Positions 1 to 64,000 of a stretch of 64,000 nucleotides of DNA are shown piece after piece; position 1 is the stretch's first letter, and every line of letters begins with the position of its first letter. The translations under genes and the position numbers were made by a program. The notes beneath the pieces are model-generated. The model did no database searches, was not told where the DNA came from, and saw nothing but the letters and a program-made list of their open reading frames with translations. This DNA is from Panorpa germanica (taxonomy: Eukaryota; Arthropoda; Insecta; Mecoptera; Panorpidae): NCBI GenBank assembly GCA_963678705.1, contig OY783209.1, positions 16,740,001 through 16,804,000 of the forward strand. Reading direction: 5' to 3'.

Positions 1-99
1 GATGTAAGGTTATTTGTTTACCTCGTATTAGTATAACGTACACAATACTTTTAAAGTGTAATTAGCGTAATTGCATAATGTATTCTATCTATGTTTCAG

Positions 100-306
100 A
101 TAAACTCCATTGAAGTAAATCGTCCACCCAACTTTAGAAATAAGCTTCGTTGCATGTCCCGATTGGTAACGAGAAATCTAAAAAGCACAAATGATATAGA
201 TAAAATGATGAAAGCTCTTGCGTTGAAATATAAACAAAGAAAATTGCATTCAGGTAGAAGACGTAATCTGATGTTTAAAGAGTCATTGTCTGCAAGAAAG
301 CATTAG
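100..306 (+). pseudogene. Terminal exon of an unrecognised gene, copy 1
   Basis: A 68-codon open stretch follows a good splice acceptor (pyrimidine-rich, ending tatgtttcag at 99) and ends in TAG at 304-306. The product is basic and includes RLVTRNLKSTNDIDKMMKAL. A related exon lies on the minus strand at 56,169-56,423. It starts after the same acceptor context and shares the pattern R-P...L...RL.T.N.K...DI.K..K.LA.K. The two are therefore paralogous last exons, probably of a repeated or transposon-associated gene, not a random reading frame. Upstream exons of this copy would lie outside the window. I do not recognise the family. Confidence 0.4.
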
Positions 307-885
307 AAGATTAACACGGAAGTTGATACTTTGGAATGTGTGTTTTCAGATGCGTTTCTCTTCAATACACCTGTATTATAGAAACGTGAGGAATGATCTT
401 GACCTTGAATTCTTTAATTTTAATTCAATAGTAAATAAAATAATATATGTTATAAAAAAGTATGTAATAAATAAATTTTAATTTTAGTAATTGTTGAGTT
501 TTATTTTATTTTTTTTAAAATTTTATTTTAAAGATTTTTTAATTGCTAAAATATTTATTTACTAAACAAAGAATATAAATAGAAGTGAAAAATTCGCATA
601 AAAAAGCAAAAAATTAATTATATCCTTAAATTTAAAGTGTATGTTTACACAGTTTATATTAACTTACTTCATACGTTTATTAATTTTCTATAAGTCACCA
701 AATGTGCTCTGGAAATTTATAAAATTTTACTAATGAACCAGATCCGCGTTGCAACAAAACTTTTTCAATAATGCCTTTACGAAAATAATTTGAATTTATA
801 AATTCAATCAATAAATACTAAAGAATAAATAAACTTTTTTTCAAACAATCGAATTTTTCGTACTTAAAATGCCAATGCTACACGG
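307..885. other. AT-rich spacer
   Basis: Very AT-rich sequence with homopolymer T and A runs. I see no gene, repeat end or RNA structure that I can support. Confidence 0.5.
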
Positions 886-1545
886 TAGGTGTTACATTTA
901 TTCTCAAAGAGATTTATACATTTTTTATTTCCGACGATTCTTTATGATGCTATGGTGGCGACAGTCGACAAATCTCCCGGAAAATATGTTCCAGTAACAG
1001 TTTTATCATATTTGTTATTTTCAAATAATTTTTTATGTAAATATGTTTAAAAATGAGTACTGTATTAATAATAATTATAGAAAATATATATACTTTGAGG
1101 TTATGACAGAAAATAATTCTTTTTAGTCTAATTTCTTCAAGTCTTTCTTATAGTCAATATGGTAAATTTTATTTTGTTTTATAGTCTAATTCAATATGAT
1201 ATACTTGTTAAAGCAAATTCGCGGTTTAATGTAATATATTTTCTGTACTTTTAGTTTAAATGAAATATTGTATTATTTTTTAATATTCATTCATCTCTTT
1301 TATGTTATTTTATATTTTTTGTTATTAAATATAATTTCGATTTGCTGCTTTGTTTTATATTCAGGTTTTGAACGCTCTGTTGCAATTTCAAATCACTCTA
1401 TCTATAGCTCTCAACTCAGCAACAAGGGCAAATTGAATTCATTTAAGAATCATCGTCTTTGTATTATTATATGTATTATATTATTTAATTGTGCGTGTAA
1501 TATAAAAGTGTTAAAAAATAAAACCCAGTACTTGTTACTAAATCC
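886..1545 (+). repeat. BEL element 5' LTR (left arm)
   Basis: This stretch recurs in reverse complement at about 60,730-61,390, and its second half (from about 1,363) recurs directly at 3,353-3,510. That placement, upstream of a BEL-type gag and again after it, identifies a long terminal repeat. The end carries the motif aaaaaataaaaccc, a plausible polyadenylation region. Compared with the right-arm copy, the last part of the LTR and the start of the leader are deleted here: sequence jumps from aaatcct to cgacatccgc near 1,546. The 5' boundary is approximate. Confidence 0.6.
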
Positions 1546-2018
1546 TCGACATCCGCATCCATCGTTTTAATATCATCACGAGGCAGTCTCATAGTGGATA
1601 GATCATTTAAATTAGTAAGTGACCTGGAAATTTTCTATTATATTTATTAATCCATTTGATGAGTTTTAATGTTGTACGTTTTAATTATTAAAAATCAACT
1701 TTTGTGGTTTACCAAATAGTCATATCAATTTGTCTACCAGGCAAACGTTTGTCTAGAATTTCTATAAATTGCATTATTGACACCTTATCTAAACAATATT
1801 ATTGTAAAAGTAATATTCATTCTATTTGAAGCACAAGAATGAGACGTTTCAGATTATTTTTATTGCATTGTTCTGGTTGGCGTTTATACTCAACAGTTTT
1901 GTATCAATTTCAGTATAATTTCAATTTATCATAAATAATTTGATTGTTATTTTCTATTATGAAATCTGTATTCCACATTATTAAATTTTGCATAAAATAT
2001 TTTTATTATTTGTTTACA
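1546..2018 (+). other. BEL untranslated leader
   Basis: Non-coding sequence between the LTR and gag. It matches the right arm in reverse complement (about 59,975-60,530). The right copy retains about 150 bp more at its start, including ttgttccttcgagcgtcg, which resembles the leader found next to the LTR in many arthropod BEL elements. No gene is visible. Confidence 0.5.
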
Positions 2019-3352
2019 ATGGCATTGGCAAAAAAGCTGAAAATTCAAAGCGCTGCATTAACTAAAGAACTAAATTTATATATCGAACAGTCTAACCTAA
2101 TTAATCCCAAAGACGCAACCACATATCAGCTAAGTGGAATAAAAATGCGACGTTGCCTACTTTATCCACTTTTAGATCAATTTAAATCCATTGCCCTAGA
2201 AAGGCAGATAATATGCGGTTCTAAAGATGAAACAGAAATAAATAAAATAGGCGTCGATGTCAGTGATTTCATAGAAAAATACAGTAATTTAATGGCGTTA
2301 CTGAATGAAGTAATTGAAGAATCAGAAAATTCAAAAACAAAAATCAAAGAAAGTAATAACCAATGCTGTAGTGGTCATACTGACTCAGAACATTTACGAA
2401 AAATAGAAAGTCTTTAGTGGAGATATTACGGAATGGTCGCAGTTCAAGTTCATGTTCATTAGTTTAGTACATTCCAATCAAAAATACGAATTCTTCACAA
2501 AATTTTATCATTTAAGAAACTTATTAATCGGTGATGCTCTCGAGGTTATTACGTCCGTTGAAGTAACACCATAAAATTATAATACAGCGTGGCAACTTTT
2601 GGTAGATAGATATGATAATAAGCGACTAATTATCGCTCATCATTTGCAATCCTATATAGACACGCCATCCACAAATATTGAATTCAGTGCCAACTTAAGA
2701 ACCATTGCCACGCACGTAATGAAACATATAGTGGCACTACAAGACGTAATACCACAAGAATATTGTAGGGATGCTATCATTACGCATATTACATTAAAGA
2801 AACTCGACAAAGATATTCAAAAAAAGTTGTATTCTTCACCGGACTCGAGAGTATTAAATCCCACTTTCGAATCTCTTTAAAGAATATTATCAGAAAGAGC
2901 CGAAATCTTAGAAACAAGGGATAATAACAAACCTACCCCCAGGTCAAATTTACGAAAATCACTTGTTTCTACTAAAATACCTACCTGTTTCTTCTGTAAT
3001 GATAAACATTTGACTTACAAATGTCCTAGTATCTCTAAGCTCACTATTGATGATAGATATATTAAGATTGGTAAGAAAAATCTATGCTTGAATTGTTTAA
3101 GGCCTGGACATTTTGCCGAAAGTTGTCCATCCGCTTTTAATTGTCACTTATGCCAAGGGCGCCATAACACTATTTTGCATAAAACAATTTCCACTGTAGA
3201 GTCAAATCATGATAATAGTAATAAATCCACTCTCACAGGTCAGGTTTCTAAGTCTCATAGTGTATTATTGTCAACAGCCCTAGTTGAAATTCCTGATGCT
3301 AATGGTAAACTAATAACGGCTCGTGCTCTCCTTGATAGCGGTAGCCAGGTTC
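2019..3352 (+). pseudogene. BEL gag and aspartic protease, truncated
   Basis: The BEL polyprotein starts at the ATG at 2,019 (MALAKKLKIQ). Order: N-terminal gag helical region to about 2,417, a DUF1759-type gag segment at 2,420-2,880, a zinc-knuckle region at about 2,985-3,180 (CFFCNDKHLTYKCP, then CLNCLRPGHFAESC), and the start of the DUF1758 protease with ALLDSGSQ at about 3,330. There are in-frame stops near 2,415, 2,572 and 2,878, so it is dead. The protein stops abruptly after the protease active-site motif because the rest of pol (RT, RNase H, integrase) is deleted. A shorter sister copy lies on the minus strand at 59,017-59,972. Confidence 0.85.
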
Positions 3353-3574
3353 AGGTTTGAACGCTCTGTTGCAATTTCAATCCACTTTATCTACAGCTCT
3401 CAACCTAGCAACAAGGGCAAATTGAATTCATTTAAGAATCATCGTCTTTGTATTATTATATGTATTCTATTAATTAATTGTGCGTGTAATATAAAAGTAT
3501 TAAAAAATAAAACCCTAATCCAAATCAACAAAGTTCAGCAAAGGTAATTTTTTCAAATTAAAACATCTACAACA
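3353..3574 (+). repeat. BEL 3' LTR remnant (left arm)
   Basis: Begins at ttcaggtttgaacgctc, which matches the interior of the 5' LTR at 1,364, and runs to ctacaaca at 3,574. Only the downstream part of the LTR survives because the deletion that removed pol also removed the LTR start. The sequence after the LTR (aaacaatacttataaat) also follows the right-arm LTR at 58,885 in reverse complement, so both copies share one insertion site. Confidence 0.7.
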
Positions 3575-5085
3575 AAACAATACTTATAAATATTTATTAT
3601 TAATTTTTACATTGACTTTCTTTATATTTAATAGTTTTAAAAAGATAAATATTCTTTGATTATTCTTAAATATCTGAAAATAAAAACTTGATTTGTGGTG
3701 TCAAAAATCTGAGTTATTATTTTAGGTCGTAATAGAAATTTTCTGTATTTGTTCGATAATACAACAATTGATTTTGGAAAAGAATAAATCTATTTAGACA
3801 CAATTCATGTTTTCGTCGTGAGAGCTACTTTTAGTTTACAAACAGGTTAATCCGGCCTTGTGGTTAAGTCATATTCTATTAGGAGAAGAGGGTGAAGGAA
3901 TATGCTAAGTAAATGAGGTGTATGCTACAAATGGAATGGGCTTGTGAACCATTTTTATAAAACTGTGTAATATATTGACAAAGTTGGCTACCAGGACCAA
4001 TTTTGTATTTAAGAAGATATTACTATTTAAAATAGTACTTTTTTCACTTTATTTATTAAGGGATCCGACGTTATAGAAAATTCTAATACCTATATATCCA
4101 GTATGTTGCTATCTCCTTTAAACAACAAAGAATAAAAAAAATAACATTTAACACACCTATTCTTTAATAGTGCGACACGATACGTCATAAATATGGCCGA
4201 CATTTGTAGCGCTAAAACTACAATTCGAACTTTAATTGCAATAACACCGTCAACATATAGATATTTAACGAAATAGACACACCCATTGGTTTTGACCGCT
4301 TCTCTAAGGATTGGGGCCGACTTTATTACTCATACCTTCCAGTCTGAGAATACGTGAATGCCGTCTTTTTTATCTGCAGCAACTTCTTCTGCAACGAAGC
4401 TATTTTTTAATGGTGCTTCCACATTTCCTTGCTCTTAGTCGACAGTGTGTTTGGTTATGTTGATTGTTTCTTTAGTGTCAGAAACAGTGCTTGTTTTATT
4501 TTGTTTATTGTTATTGCTGCTTTTCTTTGTAGCCTTGCCTCCTTTCTTATTATTGGTTGGCTGTCTGGCCGGTTCGGTGTTCTTTTCCGCTAGTAATAAG
4601 TTTTCCTTGACTATATGAATAGTCGTTTCAACTGCTGGGATTGCAGTATTTGTAGATATCACAGCCTCCTGGGTAGCTTCGGCCTCGATATTTTCGTCTT
4701 GTTAAGTCAGATAGAAGCAGGTTTCCTACCTCTTACGAGTTGGAACCCCTCATTGTCATCATTTTCGTCCGTGGTTTTAGTAGCTGTTGTTTGTTGTTGT
4801 TGGACTGTTTTTTTTTGTGTTGTCCTCTTCAGTGCTGTGGTCACCTTCAGTGACTTCCTGTTCAGAAAGGCTAAATTCCTAAACAAAATGAGAAAAAAAA
4901 ATTTTTTTTTGTGTAGTCATGAGCAGGATTAACTTCTGGTGCCGGCTTATCGTTGAATTTTGGGACACGCTTGCATTGCGGTAGATGTCTCTACTAGATT
5001 TGAGAGCTCAACGTAAAGTTGTGCATAACTCTGGTTATGTTATTAGTCGACTGTGTTGCTTGCTTAAAAAATAGTTTAATATTTA
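3575..5085. repeat. Left-arm flank of the large inverted duplication
   Basis: About 1.5 kb outside the BEL LTR that recurs in reverse complement at about 56,850-58,884, with small indels. Matching landmarks include tttgtggtgtcaaaaatctgagttattatt, gtgcgac..tacgtcataaatatggccgacatttgtagcgctaaaactac (4,170-4,220) and gttgtgcataactctggttatgttatt (5,020-5,045). Similarity fades near 5,085, just before a copia LTR. It contains the lysine-rich exon pseudogene. Confidence 0.7.
4336..4950 (-). pseudogene. Lysine/asparagine-rich exon(s), unrecognised gene, left copy
   Basis: Read on the minus strand, this gives a hydrophilic protein including RQPTNNKKGGKATKKSS and ending FVAEEVAADKKDGIHVFSDW. It ends at a strong splice donor (GAAG then GTATGAGT at 4,336/4,335). 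Frames are broken by several indels and stops. The right-arm copy (+ strand, about 57,540-58,120) has the same exon and donor with its own frame breaks. The composition suggests a nucleic-acid-binding tail, either of a host gene or of a retroelement ORF1, but I cannot assign it. The strong splice site argues for an exon and not low-complexity noise. Confidence 0.45.
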
Positions 5086-5135
5086 GTGTTGTAATTATAG
5101 TAAATAATTATTTCACCGCTAATTATAAATATATG

Positions 5136-5424
5136 TGTTGTCATAGTAAAGTAAGTTACCAGTGTAGATATTAATGTAGATACCATCGTAGTACTAGCAC
5201 AAGAAACACATGAGCCATCTGCGATTGGTAACACTAACTAAAAGTACCGAGAGTGCTTTGTCATGGCGTTTGAGGCAAGACAAACCTTGTGAATCTTAAC
5301 GTGGTACAGAAAGGACGCTCTTTGTGAAACCAGTGCTAATACTACATACAGAATACTTTTTATTAAAATATACATCTTATAATTATAATCTTTTATTCAA
5401 ACTCTGCAAGAATAGTTCCCAACA
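5136..5424 (+). repeat. Copia 5' LTR
   Basis: A 289-bp segment starting TGTTGTCATAG and ending CCCAACA. It is immediately followed by a primer-binding site and then by a copia gag. The TG...CA ends and the position support the boundaries. A very short piece of a possible 3' LTR start (tgttgtaattaaagt) is at 9,587. Confidence 0.7.
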
Positions 5425-5440
5425 GGTTATGGGCCCAGAT
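5425..5440 (+). promoter_or_regulatory. Copia primer-binding site (initiator tRNA-Met type)
   Basis: ggttatgggcccag lies directly after the LTR. It is the well-known copia-type site that pairs with an internal half of initiator tRNA-Met to prime minus-strand DNA synthesis. Confidence 0.75.
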
Positions 5441-5532
5441 TAGGACTCTCTGCAGCATTGACTAAAAGATATATTACAAGATATCAGGGTTTTTGAGAAA
5501 AAAGTGAGGCAGCCATCTTGAAACAAACGAAG

Positions 5533-5785
5533 GTGATATTAATAAGTCCACATGTGCTTGTGAGACTATTTAGACATTAATATTGTGTTTGTGGTGAAGG
5601 AAAAGTGATATTAATGAGTTCATCGAAACTATTTTGAAATTAATATACTTTTTGGGCTGAAAACGGTAACATTAATAAGTCCACACGTGCTTGTGAGACT
5701 AGTTAGACATTAATGAACAGATTGTGCTCGAACATTAAGATTAATAAGTCCTCGTGTGTGAGAGACTACTTAGACATTAAGATTG
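5533..5785 (+). repeat. Tandem repeats in the copia leader
   Basis: Four diverged units, at about 5,533-5,588, 5,605-5,650, 5,666-5,712 and 5,736-5,785, built on a pattern like attaataagtccacatgtgc followed by tgagacta-tt-agacattaa. They fill the leader between the primer-binding site and gag. Confidence 0.7.
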
Positions 5786-5806
5786 TGCTCGAACAACAAG
5801 ATTAAG

Positions 5807-8210
5807 ATGACCAACAGTATTAGCATCGTCAAATTTGGTGGTAAGAACTACCAGCAATGGAAATTTCAAATGAAGTGCATATTGAAATCGAAGGGCGTGT
5901 ACGAGTGTACAGCAGGCACCGAAGTTAAACCAGGGGTAAACGCAACAGCTGATTTGGAAACTTGGAACCAAAAAGATGCAACGGCGATGTGCATCATAAC
6001 CAGCTCGATGGAACTACAGCAAATTACACTAATCGAAAATTGTGAGTCGGCCAAGGAAATAATGGACAAACTCAGTTCTATTTATGAGATGAAATCGGAA
6101 ACAAAGAAGATGTTAGTTCACGAGAGGTTTCATCAATACAAAATGGCACTTAACGAGACGATGGTGCAACACATTTCTAAAGTGAAAAATCTTGGTAAGC
6201 AGATACGAGAGTCAGGCGATACTCTCAGTGATACTGCAATCATGACTAAAGTATTGAGTACAAGTATCGTAACTTTAGGCAAGCATGGTTGTCAGTGGAG
6301 GATTCGAAACAGAATATGGCCAACTTAACTGGACGTTTGTTGGATGAGGAGGCGAATCTCACTAAATATGAAGAAGAATAAGAAGTCGCTCTAGCAACTA
6401 CTAGGACAGTACATACTGAAAGGAGGCAGATTAACAAGAAAATTGTGACGTGCTTTAATTGTAACCGGAAGGGTCACTATGCGAGGGATTGCAGAACAGA
6501 AATGAACAGTAAAAGAAATAAGCAAAATGTCTCATGCTTTAAATGTAATCGGAAGGGTCACTACGCGAGAGATTGTAGAAAAATGACGAACCAATACGTA
6601 GAGGAGACACATCATAGTAATCACGGCGCCTTCAACGCAGAAATATGCAACCAGACTATCAGCAAAGAAGATTGGATCTTAGATAGCGGAGCTTCAACCC
6701 ATTTGACATACAAACGTGAATTCTTTGATACGTTTAGTGAATGTAAAGGGCTCACCGTCAAACTAGGCAACAATGGAGAGGTACCTGTAGAAGGCATCGG
6801 CACTGTAAAGATTAAGAAATTAATTAAAGGCAGAAGTGTGGATGGATTAATTACAAATGTCTGGTATATACCCAAGCTGAGGAAGAACTTATTTTCTGAA
6901 GGTGTGATAACTAAAAAAGGGATGAAAATAGTAAAGCAAAACTAGACAGCAGAGATATACGACCGTGGAATGTTAGTAGCCAGTGCAATCCGAGAATCAA
7001 ACAACTTGTATAAGCTACAAATCGAAACTGTAATTGCCATGGAAGCACATACTACAGTAAGGTGAAATCTTCAAGTTTGGCACGAAAGACTGGGGCATCT
7101 GAATGTTGAGACTCTTTGCAATATGGTTACGAAAGGGTTAGTGGAAGGAGTGGATATTGAGAATACCAACGAATTCTTCTGTGTCAGCAAGGCTGTCAGC
7201 AAGGAAAGTAACAGAAGTTGAAATTCAGGAAACATACCAAAACAATGAGAAGACCCGTTGAAATCATACACAGTGATGTATGCGGCCCAATGTCTGAACC
7301 ATCTGTAAGTGGTTGTAGGTACTATGTACTATTCAAAGATGACCATACTGGTTTTAGAATGGTTTGGTTTATTAAACACAAAACAGACGTCTTACCGTGC
7401 TTTCGAAAATACGTAAAGATATGCGAAAATAAATTTGGCTACAGACCGCAAATTCTGAGAGTTGACAACGGGAGAGAATACTGCAACAGTAAGTTTCAAA
7501 GTAACCTTTCAAGCAAATGCATTCTAATGGAAACTACGGCACCATATACTCCAGAACAGAACGGGAGATCTGAACGTGATAACAGAACGATTATGGAAAG
7601 TGCACGATCAATGCTTTACACAAGCAAGAAACCAATGTACCTGTGGGCGGAGGCTGTAAATACAGCAGTATACATACTTAATAAAACGGCAACAAGTCAG
7701 ATTACAGATTCAACACCATATGAAGCCTGGATGAAAAAGAAACCGAACTTGAGCCATAGCAAAACTTTTGGTTGTGACGCATTCATGCATATTCCAGATG
7801 TACTTAGAACGAAGCTGGAAAGTAAAAGCAAGAAATTAATATTCGTGGGTTATGAAAAGGAATCGACAAACTACAGACTGTTCGACCCAACCACAAAGAA
7901 AATCAAAGTATCCAGAAATGTAACATTCACCGAAAGTAATAATTTAGGCAGAGAAAACCCAACCCAGATGTCAGAAATAGCAATCGAAAAAGAAAAAGGG
8001 GAAATCAACAATCAAGAAGAAGTGATTGAAAATGAGACCACAGAATTAAGAAATGAAACTAAAGTCGACCAGGTAAATTGACCGAGACGTAATACGAGAA
8101 AACCAATACGTTTCACCGAAGCCAACATTGTTGAAGCGGGAATACTAAATTCGTATGAAGAGGCGTTAAAGAGTCAAAATGAGACAGAATGGCAAGAGGC
8201 CATAGACGCA
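5807..8210 (+). pseudogene. Copia gag-protease-integrase polyprotein
   Basis: Starts at MTNSISIVKFGGKNYQQW (5,807). Order: gag of the UBN2/DUF4219 kind to about 6,330; two nearly identical CCHC knuckles (CFNCNRKGHYARDC and CFKCNRKGHYARDC at about 6,450-6,585); protease with WILDSGASTHLT at about 6,673; GAG-pre-integrase region around 7,075; integrase core at 7,260-7,800 (HSDVCGPM, VDNGREYCNSKF, TPEQNGRSERD). It then reads into the start of the RT domain (EEALKSQNETEWQEAIDAE), which stops at about 8,210 where Trio sequence begins. Stops at 6,943 and 8,079 and frameshifts near 6,290 and 7,200 inactivate it. Confidence 0.85.
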
Positions 8211-9284
8211 GAACTATTGCAAGAAGATGTGAAACAAGTATTAGATTGGCTTGAAAATCACGGTGAAGTTTTTATTAAGAATAATACAGACATTAGCAGA
8301 AATATATAGGAGGCAAAAGTGTTTCAAAAGTTACATGAACATTTTGACAATATTGCTCAGAACACCCACAGGAAAGCTGAAAGATTAATAACAGCAATTG
8401 AAGAATTAACACAGACCGACGAGTGCAACGTACAGGAGATTCACTCTGTAGCTCAGGAACTAGAAGCACACGTGACATCTTTTGCAGCCAAAGTTGAACA
8501 ACGAAAAATTAGACTAGATCTAGCTGAAGCTTTCTACACCCACGAAAAAGAACTGAGTACGTGGTTAGACGAGCTGCGTAGTAAGCTTTGTGAAGATGTC
8601 GATGTTCCTCTTATTGGTGGCGAAACGCTGGAAGGGGCTGAAAGGTTGTTAGAGCAGTTGACTCAACATAGAAAGTCCTCCTGGACGCTTGTGCCAATAC
8701 CATATCACAAGGAGAGGAGCTTCTTCAAGAAATAAGATCTGTGGGGAATATAAACTCTACGGGCTCGATGTCAGCCGTAGAAGGAGCTGTGGAACAACTC
8801 GCTAAACAGCGTTGAAAACTTGAGGAGTTGTGGGACACAAGAAAATTGCGACTTGATTTATGTTTAAGGCTACGACTATTTGAACGAGATTCACTGGATG
8901 TATGTTTCCAGCTGGATATTTACAGAAGAACTGCAACACAGCGAGTTATCTCACAATGTACAAAAAGCGAAGGAACTTCTCCTGCTACACAATGAAAGGG
9001 TCAGTCACATGCAAAACACGACGTTCCAGATTTTGCAACAGGGCCAAGAACTTACGCGGGTTATTGAATCTTCAGGAGTTTGTGTCATTGCAGATGCACA
9101 AACTATGGTACAGGTGCTGCTAGAAATTCTTTATTAGATTATTCTTAAATTAGAGCAATGTATACAAATGAGTCAAGTTCGAAAGGACGCCGAGAAAATC
9201 ATAAGGATCAGAAATAGAGAAGCTGTGTTACTAACAAGTTCCACAGTACCCAAAAGTTTGCAAGATGCAGAACAACTTAGAGAA
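8211..9284 (+). pseudogene. trio: Trio (Rho-GEF) spectrin-repeat cDNA captured inside copia pol
   Basis: The translation follows the spectrin-repeat region of Trio/Kalirin: VKQVLDWLENHGEVFI, FDNIAQNTHRKAERLITAI, VPLIGGETLEGAERLLEQL, SMSAVEGAVEQLA, TEELQHSELSHNVQKAKELL, NTTFQILQQGQELTRVIESS and VPKSLQDAEQLRE appear in the expected order. Trio normally acts as a Rac/Rho exchange factor in axon guidance, and these repeats form its rod. No introns are present, so the source was mRNA. It carries stops near 8,308 and 8,735, a frameshift pair (about 8,680 and 8,920) and a small deletion near 9,137. Copia sequence flanks it on both sides in the same reading frame, so it replaces the copia reverse transcriptase domain. 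Confidence 0.88.
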
Positions 9285-9601
9285 GGTGACAAAAATTATG
9301 GAATGTATACGGAAGATATCTCTGATGCTGACTACGCCAATGCCATAGACACAAGAAATGTTTTAACGTTGTGCAACGGAGCTAAAGCTCGGAACAGCAA
9401 ACGTCAAGCATCAGTAGAAGGACCATCAAGTATTGAACTTAACAGAAGTGTTAAGTGTAAAGGACGATTAAATATTGAAAATCAAAGTGCCTTTAAACTT
9501 ATAATAATATCAGGGATTTAATATGTGTCAAAGACTGTTTAGGTTTAAGGACTTTTCTATTTATAATAAGCTGTGAATATGGGGGCGTGTTGTAATTAAA
9601 G
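9285..9601 (+). pseudogene. Copia RNase H end and truncated 3' terminus
   Basis: After Trio the frame returns to copia: NYGMYTEDISDADYANAIDT, LCNGAKARNSKRQASVEGPS and NQSAFKLI follow the usual order at the end of a copia pol (SDADYA, NSKRQ, NQSA motifs). A purine-rich gaatatgggggcg at about 9,573-9,586 could be the polypurine tract, followed by tgttgtaattaaagt, similar to the 5' LTR start. This breaks off at 9,602 into the R1-like fragment, so the 3' LTR is lost. Confidence 0.65.
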
Positions 9602-10390
9602 TCAAGGTTTAGATTGGGAAATGAGGAAAATGGAAACAGATACTGGGAAAGTAGTGAGGAAAGGAAGTGTAGAGTGTGCGGAACGGAGAACGAAACACTG
9701 GAGCACATTAAATTTGAGTGTAAGGAAAAAGTAGTGAGCGAAATGAATATTGGCCAGCTATTAAAGGAAGGCAGTCAAGGAAAGCAGGAGAAACAAAGAA
9801 GTAGCGAAGAAACAGTTAAACTTCAGTCCAGAAAAATAGAGGATTTGCGGAAAGGAGATAAAGACAAGAGGTGGATGACGGAGATAGAGACAATAATAAA
9901 ATAGTAAAGGAAAAGAGTCAAGAAGAAATAGTAAAGTGAGAGAGTCATGAGAAAATAGTAAAGATAGAGTGTTTATGCCTGTAATAGACATAAGTGGAGA
10001 AGTAAAAACGAAGAGAAAAGGCAGGAAGGATAGTAAAAAGATAATAGAGGGTTTGTCGAGAGGAGACAAGGAAGGCAAGAGGTGATAGATGAAGATACAG
10101 GCAATAAGGAAGGGGAAGCAGGAAACGGTGTAAATAAAGGAGAAGTAGGAGACATAAAGAGAGAGGATCAAGAAAAGAAGAAAGAGAAAGTACTACTCGA
10201 AGTAGTAATAGTCTAGTAAAGTTTAAGTTTAGTTTTTTTAACTTTGAATTTATATGAAATGCATTAAGAAATATAATAATGTAGATTGTAAAGCCGAAAG
10301 GCACACAATCAATATAATAAAATAATGTTAATAAATGTAATAGAGAAATTATTAAAATATATATTTACATTTTAGTAATTATTGAATTTT
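9602..10390 (+). pseudogene. 3' end of an R1-like non-LTR retrotransposon (left arm)
   Basis: 5'-truncated fragment coding the carboxy-terminal zinc motif of a non-LTR reverse transcriptase (CRVCGTENETLEHIKFEC, 9,670-9,723). A highly charged tail (EETVKLQSRKIEDLRKGDKD) ends at 9,904, followed by an A/G-rich 3' untranslated region. The same segment occurs in reverse complement at about 55,240-56,060, where it stays open from the zinc motif to the same stop. The purine-rich stretch 9,920-10,200 creates leucine-rich shadow frames on the other strand that are not genes. Confidence 0.65.
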
Positions 10391-10436
10391 ATTTATTTAT
10401 TGATTTCGCCTAAGCACAAAACTTAAACAAAAGATA

Positions 10437-10720
10437 AAAGTTTATAATAATAGCAAAATATTTCTTTCTTCTTATTTTTATGTCCTAATATTATGTGTTT
10501 TTTCTCTTAATACATAAATATTTTCATAATTATTTATTTGTTAAACAGATAAACAATCTCTTAATAATTTGTTCAATACCTCCAATAGTTCAATGGTGAA
10601 TAATAAAATCATTAATGCCGGATATCTACCTCTCTCTTTCTATTCGTTACATGTCCGGTATTTATTAGATCTTGTGTTTATTATGTATTGGTAACATGAA
10701 TAATATTCAGGGTAGCAAAG
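10437..10720. repeat. Dispersed ~250-bp repeat, copy 1
   Basis: Runs from gtttataataatagcaaaat to the region ccggtatttattagatc. Two more copies lie in reverse orientation at about 53,170-53,452 and 55,020-55,236. In both the left arm and the 55-kb copy it directly follows the R1-like 3' end, so it is probably the distal 3' untranslated region of that element. Confidence 0.6.
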
Positions 10721-11346
10721 CTACTATCCATGACACTTACATTCAAATAAAATAAATAGATTAAATGTAAATTACCTAAAACCTTTCGCCGGTTGATAAA
10801 AGTATATTATTGTATTTTCTAAGTTTTTATTTTAGTCAAATAGCATACGAACTTAGTATGGCAATACATAGGTATGCAAAGTATTTACTGGAACAATAAA
10901 ATATTTGCCGATTTCGATTCAGTTAAATAATTTGTTCAATATTACGTGAATCTGTTGTACACACATGAATTGTGTAACTGTAAAACTCATTCATGTACCT
11001 TTTCTTGAACTGACTATCAGAATCGGAATCGTATGGACGATGTTCCTGAGTTCAATCGAATCGTAAACGTAAAAATCACTCGATTTACTCAAAAGTGCTA
11101 TTCCTGAAAATTTTACGAAAATTTACGAGCAGAGAAATCGTTAAAAAAAGTGAATATTTGCTCGTCAACTATTTAGCTTGCGAGTGTACGATCGCACAAT
11201 AAGTTTTAGTGATTTTTATTAGTTATCCATGTTTCACAACAAAGTATTTAGTAAAATATTTGTTGCTTGTTTACATAACCTAAAACTTTTCTATTACTCT
11301 TAATTGTAGTTTATATTAATTTAATAAAAGTGACTTCTCTAGCAGT
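10721..11346. other. Non-coding region upstream of the Harbinger gene
   Basis: AT-rich. It presumably includes the 5' end and leader of the PIF/Harbinger element. I could not find its terminal inverted repeat. Confidence 0.4.
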
Positions 11347-12433
11347 ATGACTTTAAATAATTTAGCTTTGCTTAAAGAAGCGGAGTTAAATTATATGGAA
11401 AATGAAATTCAGTTGAAAAAATACAATTAAAATCAATATGAAGATGCTTTTGGAATAACTGATAAGAAATTTATCTTGTCTTTCTAAAGATATAGTGAAT
11501 TATTTAAACCAGAAATTGATACCTTTTATGAAACCCAAAACAAGGTCTTCTTCCATAGATCCGGAAGTAAAAGTAAAATATATTTTAGTTTAACTGCTAA
11601 TTTTAGCCAAACTTCTCTTTATTGAACATGATTATTTTATTTAAAATACTAGCGGCTCTACGCTTCTTTGGTGCTGGTAGTTACCAGCAAGATATGGGAG
11701 GGAATAAATATATCTCCATGAGTCAGCCCTCTGTAAGCCGAAGCATTACCGAAGTCATAAATGCCCTTTATGATTTTCCGAACACAATAGAAAAATTAAA
11801 TAAGAACCGATCTGAGTAAGTTATTTTAATTTTGTCACTTAGTTTGTTAGTTAGCACTTAAATCTGTTGATGCCTATGGTTCAAATAACATTTTACAGAT
11901 TTTACGACAAATATGGATTTCCAGGAGTTATAGGTTGCATTGATTGTACTCATGTTGCCATTTTGTCACCACCTTCGTCGGATCCAGAATGTCCAGAACA
12001 TTAGTTTGTGAACAGAAAGGGGTACCACTCCATCAATGTGCAATTAGTATATTTTAATGTCTTACAGTAATTCTATCATTGATTATTGAACGTATTTACC
12101 AATTATAATAAATTTCTAGATTTGTGGCGCAAATAAAAAAATCATTGGTGTTAACGCGAAATTTCCAGGAAGTGCGCATGATTTCCATATCTCGAATAAA
12201 TGCAACGAGCTGCATTTAATGAAACAACTTCATCAGCATAAACCAAATAATTAGTTTTTACTAGGTACTATTACAATAATTATTTATCAATGAGGAATTA
12301 GTGTAATAAATAACTTTTATTTATGGATGATTCTGGATATGCACTACGACTATGGAGGATGACACCACTCTCAAATGCAGATCTAGATTCTCCTGAGAGT
12401 CGATACAATACAAGGCATTGTTCATAAATTCAT
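11347..12433 (+). pseudogene. PIF/Harbinger-type transposase, 5' part
   Basis: Recognisable pieces in order: an N-terminal region (ALLKEAELNYMENE), FMKPKTRSSSIDPEVK, a helix-turn-helix part (AALRFFGAGSYQQDMGGN; SQPSVSRSI), then the DDE nuclease (GFPGVIGCIDCTHVAI, VNRKGYHSINVQL, NAKFPGSAHDFHIS) and DSGYALRLWRMTPL. The first catalytic Asp of the IDGTH motif is seen as IDCTH (D retained, G changed). Apparent introns or insertions separate some pieces, with stops at about 11,428, 11,485 and 12,003. The gene is split by Gypsy-1; its C-terminal tail resumes at 18,355. Confidence 0.8.
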
Positions 12434-12436
12434 TGT

Positions 12437-12671
12437 AAATAATATTTATTTGATTCAATTACTAACTGCGCGATGCAGTTTATACATGAACTCAAATGGT
12501 GAGCCAGCTAATTACTATCTGCACGATGCAGATTATACATAAACTTGAACTAATTAGATTAAGACTAATACATTACTTATATACTATTTTACTATCTCTA
12601 GAGTGCTTGGTCAGCAAAGATACTGAAGAGACATTGTTAGTTTTGTGTTGTATGGAATGTGTGCTATAACA
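12437..12671 (-). repeat. Gypsy-1 3' LTR (end truncated)
   Basis: Starts TGTTATAGCACAC on the minus strand at 12,671. Over the 235 bp shared with the 18,120-18,354 copy I find one difference (gtgttg versus tttttg, near 12,649). The last ~60 bp present in the other LTR are missing here. Confidence 0.85.
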
Positions 12672-12679
12672 CCTTCCCT

Positions 12680-14463
12680 ATAAGATAAAATCTTATGGTT
12701 CAAATGTTTTTGCAACTCTTCAATATTTTTGCTATCTATTTCTTGTGCATTTTTATTTTTTATTATTTTTATTTTTCTAAAATATTTAATTATCTTATAT
12801 ACTACAATAGTAATTATTATGAATAATATAGGTAATAATGTATAATTAATTATGTGCACATAGTCTGGGATTTTTCTGTCATCGAAGTCTTCAGGTAGTA
12901 GGGCTAGAGGGTGGTCTGTAGCTTGTCTACGTTGCCCAGGTCCAGGTGTTTTAGGTTGGTCACGGTAGAGATGTTTAGGTGTTTGTTTTGGATCTCTGGT
13001 ATTTTCGGCAGGGAAATGGTGTTCCAAGCTTCGACTTTCTCTTCTATATCCATGTATTGAAGAGTATTATCTGAAACAGAAAATTGACAATCTCGTGCAA
13101 GGTGTATTATATACGTTCCTTGTAGACGTATGTCACGCTGGCTGTTGCATGTTAAGGTGCCACTGGTTTCGTCATTTGTGATTAACATCCAGGTGTTGAA
13201 TTCGATGTTCTGGATCTTAATACCGGTTAGAGAAATCACTAAGGGTTGACATTTGCTGGTTGGCTGGTTTTGAATTAGTTCTATCTCGCAGGTGGTTTCC
13301 TCGATGTTGAGTGGTTCGCTAAGCTTGCATAGGAATTGATTGTTATATATTTCTTTGCAGGGTGCATTAAAATCTACATGTTTATACTCATTCACAATGG
13401 TGTATTGGGTTCTGGGAATAATCATTTAGAATTTATTGTTATAGGGTATGGGGATTGGATATAGTTTATAATACGTAAATATATTAGGGTTTACTAGTGG
13501 TATATTTATTACAAAAACGATTAAGTTTTTATTGGTGTATGCTTTGACTTTGCTAATAGTTTCATATTGTTGAATGTTCTCTGATGTAATATCGTAAGGC
13601 AGTTTGATATGTTTGGTTGTATCAACATGTTCCTTTATTGCTTGTAATTCTGCTAATAGGTGATCAGGTTCTAGGATTGAACCACTAAGCGTGTTCAGTT
13701 TAGCGAATGTTATGTCAGTTTCAATGGTTCTTAGTTGGTGCAAAAGTAATTGCATTGATTGACTGACAAGTCCGATCGATTCTGATGTTAAATACTTGGT
13801 GTTACTTCTGATAAAGATGTTAAATACTTGGTGTTGAAGTTAATCGATATCGTTCATTAGGAATTTGGTACGTTTATCTAGTTCTTCTTGATTAGAATCA
13901 ATGGTGTGTAGGGCCGATTTAAATTGATCGAGTATATCGTTTGTTAATTTTATTTGTTTAGATATAGCTTTATTTAGAGTTTCTTGTTTATTATCAAGTG
14001 TCTCCAGGGCTAAATTTATACGCTCGCCGTCGTTAGCGTCTAGGTTTCCACCGATTTCTTTCCAAACAGTACCTAAGCCATCTATGAAGCCTCTTTTTTC
14101 TCTTCGAGTTGGGAGAATTTGTTTAAATTTTCTACTTATTTCCATATCCAGGATGTCCATTACAGCAGTGCTGTGCCCATAGGTTGTAAATTTCTTTTTT
14201 TCTAATTTCGTTTTAATATCTTCTCTATTCAGGTGTACGTGGTTATAATATTTTATTAAGGGGTCCAAATCTATTTTCTTGACTAAAGTCCAATATTCCT
14301 TGATGTTTTGGGCTGTTCCTAGTTGCACAGGATATAATCCTGGGTTATCAGTGATTTTAATAATTCGGCATTCATTAATATCGCTGGTGTTGGTTGCGGT
14401 GATGATCCTGCAACAATCAGGATTTCTTAGTACTTGATAGTGTTTTTAATATATTTATTTATA
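12680..14463 (-). pseudogene. env: Gypsy-1 envelope glycoprotein, broken
   Basis: Retrovirus-like env of the insect errantivirus kind, a membrane fusion protein. Visible parts: a basic cleavage site (RREKR) followed by a glycine-containing stretch (GFIDGLGTVWK) at about 14,055-14,105, a heptad-like helical region to about 13,840, a cysteine-bearing ectodomain (13,426-12,990), and one C-terminal membrane segment at about 12,790-12,860 (LLPILFIIITIVVYKII) with a short basic tail. Stop codons and frameshifts near 13,840-13,750, 13,426 and 12,950 break it into at least four pieces, so no full-length product is expected. Confidence 0.8.
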
Positions 14464-14464
14464 A

Positions 14465-15088
14465 TTAATTAATAAATAAATAATTCATTTGTATTTCGGG
14501 ATTTGAGTGCATGATGTATTTGTGCTTTGTGGGCCCATGCCGTTTAAATACTTCTAGGACCTCTTCTTTTGTTTTATTAAAAAGTTCTTGTGCTATAAGG
14601 GGCATTCGTATTGTTAATTCGGTTGGTGAATTTTCAAATTTTTTTAGAAATTTGGCAAGTTTGTCAAGGCAGTTTTGTTGATTGCAGACAAGATTTATTG
14701 TGTGTCCAAATGTTCTGCCTCGCGTGAGTTTGTATAGGCCCTCTTGGAGGTTATTAGTTCTTTTAGCTTTATTTAATACGTATTCGAAATTGGGTGTGTC
14801 TTTTGCTATTAAGTTTGCGAATCCGTTGTAGTATCTTGGTTTTTCGTCTCTGGGGTTAAATTTGTCGTGAACTAGGTGTAGAATATAATCTGTCTTAGAT
14901 TTATCGACATGTAGTGTAGTGCGATCGAATAGGACGTTAATTCTTTTCTCATTAAATTCCTTTGGAGTTGGGTTTTTTATTTTGGTTTTTTCTTTGTTAT
15001 CTACAAGTAGTGTAGTGCATTCGAATAGTACGTTACTTCCTTCTTCGTTAAGTTCGTTTGAAGTTGGGTTTTTCACTTTGGCTTTCAC
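14465..15088 (-). CDS. Unassigned 207-codon reading frame between integrase and env of Gypsy-1
   Basis: A clean open frame in an otherwise broken element. It continues directly from the integrase C-terminus. The first ~65 residues contain a tandem duplication (FECTTLLVDN and FDRTTLHVDK within two ~30-residue units, about 15,070-14,895). The remaining ~140 residues (for example GLYKLTRGRTFGHTINLVC and CLDKLAKFLKKFENS) match no family I know. It could be a C-terminal extension of Pol or an extra gene made by frameshift or splicing. Gypsy-2 has nothing at this position. The start codon at 15,088 is arbitrary because the frame may be entered from upstream. Confidence 0.45.
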   Translation of the reverse strand: MKAKVKNPTSNELNEEGSNVLFECTTLLVDNKEKTKIKNPTPKEFNEKRINVLFDRTTLHVDKSKTDYILHLVHDKFNPRDEKPRYYNGFANLIAKDTPNFEYVLNKAKRTNNLQEGLYKLTRGRTFGHTINLVCNQQNCLDKLAKFLKKFENSPTELTIRMPLIAQELFNKTKEEVLEVFKRHGPTKHKYIMHSNPEIQMNYLFIN

Positions 15089-15124
15089 TAGGTTATCTAC
15101 ATGTGTTTCTTTTAATTTTTTTTA

Positions 15125-16035
15125 TTTATTAGATCTTCTATTTTAGCTATATAAGTATCGGATACTTCTAGTACTTTAAAGGGTCCTGTGTTCTTTATTC
15201 GGCTTTTGCCCTGTTTTGATTTAGTGTTGAGGTATACGATATCTCCATGTTTTACGTTTGGGTCTTTAACGGTAGCATTTCTCTTAGTAATAACCTGTTC
15301 TTTTCAATTTGCATTTATTTCTTTAATTTTTGAGTATAGGGTTGAGATTTTAGTTTTATGATTTTGGGTGTATAAGTCCATGAGTGTTTTATCATAATCC
15401 ATTAGCAATACTGACTTGGTTTGTAAGTGTCCATTTATTATTTCAAAAGGTTTGTATGTTGTACTAGAACGTGGGGTTTCGTTATATCCTATAATAGCAT
15501 ATTTCATGATTTTTTCGGGTGTAAGATCATGTTTATGTTTCACTATACGATATAGTTCTAGAATCGTGGAATGTGCTCGTTCTATTGGAGAATTACTTTC
15601 GTGTCTGTATGGTGTTGTTATATGAATTTCGATTTTATGTAATTCTAGTAATTCTTTGATGAGATTATTTGAGAATTCAGTTATATTTGTATATTTTTTA
15701 ATATTATTTGTAATATGATTGGGTATGCCGTGGTGTGAGAAATACGTTATTAGTTTATCGGCAATTTCTGTGGATGACCTATTGGCGATTTTGTATGCCT
15801 GTGTGTATTTTGAAAATACATCTATTATAGTAAGGAATTGGGTATTGTCTATACCAAACGTATCTATATGTAATTTCTCAAAAGGTCTCTCAGGTGTTTC
15901 GGTATTATTTAGCGGTGTTCTAATTGGTTTTCTATTATATTTGCACTGTTTACATGTGCTGCAGTTATTGATAAAGTTTTCAACATCTTTTCGTAGACTA
16001 GACCACGTATATCTTTCGCAAATTAGTTTATATGT
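15125..16035 (-). pseudogene. Gypsy-1 integrase
   Basis: Minus-strand reading gives the integrase zinc region (CSTCKQCKY), the core with the first Asp (LHIDTFGI), a degraded second Asp region around 15,700 (the usual TDNG is not intact), TTPYRHESNSPIERAH with the catalytic Glu, and the C-terminal GPFKVLEV segment at about 15,180. There are stops at about 15,303 and 15,125. The enzyme would insert the element's DNA. The apparent plus-strand hydrophobic frames here are shadows. Confidence 0.75.
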
Positions 16036-16139
16036 GGCGTTTATTACTTAATTACTTGCTGATTCTGATTATTACTCTGGTGGTTCTTTTACTTAAAAAA
16101 AAGGTTCTTTGTTTTTATTCCGCTATTGCCATGTTTTTG

Positions 16140-16480
16140 TTAGTGTTTATGTATACTGTGTCTTCTTGTGCTACCTTTGGATTTTTAACAGTAGCTTTAA
16201 TCATGATAATAACTGGTACTGTCTGTATTTATTTCCTAAACTTTATGCACATAACATTGCTATTTTATTTTTGTGTTCTTCAATGTGTTATTATATGGGT
16301 TATCATAGTAGCTGAATTAGAAATGCTGACTTAGTTTGTTCATGTAGCATTATCTTTTGTACTGGAGTATGGGGTTTCATTACATCTTATAATAACACAT
16401 CTCATGAGTGACTTGGCAGGGTCATGTTTACGTTTTATGATGCGTTGCACTCTGGTTTTGTGGAATGCGCCTATATTTTG
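16140..16480 (-). repeat. Second, diverged copy of the integrase C-terminal half
   Basis: This stretch repeats 15,210-15,590 in the same orientation at much lower identity. Compare tgtactggagtatggggtttcattacatcttataa (about 16,360) with tgtactagaacgtggggtttcgttatatcctataa (about 15,460), and tttttaacagtagc with tctttaacggtagc. It lies upstream of the main integrase, where RT and RNase H should be, and has no long open frame. Confidence 0.65.
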
Positions 16481-16567
16481 ATCTCACAGTTGTTTTCACA
16501 TAGTAATTGCGTTGCGTTTGTTTCTTGATGTCTGATACTTGCATTATTTTTTATTTTATGCTCGTTT

Positions 16568-17415
16568 CTATATTTGCTGATGGTGTTTATGTAATTTGAT
16601 GTCGTTTTTATTTTCATTTGTTTCTGTGTCCCGTTTTTCTTCTGAATTTTGATTTTGTACTTTGATTTCTGTACTCTCGTTGTATATGATTACTTCTTGT
16701 AGTTCCGTCCGTACATTGTCTATTTCTTTATTCTCAATGGTTTGTTCGATTATTGTTTCACACGGTTTTTGTGTTGACGGCTCTGTTTGAAAATCTTGTG
16801 TGTTCTTCACTTGTTGTTGGTGAGGGTGGTGATATTCCTTGTTAGTTTGGATTTCGTGATTCGTCATATCTTCTATTATTAATTCTAGAAGCTCATCCAT
16901 TGTGTTAGGATTTTGGCGTCTTAATTTACATCCAAGGGGATCGTTTAGCTCCTTTATGAAATCTTTTACCATCAGGGAATCGTGATGTTTTGCCAGTGCT
17001 TTCATATTTAAAGATGTTTTATTGTGAAGTGTGTTCAAAACATTAAAGTTGTTAACTGATTCTAAACATCTAAAGTAATAAGTAATAACTTTCTCATTAG
17101 GCTTTCGTTTAAGTGTTGTTGTATGCGGGATATGGCTGCGGTTTTTAGTATAACTATTTATTGAAATAGTTTTTAATTTCTCCCATGTATTAATATGTTT
17201 ATTCTTTATTAAACTTGCTGCGTCTAAAATAATCTTGCTTTTTATAGCTGAGAGCAATAGACCGTTATTCCTAATAGCTTCTTTTTAAACTTCATTTTTA
17301 CCGGGGAATATGGCAAAATTATCTATGATCACTTTGCAATCTTCTATAATATTCATCAGCGAATTGTTTCCATTATATTCCTTTACATAATTTAGATAAA
17401 TATGGAATGTCTCCA
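16568..17415 (-). pseudogene. gag: Gypsy-1 gag
   Basis: Starts at an ATG at 17,415 (METFHIYLNYVKEYNG). One TAA lies near 17,287, then the frame is open for 229 codons to 16,568. The hydrophilic protein has a central helical capsid-like region (LKRKPNEKVITYYFRCLESV, MVKDFIKELNDPLGCKLR) and a charged Q/N-rich tail without a CCHC zinc knuckle, typical of errantivirus Gag. It would form the particle shell. The protease region expected after it is missing. Confidence 0.75.
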
Positions 17416-17560
17416 TTTTGATTTATAGTGTAACTTTTATTTAAGAAAAGTTATTTTGTAAACATTTAATTTTTAAAAATTATTATTATTATATAGTTAA
17501 TTTGCAAGTATTTTATTATATTACATTATAGTATTACTTTTGATATTTTTAATTTTCATT

Positions 17561-17747
17561 AGGCCTATATAAGCGATTTATATTCCTTTTTAGAAAATTA
17601 TTATTTAATTATTGTATTACGTTGCGTAATTTATATTTTATTTTAATATTATTTTTAATATTTGGTAGGCCTGTATAAGCGATTTATACTCCTTTTAAAA
17701 TTTAATACCTGTTTTAGGCCTGTATAAACGATTTATACTCTTTTTTA
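17561..17747 (-). repeat. Three spaced repeats in the Gypsy-1 leader
   Basis: Copies at 17,561-17,592, 17,667-17,697 and 17,716-17,747 share aggcctgtataagcgattta and tactc-ttttta (plus-strand reading). Each contains a short inverted repeat (tataa...ttata). They lie between the primer-binding site and gag, where Drosophila gypsy carries its Su(Hw) insulator repeats, although the motif itself is different. Confidence 0.75.
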
Positions 17748-18040
17748 AACAGGAAATATTATTGTAAAAATAATAATAATTTTGTTTTTGGGAAGTGTGA
17801 ATATAGAAAGGAAATATGAATGAGTACTCACATTACGATTATCACCGCGATGCCTTGCGAGATCTTCATGTCCATATGCTGCTGCTAGTGGGTCGATGAG
17901 CCTCGGAGCACTTCAATTTCTGTTTCTATTTCACTCCAGTATTTATTAAGTTCACTTTATTTTTTAACTTTATTTTTGTAGGTTTCGAAATATTAAGTTA
18001 ACCATAAAAATGGAAAAATTTACAGCGATTGTAATTCCTT

Positions 18041-18061
18041 AATATCCTACCGACTGCGCCA
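18041..18061 (-). promoter_or_regulatory. Gypsy-1 primer-binding site (tRNA-Ser type)
   Basis: On the minus strand TGGCGCAGTCGGTAGGA follows the LTR end directly. This is the site used by the 17.6/297 group of errantiviruses, complementary to the 3' end of a serine tRNA. Confidence 0.8.
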
Positions 18062-18354
18062 ATTAAAGTTTGAATAATTTAGACTTTAATAAAAAAAACA
18101 ATTTATTTTAATTTTACTTAAATAATATTTATTTGATTCAATTACTAACTGCGCGATGCAGTTTATACATGAACTCAAATGGTGAGCCAGCTAATTACTA
18201 TCTGCACGATGCAGATTATACATAAACTTGAACTAATTAGATTAAGACTAATACATTACTTATATACTATTTTACTATCTCTAGAGTGCTTGGTCAGCAA
18301 AGATACTGAAGAGACATTGTTAGTTTTTTGTTGTATGGAATGTGTGCTATAACA
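18062..18354 (-). repeat. Gypsy-1 5' LTR
   Basis: 293 bp from TGTTATAGCACAC (18,354, minus strand) to the primer-binding site. Nearly identical to the left LTR over the shared 235 bp. Confidence 0.85.
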
Positions 18355-18476
18355 ATATTAACTAATATGAAATGCCAAATATAATGGGTGAATCATCTAT
18401 AAGAAACAATAATAATGCTATTTTTGCAGAAGCTAGGCGTAGCCAGAAAAGATTAATTAATAAATTATATTTATAA
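18355..18476 (+). pseudogene. PIF/Harbinger transposase C-terminal tail
   Basis: Frame EMPNIMGESSIRNNNNAIF then EARRSQKRLINKL and a TAA stop, matching the style of Harbinger C-termini. It continues the gene interrupted at 12,433. Roughly 50-60 codons between the two parts are missing. Confidence 0.55.
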
Positions 18477-18731
18477 CAGAATATATTATTCATTTATTAT
18501 ATTCATCAATATCATATATAAATTATTAATAAGAGAAGAGAAAAATATATATATTTTTATGAAAAAACACTATGTTTATTTTGTAATATACAAGAAGGCT
18601 TATTTAAAAATAAAAAATGCAATAGATATAATAGTTCAACCATTTATTCTTTTTTTTTTTTTTTTTAATATAGTTTCTCGGGCTTCATAGACACGTAGCC
18701 TTTTATCGCCCCTAATATATTCTGCTTCTTC

Positions 18732-21700
18732 TTATACTTTGTATCCCGATAACAAGAATGATCTATTCATGGCTACTGCTGTTATAAATTTCGGTTTCTC
18801 AATCAAAAAGGCGGTGTTAACAGGAAGCGTCTGCGAAGTCTGTAGCACCGCCCGTTGGAGTCCATTTCTTGCCATTGCTGTATTTTTACATTGCCACAGA
18901 ATGTGGTCAGGGTCTGCCTCTTCTTCACCACATTCGCATGTAGAGTTTGGAATGATTTTGTTTCTTGCTAGATGTTTCGGAGCTCCAGTATGATTCATTC
19001 TTAGTCTTGAGGTCATTGTAATTAATCTTCTTGGCCATTTTAGTTTGGCAAACCATGGCTTACGTCTCAGTATTGGTTGTATTGTATAAAATTCTTTACC
19101 TGGACAAAAACATGCATCAAAATACAATTATAATATAACCTAATTTTACATGTTTTTAAGGCAAAAGTGTAAATGAACTTTATTGAGGGTCGCCTGTACA
19201 TTTTGATGTGGGACGTGTAAATCCAGACTTACATTTCTTGTTGTTGGCAATAATTTTATTACCCATTTTCGTTCAACTATGTTCACAAATTGTATTATGG
19301 GTACATCCCCACTCTTGTCTATTTTTAAGTGTTAAATGTATTATAGTAAAATCACCCCTTTTCGAACCAGCTCTTGACTAGACAACAAGTATTAAAATAA
19401 ACAGTACAATTTAATATTAAAATATATACATTAAGACATTCACATACATTTATATACATTCATTATTATTAATTATTAGGATAAGTGTTTAATTGTGTAA
19501 TTCTGTTGGGATTTACGACCCCAATGTGTAATTTTGTATGAAATAAATATACTTTTAAATTCATATTGAGTTCACGAACTTCGAAGACTTGCTGACTACT
19601 TTTGGTGAAATACCCGGGCACCACACCGCCCAAACACTACCTTTATCTGAATTATCCCACTTGTCTTGCCAATTTTTCATTTCATTCTTTTCCAATTCTG
19701 CTTTCATGTCTAGTTTTATAAAAAATGAAATATATTTATCACAGGATGAAGCTACCTTGGCTATTTGATCAGCTTTTTCATTTCCCTTAATTCCCTTATG
19801 TGACGGTATCCAAATTAGTTAAATATTTCGGCCCTTATCTATTTCCCTATTTATTTTTTCATTGACATAATAAATTTTGTTGTCTAATTTTGTATTGATT
19901 CCCTAACTGCTTAACGACTGTATCACTGATAACGAGTCGAATAATATTAATGTGTTGTCTCTGTCATCAGTAATGATTTAATCCACAGCTAGATCAATGG
20001 CACATAACTCAGCTGTATATATGGATGCTTGATTATGAAGCTTGTAAATTCTGCTATTGTTAATATCTACTACTGCTGCACCCACTCCATCTGCTTCTTT
20101 TGAGCCGTCAGTATATAATTTTGTATAATTCGGCAATTGTTGCTCTAATTTTTGTTGTAAGTCTGTAGTTATTAGCTCAGGTAATATGTTACTCATATTT
20201 AGCTCCTTGCCAATAGTTATATTTGCAGGAGTTCCTTTACCTGAGTAATAATAATCTAATTCGAAAATTGGTATTTCTACTGGGGTTCCTCTTTCTGTCC
20301 ATTTCCTTTTTTTATTTATCCAAATTGCATTAAGCTCATTACTTCTTGAACCTGTTCTTAATAATTCGTTAAGTTCGTCCCTTATTAATGTGTTATTTGT
20401 CATTAAAGCGCTAGCCATAAAGTAAGACGTTTTCTTTATCCATCTTTCTTTTAATGGTGGCATACAAGCCTCTGCTAGTAATGAAAGGGTATGAGTTGTA
20501 CAGATAGCTCCTAATACTATTTTCAAAGCTTTATATTGCAATTTTTTAAGTGATTCTATTGTATTCTTTTTACACATTATTAGTACCTCAGCACCATACT
20601 CCAAATGAGGGCGGACTAATGATTTATATAAATTTAGTAGCGAAGATGTATTTAGTCCCTATCTTTGTCTAGCAAACATTTTGAGTATATTGATTGCAGG
20701 ATCAGCTTTCTTTTTAATATTGAGTATTATTGATTTTTTGGATTTATTTGTGGAAAATGGAAATCCTAAGTATATAAAATTATTTGTGTATTCCAATTTT
20801 TGTTTACCTAGAGTTATTATAGGTGGCTGAGATATTTTTGAACTCATGTTAAAAATCATTAGTTTAGATTTTTCGGTTGATGATTCTAAACCAGCATCAT
20901 TAAGCCATTTCTCTAAGTTATTTACAGTCTTTTGCATTTGTTTTCCAGTCTCCTGTATAGTATTTTCTTGTGATAAGAAAACTAAGTCATCCACATATGA
21001 TATCCATGATATTGTTGGGTTGAGATTCGGTTTTATTGATCTAACCATCATATTAAAGAGAAGAGGACTTAGTGCTGAGCCTTGTGGAATGCCTTTGGAA
21101 CATATTCTTCAGTCCGAAAATAATCTATTAAACCATAGTTGAGTTTTCCTGCCACTTAGTAAATTCTTTAGTATATTAATTATTAGTCTCGGTACTCCTA
21201 TTCCATATAATTGCCTTAATAAAAAATTGATGTTTACATTATCGAAAGCTGCTTTGATATCTACAAAACAGGCCATTGATACATTGCCTTTGTTTTTTCC
21301 TGCTTCAATTCTAGCTGATAATGCAACTATGCCATCCCCTGGTACTTCTACCTCTTCTACAGCCTAAAATTTGCTTTGGTATTAACGACTTAGAATCTAA
21401 CCAATGTTCTAATCTCGTTTTCAATATTTTCTCAAAGACTTTTCTGCAGCAATTAATGAGAGGTATAGGTCTATATGAGGTTGGTTGATTTACTGGCTTA
21501 TCTATTTTTAATATTGGAACAATCTGAGTATTTTTCCAGGACTCAGGAATTAGTTCTTCTTCCAAAATTTTGTTGTATATGTTTAATAATAACTTTTTAG
21601 CGATTGATGGGAGATGGCCTAACATTTCATATGATATTCTATCTAAACCAGGCGTGGTTGTTTTCTTCATTATAAGGTGAGATTGTAGCTCCCACATTTC

Positions 21701-22880
21701 TACTTCTTTAATCATCATTTTACTCGAGTCGTCTTGAGTTACTCCATAGTACGCTTTCTTGCTCAGGGCGGTGCTATTACTTGTGAAAGTTCACATAACA
21801 AGTCCTCACTGTTAGGTGAAATTGTTTTCGTGCATTTTCCTGAACCTCTCATCCTATTAATTTTTTCCTATAATTGTTTAGTAGTTAAATTATGGTTTAA
21901 CTCTTCGGCAAGGTTTTTCCAAGCTTGTCTTTTCTTGAACTTTAGTAAGTTGGTCGTTTCAGATTCTACTTATTTTAAGGCTTCTTTATTTGTTTCAGAA
22001 CTATTTCGGTGGTATCTTCTGTAGGCTCTTTTACTATTTTGCACAGCCTCTTTACATTCATCATCCCACCAAGGATTTGTCGGATGTTTTGAGAATTTAT
22101 TGTTTGCAATATTTTTCCCCCATTTTTTAGCTGCAGATTCATTTGTGTCAATTAGACAGCTATACTTTTTTTCCAGCGTAGTATTGGACTGAATTTGGTT
22201 TGCCAATAAGTCTGCTTCTATTTGGTTAGAGAAATTGTCCCAGTCGATTGTATTTAATACAATGTTTAATTTAAAGTTTTCTTTGCCTCTACTTAATTGA
22301 CCAATTTGTGCCCCATTCATAAGTATAATGGCGTGATCTGAACCTAATTGATCCTCCATTACGTTCCATGAAAGTTGGCTACCAAGAGATATAGTTGCCC
22401 ATGATAAATCAATTGCTGACGCTGTTCCTGAATGGATGTCGATTCGAGTAGGAGAACCATCATTAAGGAACATCATGTTATTTTTGTCCATCACCTGACA
22501 TATAATTTTACCCCTTGGACAGTCAAAGGTGTTTCCCCAAGCAATGGCTTTAGCATTAACCATTAAGTCACCTAGAATAAGCCTTGGTTCTGGAATAGAT
22601 CTTAATATTGTATTCAATATTCCTGTAGTAATAGATGCTGTTGCTGGGGCATAAAGAGATACAACAATAATATGCCCATCACCTCATTTAATTTTTGCTC
22701 TTATAATCTCAATATCCCCTGAGAGAGGAATTAGAGTTCTGTCAATAAAAATGTTGTGGTTTATTACTAGAGCAACGCCTCCACCGTTGTTATTTCTATC
22801 TGCTCTTACTAGTTCCATATTTCTCCATTTGATTTTGTAAGATGGATCAAGCCAGGTTTCCGAGAGTGCGATTATCGTCA
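18732..22880 (-). pseudogene. I-like ORF2: endonuclease, reverse transcriptase, RNase H
   Basis: Order from the right: APE-type endonuclease (RADRNNNGGGVALVINHN at about 22,770; ILGDLMVNAKAIAWGN; GSDHAIILMN at about 22,330), RT (TPGLDRISYEMLGHLPSIAK, SYRPIPLINC, then YVDDLVFLSQE at about 20,985), RNase H (LYTDGSKEADGVGAAVVD at about 20,110; ASIYTAELCAIDLAVD), and a C-terminal segment with CECGEEEADPDHILWQC at about 18,900-18,950. The product nicks DNA and copies the element RNA at the target. At least six stops or frameshifts plus a 537-bp insertion (19,102-19,638) inactivate it. Confidence 0.85.
19102..19638. mobile_element. 537-bp unclassified insertion with a 5-bp target duplication
   Basis: It splits the I-like ORF2: NSDKG lies on one side and EFYTIQPILRRK on the other, whereas the 48-kb copy reads NSDKGREFYTIQPIL without interruption. 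The direct repeat tacct flanks it (19,097-19,101 and 19,639-19,643). The content is non-coding; the right edge reads gtgttgggcggtgtgg-like sequence on the minus strand. The 5-bp duplication would fit a solo LTR, but clean TG/CA ends are not evident. Confidence 0.6.
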
Positions 22881-23552
22881 GCTTTATGTTCTTGTTTACA
22901 GTTACGACACACTATCTTCTCTTTCTTGCAACTTAAAGAGCTGTGATCTCCACCACAAAATTGGCAATATTCAGCACTTCTGCAGAAATTAGTGAAGTGG
23001 CCAAATTTCCAGCACCGACGACACTGTCTAATTCTTTGAATATATGCTGAAACTGGGTAAAGGATACCCTGGAAGGCTATCTATTCCGGGATCTTATCCC
23101 CGCTAAATGATATAAGGCACTTCCAAGTAGGAGTCTTTTGTCTTCCTCAATTCTATCAAATCTAATAAAATCAGTAATTTTTGTAGTAACTGTCTACTAT
23201 TTTTATTAAATCCTACTGCATCATGTAGTAATACGTCATCCAGATTATCGGGGTGTAAGTCAATTAGTCCCTGTACTTTTACCAAATTCTTTGGAATAAT
23301 GCTCTTGTATTTAGATAGAACTATGGCGTCTTCTATAATTTTATTAGCCAGAAATGGGCTATTAGTCTTTACCTCAATTTTTCTTTGGCTGACAACAATG
23401 ATGTTGATCTCCTTGTAATTTAATCGCAAATATTGTGCTATAAAGGCAGGGTTTGTATTGTCACTCCTGAATAACTATGTGGATAATAGCTGGGTCTTAT
23501 CCATTTTGCTTCAAAGAGGTCTTTCTCATGAGACCTGTCATTCATAATTATA
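22881..23552 (-). pseudogene. I-like ORF1 (zinc-knuckle nucleic-acid-binding protein)
   Basis: Starts at MNDRSHEKDLFEAKW (23,552). An open stretch at 23,103-23,429 carries an RNA-binding-like region, then zinc knuckles CRRCWKFGHFTNFC, CQFCGGDHSSLSC and CRNCKQEHKADD lie at about 23,020-22,885. The ORF1 protein coats element RNA. Frame breaks near 23,430 and 23,100 make it nonfunctional. Confidence 0.7.
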
Positions 23553-23888
23553 ACCTCACTTTCACTTAACACAAATTAATAAAAAAAAAAATCTATTACT
23601 TCGTTTTTACACTTTATTATTTTTAAACTCTTTTATATTTATTAAATAAATGTATTTATTAAATAAATAAATTATATTTAGTATAATAAATTTAATAAAT
23701 TGAAAATAATTTCAGGAGCAAAATTTAAGTAAGAAGGTTATAACTCTTCTTACTTTTCATAAAAATTGATATTTATTCTTATTTGAGTACAAAAAAGAAA
23801 ATTAAAAATATATACCATTTCATATTTATTTTAAAAATCATAATTTTATTGTTTGATTGCACAGTTAAGACTTTCAAATAATTTATTT
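23553..23888. other. AT-rich spacer
   Basis: Long A, T and aaataaat-type runs. I see no feature in it. Confidence 0.5.
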
Positions 23889-24390
23889 ATAGTTGCAGTA
23901 TGATTGTTAATAGCAGATTTGTAGATTTATTGCATCCACCTGCATTTTTTGTGCATTTTTCAATATCTTTAATTTCCTCTCTTGAAATATATATTTTTCC
24001 CAATAATTCGTTAATGAACGCCGATTTTTTTTCAATTTCAATCAGTCGCCTTTTTGCAGGTTTTAGTCGGTTAGGTGTTTGATCTGTAAATATGAATTGT
24101 ATAGAGTTATTTTATATTATTAATAACTTATTAATAATAATTAAATATTTACTGGCTTCTGAACCAAAATCATTATCCGTTTGTAGTCTTTTTATTTTTG
24201 TTGGATACTCTTCCTCTGTAAATATCAATTGTATAAAGCATATAGAATATTGATTTATTTAAATAATTAAAAATTTACCACTTTCTGAATAAAATATTTC
24301 TTTCTCCTTCTTCTCTCTTTTTTTCTCTTCCTTCCATCAACACTCTTATATACACTTTTCTTTAGATCTAAAAAATTTTGACTTGGTAAC
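23889..24390 (-). CDS. Possible small multi-exon gene, unrecognised
   Basis: Three minus-strand exons with plausible splice sites: about 24,390-24,282 (KEEKKREKKEKEIFYSESG, donor GTAAATTT), about 24,221-24,150 (EEEYPTKIKRLQTDNDFGS), and 24,085-23,889 (after TTTACAG: RLKPAKRRLIEIEKKS, EEIKDIEKCTKNAGGCNKST, ending in TAA). The product would be short, basic and charged, with a C-x8-C pair near its end. It may be the 3' part of a transposon accessory gene. No family is recognised and exon joining is inferred. Confidence 0.35.
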
Positions 24391-25030
24391 ATAAAAGATC
24401 CTATTTATTACAATTACGATCCACTTTAAAAAAACATATTTCGAATAATTACAAAATCTATTCAAAACCTAAAGAAATAAATTCTTTTTAGATCTTCGGC
24501 CTCAAAAATGTTACATATATGTAAAATGATCCATATTTTGTGTGTAATGGGTAAGCACCAAATATTTACAATTTATTTATTTGAATAAAATATATTAATA
24601 CTTTCATGTCAGATATATGATCTGAGAAAAGTTAACCAGTATGATCTCTTAAAAAATAATATAACAAAAAAAAATCTCTTTTTAATACAAATTTCACAAC
24701 GCACGATTATTTTTCGTCATGTTTACTACTAAGTAAGTCTGGATGACCTGTACTAAAAAAGTTGATACGTCGAGCAAAATAAAAGAATTTAATATTAAAT
24801 ATGAACTCTAAACCAGGGTAACCATATGCATTCACTTCGTAATTTAAGTCAGACGAAGTGCAGTGCTAAAATTTGTTAATCGTTTGTTTGTCTAAACAAA
24901 ATGTGCTGTTAAAACACACAATATTTTATATTATTTTGCTATTATGAAATCTTTTTATTATAATTCATAGAAAGTTTGAGAATTTCTGGTTTGCCATAAT
25001 GTGGAGCGCATTTATTTTTTAAGTAAATGG
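24391..25030. other. AT-rich spacer
   Basis: No gene seen. A short imperfect inverted repeat (cacttcg...cgaagtg) is at about 24,832-24,860. Confidence 0.45.
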
Positions 25031-25736
25031 TGTACGGTGTGTTGCCGTTGTTGCAGGGGTTGTGGTGGTTGAGGCGTCTGCAGGTGCTGCGTTGGATGTG
25101 GTAATTGCGCAGGGTGCACTTTCGGTGAATAATAAATTCGGTGGAAAATATTTTACTGAGCTTGTTGACAAAAGCATAAATCGCAGAATAAAACTAAAAG
25201 ATGCTGAAGACATAGAAAAAAATGCAAAAGTAATCCACCAAAATATAAGGGAAGCCCTGGAAAAAGCAAGTTCTATAAGACAGAAACAACCAGACAGTAT
25301 CAAGCAGTTAATTTTAAGAAAAAACAAGCGCAGGAAGATATGGCAAAATAAAAAAAACCAAAACATAGAAACCCTACTAAATGGATTACAATCTGCAACC
25401 AGGGAAAGAATACAAAAATAACAAATAAATGCATCGCACAATCTCGCTGTGGAAAAGTATGTAAGTGAATATCTAAGACTTCACGCCGCAGGACGATTCA
25501 AACTCACAACATCATGGGAAGTAAAAAAACAACATAAGAAAGCTAAAAACAAGCAAAATCGCTAAGAAAAAAACGTAATAAAAAAAGCGATAATAGCACT
25601 TACCAGACTGATTAATGCAATTTACAAATATGAACACTTCTTAGCCAAAGTAGTTATGATTCTGAAGCCAGGAAAAGCAAACAAAGACCCTACAAATTGC
25701 CGCCCAATAAGCTTACTTACTCATATTAGTAAGGTA
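25031..25736 (+). pseudogene. Jockey-type reverse transcriptase fragment
   Basis: Contains the region upstream of RT (KQLILRKNKRRKIWQNKKNQ) and then the start of RT (MILKPGKANKDPTNCRPISLL, THISK), as in Jockey-like ORF2. There is a stop at 25,420 and an internal deletion between the two parts near 25,600. It ends at about 25,736, just before DNA element A. ORF1, endonuclease and the rest of RT are absent. Confidence 0.7.
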
Positions 25737-25751
25737 AAAAGATCCCATACA

Positions 25752-26040
25752 GGATGAAACCATCGGCCCAGTCTTGGTACAGGCCTGGTTCAGTACTGTA
25801 AAGATCTGGGCCAAGTATGCACACCAGTCTTGGCCCAGCTTTGGGAATAGCCTGGAATGATAACATCGTGCCAGGCTTGGTTGTCAAGATTGGGCCAAGC
25901 TAGATCGTCAAGGCTGGGCCATGCTTGATTACCAGAGTTGGGCCAAACTTGATCACCAATACTAGGCCAATTTTGATCCCCAAGGCTAGGCCAAGCTTGA
26001 TCACCAATACTGGGCCAGATTTGTATACCAGTTTTGGATC
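25752..26040 (+). repeat. Left subterminal repeat array of element A
   Basis: About nine diverged ~30-bp units built on ttgggccaagcttgatcacc. They stand out by GC content from the AT-rich interior. The mirror-oriented array is at 28,705-29,050. Such arrays are typical transposase-binding regions. Confidence 0.75.
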
Positions 26041-26620
26041 AAAAAAATTTAATAAAAGCGTAAGCTAAATATAATTAGCGCATGCTTTAACACACAAATA
26101 ATTACATCCATATACTTAAATTAAATTTATTTAATTATTTAAATTATGAGATAACATTCATATGACATTAATTTTTAAAACATACTAAGATTTATATTTT
26201 AGTCGACATCTTTGTTTATAATAATATACCCAACATCACAAATATCATTATTAATTGTACTGATAAGAACCTAAGAACTAACAAGATCAAAATATATTTT
26301 TTTTAAAGTAATGCTTATTTATAATAATAGATGTGATTAGTAATATTTAATTAATAAATATTACTGTATCTAATAACGAGACAGGTACTCTAAAACTTGC
26401 TTTTCAACTAGCACTTTGTTATAGATATATATCACAAATATTATTACTGATCGTACTGATAAGAACTTAAAAACTAACAAGATCAAAATATATTTTTTAA
26501 CGTTATGCATAGTTAGAATAATAGATGTAATTATTAATATTTAATTAATAAATATTACTATATCTAATAACAAGGCCGGTACACTGAGATTTACTTCTCT
26601 ATCAACGCTTTTTTCCCATA

Positions 26621-27624
26621 CTATAAGGTAAAAGGCCCAGTTTCTGATAGTATATCATTTTGTAGGACATCTTTTCCTCGCTGTGCTCGTCCACCGTCCC
26701 TGTCGCCTGCACCAGATAAAAATTTACTGACGATAGTCAATATTTTTATTTTATCCTTTGCATCATGATATTTTGCCTGGATAAATTCTGAAAAAAATTA
26801 AATCGCAATCAGTAAATCACAATTACTTTTCAACTCGAATGTTGCAACTTACCTTCCATCAGTTTGTACGACTCAGTTTGATTGAAAGCTTTCTTACCAA
26901 CTCCTTTCATTATTCTTCCACATCCACTGTACTCTAATTGCACATTTTTTTTCAGCAGCTTTGTCATTACCGCTGAAATATCATCTTTATATTTCGTGTG
27001 TCCAGCAGCTACCATCTTGAATATCTCTTTCTACAAATATACGTGTATAATTAATTAACAAGTTATCAATAATCAATAACTAATGATGAATAGTAAACGT
27101 AATGCGTACCACGGCATCTTGTGTGTCTTCTTTTGTATTAAGATCTTCTTCAAACTTGAGAAAACCTTCAATACTGTCAAACGGTAAATCTTTACCTATT
27201 TCTTTCGAAGCTTGAGTTTTCTCTGGTAATTCCGCTTTGTATTCTACAGCTCGCAAAATCTTGTCGTACCTGTTCGATACCGTTAATAAAAGGCTTCGTT
27301 TCATTTTATCACATTCTCTTACCACGCATTTTTCAATGAATTTTGCGAGACCGTCATAGTCGGTTATCCCTAGAAATTGTACGATAACTATAATAGTTTT
27401 TCATTGCTATCACTGGAATCAAAATATTTATTATTACACACTGATGAACCACCTGGTTCTGGAATGTTATTAGAAACATTGTTTTTATTCACATCACTAT
27501 TAATAGTTTGATCACTAACATTTGGTTGAGTAATGTTTGGGTTGGTTAGTTTATTTGAAACTTTGCTTGTTTTGTGTAACGCGCGCCACTTTTTCAATCG
27601 AAAATACGAGTTAACATAAAACAT
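26621..27624 (-). CDS. DUF4806-type protein gene of element A
   Basis: Minus-strand exons: first exon within 27,624 to about 27,465 (FRLKKWRALHKTSKVSN, N-rich linker); exon 2 27,369-27,110 (DLPFDSIEGFLKFEEDLN); exon 3 27,030-26,853 (LLKKNVQLEYSGCGRIMKGV, KKAFNQTESYKLMEG); exon 4 26,787-26,621 (KFLSGAGDRDGGRAQRG, TAG stop). Donor and acceptor phases agree across exons 2-4 with no stop. The arrangement (phenylalanine-led 'FxSIEGFLKFE', then 'YSxxG...KKAF') is that of DUF4806, a domain of unknown function common in transposon-linked insect genes. The first exon donor is uncertain. The gene may still be functional. Confidence 0.65.
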
Positions 27625-27813
27625 TTAAATTATTTGTAATATATTAAATGACTAATATTAAATGTACAATAACAAATAAATAGAGAACATTTGACTGCTT
27701 CCACATAGACACTTGTATATAATATATATAATATATTAATTATATTAATTATTTTATAATATTTAATATTATTTTGTTAATGCTAAGATGCTTAAGCGCG
27801 TGTTGACTGCTTG

Positions 27814-28441
27814 AGGCCTGTCTCAGTATGGGACCGTATTTAAGCGACGGCGTATTCGGCAAACCAAAAACAAAGCAAACCGCCTATGTGTGTCACAGAT
27901 GTCTGTAGTCGTGTATTATGGGGTGTATTGGAGTTCTTTAGCACTTATATAATTTATCATGAGAGCACACTTTAATTTTAATTTTTATCGATACACTACT
28001 GGTATTAAAGAGACTTTGGCATTTATTATATATCTGAGTTCTGGTGGGCGTGAATTTAAATTTAGTTCTATCGTATTGGTATCGGTATCGGTGTTCATGA
28101 TTCACTGAAATACAAACATAAACTGCATGCAGAACATAGTGATGTCGCCGATAGATTTCATTTGAAGCGTATATCCCCTCCAGTCTGAGGCGGCTGTTTG
28201 CATTTACAAAGGTTCGGATAGGATATCGTTGTAGTAGTGGTAACGCTTGGATAAAATTCGCCTTTATACGGTTCTAATGTGCAAGGTAGTGCCGCCCGTA
28301 TTCGGACGGCTTTGTAGCGTGCAGTCTGAGAGCTCCAGAGAGATCTCATTACATTTACATGGTTCGGATAGGTAAAGCGTAGTAGCCCGTATACGTCCGG
28401 CAGAAATTCGTTTAAATACGGTGAAATACTGAGACAGGCCT
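27814..28441. mobile_element. 628-bp inverted-repeat element nested in element A
   Basis: Ends are AGGCCTGTCTCAGTAT (27,814) and its exact reverse complement (28,426-28,441). Similarity continues as ACCGTATTTAA-CGA, so the terminal inverted repeat is about 35 bp with mismatches. The interior has internal repeats (ggttcggatagg at about 28,210 and 28,363; cagtctgag at about 28,181 and 28,322) and no coding capacity. No clear target duplication is visible. Confidence 0.65.
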
Positions 28442-28704
28442 AAAACTAACATTAAAATAAGAAATAAAAGCAAGATATTTATATATAAGATATAACTATT
28501 GCATGCGTTTATGAACACCCTCTGTTGGTATAAATTCCTAGTTTAATGACTTCCTCTATTGGCGTTAATTCAAATATTATCAATGCTATGAAGCATTTGT
28601 TTACAACAAGATTATGAAATATTAATAAAAATTATTTTTAGAACAATTTTTTATTTATTGTGAGTAAATTTCTGTTTATGAATGAGCTTAATTACATAGT
28701 GTTA

Positions 28705-29050
28705 AGTTTCCTAGTGTTGGCCCAAAGCTGAGTGAATTAAGAGATGACCAAGACTCGATTTCCCAGTATTGGGCCAAGTCTAAATCACCAAAAAATGGCT
28801 TAGGCTTGGTTGACCGATTCTGGTTCAAAGCTGGGTCACCGTAGTATGGCTAGAGCTGAGATTGTCAGTGTTGGCCCAAAGTTGGGTGAGTTAAGAAATG
28901 GCCAAGACTTGATTTCCCAGTCGTGGCCCAAGATAGGGTGAACATAGGATTGGCCAAGCCTGAATTATCCAAATTTGGACCAATCTTGGCGCGCCGAAGT
29001 CTGGTTTGCCGTGACTGGGCCACGCTTGGCCCCGTTTTCGAACTACGGGG
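28705..29050 (-). repeat. Right subterminal repeat array of element A
   Basis: Repeats of gttggcccaaagctgggtga and ggccaagacttgatttccca. They carry the same ggccaa core as the left array but run in the opposite direction. Confidence 0.7.
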
Positions 29051-29065
29051 ACTCCTGTATGGGAT

Positions 29066-30323
29066 ATTCCTAGAACCTTTACAGAAATTTAATGTACTTA
29101 CTTCTAATCAAATAAATAATAAATCAGCCAGTAGAAAGGAAATTGTATCAAAAAATATTAGAACCTCTCATTTAAATTAAGAGGAAGAAGACTCATTAAT
29201 CTCATTATGTCAAGAATTTAATCAAGTATTCTACCTTGAAGGTGACATTTTAAGTCAAACAAACACTATAGCACATCAAATAAGAACTAACGATCATCCC
29301 CCTATTTATACAAAAACATATAGATATCCTGAAGTACACAAGAGTGAGGTAGATTCACAAATTAATAAAATGTTAGATCAACATATAATAAAACCCTCAG
29401 TATCACCATGGTCAAGTCCAGTTTGGGTCGTACCCAAAAAGGCGGACGCATCAGGTAAAAAGAAATGGCGAATAGTTATCGATTATCGAAAACTAAATGA
29501 CATTTCTGTAGGAGATGCATATCCCCTACCTAATATAACAGATATTTTAGATCAACTAGGACACTCTACTTATTTCACCACTCTTGATTTAGCACAAGGA
29601 TTTCATCAAATACCTATGAATAGCGAAGATTTGGATAAAACCGCATTTTCTGTTAATCAAGGTCTTTTTCAATTTAATAGAATGCCTTTTGGTTTAAAAG
29701 GGGCACCTGCCACCTTTCAGAGGCTAATGGATCGCGTTCTTACGGGTTTACAAGAACTTAAATGTTTTGTTTACCTAGATGACATAATTATTTATGCTAA
29801 TTCAATTGAAGATCATCATAATAAATTAAAACAAATATTTTTACGTTTAGACGAACATAATCTCAAACTCCAACCTGATAAGTGCGAATTTATGCGTACA
29901 GAGGTAGCTTATTTGGGTCACATAATTTCAGATAAAGGTGTAAAACCAAACGCTGATAAAATAACAGCAATAACCAATTACCCTGTCCCTCGCAATACAA
30001 AAGAAATAAAAGCATTTTTAGGTTTAATAGGTTACTACAGACGTTTTATTAAAAACTTCTCTAGATTATCACAACCTCTAACATATTTGTTAAAGAAAGA
30101 TGTTCCTTTTGAATTCAATGAAAAATGTACTAAATCATTCAATGAGTTAAGAACTAAATTAATCATAGAACCTCTGTTGAAATATCCAGATTTTAAAATA
30201 CCTTTTAACTTAACAACAGATGCTTCTAATTTTGCAATCGGTTTTATATTATCACAAGGTGATGCTAAAAATGATTTTTCTATAGCTTACGCATCTCGTA
30301 CCTTAAATAAGGCTGAACAAAAC
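29066..30323 (+). pseudogene. pol: Gypsy-2 reverse transcriptase and start of RNase H
   Basis: Reads from a region before RT (IAHQIRTNDHPPIYTKTYRY) through RT: WVVPKKADASGKKKWRIVID, LDLAQGFHQIPM, FNRMPFGLKGAPATFQRLMD, and the catalytic YLDDIIIY at about 29,770-29,793. It continues into the RNase H-like connection (LTTDASNFAIGFILSQGD, IAYASRTLNKAEQNY). This part is free of stops from about 29,190 to 30,325, where element B begins. A TAA at about 29,178 lies upstream of RT. The enzyme would copy the element RNA. Confidence 0.9.
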
Positions 30324-30339
30324 TACCCTTACAAAAATT

Positions 30340-30785
30340 GAGGAGCGGCCCATTAATGGGCCAATACTGGCGGCCGATCTCCGAGCATTGGCCAAACATC
30401 TGAATATATGCTTGTGCCAAGACTGGGCGAGCAACGGATGTTAACGCCATGCCAATGTTGGCGACTGAGCATCGGCCGAGCATTGTCACCGAGCGTCGGC
30501 CGAGCATAGTCGCCGAACATCGGCCGAAGCTTAGTCGCCAACCTTGGCATGGCGTTAGCATCCGTTACTCGCCCAGTCTTGGCCCAAGGATATATTTAGA
30601 TTCTTGGCCAATTCTCGGGGATCGACCACCAGTCTTGGCCCATCAATAGACCGCTCTTCATTTTTTATATGGGTGAGACGATGATCCTGAGCATCAGAGT
30701 TTGCCAGGCATTGGCCAAGCCTATTAAGTATCGCCAAAGCATCGTGGCCGAGTGCTGACCAAGCGTTGTCCCAGTCCGAAATACC
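30340..30785. repeat. Left subterminal region of element B with a ~65-bp inverted repeat
   Basis: Repeated gcattggcca, catcggccga and cttggccc motifs. Segments 30,412-30,480 and 30,520-30,587 are imperfect reverse complements (gccaagactgggcgag, then caacggatgttaacgccatgcc, against the same sequence inverted), forming a potential cruciform. Similar motifs occur at the right end (34,632-34,790: ccaaggaatggctgatgatc, gcttggccaagcatc). Confidence 0.7.
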
Positions 30786-31057
30786 TGATTTTTTTTTTTT
30801 ATTCATCTACACCCTATTGGAAAGGTTTCTTCCCTTAAGGGAAATTTCTTCTTCATCCCTGTTTCCACAATTCCTAACAAACTAATTTAAAATCAGTTTA
30901 TTTATTTATTAATGACGTTCGATAAATTTAAACATTTTTTAAATACTATGAAATTATTATATTTATGTATTAAACTAAGAATGAAACATGAAATAATAGT
31001 GATAATATTATATATATTATATATAGAAACAATAGTTATAATAACAATAATTTGTAT

Positions 31058-31525
31058 TTGATTGCAATTTCCAGTTCGCCTTGCGTTCGCAATGACAATT
31101 AACAAGTCGCAAGGCCAATCGCTTAGTGTTTGCGGGATAAATTTAGAAAATCATTGTTTTTCACATGGGCAGTTATACGTTGCTTGTTCACGAGTTGGGA
31201 AACCATCCGCTTTGTTTGTGTTAACGTCAGACCAAAAACAAAAAATGTGGTTTACCAAAGAGCACTTCAATGAAACGGATAATTTGCGGACACGTATAAC
31301 GCTTCGATTCAGTATTTACTTTGGATTCACTTTCATTTACTGAGAGAAGTTTAACTAAATAACACTAATCGAAATGAATTCATTACTGTTGTAAAATGAA
31401 ATAAAATTTTTCCTTTTCAAATATAAAACAAAAAAAATATTTTTCTTCATCTTTTAATCACCAAACGAAATGTTACATAAAACGAAGCCATCTGATGGCG
31501 AAACGGAGTTCGCCGGGTTTGCTAG
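31058..31525 (+). mobile_element. Helitron 3' fragment inside element B
   Basis: Codes the last ~85 residues of a PIF1-type Helitron helicase (QFPVRLAFAMTINKSQGQSL, VACSRVGKPSALFVLTSD). It ends in a canonical Helitron 3' terminus: a 6-bp hairpin stem (ggcgaa...ttcgcc) at 31,497-31,514, then gggtttgctag ending CTAG at 31,525 before T. The family differs from the complete Helitron at 40,895-46,521. Its 5' part is missing. Confidence 0.8.
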
Positions 31526-31553
31526 TGTTTTATATAAGTAATTTTTTTTATTT

Positions 31554-33147
31554 TTAATTACGTCGTCTCCGACCACCTTCTCTATCACCCGCATTGGCTA
31601 GAAAAGTTCCGATTTTGCATATAAAACTTTTGCATTGTTCAGAGTCCCCAAATTCTTCTTGGATGATATCTGAAATTAAAAATATTTATTATAAATACAT
31701 ATATTTTAATAAATTGATAGCATTCATAAATATTACTAACCTTCTAAACATTTAAAGGTATTTGTCACACTAAAATTCAGTTTACCCACGCCACGTACAA
31801 GTCTACCAGTGCCTGAATAGAGTTGTTGTACGAGCGGGGTAAATACTTCAGACAGCGTTTTCCTTATGCAAACACTTACATCAGTTTCACCATAAGTAAT
31901 TACTTTGAACAAATCTTTTAATTGATTATTATTGGCAGGAGTTGTTAGTCCAGCATCAAACACTGTAAAACGGTCGAGGTCATTGATAGGAAATATACCG
32001 TTATAAACTTCCATCGCCGCAGTTAAAGTTTTGTTAGGAACACTGCTAGTCGATTGATTCATGGTGATTTGAGTTTTTATATTTTTTGCTTCCTTTTTAA
32101 TGTCGTATTCAAGACTATGTTTTATAGTGTCTAATTTTTTAAAAACCTCGTCGAATTTAGAGTCAATATATTTCTTCAATAGATCTGAAACAGTACCAGA
32201 TAGTAAAATATCTGTATGTACTATGACTAACTAATAAATAAATATTGTTTTGTGTCAAAAATAATCATCAATGGTAAAAAATAGTCACATTTGATTCAAT
32301 TTACTGAAATGAAAACGACAAACTTACCATAAGTTTCTTCGTTGAAACCGGTAGTTTTTCAGCTACTGTAGTGTGAATATCTTAAGCAAAAAAGACATAA
32401 AAAAATGAAATTATTTGATTAATTTTAATATTTTTAGAATTAATTTTTAATCATTTTCACGTTCACTACACGTTTAACTTTGAATTTTAATAATTTTTAT
32501 ACGGCTTATCTGATCAAATCTTATTTATTGACTAATTTCTATACTTCGTATTGTTTTTATTTAAGACAAAGGTCGTTATCGTATACAAATAAAGTCTTAT
32601 GTAAATTAAGTTAATAAATAATAATATACTTCGCTAAATATTAAGAAAATAATTTGCGAAAAATTACATGGCTTGACCACGTCCAATATTTTTTTCAAAT
32701 TATTTTCTTAATATTTAGCGAAGTATATTATTATTTATTAACTTAATTTACATAAGACTTTATTTGTATATGACATCGACCTTTATCTTAAATAAAAATA
32801 ATACGAAGTATACAAATTATTCAATAAATAAGATTTGATCAGATAAGCCGTATAAAAATTATTTTAATTATAAAATAAAATATTTTTAGTAATAATTATG
32901 ATTAATATACCTTTAGCTTTTGATGATTTCTCAGATCTAACCTTTGTGGTTGAATTACTACTTTGTTGAGCAATAGATGACATTGAACTCATTGAACTCA
33001 TTGACCTCACATCACTTAATTCATGATTTATAGCATCATTTGAAAGTTGGACAATATTTTGAGGGCTTGAAGGACCTGCATTGTCCGTGTCGACTTGTAA
33101 AGTGACTTCTGCGCGTCCCAAATGCCGCTTTCTTTGTTCTAATGTAC
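31554..33147 (-). CDS. DUF4806-type protein gene of element B
   Basis: Minus-strand exons: 33,147-32,911 (QRKRHLGRAEVTLQ, a serine-rich SMSSMSSMSS stretch, KVRSEKSSKAK); 32,380-32,328 (HTTVAEKLPVSTKKLM); 32,184-31,741 (KKYIDSKFDEVFKKLDTIKH coil, then the DUF4806-like FPINDLDRFTVFDAGL ... LYSGTGRLVRGVGKLNF); 31,669-31,554 (GTFLANAGDREGGRRRRN, TAA). The last two exons join in phase. The phase between the first three as drawn does not fit, so a splice site is misplaced or the gene is broken. The C-terminal AGDR-GGR motif is shared with the element A gene. Confidence 0.55.
32490..32867. repeat. Near-perfect ~375-bp hairpin palindrome
   Basis: The left arm (about 32,490-32,664) and right arm (about 32,685-32,867) are reverse complements with few differences. 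Examples are atacggcttatctgatcaaa against tttgatcagataagccgtat, and aatatacttcgctaaatatt in both arms. The loop is only ~20 bp. It sits in an intron of the element B gene. It looks like a fold-back MITE or a hairpin-RNA source. Confidence 0.8.
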
Positions 33148-33265
33148 CTGAGAATGAATTTTCTATATTATATAATGTGAGATGATATGGATTAAAGCAG
33201 ATGGTCCTGGAAGACAGTCCCCACAAATGGTTGCAATGAAAGTAAAACAAAAAAGAATAATTCAT

Positions 33266-34051
33266 AATGAAAACTTATTCTTATTTTTTAATTAAAATTT
33301 TTACGATTAAAAGAAATATTTTAAGTACAGATAAAGTTATCAGTTCAGTGATAATTAAAAAAAAAAAAATTAATTATTTACAACTTACTTGTGCTGGAGA
33401 TAATTTCGACTTGATTCGACACAACTGCGTATTGAGTTGGCCCATCGTCTTCAGAATGATTTAGGCTCATCTAATATTAAAGAAATTAATTTTAATCAAT
33501 ACAATGAAATTAATAGTAATATATGAACATGAATCAATAATTTTTTCATTAGAACAAATGTATCAATAAAATATGTAATAAAAAAATCAATCACGGAAAC
33601 CGGTATTTGAGAAAAAGTTTAATAAATCGATGGAAATAAATAAGTAATATATAAATTACACTTAAGACATGCAAAGTAATTGCTTATTCACTCAAAAAAA
33701 TATTAATGTAAATGTGTCAAATACAAAATAATTAATAAATGATAATTATAAAGGAATAAAATTGAAAAAGAATTTTTTAATTCTACAAAATAAAAAATTT
33801 CTGCGACATTCACACACAAAATTTTTGATAATTAAAAAAAAAATATTGAAATATTGCAATTAATTACTTCGAAATTAATTATGATAGAGAAAAATACTTA
33901 CGTTGTATTCAGTTTTACATTCAAAATTTTGAGGTTATGTGTTATTGCATGAAATGCGCTCACAAAACGTTTATTTGTTTGAAGAAAACACGAGGGAATT
34001 CACGTCTCGACACACTGACACCGTATCTCAAAATGAGTCTGTATGGTATAC
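33266..34051. other. AT-rich region upstream of the element B gene
   Basis: Non-coding. It probably contains the promoter and 5' untranslated exons of the DUF4806 gene, but no site can be pinned down. Confidence 0.4.
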
Positions 34052-34099
34052 ACAGTCGGCCTTTGTCATGACAAAGGCCGACTGTTGGATGCATCCAAC
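34052..34099. repeat. Two adjacent perfect palindromes (34 bp and 16 bp)
   Basis: 34,052-34,085 is a perfect palindrome centred on gtca/tgac (acagtcggcctttgtca and its complement). 34,084-34,099, gttggatgcatccaac, is another. They lie in element B upstream of its gene and could be binding sites or a small fold-back insertion. Confidence 0.85.
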
Positions 34100-34801
34100 T
34101 GCTGTTATGTATATACGCACACCGCTGCATTGTGTTTGCTATACTGCTATACTATCACGTATATACATATACACGTAATACACCAACGCTGCAATTTTTT
34201 TAAAATCTATAATTAATATATATTATGACACACATACACATAATAAATATATACAGATATACGCGACACAAGTTTTTAATTTTTGTGGTATTTCAACAAA
34301 CGTTTTTATTTATAAAAATAAATACGAAAACGAAATTTATTGAAAGTAAATACTAATAATAATTTTTTTACACTTAATATAATATTAATTGTTTTACACT
34401 TAAAAATTTGATTATATCATTCATGTAGTAAAGACATAGCACATAATTTATTATCATAATCAAATAATACGTATTTATTTTTTATAAGTTCTGCTGATTG
34501 TATCTCACTAGATTCAGAAAAACACTGGTAATGAAAACAATAAATTTATTACTTATTGCTAGTGCAAAAAGGTTATGGAACAACTAACGTCATATTTAGT
34601 GCGCAGGCGTTCTAGAAAATTTATCACATCATCGGCCAAGGAATGGCTGATGATCGCATGTCAATATTATAGGCATAGTACGGCGTCGATGGTTTACCAA
34701 CCCTCGGCCGTTACAAAGCACCGATGCTTGGCCAAGCATCAGCAGCCATACCTTGGCCGATCAATGGTTTTTTTTTTAGCATCGGCGACTTCGTATGGGT
34801 A

Positions 34802-35246
34802 TAGTACTACGGAAAGAGAATTACTTGCTATTGTATGGAGTGTTAATCACTTTAGACCCTACCTATATGGCCGTAAATTTTATGTATTTACCGACCATAA
34901 ACCATTACAATGGTTATTTAATGTCAAAAATCCAAGTTCCAGACTAGCTAGATGGAAACTAAAATTACTAGATTATGACATGGAAATAAAGTATAAATCA
35001 GGTATAACTAATACAAATGCAGACGCTTTGTCCCGCATAAATACCGAATTAAATGCAAACATGCTATTAACAGAACAAGAGATTGAAGATATCTTAAATG
35101 AAGAAGATACTCTTTTATCACCTAATGCAAAAAAAGATCTTAGAGATATTTTATTAAAGAAAGACAATCCTTTAACCCCTGATATCATTCAGGAAATTAA
35201 AAATGAATTACCTAACACATTGTTAGATTCACCTGAGTTACCTTAA
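34802..35246 (+). pseudogene. pol: Gypsy-2 RNase H, continuation after element B
   Basis: Resumes with STTERELLAIVWSVNHFRPY, then YVFTDHKPLQWLFNVKNPSS, RLARWKLKLLDYDMEIKY and NTNADALSRI, the standard gypsy RNase H order. An acidic linker follows (QEIEDILNEEDTLL) before a TAA at 35,244-35,246. A further in-frame stretch continues to about 35,385, and the next domain is in the +1 frame. Confidence 0.85.
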
Positions 35247-35349
35247 CCCGAGGAAAACCCTTCTGGAAGTTTACCTAATGTAGCTAATCCCCCAGAAATG
35301 CGTAATTTAATTAAAATCATACCTGAAGAAAAGAATTATAAAAACTTCA

Positions 35350-35812
35350 TGGTACGTTATAATCATAACTCTTATAGATTTTAATGCAAATAATATAGTG
35401 GTAACAAAAGAAAACCTCTTTAAAATCAATGATAACCTTGCACATTGTGTTTCCAAAGACATGGAAATGTCCGCAGGTTTAGCTTTAGATATGAAACATA
35501 AAATTTCCAATTATAATGATCTAAAAGCTCTAGATTCAGAATTGTACGGAGTAACTACCTCCCAATTCAATGGTAAAGAAATTTATCACTTAATAACCAA
35601 CCAGTTTTACTGGCAAAAACCTTCTCACGAAGATCTATTTAAAACATTATTGAACTTTCAAATATTATTAAATCTAGACGATTGCGAATCTCTTAGAATA
35701 CCTCAACTAGGTTGTGGTTTAGATAAATTACATTGGTTTAAAGTAAAGTCAATGATATATTATATATTTGCTAACACAAAATTAAAAATCACTATTTGTT
35801 CAAATGAATTAA
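35350..35812 (+). pseudogene. Macro domain (TARG1/OARD1-like) embedded in Gypsy-2 Pol
   Basis: About 150 residues between RNase H and integrase. They read NLAHCVSKDMEMSAGLALDM, GKEIYHLITNQFYWQKPS and IPQLGCGLDKLHWFKVKSMI, followed by a beta-strand-like KLKITI. This follows the TARG1/OARD1 macro domain order (LAHC.S.D..M.AGIA, IYYLITK....KP, .P.IGCGLD.L.W). The family binds ADP-ribose and removes it from acidic residues. The catalytic Asp of GCGLD is kept, whereas the position of the catalytic Lys (ITK in human TARG1) reads Asn. The domain is open and in frame with integrase to 36,240. A 1-nt frame change near 35,350 separates it from RNase H. Confidence 0.8.
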
Positions 35813-36870
35813 TTAATCCTACACCTGAACAAATTTTACAGATTCTCAAAGAATATCACGATACCCTACAATCGGGACACCCTGGTATTTATGGAATGTT
35901 GGAAAAGCTTAAAATGTTCTATATGTGGAAAACCATGAGAAAGGATGTAGAAAATTATGTAAAAAGTTGTATACATTGTCAAACTAAAATTAGTAGACAA
36001 CCTGAAAAGGCTCCTTTGGAAATAACTACAACTAGTAGAAAACCTTTCGAACGGTTAGCAGTAGACCTAGTCGGTCCATATAGAAATTTTAACCCAATTA
36101 CAGATAACAAATATATATTGACAATGAAAGACGATCTTACTAAATATTCTGTAGCTATTTCTATTAAAGATAAAACAGCTATAAGTGTCGCCAATGGTCT
36201 TATAAATAATTTTATTTTAATTTACGTAATACCTGAATCATAACTTACAGATCAAGGTACCGAATTCAATAATGATTTAATTAAACAATTATGTAAAATG
36301 TTAAAAGTAAAACATCTTAAAACTACTGTATATCATCCAGAAACGAACGGAGCATTAGAAAGAATGCACGCTTTGTTATCTGATTTTCTTAAAACAAATT
36401 GTTATGAAAATTCTAAAGATTGGGAAAAATTAATCCCTTATTTTACCTTCTCTTATAATACAACACCCCATTTAGCTACTAAGAGTACACCTTACGAGTT
36501 AATCTTTGGGAAAACTGCAAGTATACCTACCTCAGTCTATAGGGATACCCATATAGATTCTTACCCTATATACTTAGCAGAAATTAAAACTACCCTTACA
36601 GAAATGCAAAGGACAGCTCGTGAACAACTAATGAAACAAAAACAATCTTACGTTGACAAACAAAACAAGAAAAAACAGACTCATAAAAAACAATACGAAA
36701 TAGAAGACTATATATATTTAATCAAATATAATACTAACAAACTAGATCCTAAATATACAGGTCCTTTTAAAGTAATTGAAATAATTTCCCCTGTAAATAT
36801 AAAGATACAAATGAATAAAAAGCAAATCATAGTACATATTAATAACACAAAAAAAGCAACCAATAAATAA
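35813..36870 (+). pseudogene. pol: Gypsy-2 integrase
   Basis: Starts with the HHCC zinc region (EYHDTLQSGHPGIYG, then CIHCQTK), then the DDE core: LAVDLVGPY, LTDQGTEFNND and HPETNGALERMHALL with the catalytic Glu. It continues to the C-terminal LDPKYTGPFKVIEII and INNTKKA region and a TAA at 36,868. One in-frame TAA at 36,241, before the second Asp motif, disrupts it. Otherwise the reading frame is unbroken and shared with the macro domain. Confidence 0.88.
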
Positions 36871-36881
36871 ATTTGTTGCAG

Positions 36882-38753
36882 GTTAATCCCGTTATTCATC
36901 TCATCAGTCATTTGCCGCCAACAAGAAAATTCTTATTCTATTCAGGAAATAAAGAAATCCCCAGGACTATACTACGAAGAAGAAGCAAATCTTTATTTTT
37001 TCGACTCCTCGTGGAAATTAGTAGTTCATTATGATTTAACTACTCTTGACGAAAGACTGACTGCAATACACAAATATGTAGAGAAAATGATACCTATTTG
37101 TCCAAAACAAATCTTTCAATGTAGGAAAACTCTCGCTTATCTACAAAAACGTATTCCAATATTAAATGAGAAAACCAATACAATTTCACACCTTTTAGGT
37201 CATGAACGACCAAATCGTAGTCCTCTCAATTTTATTGGAACAATTTCTAAAACGTTATTCAGTACTTTAGATGCCGACGATGCTGAAAGATATAATAAAG
37301 CAATCGATCAAGTAGAAAATGACGAAAAGGAAATACTAAACCTATTGAATGTTCAAACTCAAGTAGTACAAGATACTATTACAAATTTTAATCATTCAAC
37401 GGAATCTATTTTAGCCACAGAACGTTTATTTAACAAAAATTTAATTAAAATACAGAATTTTATCAATTCCACAGAAAATGAAGTACGTAATCGTTCTCAA
37501 CTCTTTTTAATAGACACTAACATACAGCTATTAAGTAACTATATCGAAGATTATCAATCCGATGAAGAAACCATAGTAGATTGTATTCTATTTTCATTAC
37601 AAGGAATAATACATCCAAGTATTATTTCACCCCAAAACATACTAAGAGAATTATTACGGACTGTCGCACATTTACCCAAAGGTTTAAATTATCCAACACC
37701 TTTAAACATAGATGAAATTTACAAATTACAAAAAACTTTAGACTTAATTTCCTATTACATGGATAATAAATTAATCTATATACTATCCGTTCCTTTAATT
37801 AAAAATAAAAAATTCACTTTATATCACACGATTCCTTTACCTATTAAAAGTAAAAACCACTTCCTTTTCATACAACCTAGTCAATCGAAACTTGCGATTT
37901 CTGAAACACGGAATCACTACGCATTGTTAGAAAATGTCGAAGATCGCAAACATATTGACGTAGAACAACTAATATGTAAACGAAATGTAGTTATTCTCAG
38001 CACCCATAACAAACCTATATGTAAAGTTACCTTATTAATTAATAAGAAAATTGAAAATTGTAAAACTTACATCAATACTAAATCAATAAACATTTGGTAT
38101 AAATTGTATAAACCAAATGCATGGTTATACATATTATCCGAACCTATAGTGATGTAACTTTAAATTGTAAAAATGAAAATTTAAAAGATTTTAAACTTCA
38201 AAATACCGGAATACTTACATTAAATAAAGAATGTCACGGTTACACAAATCAAATTACTTTAACTACAGCCAAAGATATTGAAATAAATTATAACGCAGTC
38301 ATACCCAGCATTGAAATCACGACAGATGAATGTTGTCACGAAGACAATTTATATAATTCAATTAAAATTCCATCATTAGAACCACTACAAGAGATAGATA
38401 CAAATTTAGAAAACCTTAACATACTATCACAAAGAATTTACACGGTTAAAGATAAAATACATGAAATTTATAATTCACATAACATACATAAATCCGTAAA
38501 CTGGATCACCTATTTTATATATATACTAATAACAATTGTTGTACTAATAATCATGTATAAATTAATTATCTATATATATTTCATGTTCATAAGCAAATCA
38601 GCAAATAGGCCAGGGAATTATTACTTCTTCTGGGCTAAGAAAAATAACAATCCAACACTAGATAGTGGAGACGACTTACCTGAAGCGGAAGAACCACTAA
38701 ATACGGTGTCACAATCTCACCCTAGACCTTCAATCAGGAGAGACATCTTCTAG
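36882..38753 (+). pseudogene. env: Gypsy-2 envelope glycoprotein, frameshifted
   Basis: Begins after a splice acceptor (tttgttgcag, 36,881), as expected for spliced env RNA of errantiviruses. A short hydrophobic leader (LIPLFISSVIC) follows. The ectodomain contains a fusion-peptide-like segment (FIGTISKTLFSTLDADDAER) around 37,235, a helical region, several Cys residues, and a transmembrane segment at about 38,505-38,590 (YFIYILITIVVLIIMYKLII). The basic cleavage site seen in Gypsy-1 is not intact here (HERPNRS). A single frameshift between about 38,121 and 38,157 breaks the frame. The stop is at 38,751. Confidence 0.8.
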
Positions 38754-38783
38754 AAAGCAATTTCTACCACCTTGCTTTCTCTT

Positions 38784-39130
38784 AAGGAGGGAGGTGTTAT
38801 GACGACACGTATCAATATAATTGATAGTATTTAAATAATAAATGAATTGTCTTATGAACACGTACAATTTTTATAACTTTAAAACAATAAAGCTATTATA
38901 TTTTTATTATCACATTGTCTAGAACTAACCCATATTTCTAGGTATTATGAACATGTATTACTAATTATAGAATAACAAATAATATATAAGCTTAATATTT
39001 TTATTGTAATAGTTAGTTAATAATTAGACTCTGACTCTGTCAGTTACAATCACTAAAATCAATTTTAAACTTAAATATCATATTATCCAATAAAGAATTA
39101 ATCAGTTTGTACAAGTTGTGTTTTTTTTTA
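38784..39130 (+). repeat. Gypsy-2 polypurine tract and 3' LTR
   Basis: The tract aaggagggagg (38,784-38,794) is followed by TGTTATGACGACACG, the LTR start at 38,795. A caataaag signal lies at about 39,090. The LTR ends near ttgtacaagttgtg and a T run at about 39,130. There is no second copy in the window, so the exact end and the target duplication cannot be checked. Confidence 0.7.
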
Positions 39131-41147
39131 AATCTCTGTTATTACCTGACGTATTCTTTTGAGTTGCACCATTCAAACTGTCGAATATCTGGTCGCACAG
39201 CAGCAAAAATTCTCCGGTATCTTCAGTTTCTTTCTTTAAAGTAGCATCCTTTAATTCTAAAACGTAATAATTTATTTATTTAAATAAGATTTAAACGTTA
39301 GTTTTAATAATGTACAATATACAGTTATGTTTACCAGAAGCTGTTTTAATTAAGTGCAACCCTTTGGCTTAAGACCTGGACTGCATATTTCACTTTCATC
39401 TTCGGAACAAGCTTTTGTTCTTTATAAGGCGCTTTGATATATGGCCTGGAATGGTTCTTCTTTCTGCAATTTCTTCTAAGTCTTTATCAAATGCCACTTC
39501 GATTGACTTCCAGGAGGCTCTTTCTTTTCGTTTGTCAGGAAGGGCAAAGGTATAACTTCCTCCGTTTAACAATCCGTTTCTTAAGGTTTTTATTATATGA
39601 GGCACATCATATATAGGCACGATTGGACCTTTGGCCAGATCAAATGTATTATCTAATAAAATTATAAAAGATGTTATTACATAATACTTAATAATATATT
39701 TTAAACTCACAATTTATAACCTCTCTGATTAATATTTTTCTTCCTGCTTTCTACTATAAGCTCTGTAATAGCAGAGCTGTTGGCGACGTGCTGGTCACAT
39801 ACAGTTGCAACAACTTCAAATCCTTTAAGCATAATAAAGAAATAGCTACTACTCCAGTTTATAAGTTACATCAATGATAAAATGATATGATCTATTAGTA
39901 AATATATACTAACCAGTTTTCATGATTGCTGCAACTACTTTCTTAATACAGTTTTTTAAAAGAGGCGTTGTGATGGAATTTGTATAATAAAAGCAGACTG
40001 GCTGCTTCCAATTTAACTTCAAGCTTCTTAACATAAAGACTAGCACATGTCTTGCGAATTTCACATCCTGGTAATTATTCTCCATGATTTCAAACCCTCT
40101 AAAACACCCGTTGGTTTCATGCCAGTCGACGTGTGGTTGATTAGTCATTTCATCCCACATAAATAAACATGCTCGATCACTAAGGTTTAAATTCTCGGCT
40201 TGATTCTTAAGGTGTTCCATTATACTGCTTCATTTATTCCTAGGAATAAATCAAAATTAGCTAATTTTTATGACACATTAATTTAGACATATTTATTAAA
40301 ATTTTATTTATTTCTACTACCAGGAAAAATTGGAATATTTGCAAGTTCACGATTCAAAGTTAGTATACTGGGCATTTGAGACGCGTTTTTAAGAAGTCTG
40401 TATGCTTTGGCACTACTTTGATATATTGAGAGAGCCAGATATTTTTTATCCTTTGTATACCGCATTGCTTGGGGACGCTGGCCTCTAGTCCTTATCTGGC
40501 ACTTGAAGAATGTTTTCTGCTCTCCTGAAAGCAATTTAAAAGCATTACTATTGTAAAACTTGGTAGTTAGTTGACTATCTTTAACCCTCACACATTTATG
40601 ATACTCTTCTCGTTTTTTGGAGTCGCAATTCTCTTCGTAGGGTCATTATCTCTTCCATTACTGCCAATTTTCCCCTTTTCCCCTATTACTAGCAGGAGCC
40701 AATTTTCTGCTTTTTAGTAAATTCTGTTGAAAACTGATATTTTCAGATACTTCCTCTATCACTGCTGGCACTTGTTCAGATAGAAATTCTATGTCTTCGC
40801 ATGTTTTTCTAATAGACAATGTATCGTAGTCCACATTCACTATGAAATTAGAATATAAATTATATATTTAATAGATAGGGATATATATTTGATACTAGCT
40901 GACCCGGCAGACTTCGTACTGCCTCATCGATAAATAAAAGACCTAATCTTTTGTATAAAATGATTTTAAAACAAACAAAATAATTATTAATGAAAAAGCA
41001 TTTATTGAATAAAGCATGAAGTTTTATTATTATTTTCGATACATCATGTTGCTTACTTAGAAATCAGAGTTTTCCTGAAATACTGGCTATTTATAAGGTT
41101 TAAATTTGATATTCACAGACACACACTGTGAAAATACAGTCTGTTAA

Positions 41148-44100
41148 TTAATTTAAAGCTTTCTCATAAACTATATTTTTTGTTTTGTTTTGTGGTGCGT
41201 AAATAAACAAAGAAGACGGTTTTCCGACGCGCGAACACGCGACGTATAATTGTCCATGCGCGAAACAGGGAAACTCCAAGTTGATTCCACAAACTTCTAA
41301 AGACTGTCCTTGCGATTTATTTATGGTCATCGCAAAGGCCAGACGTACTGGAAATTGTAAGCGTTTAAAATCGAATGGTAAGTCCGTTGGAATCATCGGT
41401 ATCCGCGGGATCAAGACATCCTCTCCTTTGTATTTTCCTTTTATGATTGTCGCCTCAATGACGTTATTCATCAGTCTTTTCACAGCCAGTCTTGTTCCAT
41501 TGCATAGTCGAGGTTGATTAATGTTACGCAGCATGATGACAACTGATCCTACTTTTAACTGCAAATTGTGAGGTGGTAATCCAGGCAATTCCAGTGAATT
41601 TAAAAACTCAGTGGGATAGTTGATTACGTCATCCTGGTTCATTACGGTGTCGACTGATTTGAAGGAAACCAACTGTCCTGGAAGAAAATTCTGAATGGTC
41701 GCATTAAGATCCTCTACATCATTATTTTTCGCTGCTAATATTGCTCGTTCACCCAGCCAATTATGGTTATTGAACTTTTGCGCTATATCTGGGAAAACTC
41801 GCTGAATAAGCTCCACTTTTGAGTCTGTGATGTGACAGAAATCTGTAGGTAATGTGATGAATCCGGTCGAGGTGTCCACTGCAACTTTATTATTTCCAAT
41901 GTCTAACAACTGCTTCGCAAACACATTAGCAGTTTCATCTTGTTGCAAAAATACTCGCATGTTAGTTGTTAAGTGGAGTGTCTTTACGTACTGCCACAAA
42001 TTTGATGATTTTAGGCATGCATTTAGTTCATCAGCAACAGTTGATCGGGGAATAACTGGAAGAGTCTGACGAAAATCACCTGACAACAGAATCATGGCCC
42101 CACCGAAAATATTTTGGTTGTCACGAAGATCTTTCAACGTTCTGTCCAGTGCCTCCAGTGACCTCTTATGGGCCATTGTGCATTCATCCCAAACAATTAA
42201 TTTGCATACCTGTAGGATCTTGGCCATTGCGCTATTTTTGGCGATGTTGCAAATTGGTGTTTCGGTGATTTGCATGTTTAGTGGTAATTTCAAGGCAGAA
42301 TGTGCAGTTCGCCCGCCTTCGAGCAGAGTTGCAGCTATTCCAGATGAAGCCAACGCTAGAGCAACATCATTTCGCGATCTGATCCTCGCCAAAAGCAATG
42401 AAATTAAAAACGTTTTTCCGGTTCCTCCGGGAGCATCAAGGAAATAAATTCCACCAGATCCACTGTTCACAGCTTCTATCAAAGTGTCGTACGCAATTCT
42501 TTGTTGTTGATTTAATTGTGGAACATTTGTACGAACTGTTTCGGCCAATGCTTCAATGTCGTACTGATGTTCTCTTTGCAACTCGTGGTTTAATGCATCG
42601 TGCATATGACGATTGGGTGCTGTCATTCCCAAACACGACAATACTTTATTTGCCATCAATAAACACATATCTTCTATCATGATCAATGTGTCATTGTAAA
42701 TTTCTTCAGTCATTTGTAGTGTAGGATTCAAAGTTTGACGGCGCACACGATACAAAACATCCTCAGACATGTCATCTCTATACTTAACCCACAAATCTTT
42801 TGGATTCGAGGGGAAACATGTCGATATGATAATCGCAAACAATGTACGAATTTGATGCGGCGACGAAGATATTACGGAATCCTTGAGCGTATCATCCCAG
42901 TGCGAATCGTTCTCAAGTAAATGTAATAGTTGACATGCCTCACGGTAAGTCGCACACAGCTGTCCATTAACTGTTCTCAGTTGTTTAAACGATGTCGGAC
43001 CACGAACATTCACCAACAACAACCGCAAATAATAACATTCATCGTTATTTGGATGTACTGTGTAGATGCGACCCAAAGCATCTGAAGCAAATACATTTGT
43101 ATGTCCTTCAACTGGTGTTCCTTGTTTTCGACGCTGAAACGATTTCGATGATGCGTTCCATGTGTAATAGCGTGGCATGTCAGCATACAGCAAAGTGCGA
43201 GCAAAATCATCAGTTTGACAAACTGTGAAGAAACTTGTTAATGTTGTCGACGGTGGATGTGCCGCCCTGTCTGCCGCGTTAGATTCATTAAAATAAACTC
43301 GTTGACCATTTTCTAAATGGACTGCCAAATGGACTACTGTAGGGTGTCTTTCATGGATCGCAAATGAAAAGATACGCCAAATAGCTTCGTTGCTACTTAC
43401 ATAGCGACCCATCTGGTACTGTGATATTTCATCATTTGCATTGGTTACACCGAAGACAGCCATATCACTACCTTTATTAACATATTTACATATGTACTTT
43501 ATCGACTTCACAGAATTACAATATTCCACATTGATGTGAGTCTCAAAAGCTTTGGACAATATTGGCGAGTATGGCACAATCCAACGATTGTCTACATCAA
43601 CATTTTGTCCTCTTACCTTCACAACTACCGATCGCCCACTGTCCGCAACTGATCGCCGACGATACAATGGGTATCCATCATTTCCCGTTATGGTTTCAGC
43701 AAGCAGGTGTCTTGGGTATCGTTTGGAACACCTACCGTCGACCATACAGGGTGAATTGTAGTTAAAATGTCCGCAAGGTCCATGTATCATGTGTTTGGTT
43801 ACTACTGCATGCAATTTTGGGTCAACTATTTCATCTGGAATTTCAGCTGAAATTATAGAATCAATCTCATCTGGCCTTATTTTGTCCACTAACCAGACTA
43901 AAATGTGCGCATGTGGCAATCCACGCTTTTGCCATTCTACAGAGTACATCCAACAACGGACTCGGCCATACACACAATGCTTTATTAAAAAATTCATGAG
44001 AGATTTTAATTTTTGTTTAAAAACTCTGGCAGTTATGTCATGTCTATCAACTGGTGTTTGGCTATGTAGTAATTCCTTCTCGATTTCGGACCATTTTGGG

Positions 44101-45737
44101 TTACATGTGAATGTAACAAATAAATCTGGGCGGCCATAATGCCTAACATATGACATAGCATCCTGAGCATATTCATGCATGTGACGTGGGCTTCCTATAT
44201 AAGTAGCTGGCAAAATTGTCATTCTTCCTACATTATTCACATTGCCATCAGCATTTATAGCATCGCGGAGATGGATGTATTCCTCTGACCGTAGCCGTCG
44301 TTGGTTCAAACGGATGTATGTCAATCGTTCAGTCTCAATTTTGACATACATGTCAACTGCAAACTGATGAAAAAGTCGTTGACACATTAAAATATGATTT
44401 ACTTCACCTTGACGGATCATGAGTCTGTATGAATAGAAATTCATAGCACTAACTTTTTTGTTGGTTTCAGCACCTGCGATCAAAAATGATAAATGTTTAA
44501 ATTGTTACTTAGATGTATTGAATTTAAAAATATTATTTAATCTTGTTCAATTCATTTACCTGTTACTTGATTTACCATTTTGATATTAAAATGGTATCCA
44601 TCTTCCCCTTGCCAGAAGATCAAAGGATATTGTAGTGCATCATAACTCCTGTGTGTTTCAGATACACGTTTTAACTCACTATTCCGACGATGAAGCACAA
44701 TATCTCTAGATTGTAAATTTTCGCCCACAATGACAACAGCCACTTCATCAATGGTAGGTGAATTGAACCTCCTTGTTTGTTCACCGGCAGGTGTTTTGTC
44801 AGCTCGAATAATAATATTATGGCTATCAGATGGCATCCGATCCAATGCTATTTTGAACATGTTTACTAAATTGTTATTCTGATGAAGAAATATTTGTAAT
44901 TGTTGGACAATGGTTCTCTTCACTGTTGGATTGTGAGCACAACGATTATTAATTTCCGCATCTGAATTGCCCATAAAATAAATTTGTAAAAATTGATGAT
45001 CTGCATCAGTTAGTGGTAACAGAGTTCCCAGTAAGTGATAAATTTGTCCTTGAATCTGTAATTTTTAAAAATTTGTCCATTAATAATTTCCGATATATAT
45101 ATTTTAGTACAAACTTGAATAATACAAAAAAAAAATTCTTATATAATACCTTGAAAGTGGGCATGAAATTGTCTTGAATAATATGTGTAGCACCGAATGA
45201 TGTCATCTGGAAACAGTTGTTATATTTCTGAATGTTGGTCAAGAAGTGCTTAGAATCATTTCCAATCCCAGAAACCAAAGAGCGTAAAGGATCTGGTGGT
45301 GGGACCAATTGTGGCAATTTTACTTTGCCCTCAGCACAACATAATCCAGTAGATTCACCAGTGTATTTTAACGCCTTACAATTTTTACAAATTGTTTTCA
45401 TTTCCCCAATTGTTACCGATTTGTCGGCACAATAATCAATTGCCGGATCATAGTGGAATGCAGCTCGTTCAAGAATCACAGGAGCACTGCGTCTGCGGAT
45501 TCGCTCAATTTCATTATGTCTAGCTTGCTGTTGTTGTGTTTGATGTGCACGAACTCGTTGCATTCTAAGCCTATCTCCTACATTGTCACTCACCAAAGAA
45601 CGCAATTCTGACATAGCAATACGACTATTTTCTTGATCTGTCTGTCTCTGGTCATCAGTGCGGTTAGCACGTGAGGTAGCTCTTCGCACATTTGATTGAC
45701 TACGACGACCTAAGTTAGGTCGTCTTCTCCTCGGCAT
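41148..45737 (-). CDS. Helitron Rep-helicase transposase, three exons, open throughout
   Basis: Exon 1 45,737-45,150, exon 2 45,055-44,560, exon 3 44,473-41,148; both introns are ~90 bp with GT...AG ends and consistent phase. The joined length is 4,410 nt, 1,469 codons plus stop, with no internal stop. Features: basic N-terminus, zinc finger (ICKNCKALKY...LCC, about residues 115-140), Helitron N-domain (FKIQGQIYH across the first splice), Rep/HUH nuclease (FVTFTCNPKW about 480, LPHAHILVWL about 548, YICKYVNKG about 687), and PIF1 helicase (DAPGGTGKTF about 1,040, IVWDECTMAH, LSGDFRQTLPVI, KSQGQSLEVCGINL, VACSRVGKPS). It nicks and unwinds DNA for rolling-circle transposition. The length is typical of animal Helitron proteins. 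Confidence 0.9.
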
Positions 45738-46073
45738 CGTAAATTGTAATTAATCAAAGTGAGAAAATTTCCCGCTCATTTAGCAGTAAAGTGTCACTAT
45801 CACAAAAAAGAACACATTACTTGGAATGTCACTATCACAAAGGATCACCAAAGTAAAGAAAGTTCTCGCGCACGTAGCCACAAAGATAGATATAACGATA
45901 ATATAATTTTTTCCGTGCTCTGAAATGCGACAGGATGGAATGACATATCAGTTGGTTGTCAAATCTAATGTCAAATACATATTGAGATTGCGTTCAAAAT
46001 TTAACTTAAGATTTATAATTTAATTTGTCTTTATTATTATTGATTTATCTTTCGATTTCTATATAGTCTTATT

Positions 46074-46159
46074 AAAAAAATAATCGGACAGAGTAACAAC
46101 TTAAGTTAGCTAAAATAAAAAAATAATCGGACAGAGTAACAACTGAAGTTAGCTAAAAT
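46074..46159. repeat. Tandem 43-bp duplication in the Helitron leader
   Basis: Two copies of aaataatcggacagagtaac followed by aact(t/g)aagttagctaaaat, back to back, differing at one or two positions. They lie between the Helitron 5' end and the Rep-helicase start. Confidence 0.8.
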
Positions 46160-47242
46160 TGTGTTTATTTATGTACTATGTATTTTGAGACTATGCAATT
46201 TTGTCGCGTTCGCGATTCACTTTCACTTTTGTTGAGTTTCAGAACGCGATATTAGGTCCTCCAACGCGCACGCGAATTTGAACTTTATGCAGCGGTAATA
46301 AATTACAAATTGACTCTCCATTTTATTTAGAAAACGTTTGTATGGGAAATAGAAAAATGCTGTTTTGAGGATTTTCCCGGCAATTATTCGAATTTTTCTC
46401 ACCTTTTAAACCTTCCCGAGACCTCCACGAATAATTCAAGACCAAGATAAGATAAATCCGTTCAGCCGTTCTTGAGTTTTAGCGAGACTAACGAACAGCA
46501 ATTGATTTTTATATATATAGATATTAATATTATATACTTACAACTATTTCCACGATTACTAGCAGGAGAAATGAAATGTTTTGTAATATCCACGGCATTT
46601 GAAAACGCTAAATAATCATGATCCAAATTCGTTGTAAATAGAAAATACATTTTATTAATATAAAACTTACATTAGTATATAGTGCTATATGCGAGTATAT
46701 TGAGAATTACAGTTGCTATCTTAATATCAAATATACTTACATCCATTTCCGTTATTACTAGCAGAAGAAATAAATGGGGTGTGATATCCACTGCATTATA
46801 TCATTGATTATAGTAATATAATATCATTATCAGTATCACAATACCTACAAATGTGATTATATCAGATTTAATATAGTATTCTTGTAGATTTAATAATATA
46901 TAGTAGATTTAACATATATAACAATATAGTATGCTTGTACTTACTATTATTATTTGTGCTCTTAGCTTGTAACACAGAAACAGCTAAATTATGAAGTCTC
47001 CTAAAAGAAGGTTTATAAGTAGAGTTCGGAAGGAAGTGTAGGGAGCATGTTCGCCTTTCATATAATCTTTTTGGATCTAACTCAAGCAAATCAGTTCTGC
47101 CTATTGCCTTCACCCATTGAATGACTTTTATTCGATCCTTAGGAAATCTATGCATAGGTGCATTGGGTCTCTTCCAGGATGATACCATGCACGGATTTGT
47201 CATTCTGGAAGTACTACTGGAATATATTTCAATTAGTAACAA

Positions 47243-47830
47243 TTAACAATCGTATACATCCTCAAAGAATATTTAAAACAAATAATATAATGTAAAAGTG
47301 TTCACTAAAAAGACGGCATGATAAGATTTGGCTATTTGCAATAAACAACAAAAGTAATTGTATTATTTGTCTTATCGTATAAAAATTGTATATAAACAAC
47401 TAATATAAGAAACACGTGCTCAGCAATAGAATCACAAATTGCACAGTAATTACAAATTCACGAACTAACATAAAATACATGTGCTCAGCAAAGATGTAAA
47501 TTGTTTGACAAATTATCAAAGAAATACAAAATAAACTATTATTTCACACAATTTAATTAAAAACACATTTATAATAAAAATATATTATATATTATTATAT
47601 ATTTTATTATTTATAATATGACAAGAAATATTATAATACATTGTGACTGTTGTTCAGCAAGTCTGGCATTGCTAAGGAAGCATGGAAAAAGTCAAGTGGT
47701 CACAAAACTCAAATGTATTTCTACCAACAGAAATTGTAAAAGTAAAAAATATTGTGTTTTAATATGTGGTATCACTGAACTGCACGGAACTTTAGCTCAG
47801 TGATGCCGCGCAAATTGAGTACGCGGTAAT
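47243..47830. other. AT-rich non-coding region
   Basis: Probably the 5' side of the P/THAP9 element. cacgtgctcagcaa occurs twice in similar form (about 47,414 and 47,479). No gene or terminal repeat is supported. Confidence 0.4.
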
Positions 47831-48440
47831 AAATTTGCGGAAAATTACAAGGGGGTTACCCATTAATACCCCCATCAACTCCATTATAGAATACTTAAAC
47901 GACAATGGCAATCAGACATGAAAGCGGAATTAGAAAAAAATTAAATGAATATTGGCATTGGGATAGACATTGTGTAGATAATTCTGATAAAGGTAGAGAA
48001 TTTTATACAATACAACCAATACTGAAACGTAAGCCATGGTTTGTAAAATTAACATAACCAAGAAGATTAATAACAATGACCTCAAGACTAAGAATGAATC
48101 ATACTGGAGCTCCGAAACATCTAGCAAGAAACAAAATTATTCCAAACTCTAAATGCGAATGTGGTGAAGAGGAGGCAGACCCTGACCACATTTTGTGGCA
48201 ATGTAAAAATACAGCAATGGCAAGAAATGGACTCCAAAGGGCGGTGCTACAGACTTCGCAGACGCTTCCTGTTAACACCCCCTTTTTGATTGAGAAACCG
48301 AAATTTATAACTACAGTAGCCATGAATAGATCATTCTTGTTGTCTGGATATAACGTATAAGAAGAAGCAGAACAATATTAGGGGCGATAAAAGGCTACGT
48401 GCCAAGGAAGCCCGAGAAACTATATATAAAAAAAAAAAAT
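47831..48440 (+). pseudogene. 5'-truncated copy of the I-like element
   Basis: Matches the last ~600 bp of the I-like element at 18,651-19,700. It reads NSDKGREFYTIQPILKRKPW, RLRMNHTGAPKHLARNKI and CECGEEEADPDHILWQC, then the same 3' untranslated region (ggggcgataaaaggctacgtg) and a poly(A) run ending near 48,440. 5' truncation plus poly(A) is the mark of target-primed insertion. A frameshift and TAA near 48,055 show decay. It lacks the 537-bp insertion seen in the longer copy. Confidence 0.85.
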
Positions 48441-48444
48441 GACA

Positions 48445-49985
48445 ATGGCATTGCGCCTACATCCGTAAGCCAACTGATATCACATAATGGCGTCAATAGT
48501 CCAATGCCATTGGAGGATCACATTAAAAAACAACGAAATAAATACTCTAAACTAAAAATTCTTGAACATTTACAATTCTAAAATTGAAGATTACAGAGGT
48601 TCAAATATCCCCAGCCAGTGCTGGAAATGTTTAAAAATGGGGCACAGCTCCGTTAATTGCAAAATCAGTGCAATATGCAATATATGCGCTGGTGCATATA
48701 ACAGGGAAGATTGCCCCATCATAAATAGGGCAGAAAAGAGGCAGCTGTTCAAATACGTATCTTGCCATGATAATCACCAAGGCAATTATAAAGGGTGCAC
48801 TCTATATAGAGCTGCACAGGCAAATATCTGGCAGCGAAATAACAATAGAATAACCCCAGCTGTCCTTAAACCGCAGTACGTGGACGCCGCTGCACCGCAA
48901 CTTAATTCATGGAAAAGAGGGATCCCTTTTAGAACCCTGCAAGACTTTGCGGAACCCCCGTTCCAAGGAAATACCAATAAAACGGAAGAAGAACCAATGA
49001 TCGCCACCCCCCCCGGACACAGGAAGAAATTGTTAGGACAACACTGGCCCGCCCCCCACTGCACAATCCAGCAGTTAAGAACATTAATAAAAAAAGGAGC
49101 AAAAGCCTAGTTGCGGACCTGGCTTGCGAAATAATTCCAAGAGCTGGTCTAGAAGTTGGTCGAACTCAGCGGTACGGTTCACTGAAAATACAAGCTTAAC
49201 TCCGCAAGTCATTCCCCCACTACAAGCTCCAAAACCCGCCCCCAGGCGTAGTAGAAGCAGGAGCGCAAAGCAACACAGTAAGTGACAATATTGATAGCAA
49301 CATAAATATTGAATCCCTTATAAAATCACTATCCCCAGTACTGCAATTATTACCTTTAATTAAGTCGCTTATTATAGCGGCACTCCCACTAATAAAAGCA
49401 CTCTTTCCCGGACAAGATCTATCCTCTTTACAAAACTTTGTCGAAAGCTAGAGCATGTCTCCAGGGGGTATAAAAACCATAAAAATCGTCTCGTGGAATG
49501 ATAATGGTATCGTAACCAATAACGCCGAGCTGTCTATCTTTCTGCAAGATGTAAAACCCCATATTTTATTACTCCAACAAACCAAAGCACCCATCAATCC
49601 TATTAGCTTGCAAAGGTTTTCGCAAAATAACTCTATCGACCAGATAGTTACACAATATACCCCTACAATCAACGCCTTAATCCCGATATCATTGATATAT
49701 TCCTTTTTAAAAACATTTTTAACCATAAACAGATAGAAATTGGTTCGGATCTCTCTTCTGATCATCGCGCAGTCATCCTCCAGTTCGATAAATATTGAAC
49801 CCCTTAAATTCACCCTACTTCTAAATTTAACCCTGCCTTCAGCAAAACCAGTTTTAGATTTCCCTTCACATATTGATTCCGCCATAAATACCCTTGTTGA
49901 AAAAATGGCCGACGCTTCACATCGATCTAGAGATAGAAGCACATCATATAACAATAAAACCCTTCAGGAACTCCCTCCTAACATT
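48445..49985 (+). pseudogene. Jockey-like element: ORF1 and start of ORF2, 3' truncated
   Basis: ORF1 (about 48,462-49,110) ends with three zinc knuckles (CWKCLKMGHSSVNC, CNICAGAYNREDC, CHDNHQGNYKGC) and a proline-rich tail, as in Jockey Gag-like proteins. ORF2 begins at 49,455 with the endonuclease (IKIVSWNDNGIVTN, ILLLQQTKAPINP). An internal deletion near 49,665 jumps to the endonuclease end (PDIIDIFLFKNIF, SDLSSDHRAVILQF) in another frame. The element stops at about 49,985, before RT (LQELPPNIM). It abuts the poly(A) of the preceding I-like copy. Confidence 0.8.
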
Positions 49986-52040
49986 ATGTCTTGTACAGAT
50001 ACGTGCGACATAAACATGCGACATAAAACATTTTTTGTAATAAGTTTTACAACACATCCACACTAGTACGACATACAATTTAATACGTCGGAACCTTTGA
50101 TATTTCGAACGACTTCCTTTAACCAATTATTTAACAATAGATCCTTCTTGACGAAGCTTGACAGGGTCTATTGTTCAGTACGGGTAAACAGTCCATCTCA
50201 GCAATAATATCGTACCGTAATAATAATAAGGTTGCACTTGTGAAAGTACTAAACGATAAAGTGAAGGTTAGTACAATTTTCATTATCAAATATTATAAGA
50301 AATATTTTTGTATTTATATTGTACATGGGTTACGTGTACATAGCATTTTGTTAATTTCAAATATGTTATCATAAGTTAGTATAAAAAATTCACAGTGAAC
50401 ATTTGGTGAAAACATCATTTATTGATTAGTAAAATTTTTGTACGTTGGTTACATAAATATTTCATTATAATTGTATATTTTAAAATTAGTTATTAAAAGA
50501 TGTGCCAGGCTTATTTAAATAACTAGGTGGTGAAATATAATGCGCAGGAGCACTAAATGGATAATTAAAATTAAATTCACGCTGGTCATATTTGCCCGTT
50601 GAAGCCTCCCCGAAACAAAGTGTTAATAAGTTATTTAATTTTATTTCGGGCATGTTCGGTCCTTAACATTCTCATTTTATTAGCAATATGATATAACTAA
50701 CTTTTGTACATAAAAAAAAATTATATAAGTCTTATAATCTTAAGACCTTTTTGTATTATTATATTTTATATTTAGTTACTATAGTCCTTTTTATTTGCAT
50801 TAAGTTTATTTTCATTTCTGTTTTTTTAAAGCACAAGTTTATTGTTATTATAACTACTAGCGTTTAAGCATTATAAAAGTACCCTTTAACCAATGGCGCA
50901 CTCGCATAATAATATTATGCGAAAGAAATATTTTTGCAAATAACGGCGGCACTGCTCAATGCGGTACTTTTGTTATATATTAGTTTTAGTTTATTGCATA
51001 TTTCAATGTACGTTTTATGGCATGCCCATATAAATAAAGAATAAAGTAATTCTCTCCGACCTGTACAGGACCACAGGCCGGAACTTTTATATTCAATTAA
51101 TTTATGTCTTAATTTTAAGTTAGCTTTAAGTTTGTACATAGGAAAAACTTGTTTTTTTGAATAAAAATGACACGCAATCAACCAATACTTCTCGATAAAG
51201 CTTGTATTCTGTGATCGGCTCTTGTCTAGGCGAGTTAATAAGCTTATTAAGAGCCTAGAATCGGTCTTGGCTCTTCTGGTGGACCATCCAAATTCATCTG
51301 TACTTTTTGCCTTACATAGAGCTATTTTTAGTATAATTAATTAATTAATTATAGGGGATAAAATTAATTATTAATTTAATTAATTAATTTACCCCCCACC
51401 TTCTTTTCTTTGTATATCACAATTTTATAATTTAACTACTCATTCCCTTATCCCTTCACCACCTTATGTGTGTATAAAGTGCAAACTCTTCAGGTATACT
51501 TGCTATGCTCTTTGTAACGATGTTACATGTTAATTGTTTAATATTGTGAAACCCCGTCAAAATTCTTAACTATCAATAATACTCACATTGCTAATATCGT
51601 TCCTCTCCATGCGAGAAAATATTTGTTAATTCTCTGCACCTTGTAATTGTAAACTAAATAAAACTAATAAAAATTGTACACTAAATTTATACGTAATTGA
51701 TCTTGTAATTGTCTTTTCATGTATATAATAAAATTTGTACTTGTATTCATATTGTATTATAAACCAAGTTGTTAAACTATTATACTTTTATGTGATATTT
51801 ATGTTAACTTATATAATATACATATTTGTTATATTTATTAAAACTTTCCTCTATTGTAATATTCATTAATTTAACTTTTTTTTATAATAATTGTTAATTA
51901 GTGCCCTTCTGGCAAAACCTTTGATAATATTGTATTTATTTGTTATTCCTAACTATGCTTTGTAATATTTTTAATCTATTTGTTGTGTTAATATGGACAA
52001 TATGGACATTGAGTGTTGAAGTGTTAGTGGAATGAAAAGT
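49986..52040. other. Two kilobases without a recognisable gene
   Basis: AT-rich. It contains an imperfect inverted repeat around 51,333-51,402 (attaattaattataggggat against aattaattaatttacccc) and several aataaa-like signals at 51,650-51,730. It may be untranslated sequence of a retroelement, but no end, LTR pair or reading frame supports that. Confidence 0.45.
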
Positions 52041-52059
52041 GAGTACTTGAAGTTCCATC

Positions 52060-53100
52060 ACGATAGACAATGATGAGTCGTAGAGTGCTACGAAGCTCAA
52101 GTAGAAGAAGCAGCGGCAAAGAAAGAAGGTCGCCAACTCAAAAGCAGCCAAAAGAAGACAAAAAGAGTGATGGAAACCTCCCCCAAACTCCACAGTACCA
52201 GAGGAAGTAGAAGAAAAAGAAATAATACCAAATCTCGTTCCAGAGATTCCTCCTGATGCTAATACTGCAACAGCCGCATCTGAGGGAACCAACTCCACTT
52301 GGCCAAGCTTCTTCGCTGTTTGCACAAAAGCAACAAGAATAGGCCTCAAGATCCGGCCAGAAAAATGCAAATGCCTATGGATGCCCGCCAGTCGTCAGGT
52401 GGGACTAAGAGATGCAGACATCCATATAAATGACGAACCAATATACTGCTTAAGGGAAGGAGAGATACAGAAGTCGCTTAGAGCTCCAGTAGGCTACCGT
52501 ATAGTTCCGAAGTTAGAGGAAGTAAGAGATATTATAGACAAGGGGAAGAAGATCATGCATTCTTTTCTTGCATAAGAATAAACGCAGTGAAATTCTTTGT
52601 CTATCCGATGCTGAATTTCTCTATGCGGACAAACGCAAGAATATGAGCAGCTGGATGACAGCATGCGAGCAGCGATCAAGAAAACACTATACCTCCCAGA
52701 CAACGCGACCGGATTTTAAATTTACGGAGAAAGAAGAGCTGGTTGCATCGGAATCCCCACGGCAGCTGTTGATAGCGACTTTTCTTTAATCGATAACGCT
52801 TTTGAACTATTACCATTGAGACGTGAAATAGTTCGTAAAACGGAAAGACAGCAGCTAGTAGACACAGTCTACACCCGTGTAATGATGCCACCAACTCCAC
52901 AACATCTGGGAGAATATCTTTCTGGGAAGGAAAGTAAAGATTACACCAGTAGAGCATCGACACCGAAGAATTCCTGATCATCAGCTAGATAAGCATCGAA
53001 GCGGCAAAATCTACAATGGGCCTTCGAAACAATTGGCAAAGTACATCTACAAAGTACTAACGAAAAACCTTCTTTGTTTTCAAGAAGCTCTTCTTATTTA
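52060..53100 (+). pseudogene. R2-like non-LTR reverse transcriptase fragment
   Basis: Plus-strand pieces in several frames: IGLKIRPEKCKCLWM (52,340), IPYCLREGE-like and APVGYRIVPKLEEVRDIIDK (52,440-52,560), AAIKKTLYLPDNAT (52,670), AGCIGIPTAAVDSDFSLIDN (52,735-52,795), then QLVDTVYTRVMMPPTPQHLG to about 52,920 and QWAFETIGKV (53,020). This is the thumb and C-terminal part of R2/NeSL-group RT (CLREGE...P.G.RI......DIIDKGKKIM). Upstream (52,090-52,330) a charged segment joins straight to it, so the catalytic RT core is deleted. Multiple frameshifts are present. Confidence 0.65.
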
Positions 53101-53169
53101 TTCTTTTTTTTTTAATTATTTTTTTAAATTATTTAAAAAATTTTATTTATTTATATATTTTATATATAA

Positions 53170-53452
53170 ATATTATTCATGTTACCATTACATAATAAAT
53201 ACGAGATCTAATAAATACCGGACATGTAACGGATAGAAAGAGAGAGGTAGATATTTGGCATTAATGATTTTATTTATTCACCATTGAAATATTGGACGTA
53301 TTGAACGATTTATTAAGAGATTGTTTATCTGTTTAACAAATAAATAATTATTAAAATATTTATGTATTAAGAATAAGAACACATAATATCAAGACTGATT
53401 AAGACATAAGAATAAGAAGAAAGAAATACATTGCTATTATTATAAACCGCAT
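53170..53452. repeat. Dispersed ~250-bp repeat, copy 2
   Basis: Contains aaataccggacatgtaacgg through attgctattattataaac. Reverse complement of 10,437-10,720 and direct repeat of 55,020-55,236. Confidence 0.65.
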
Positions 53453-53470
53453 AATAATAATATAATAAAA

Positions 53471-54400
53471 CTAGCTTTTACCCCCGTCGCAAGCGACGTC
53501 TGTCTTTTGTGTGTGGCTTGAACTTCATGTAAAAATTTAAATTCCACTTGAGTTTACCACCGTCGCAAAGCGATGACTTTTTGGCGTGTATGATTTGAAT
53601 TCAATAAAATAATTCGTAATTAAATTTCATATTTAACTGTTCTATTTTTAAATTGAAATAATAAATAAACTCGCGCACATATACACACATATAAATTGAC
53701 TAAAAAAATATTATTTTTTTATCAAAATAAAAAATATTTTCAATTTATGCGTTATTTGACCAACTTTTTTTCAAAATTTGGGATTTTTTTTTTCGATTCG
53801 TAAATAAGTTACCAAGATTAGCCTATATACAAAATTTCAACTTTCTGGCACAATTTTTACTCTCGGCAAATACTGCCCCCGTGCCCCCAAATAAAATTTT
53901 GGAATTTTGAATTTTTTTTTATTAATAATATACTTAATTATTCTAGAATCCAGAATTTGAACTTTCTCCAAAGTTCCCTACCGGGCCCTCGAATTTCTTT
54001 AACCCCCCCTTTTTCAATTTTTGAATTTCTAATTTTTGAGAAATGTGAACATTAAGTACCTTAATACACATGCAAAATTTCAACTTTCTATCTTATACTA
54101 ATTAAAAGTAATACAGCAAAAAAGTGATCACTCTTTTTCCAGTTTTTCCAAAATTACGGGTTTCCAGGAAATTCAGGGAAAAATCCGGGGACGCCAAAAG
54201 TCTTAGAATTTTTTTCTCTACGAAATAGGAAATTTTTAAAAACTTCCCTGGAGCCGTTTTCGCGCTGCCATACAAAATTCAGTACCAAACATATAAGATC
54301 ATAAGAATATAAGAATAGATTCAAACAGTTGGAACATTATAATATAGGATGTATTATTAATATTTATTAGTAATAACTACAGTACGTGTTGAAATTTAAC
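53471..54400 (-). mobile_element. Probable non-autonomous Helitron-type sequence (3' end visible)
   Basis: On the minus strand the segment ends GTCGCTTGCGAC, a hairpin, then GGGGGTAAAAGCTAG followed by T, the same layout as the two other Helitron ends here. Inside are three diverged copies of aaaatttcaactttct (about 53,838, 53,952 and 54,072) and no coding capacity. The 5' TC end was not found. Confidence 0.5.
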
Positions 54401-54407
54401 CTAAGAA

Positions 54408-54830
54408 TTGCTTATGATTATATATATATATATATATAATAGTATACCAACATATAAGCCAGCACCCATTAGGAAAAGAACATATTTAGATAGAAACTGC
54501 AAAACGAAAAATATTAAAAAGCAAAATAATATAAATGATAATAAAATAGAAACTAATCAGAATGAGAAAGAACAAAGTTTTATTAATTATATTACAAATT
54601 ATACACCTAGAACTTATAATACAAGAAACAATTACAGAAACAATGGAATGAGGAACAAACAGAAAATAATTCTCAGAGGTCCATCAAAGTACCCAAAATT
54701 CAATACAACCCTGAATTATTGGTATCCCAAAATTTTAGTAAAAATAAAAATGATGACAGGAATAAATTCATGACGGATTCAAATAAATTTTCTATATTTG
54801 AACATATAGAAAGAGGAAAAAGATAAACAG
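54408..54830 (+). CDS. Asn/Lys-rich reading frame, unrecognised
   Basis: 121 codons open after a (TA)n stretch, with a basic Asn/Lys/Tyr-rich composition (YITNYTPRTYNTRNNYRNNG, ILRGPSKYPKFN). Composition alone could produce such a frame in AT-rich DNA. The RGPSKYPKFN part looks slightly more protein-like and might be an ORF1 remnant of the neighbouring R1-like element. I cannot assign it. Confidence 0.2.
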
Positions 54831-55019
54831 CGAAATTATAAATATAATACAGAAGCATACATATTAGAGTAACATATAAAATCTTAATGATTGAGTACTG
54901 TAAAATTTAATTAAAAATTATATGTATAAAATTAATTAGATGTAAAATAAAAAGTTTGATGGTGGCTATGACGAAAGAAAGTCAAGGCAAATCAGTAAAT
55001 AAATATAAATAAAAAAAAA

Positions 55020-56062
55020 ATAATAATAAATACCGGACTAGTAACGAAAAGAAAGAGAGAGGTAGATATCCGCATTAATGACTTTATTTATTCACCATTG
55101 AACTAAATAAGAGATTTTTTATCTGTTTAACAAATAAATAATTATTTAAATATTTATGTATTAAGAATAAGAACACATAATATTATTACATAAAAATAAA
55201 AAGAAAGAAATATATTGCTATTATTATAAACTTTTATCTTTTGTTTAAGTTTTGTGCTTAGGCGAAATCAATAAATAAATAAAACTCAATAATTAATAAA
55301 ATGTAAATATATATTTTAATAATTTTTTTATTACATTTATTAACAATATTTTATTATATTAATTGTGTACCTTTCGGCTTTACAATCTACATTATTATAT
55401 TTCTTAATGCATTTCATATAAATTCAAAGTTAAAAAAACTAAACATAAACTTTTCTAGACTATTACTACTTCGAATAGTACTTTCTTTTTCTTCGTTTCT
55501 TGATCCTCTCTCTTTATGTCTCCTACTCCTCCTTTATTTACACCGTTTTCTGCTTCTCTTTCCTTATTGCCTGTATCTTCATCTATCACCTCTTGCCTTC
55601 CTTGTCTCCTCTCGACAAACCCTCTATTATCTTTTCACTATCCTTCCTGACTTCTCTCTTCGTTTTCACTTCTCCACTTATGTCTATTACAGGCATAAAC
55701 ACTCTATCTTTACTATTTCCTTTTGACTCTCTCACTTTACTATTTCTTCCTGACTCTTTTCCTTTACTATTTTATTATTGTCTCTATCTCCGTCATCCAC
55801 CTCTTGTCTTTATCTCCTTTCCGCAAATCCTCTATTTTTCTGGACTGAAGTTTAACTGTTTCTTCGCTACTTCTTTCTTTCTCCTGCTTTCCTTCACCGC
55901 CTCCCTTTAATAGCTGGCCAATATTCATTTCGCTCACTACTTTTTCCTTACACTCAAACTTAATGTGCTTTAGTGTTTCGTTCTCCGTTCCGCACACTCT
56001 ACACTTTCTTTCCTTACTACTTTCCTAGTATCTGTTTCCTTTTTCCTCATTTCCCAATCTAA
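55020..56062 (-). pseudogene. 3' end of the R1-like non-LTR element (right arm) with repeat copy 3
   Basis: Reverse-complement counterpart of 9,602-10,720. The C-terminal zinc motif CGTENETLKHIKFEC is at about 55,955-55,997, the tail ends at 55,767, and the untranslated region and the 250-bp repeat follow (55,236-55,020). An upstream stop (cta at about 56,025 on the plus strand) and 5' truncation at about 56,062 show that it is dead. Confidence 0.7.
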
Positions 56063-56168
56063 ACCTTGCTGTCCTTCTTATAACATAAGTACATATATTG
56101 CTTCAATAAAAGTAAAAAGGTAAAAATTAGGTATATTTTTAATGTTAAGGTCAATTATTCCTTAGGGT

Positions 56169-56740
56169 TTAATAATTAAGGATTACTGCAGGGAGATCTG
56201 CAGGATATACACACTCTGAAGATTTAACTTCTTTAGTATCACTGATTTTTTGAAGTCGTATTCTAGGTAGATATTCTTTTTGCGAATTAAATTTATATGC
56301 TAGACCTTTGAACAATTTTTTAATATCTTCTGAGTTTTTCTTATTCTTCGTTAACAATCGGAAAAGACGATCTAATTCTTGGCAGGGTGCACGGCCATGT
56401 AAAATTGAAATGAACTGAAACATAGAATAAATACATTAAGAGATTATATTAAATAGACTTGAAATACTAATAATAAACTAAACAAATTAACTTACATCTC
56501 GATCATACGCCAAATTTTGCAGATGAGCTTTTGCCCAAAAACTTTGGACATTGTTGTATAAAGCCGTCTCGGCCACGTTTATTTAGATTCAAAACATCGT
56601 AGTCTAAATTTCCTGCAAAAACCAAAGCAAATGTTGTTTAGATAATAAATAAAATAATAAAACTATAGTTAATAAAATGTTTCTTACCGTTCCAAATTTG
56701 GTTTTGGCAGAGGTAGGTTACAATTAGCCATTTTCCGCAA
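56169..56740 (-). pseudogene. Unrecognised multi-exon gene fragment, copy 2
   Basis: Minus-strand exons with good splice sites: about 56,740-56,689 (MANCNLPLPKPNLER, donor GTAAGA), about 56,613-56,498 (NLDYDVLNLNKRGRDGFIQQ in one frame; VFGQK and HLQNLAYDR in others, so a frameshift is likely), and 56,420-56,169 (HGRAPCQELDRLFRLLTKNK, DIKKLFKGLAYKF, ending LPAVILNY and TAA). The last exon is paralogous to 100-306. No family is recognised. Confidence 0.4.
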
Positions 56741-56849
56741 ATGTAAAATTTGCAGCGAAAATAGAATTCTTGATAATTTTCTAGTTAATAAACTACGAGA
56801 TACGATGTTATATACGTCGTATCTAAGACTAGACTAAATATTAAACTGT

Positions 56850-58884
56850 GTGTAAAGCAAGAAGCACAGTCGTATAATAACATAACCACAGTTATGCACA
56901 ACTTTATGTTTGCCGCTCAAATCTAGTAGAGACATCTACCGCAATACCTTGTAAATACTCTCTGACTCAGTGCGTCATATATATGGCCGATATCTGTAGC
57001 GGTAAAACTATTTAACGACAACATCACTTCGTGTAAGAGCTCCACTGCGAAAACAACTCCGAACTAGCAAAAAGAATTAAAAAATTATTTATTAATTTAC
57101 TGTGGTAAAGCATCTAAAAAAGAATTAAAAATTAATTATAATTTTACTTTGCGGTAAAGCTTCCAAAAGTCCTTATAAGGATATTTGCTGGTAAATATTC
57201 TCTTCGGTAAAACTGCTAAGAAGCAATTAAAGTAGAATACTAATTTCTTCGGTAAGGCTTATAAATAAATCCAGGCAAAGATAACGGCTGGCAAATTAAC
57301 TTTGCAGGAAAGTTGCCAAGAAGAAAAATAAAAATACTTTCACTGGTGTTAAAAATTTACTGAATAAAAATGTCGGCTGTCTAGTAGCGAAAACAGTGGA
57401 CAATAAAATCAGTTAAATCTAAATAACTCTAAATTTCTGAGATGGCATAAAACAGGAAACTAAGAGCGGGGAAAAGGTTTTAACGATGAGACTTTTGAAG
57501 CCGATACTGTATTCTTAAAAACATCCGAAAGCAAACCTCTTTAACTAAAGATTCAAACCTCTCAACGGTTGAAGAGGAAGTAACTGAAGGTGACCACAGC
57601 ACTAAGGAGGACAACACAAGAAAAACAGTCCAACAACAACAAACGAAAGCTACTTAAACCACGGACGAAAATGACACAATGAGGGGTTCAACTCGTAAGA
57701 TGTAGGAAACCTACTTCTATCTGACGAAGTAAGACGAAAATATAGAAACTGAAGGAAAGTCAAACGATGTACGCCGAACCTATTCAGGAGTCTGTGACAT
57801 CTACAAATACTGCAATCCCAGCAGTTAAAACGGGTATTCATATAGTCAGGAAAAACCCATTACCAGCGGAAAAGAAAACCGAATTGGCCAGACAGCCAAC
57901 CAATAATAAGAAAGGAGGCAAGGCTACAAAGAAAAGCATCAATAATAATAAACAAAATAAAACAAGCACTGTTTCTGACACCCAAGAAACAATAAACATA
58001 TCCGAACACAGGTTTGACTCAGAGCAAGAAAATGTAGAAGCACCAATACATAACAGCTTCGTTGCAGAAGAAGTTGCTGCAGATAAAAAAGACGGCATTC
58101 ACGTATTCTCAGACTGGAAGGTATGAGTATTAAAGTTGGCCTTAATCCTTAGAGAAGCGGTCAAAACCAAAGGGTGTGTCTATTTCGTTAAATATCTACA
58201 TGTTGACGGTGATATTGCAATTAAAGTTCGAATTGTAGTTTTAGCGCTACAAATGTCGGCCATATTTATGACGTATCCTGTCGCACTATTAAAGGATAGG
58301 TGTGTTAAATATGTTATCTTTTTACGCTCTGTTGTTTAAAGGAGATAGCAACATACTGGATATATAGGTATTGGAATTTTCTATAATCTCTTAATAAAGA
58401 AAGTGAAAAAATTACTATTTTAAATGGTAATATCTTCTAAAATACAAAATTAGTCCTGGTAGCCAACTTTATCAATATATGTCACAGTTTTATAAAAATT
58501 AAAACATTGTTTACAAGCCCATTCCATTTATAGCATACAATTCATTTACTTAGCACCTTTCTTACCCTCTTCTCCTAATAGACTATGACTTAACCATAGG
58601 GCCGGATTAACCTGTTTGTAAACTAAAAGTAGCTCTCACGACGAAAACATGAATTGTGTCTAAATAGATTTATTCTCTTCCAAAATCAATTGTTGTATTA
58701 TTGAATAAATACAGAAAATTTCTATTACGACCTAAAATAATAACTCAGATTTTTGACACCACAAATCAAGTTTTTATTTTCAGATATTTCAGAATAATAA
58801 AAGAATATAATTATTTTTTTAAAACTATTAAATATAAAGAAAGTCAATATAAAAATTAATAATAAATATTTATAAGTATTGTTT
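56850..58884. repeat. Right-arm flank of the large inverted duplication
   Basis: Reverse complement of about 3,575-5,085, but longer, because ~500 bp at 57,000-57,500 has no left counterpart. It contains an inverted repeat pair, 56,973-57,010 and 58,236-58,275 (cgtcatatatatggccgata against tatttatgacg-type sequence), that brackets the lysine-rich exon. Confidence 0.65.
57540..58120 (+). pseudogene. Lysine/asparagine-rich exon(s), unrecognised gene, right copy
   Basis: Plus-strand counterpart of 4,336-4,950. The clean part runs 57,767-58,120 and includes RQPTNNKKGGKATKKSIN and ENVEAPIHNSFVAEEVAA, ending at KKDGIHVFSDWK with donor gtatgagt at 58,121. Upstream (57,540-57,760) the frame is broken by stops and indels (EEEVTEGDHSTKEDNTRKT). 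The two copies differ by scattered substitutions, implying separate decay. Confidence 0.45.
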
Positions 58885-59033
58885 TGTTGTAGATGTTTTA
58901 ATTTGAAAAAAATACCTTTGCTGAACTTTGTTGATTAGGATTTAGTAAGTAAAATAGAACTGGGTTTTATTTTTTAACACTTTTATATTACACGCATAAT
59001 TAAATAATATATATAATTATTTATTATTTTTTA
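58885..59033 (-). repeat. BEL 3' LTR remnant (right arm)
   Basis: The last ~150 bp of the LTR (minus strand: gcgtgtaatataaaagtg ... ctacaaca) is joined directly to gag at about 59,033. It has the same outer flank as the left arm. Confidence 0.65.
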
Positions 59034-59972
59034 GTGATTTGCGTAAATTTGACCTGGGGGTAGGTTTGTTATTATCCCTTGTTTCTAAGATTTCGACTCT
59101 TTCTGATAATATTCTTAAAAGAGATATGAAAGTGGGATTAGGTACTCTCGAGTCCGGTGAAGAATACCACTTTTCTTGAATATCTTTGTCGAGTTTCTTT
59201 AATGTAATATGCGTAATGATAGCATCCCAACAATATTCTCGTGCTATTACGTCTAGTAGTGCCACTATATGTTTCCTTACGTGCGTGGCAATGGTTCTTA
59301 AGTTGGCACTAGATTCAATATTTGTGGATGGCGTGTCTATAAAGGATTGCAAATGATGAGCGATAATTAGTCGCTTATTATCATATCTATCTAGCAGAAG
59401 TTGCCATGCTGAGTTATAATTTTCTGGTGTTACTTTCACGGACGTAATAACCTCTAGAGCATCACCGATTAATAAGTTTCCAAAGTGGTAAAATTTTGTG
59501 GAGAAATCGTATTTTGGTTTGGAATGTACTAAACTAATGAACATGAACTTCAACTGCTACAATTCCGTAATATCTCCACTAAAGACTTTCTATTTTCCGT
59601 AATTGTTCTGAGTCAGTATGTCCACTACAGCATTGGTTATTACTTTCTTTGATTTTTGTTTTTGAATTTTCTGATTCTTCAATTACTTCATTCAGTAACG
59701 CCAATAAATTACTGTACTTTTCTATGAAATCACTGACATCGACGCCTATTTTATTTATTTCTGTTTTATCTTTAGAACCGCATATTATCTGCCTTTCTAG
59801 GGCAATGGATTTAAATTGATCTAGAAGTGAATTAAGTAGGGAACGTCGCATTTTTATTCCACTTAGCTGATAATATATTATAATTATATATTAGGTTAGA
59901 CTGTTCGATATATAAATTCAGTTCTTTAGTAAATGCTGCGCTTTAAATTTTCAGCTTTTTTGCCAATGCTAT
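59017..59972 (-). pseudogene. BEL gag, right-arm copy
   Basis: Homologous to 2,019-2,960. The expected start ATG reads ATA at 59,972-59,970, so the start is lost. Two open parts (59,851-59,579 and 59,553-59,017) are separated by a frame change near 59,565. They include YDNKRLIIAHHLQSFIDTPS and ERVEILETRDNNKPTPRSNL. The element is cut right after this by a deletion that fuses gag to the LTR end, earlier than in the left copy. Confidence 0.8.
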
Positions 59973-60529
59973 TGTAAACAAATAATAAAAATATTTTATG
60001 CAAAATTTAATATTGTGGAATACAGATTTCATAATAGAAAATAACAATCAAATTATTTATAATAAATTGAAATTATACTGAAATTGATACAAAACTATTG
60101 AATATAAATGCCAACTAAAACAATGCATTAAAAATAAACTGAATAGATTGTGACGTCACATTATTGTGCTTCAAATAGAATAGTAAAATGAATATTACTT
60201 TTACAATAGAATTATTTAAATATGGTGTCAATAATGCAATTTATAGAAATTCTGGACAAACGTTTGCCTTGTAGACAAATTGATATGACCATTTGGTAAA
60301 CCACAAAAGTTGATTTTTAATAATTAAAACGTACAACATTTAAACTCATCAAATGGATTAATAGAAAAAACTCCAAAATAAGATACTTAGTAAAATTTAT
60401 GAAGACGATACTGCATGTAACAAAATTAGGAAAAATAATATAATAGAAAATTCCTAGGTCACTTACTAATTTAAATGATCTATCCACTATGAGACTGCCT
60501 CGTGATGATATTAAAACGCTGGATGCGGA

Positions 60530-60666
60530 TGACTGGCCACAAAGAAGCTTGCTCGTATGGATGGTGTTTTTTAAGTTCTTGAAGATAATTTTCTTTCGAA
60601 TAACTCAGTGGAAATTCTGCGTTTGTAAGACGTTGAATTTATTCGACGCTCGAAGGAACAATGTTT
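60530..60666 (-). other. BEL leader segment retained only in the right arm
   Basis: About 140 bp after the LTR (minus strand: aaacattgttccttcgagcg ... tttgtggcc) that is missing from the left copy. The small plus-strand frame here is a shadow. Confidence 0.55.
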
Positions 60667-61390
60667 TGTTGTAGATGTTTTAATTTGAAAAAAATACCTT
60701 TGCTGAACTTTGTGGATTAGGATTTAGTAACAAGTACTGGGTTTTATTTTTTAACACTTTTATATTACACGCACAATTAAATATAATACATATAATAATA
60801 CAAAGACGATAATTCTTAAATCAATTCAATATGCCCTTGTTGCTGAGTTGAGAGCTATAGATAAAGTTATTTGAAATTGCAACAGAGCGTTCAAACCTGA
60901 ATATGAAACAAAGCAGCAAATCGAAATTATATTTAATAACAGAAAATATACACTAACATAAAAGAGATGAATGAATAATCAAAAATAATACAATATTTCA
61001 TTTATACTAAAAGTACAGAAAATATATTACATTAAACCGCGATTTTGCTTAAACAAATATATCATATTGAATTAGACTATAAAACAAAATAAAATTTACC
61101 ATATTGACTATAAGAAAGACTCGAAGAAATTAGACTAAAAAGAATTATTTTCTGTCATAACCTCAAAGTATATATATTTTCTATAATTATTATTAATACA
61201 GTACTCATTTTTGAACATATTTACATAAAAAATTATTTGAAAATAACAAATATGATAAAACTGTTGCTGGAACATATTTTCCGGGAGATTTGTCGACTGT
61301 AGCCACCATAGCATCATAAAGAAAAAAAAATGTATACATCTCTTAGAGAATAAACCTATTATAATAAGCGCCAATGTCGAATTAACATTA
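60667..61390 (-). repeat. BEL 5' LTR (right arm)
   Basis: Reverse complement of 886-1,545 plus the LTR end lost there (…aatcctaatccacaaagttc…ctacaaca on the minus strand). The outer boundary is not sharp. Confidence 0.6.
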
Positions 61391-61494
61391 AATATTTTTA
61401 GTTTGTATTCCTCATTGAGGACACTTAAAAGAGTCACAGCATATTGTATGCGTTTCATAAAAAAAAATTTTAGGTCCTAAAAATAAAACCATTG

Positions 61495-61690
61495 GACCTT
61501 TAACCATATCTGAACTAGAAACTTCCATTAACGTTTTAATTAAAGAATCAAATTTGAAATCTTTTGCATCAGAACTTGAATCTTTGATTAAAAACCAACA
61601 CGTAAGCAAGTCAAGCAGACTGCTGTCTTCAAATCCTTTTATCGACTAGCATGGAATTATACGTATTGGTGGACGATTAAAACATTCAGA
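61495..61690 (+). pseudogene. BEL pol fragment (before integrase), opposite orientation
   Basis: Plus-strand frame GPLTISELETSINVLIKESN, then LLSSNPFID, a TAG, and HGIIRIGGRLKHSDF. The IRIGGRLK motif is the conserved stretch between RNase H and integrase in BEL/Pao pol. It runs opposite to the adjoining gag fragments, so it is a rearranged piece. Confidence 0.75.
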
Positions 61691-62231
61691 TTTTGATCTC
61701 AATAAAAGCATCCTGTGATTTTGCATTCTTAAGTGTAGTCTGAGATATGTCTGTTAGATAGATCTCTAACACACGTAGTTTATCAGGTTCATCAAATATA
61801 TCTTGACAGTGCACAAGATTTTCAAACTGAGTTTTAAATAAAGGCCATGATTGCATGTCTCCATTAAAATCTGGTATAATGAAATTTGATAAATCGATAT
61901 CAGACGTTTGTGGTGTGTATGTCAAATCAAATGTCAAACTAGGTGATGAAAGTACGATATCAATAATCGACATTATTGTTTAATATTTCATTCTAAATGC
62001 TTTGATCTCTTTGCAAATTTACGAAGTAAGTTGTGGATCATTGCATAATAGAGTTTTCATGTGGTCACAGGGCTCAACAAAAGACTCAAGTAGAGGGTCA
62101 GAATGCCTCTTGCATACATTGAGTTCTGATATGCTGAGAGATGTAAGATTGTTAGCGATAATCCTATGAACACTTTTGTAATAAATGTGTAGGTTGGCTT
62201 TGTGTGAGTGAATTAATCGTTTTAAATCCAT
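61690..62231 (-). pseudogene. BEL gag fragment of a second family
   Basis: Minus-strand frames MDLKRLIHSHKANLHIYYKS (62,231-62,019) and, after stops, LSNFIIPDFNGDMQSWPLFK and TQFENLVHCQDIFDEPDKLR (about 61,890-61,770). The second is the DUF1759 signature of BEL gag (P.F.GD...W..F...F..LVH). It differs clearly from the gag at 2,019, so it belongs to another BEL family. It is cut at about 61,690 where the oppositely oriented pol fragment starts. Confidence 0.7.
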
Positions 62232-64000
62232 AATGTAGATGGTGATCTAAATTAATTTTGTGATAAATATTAAAATAACAATTATTTTAATCGTTGCTTA
62301 GTGTACGTAATGGATATTGCAAGTACAATAATTTGGTATTATGTTTGTGATGCGAATATTTTAACGTAAGCATGTTATTAGTATTTCAAAGTTATGAAAC
62401 TATATTTCGGTGAAAATATTCAATCTATTGTTACTTGAAGTAAGCTAGAAACGCTTGATTTATCCAAAATATAAATTACCAAAATGTTGCTACAATCTTT
62501 ACAAAATCTATTTGCTGGGTACTTGAACAAATTATAATTAGTTTAAATGATAAAAATAAAATATTTTTGAAACAAATAAATCAAATTGAATAATCGTTAA
62601 GTTAAGTTTAGCAGTATAAAAGAACTATTATTTTCAAATTAGAACCAAGGTTACCGAGTGTTTACAATGATTTAGTTAATTTTGAAAAGAATTCTTATAG
62701 CTATTGTACAGATAAATAATTTTGTAAAATGTTTGTGGGCTTTTAGTTGTGGGCTTTGTTTACATAAATTCTATTGGTGAATAGATTAGCGAAGTTACAA
62801 TTATGAATAAATTTGAACAATTAAAATAACGTAATTAATTTAATATTAAAATCTAAAACTGAATAATTGTATATGCTATTTTATGTAATGCAAATGGTAA
62901 TCGTATTTATGCTCATAGGTAAATCATATGTGGATATGACTCTGACAGTAGGATATCTTACTTACAGCAAAATGTGTATGTGTAAAGTGAGCGTGGATTA
63001 CTGATCTTAATTCACGTGATGAATGTGTTGACATAAAATAAATGATATTTTTATGCTTGTAGCTAAACGTGTTCTAACTATAGTAGGTGATAACGTAATT
63101 ATCTTAGCCTAAATGCTGTTTGTAACAAATACCGATGTGTGTTTGTAGATTTGTATGCAACAAATAATGTGTATATTTGAACAATTATTACAATCTATTG
63201 GAGATGCAATAATTTGTGTGTGGATGTTCGCGCATAGATTACAATCTACATGTGCAGATATAATTCTTAAGCGGGTGAATTACTGGTACTAAGATTATTT
63301 TACAGGGGTAAAAGATATTTAAGTTGCAGTAATATAATGTGATGTGAATTGATGACGTAATCATCGGAGCTGGTCGTAAGAATATTTTACTTGCAGGTGT
63401 GACTGGTTCGTAGAAATAATTAACTTCAGCGGTGAAAACTGATCGCATTAAAAATGACGTGCAGTGTTAAGGCAGTATGCATCCAAAAATAGTAAAATCT
63501 AAACGATCTGTCGCCGGTGGACATAAGATGCAGTATTAAAAGATCTATATTTTGAGAAATGCTTACTTGTGAGTTGTAAATAATTTAGAATTAGACGTAA
63601 AGAGGCCATTAATTATTCTAAGGAGTGGCATTCACAAAATACGAATACAATCACAGATTGTATCGGGATACTATACAAAGTCACAAAAACAGTCAAAATC
63701 AATAGTCTAATTAAAGAAATAATTAAGTGCGCGAGATTAAAGTGAATACTGTAAAAATGCTTCTTATTTGATGCAGAAGCAACATTAATAGGAAAGGATT
63801 TAGAAAAAAGGAAAGAACTATTTACCAATAAAGCCAAATTGCAGCGTGGATGTGTTCAGGGGTAATCTGAATCTAGCGTCGTTGCTGATGAAGACTTAGT
63901 GGTTCTCATTAAGTGATGAGGGTGAGATCTGGGTGAAGATCTTCTGTGCAGGATTGTCGAGAATTTCATGGATCAGTTTCGGCAAGAGCAGGTGCGATGC
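62232..64000. other. AT-rich region without recognisable genes
   Basis: May include the leader and LTR of the BEL fragment at 61,690-62,231, but no LTR pair or primer-binding site is visible. No reading frame looks coding. Confidence 0.4.

What the first reader, a model, noticed from the sequence alone, without database searches (positions are those of the whole stretch)
35350..36240. A TARG1-like macro domain sits inside the Pol protein of an insect gypsy/errantivirus-like element
Seen: between a standard gypsy RNase H and a standard HHCC-DDE integrase there is a ~150-residue segment with AHCVSKDMEMSAGLA, IYHLIT...KP and IPQLGCGLDKLHW, in one open frame with integrase. Known: this is the TARG1/OARD1 macro-domain pattern; the family binds ADP-ribose and hydrolyses it from proteins. 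Several RNA viruses use macro domains against host ADP-ribosylation, and some retroviruses place dUTPase between RNase H and integrase. Inference: the element captured a host macro domain that may protect its intermediates or integration from PARP-type modification. I know of no described retroelement with this layout.
Basis: partly seen in the sequence, partly recalled or inferred. Interest (0 to 1): 0.93.

Follow-up and report, generated by a model that had tools for sequence, protein, structure and literature searches.

The report
ADP-ribose eraser built into insect retroelements
A virus-like jumping element in what is probably an insect genome carries, inside its replication protein and next to the enzyme that pastes it into the genome, a cell-derived domain related to one that removes ADP-ribose tags; the same domain sits in several element families of this genome, some with its key residues kept and some with them lost.

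The parts
29181..30341 (+). Reverse transcriptase and start of RNase H (ORF, 386 aa)
   Evidence: RVT_1 2.8e-40, RT_RNaseH_2 3.4e-20; RNase H profile at 30189-30350
34563..35246 (+). ORF with the rest of RNase H (profile match 34722-35015), cut off from 30350 by about 4.4 kb of other DNA
   Evidence: (RT_RNaseH 4.2e-22)
35311..36243 (+). ORF joining the macro domain and the first part of integrase; ends at an internal TAA (36241-36243)
35386..35811 (+). TARG1/OARD1-type macro domain (Asn at the TARG1 Lys84 position, residue 97 of the ORF; GCGLD at residues 134-138)
35824..35985 (+). Integrase HHCC zinc domain, a few residues after the macro domain
   Evidence: Integrase_H2C2 3.8e-20, residues 172-225 of the ORF
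35812..36579 (+). Integrase zinc domain plus catalytic core by profile, with one in-frame stop; the C-terminal part of the same frame runs to 36870
36871..38157 (+). Envelope (baculovirus F-like) ORF; a further ORF 38112-38753 probably holds its end (by eye)
   Evidence: Baculo_F 8.5e-47

Best explanation
A TARG1-type macro domain has become a standing part of Pol in a set of gypsy/errantivirus-like elements of this genome. In the families with a conserved pocket (A in its better copies, B, D, and probably E) it is most likely a working ADP-ribose hydrolase or binder carried next to, or on, integrase: it would remove ADP-ribose that host enzymes place on integrase, on element DNA ends or on chromatin at the insertion site, before or during integration. 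In family F, and in proteins such as P0004, the pocket has decayed and the domain was kept for another, probably structural, role in front of integrase. Shown: identity, fold (window domain), position, multi-copy spread, residue pattern. Inferred: activity, target, benefit. My odds: identity and membership in the family 0.97; activity in the conserved families 0.7; the anti-ADP-ribosylation role 0.45.
Against: No activity data. The window copy lacks the lysine. C and F (34 of 72 places) have no GCG loop, and F has lost the acidic residue too, yet F fills 143 of the 150 integrase matches, so catalysis is dispensable there. dN/dS is not clearly below 1 in E (0.36-2.78, six pairs), rests on few changes in D (0.20-0.68), and in the families with both the macro piece is mostly less constrained than RNase H. 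Whether the macro domain stays on integrase after protease cleavage is unknown; in E it lies between protease and RT.
Confidence: 0.55

Rival explanations
1. Structural part: the captured domain is a folded spacer or N-terminal extension of integrase (like the NED of spumaviral integrase, recalled), and ADP-ribose no longer matters.
For: In A and F the domain abuts the zinc domain with a spacer of only a few residues. F and P0004/P0002/P0005 lost the GCGLD motif, yet the F domain is under purifying selection (dN/dS 0.09-0.19, three pairs) and stands mostly in frames of 1652 aa.
Against: In D all 16 places keep Lys and GCGHD, in E all 12 keep Lys and ACG-x-D, in B all 3 keep Lys and GCGLD; C and D have about 119-143 aa between macro and zinc domain, and E places it elsewhere in Pol. 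A spacer would not need the pocket.
Confidence: 0.25
2. Reader, not eraser: the domain binds ADP-ribosylated chromatin or DNA ends and steers integration, as chromodomains do for chromoviruses (recalled).
For: Placed between RNase H and integrase in five families; the ALC1-like class holds readers as well as erasers (passage in PMC7050489); Lys loss in the window copy need not abolish binding (inference).
Against: Lys, a catalytic residue in TARG1, is kept at 71 of 72 places, which binding alone would not ask for. No insertion-site survey was done.
Confidence: 0.15
3. Chance or private insertion of a host gene fragment into one dead copy, or an assembly artefact.
For: The window copy is broken in several places.
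Against: 7 of 7 family-A copies on several contigs and five further families carry it, many in long open frames; related proteins with macro then integrase, and one with RNase H, macro and integrase, occur in other public data (P0001, P0004).
Confidence: 0.01

Closest known systems
TARG1/OARD1 (C6orf130), ALC1-like macro domain hydrolase of animals
   Same: Full-length match of the domain by sequence and by predicted fold; Lys84 and the GCG-x-D motif kept in many copies
   Different: TARG1 is a free-standing cell protein; here it is one domain of a retroelement Pol, and families C and F have a changed loop
Epsilon-like endogenous retroviruses of ray-finned fish with macro-domain ORFs (Basta et al. 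2009, seen only as cited in PMC4977317; the paper itself is not held)
   Same: A retroelement that took up a macro-domain gene
   Different: Described in the review as additional ORFs, in vertebrate retroviruses; whether of TARG1 type was not stated in the passage. Here it lies inside Pol of gypsy-type elements
DarG (antitoxin of DarTG)
   Different: Bacterial toxin-antitoxin protein; 16-17% identity in the alignment
LTR elements with extra domains: dUTPase in some retroviruses, chromodomain in chromoviruses (recalled; chromodomain also in PMC12440569), and an m6A demethylase-like ORF in orchid gypsy elements (PMC9289625, passages)
   Same: Added protein domain fixed in a retroelement lineage
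   Different: Other domains, other positions
P0006 (Exocentrus adspersus, macro then protease), P0055 (integrase C-end then macro), P0007 (PHD, macro, GDSL esterase)
   Same: TARG1-type macro domain with Lys and GCGLD next to retroelement-type domains
   Different: Other orders; P0007 looks like ORF1 of a CR1-like non-LTR element (label recalled)

Membership tests
TARG1/OARD1 type (ALC1-like) macro domain | Best sequence match is TARG1 over the whole domain | tested here: met
TARG1/OARD1 type (ALC1-like) macro domain | Macro fold closest to TARG1 | tested here: met
TARG1/OARD1 type (ALC1-like) macro domain | Catalytic lysine (Lys84) | tested here: not met
   Asn in the window copy; Lys at the other 71 of 72 places. 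Not met for this copy, met for the family
TARG1/OARD1 type (ALC1-like) macro domain | Acidic residue 125 in GCGLD | tested here: met
   GCGLD in the window; over all places the D is kept in 4 of 7 A, 3 of 3 B, 8 of 8 C, 16 of 16 D, 12 of 12 E, 0 of 26 F
TARG1/OARD1 type (ALC1-like) macro domain | ADP-ribosyl ester hydrolase activity | not testable with these tools
   needs an assay
Gypsy/errantivirus-like LTR element | Pol with RT, RNase H and HHCC-DDE integrase in this order | tested here: met
   (broken in this copy); RNase H, macro and integrase in one open frame in L004
Gypsy/errantivirus-like LTR element | Baculovirus F-like envelope | tested here: met
   Baculo_F 8.5e-47
Gypsy/errantivirus-like LTR element | Flanking long terminal repeats | tested here: inconclusive
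   no LTR-like direct pair on either side of the element in 24000-44000 (the only direct pairs of 60 bases or more lie within 24083-24289, 26235-26614 and 28697-28932); the copy is broken and interrupted
Gypsy/errantivirus-like LTR element | Placement in an RT tree with known errantiviruses | not tested
   no reference set of errantiviruses was at hand

The most novel reading that the evidence does not exclude
ADP-ribosylation is a defence against retroelements in this animal, and its gypsy-type elements answer it with an eraser built into Pol: a TARG1/DarG-like domain that clears ADP-ribose from integrase or from the ends of the element's own DNA. The domain was taken up into Pol more than once or moved between positions (RNase H-integrase, protease-RT, and elsewhere in other elements), and in an abundant family it was later turned into a catalytically dead part of the integration machinery.
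Probability: 0.3. Interest if true: 0.95.

Novelty: new variant of a known kind. Interest (0 to 1): 0.8.

Why it matters
Macro domains are known as viral answers to host ADP-ribosylation in RNA viruses (recalled), and phage records hold TARG1-like proteins. A TARG1-type domain kept inside Pol, beside integrase, in several families of one genome points to ADP-ribosylation as a pressure on retroelement replication or integration in invertebrates, and offers a direct biochemical test: single domains can be made and assayed. The series from conserved pocket (B, D) through changed loop (C) to lost acidic residue (F) in one genome also lets one watch an enzyme domain turn into a structural part.

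Tried and rejected
Private insertion or artefact: rejected. Chance resemblance: rejected. Source of the capture: trees of 134 and 43 macro rows put A, B, C, P0001 and P0004 in one clade (100/99 and 100/98) and D with E (100/86 and 96/86); D+E stand with a fly OARD1-like protein and P0117 only in the larger tree (93/84). F is a very long branch among unresolved rows, P0004 a long one, and the bootstrap had not settled in either tree. AU tests reject none of four 'one clade' groupings (p 0.107, 0.162, 0.236, 0.26), so one capture or several cannot be told from 142-143 columns. P0002, P0005, P0008 and P0076 were left out of the trees as partial and P0003 has no macro match; the 43-row tree used 16 of 103 unnamed rows and dropped four second copies.

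Host TARG1 gene in this genome: asked with P0068 ten times, never answered. Pfam Macro in the genome gave two matches among 8 candidates, L001 and L002, which look like exons of host macro genes (GDAP2-like is my recollection); that search did not report the element domains.

Viral contigs: five scans without a relative. Phage records: 12 with TARG1-like proteins, 26-37% identity; not followed. Fold search among viral proteins: 50 of 870 rows are shown, first of them a Kadipiro virus protein and RNA-virus polyproteins; no row among the 50 is named as an errantivirus, though many have no name; this excludes nothing. Model of P0004 (degenerate domain): mean pLDDT 46, useless, so the fold of the degenerate form rests on sequence.

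One search skipped alignment for pairs of equal length, which made the A-D integrase identity (0.09) wrong; redone as 0.31. The A pair there includes L005, which has a stop inside the macro piece; that codon was skipped. The tally has 73 rows, but L040 and L066 are one place, so I give 72.

Literature: full-text searches for macro domain, macrodomain, A1pp or OARD1 with retroelement, retrovirus or integrase words and two broader ones. Listed rows of papers found: 20 of 49, 2 of 2, 2 of 2, 3 of 3, 20 of 29, 20 of 41, 15 of 39, 1 of 1, 20 of 26, 10 of 75. By title and abstract start no listed paper describes this layout. One search failed on a term. Only open-licence PMC papers are held. Passages seen: PMC4977317, PMC12992720 and PMC12440569 (no word starting with 'macro'), PMC7050489, PMC9289625 and PMC9040795, PMC4695847. 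PMC2748043 is not held. PMC7050489 prints Glu125; the solved TARG1 sequences show Asp in GCGLD, and I follow the sequence.

Full report

State of this copy. It is a broken element. RT and the start of RNase H are at 29181-30350; the rest of RNase H is at 34722-35015, after about 4.4 kb of other DNA. RNase H and the macro-integrase ORF are in different frames. Integrase holds one in-frame stop at 36241-36243. A baculovirus F-like envelope ORF follows (8.5e-47). No LTR-like repeat pair on either side of the element was found in 24000-44000. At the position of the TARG1 catalytic lysine this copy has Asn; GCGLD is kept.

Not a private insertion. Searching the window's genome (464 Mb, 249 contigs, unnamed) with the 150-aa macro piece gave 150 matches among 150 scored, out of 544 candidates, E from 2.8e-99 to 6e-7; by my hand count 50 of the 150 lie in open frames of 1000 aa or more. 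A few matches are two pieces of one copy. An independent search with the 137-aa integrase piece gave seven copies of this family at 80-100% identity, and all seven are places with the macro domain. The other 143 of 150 matches, at 37% identity and nearly one score, look like one recent family (F); 23 of these 143 were fetched, and 23 of 23 carry the degenerate macro domain, 19 with the same peptide. This search scored 150 of 1329 candidates, relatives first, so 30 of 30 says nothing about gypsy elements at large.

Six families. A (window; L003-L008, L011): RNase H, macro, zinc domain, core. In L004 all lie in one open frame of 1337 aa. B (L009, L010, L016): RNase H, macro, then about 280-290 aa before a weak integrase match, which is in frame with the macro piece in L016 only, where RNase H is in another frame; Pfam found no integrase in the 271 aa after the macro piece of L009. 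C (L012-L015, L017-L019, L043): as A but with about 143 aa between macro and zinc domain. D (L020-L032, L042, L044, L045): same with about 119 aa; frames up to 1389 aa; TARG1 match 9e-44. E (L033-L038, L046-L051): protease upstream of the macro domain, and RT (RVT_1 3e-38), RNase H and integrase downstream, seen in one copy piece by piece, so the domain sits between protease and RT; TARG1 match 1.4e-37. F (L039-L041, L052, L065-L087, of which L040 and L066 are one place): RNase H, degenerate macro (TARG1 2.4e-14), zinc domain, core. The grouping is mine, from identities and flanks; domain calls by Pfam were made on one locus of each family.

Residues. Over 72 places (7 A, 3 B, 8 C, 16 D, 12 E, 26 F) the TARG1 lysine is kept in 71; the window copy is the exception. 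The loop reads GCGLD in three A (the window included) and all three B, GCGHD in 16 of 16 D, ACGLD or ACGQD in 12 of 12 E, EFDLD or VFDMD in 8 of 8 C, and ESELS or a similar string without the D in 26 of 26 F. Three A copies read GCGQN and one GCG-D, where frames are broken. P0001, P0006, P0007 and P0055 have Lys and GCGLD; P0002, P0004 and P0005 have Lys and a changed loop. Lysine kept without the rest recalls DarG, of which a review says that only the lysine is conserved (passage in PMC7050489). That is a resemblance, not a test.

Selection. Nei-Gojobori dN/dS of the macro piece: A 0.20 (one pair), C 0.15-0.20 (three), F 0.09-0.19 (three), D 0.20-0.68 (five of six pairs, few changes; the sixth undefined), E 0.36-2.78 (six pairs); the one B pair is identical. 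RNase H and integrase pieces range from 0 to 0.28 where defined, mostly below the macro piece. The changed forms C and F are thus still constrained; E is unclear.

Elsewhere. P0001 (513 aa) has macro, zinc domain and core; P0004 (615 aa) has RNase H, degenerate macro and integrase in one protein. P0006 (Exocentrus adspersus) has macro then retroviral protease; P0055 has the integrase C-end then macro; P0007 has PHD, macro and GDSL esterase. Several retroelement types seem thus to have joined TARG1-type domains in different orders. Single captures or several: not resolved. A, B, C, P0001, P0004 form one clade and D with E another, but a single clade of all is not rejected (p 0.26).

Mechanism. 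Inferred: an eraser or reader of ADP-ribose acting with integrase or on element DNA. For it: conserved pocket in B, D and most of E; place beside integrase in five families; known TARG1 action on proteins and nucleic-acid ends (PMC7050489); a case of mono-ADP-ribosylation in retroelement silencing, SIRT6 on KAP1 (PMC4695847). Against: no assay; loss of the loop in C and F; F abundant without it. The structural reading explains F and P0004 better; the eraser reading explains B, D and E better. Both may hold in turn.

Novelty. Macro-domain ORFs in fish epsilon-like retroviruses are in print (PMC4977317, passage). I found no description of a TARG1-type domain inside Pol of gypsy-type elements in the searches named under Tried and rejected, which cover open-licence PMC papers only and of which I saw part of the listings. 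I rate it a new variant of a known kind: retroelements with captured domains are known; this domain, its places in Pol and its decay series are new to me. The host is probably an insect, by its elements; no call named it.

Noticed in passing
window 12904-17284 (-): Pieces of a second retroelement on the other strand (envelope-like and gag-like ORFs by eye); integrase profile hit at 15397-16083, no macro match. Little room between integrase and the gag-like ORF, so most of pol looks lost.
   Followed up: partly
window 5774-8081 (+): ORFs that look like a copia-type element (by eye; integrase profile hit 7050-7781).
   Followed up: no
window 41148-45749 (-): ORF of 1118 aa and two shorter ones that look like a Helitron with Pif1-type helicase (by eye).
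   Followed up: no
window 30350-34722: About 4.4 kb between the two halves of RNase H; hairpins there or at its edge (arms 32473-32664 and 32688-32879, 92%; 30325-30479 and 30520-30674, 86%) and a short piece similar to the helicase ORF (31062-31254 against 41167-41360, 73%).
   Followed up: partly
L065-L087: A young-looking, abundant family (143 places within one bit of each other, most in frames of 1652 aa) with a changed macro domain; 23 of the 143 were looked at.
   Followed up: partly
P0007: Protein with PHD finger, TARG1-type macro domain and GDSL esterase: looks like a non-LTR element's ORF1 with a captured macro domain.
   Followed up: no
P0117: TARG1-type macro domain after a basic stretch resembling a bZIP region (by eye).
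   Followed up: no
H1-H12 (phage records): TARG1-like proteins in 12 phage records (Fusobacterium, Lactobacillus, Bacillus and Lysinibacillus phages and one uncultured; some are two records of one phage), 26-37% identity to the window domain.
   Followed up: no
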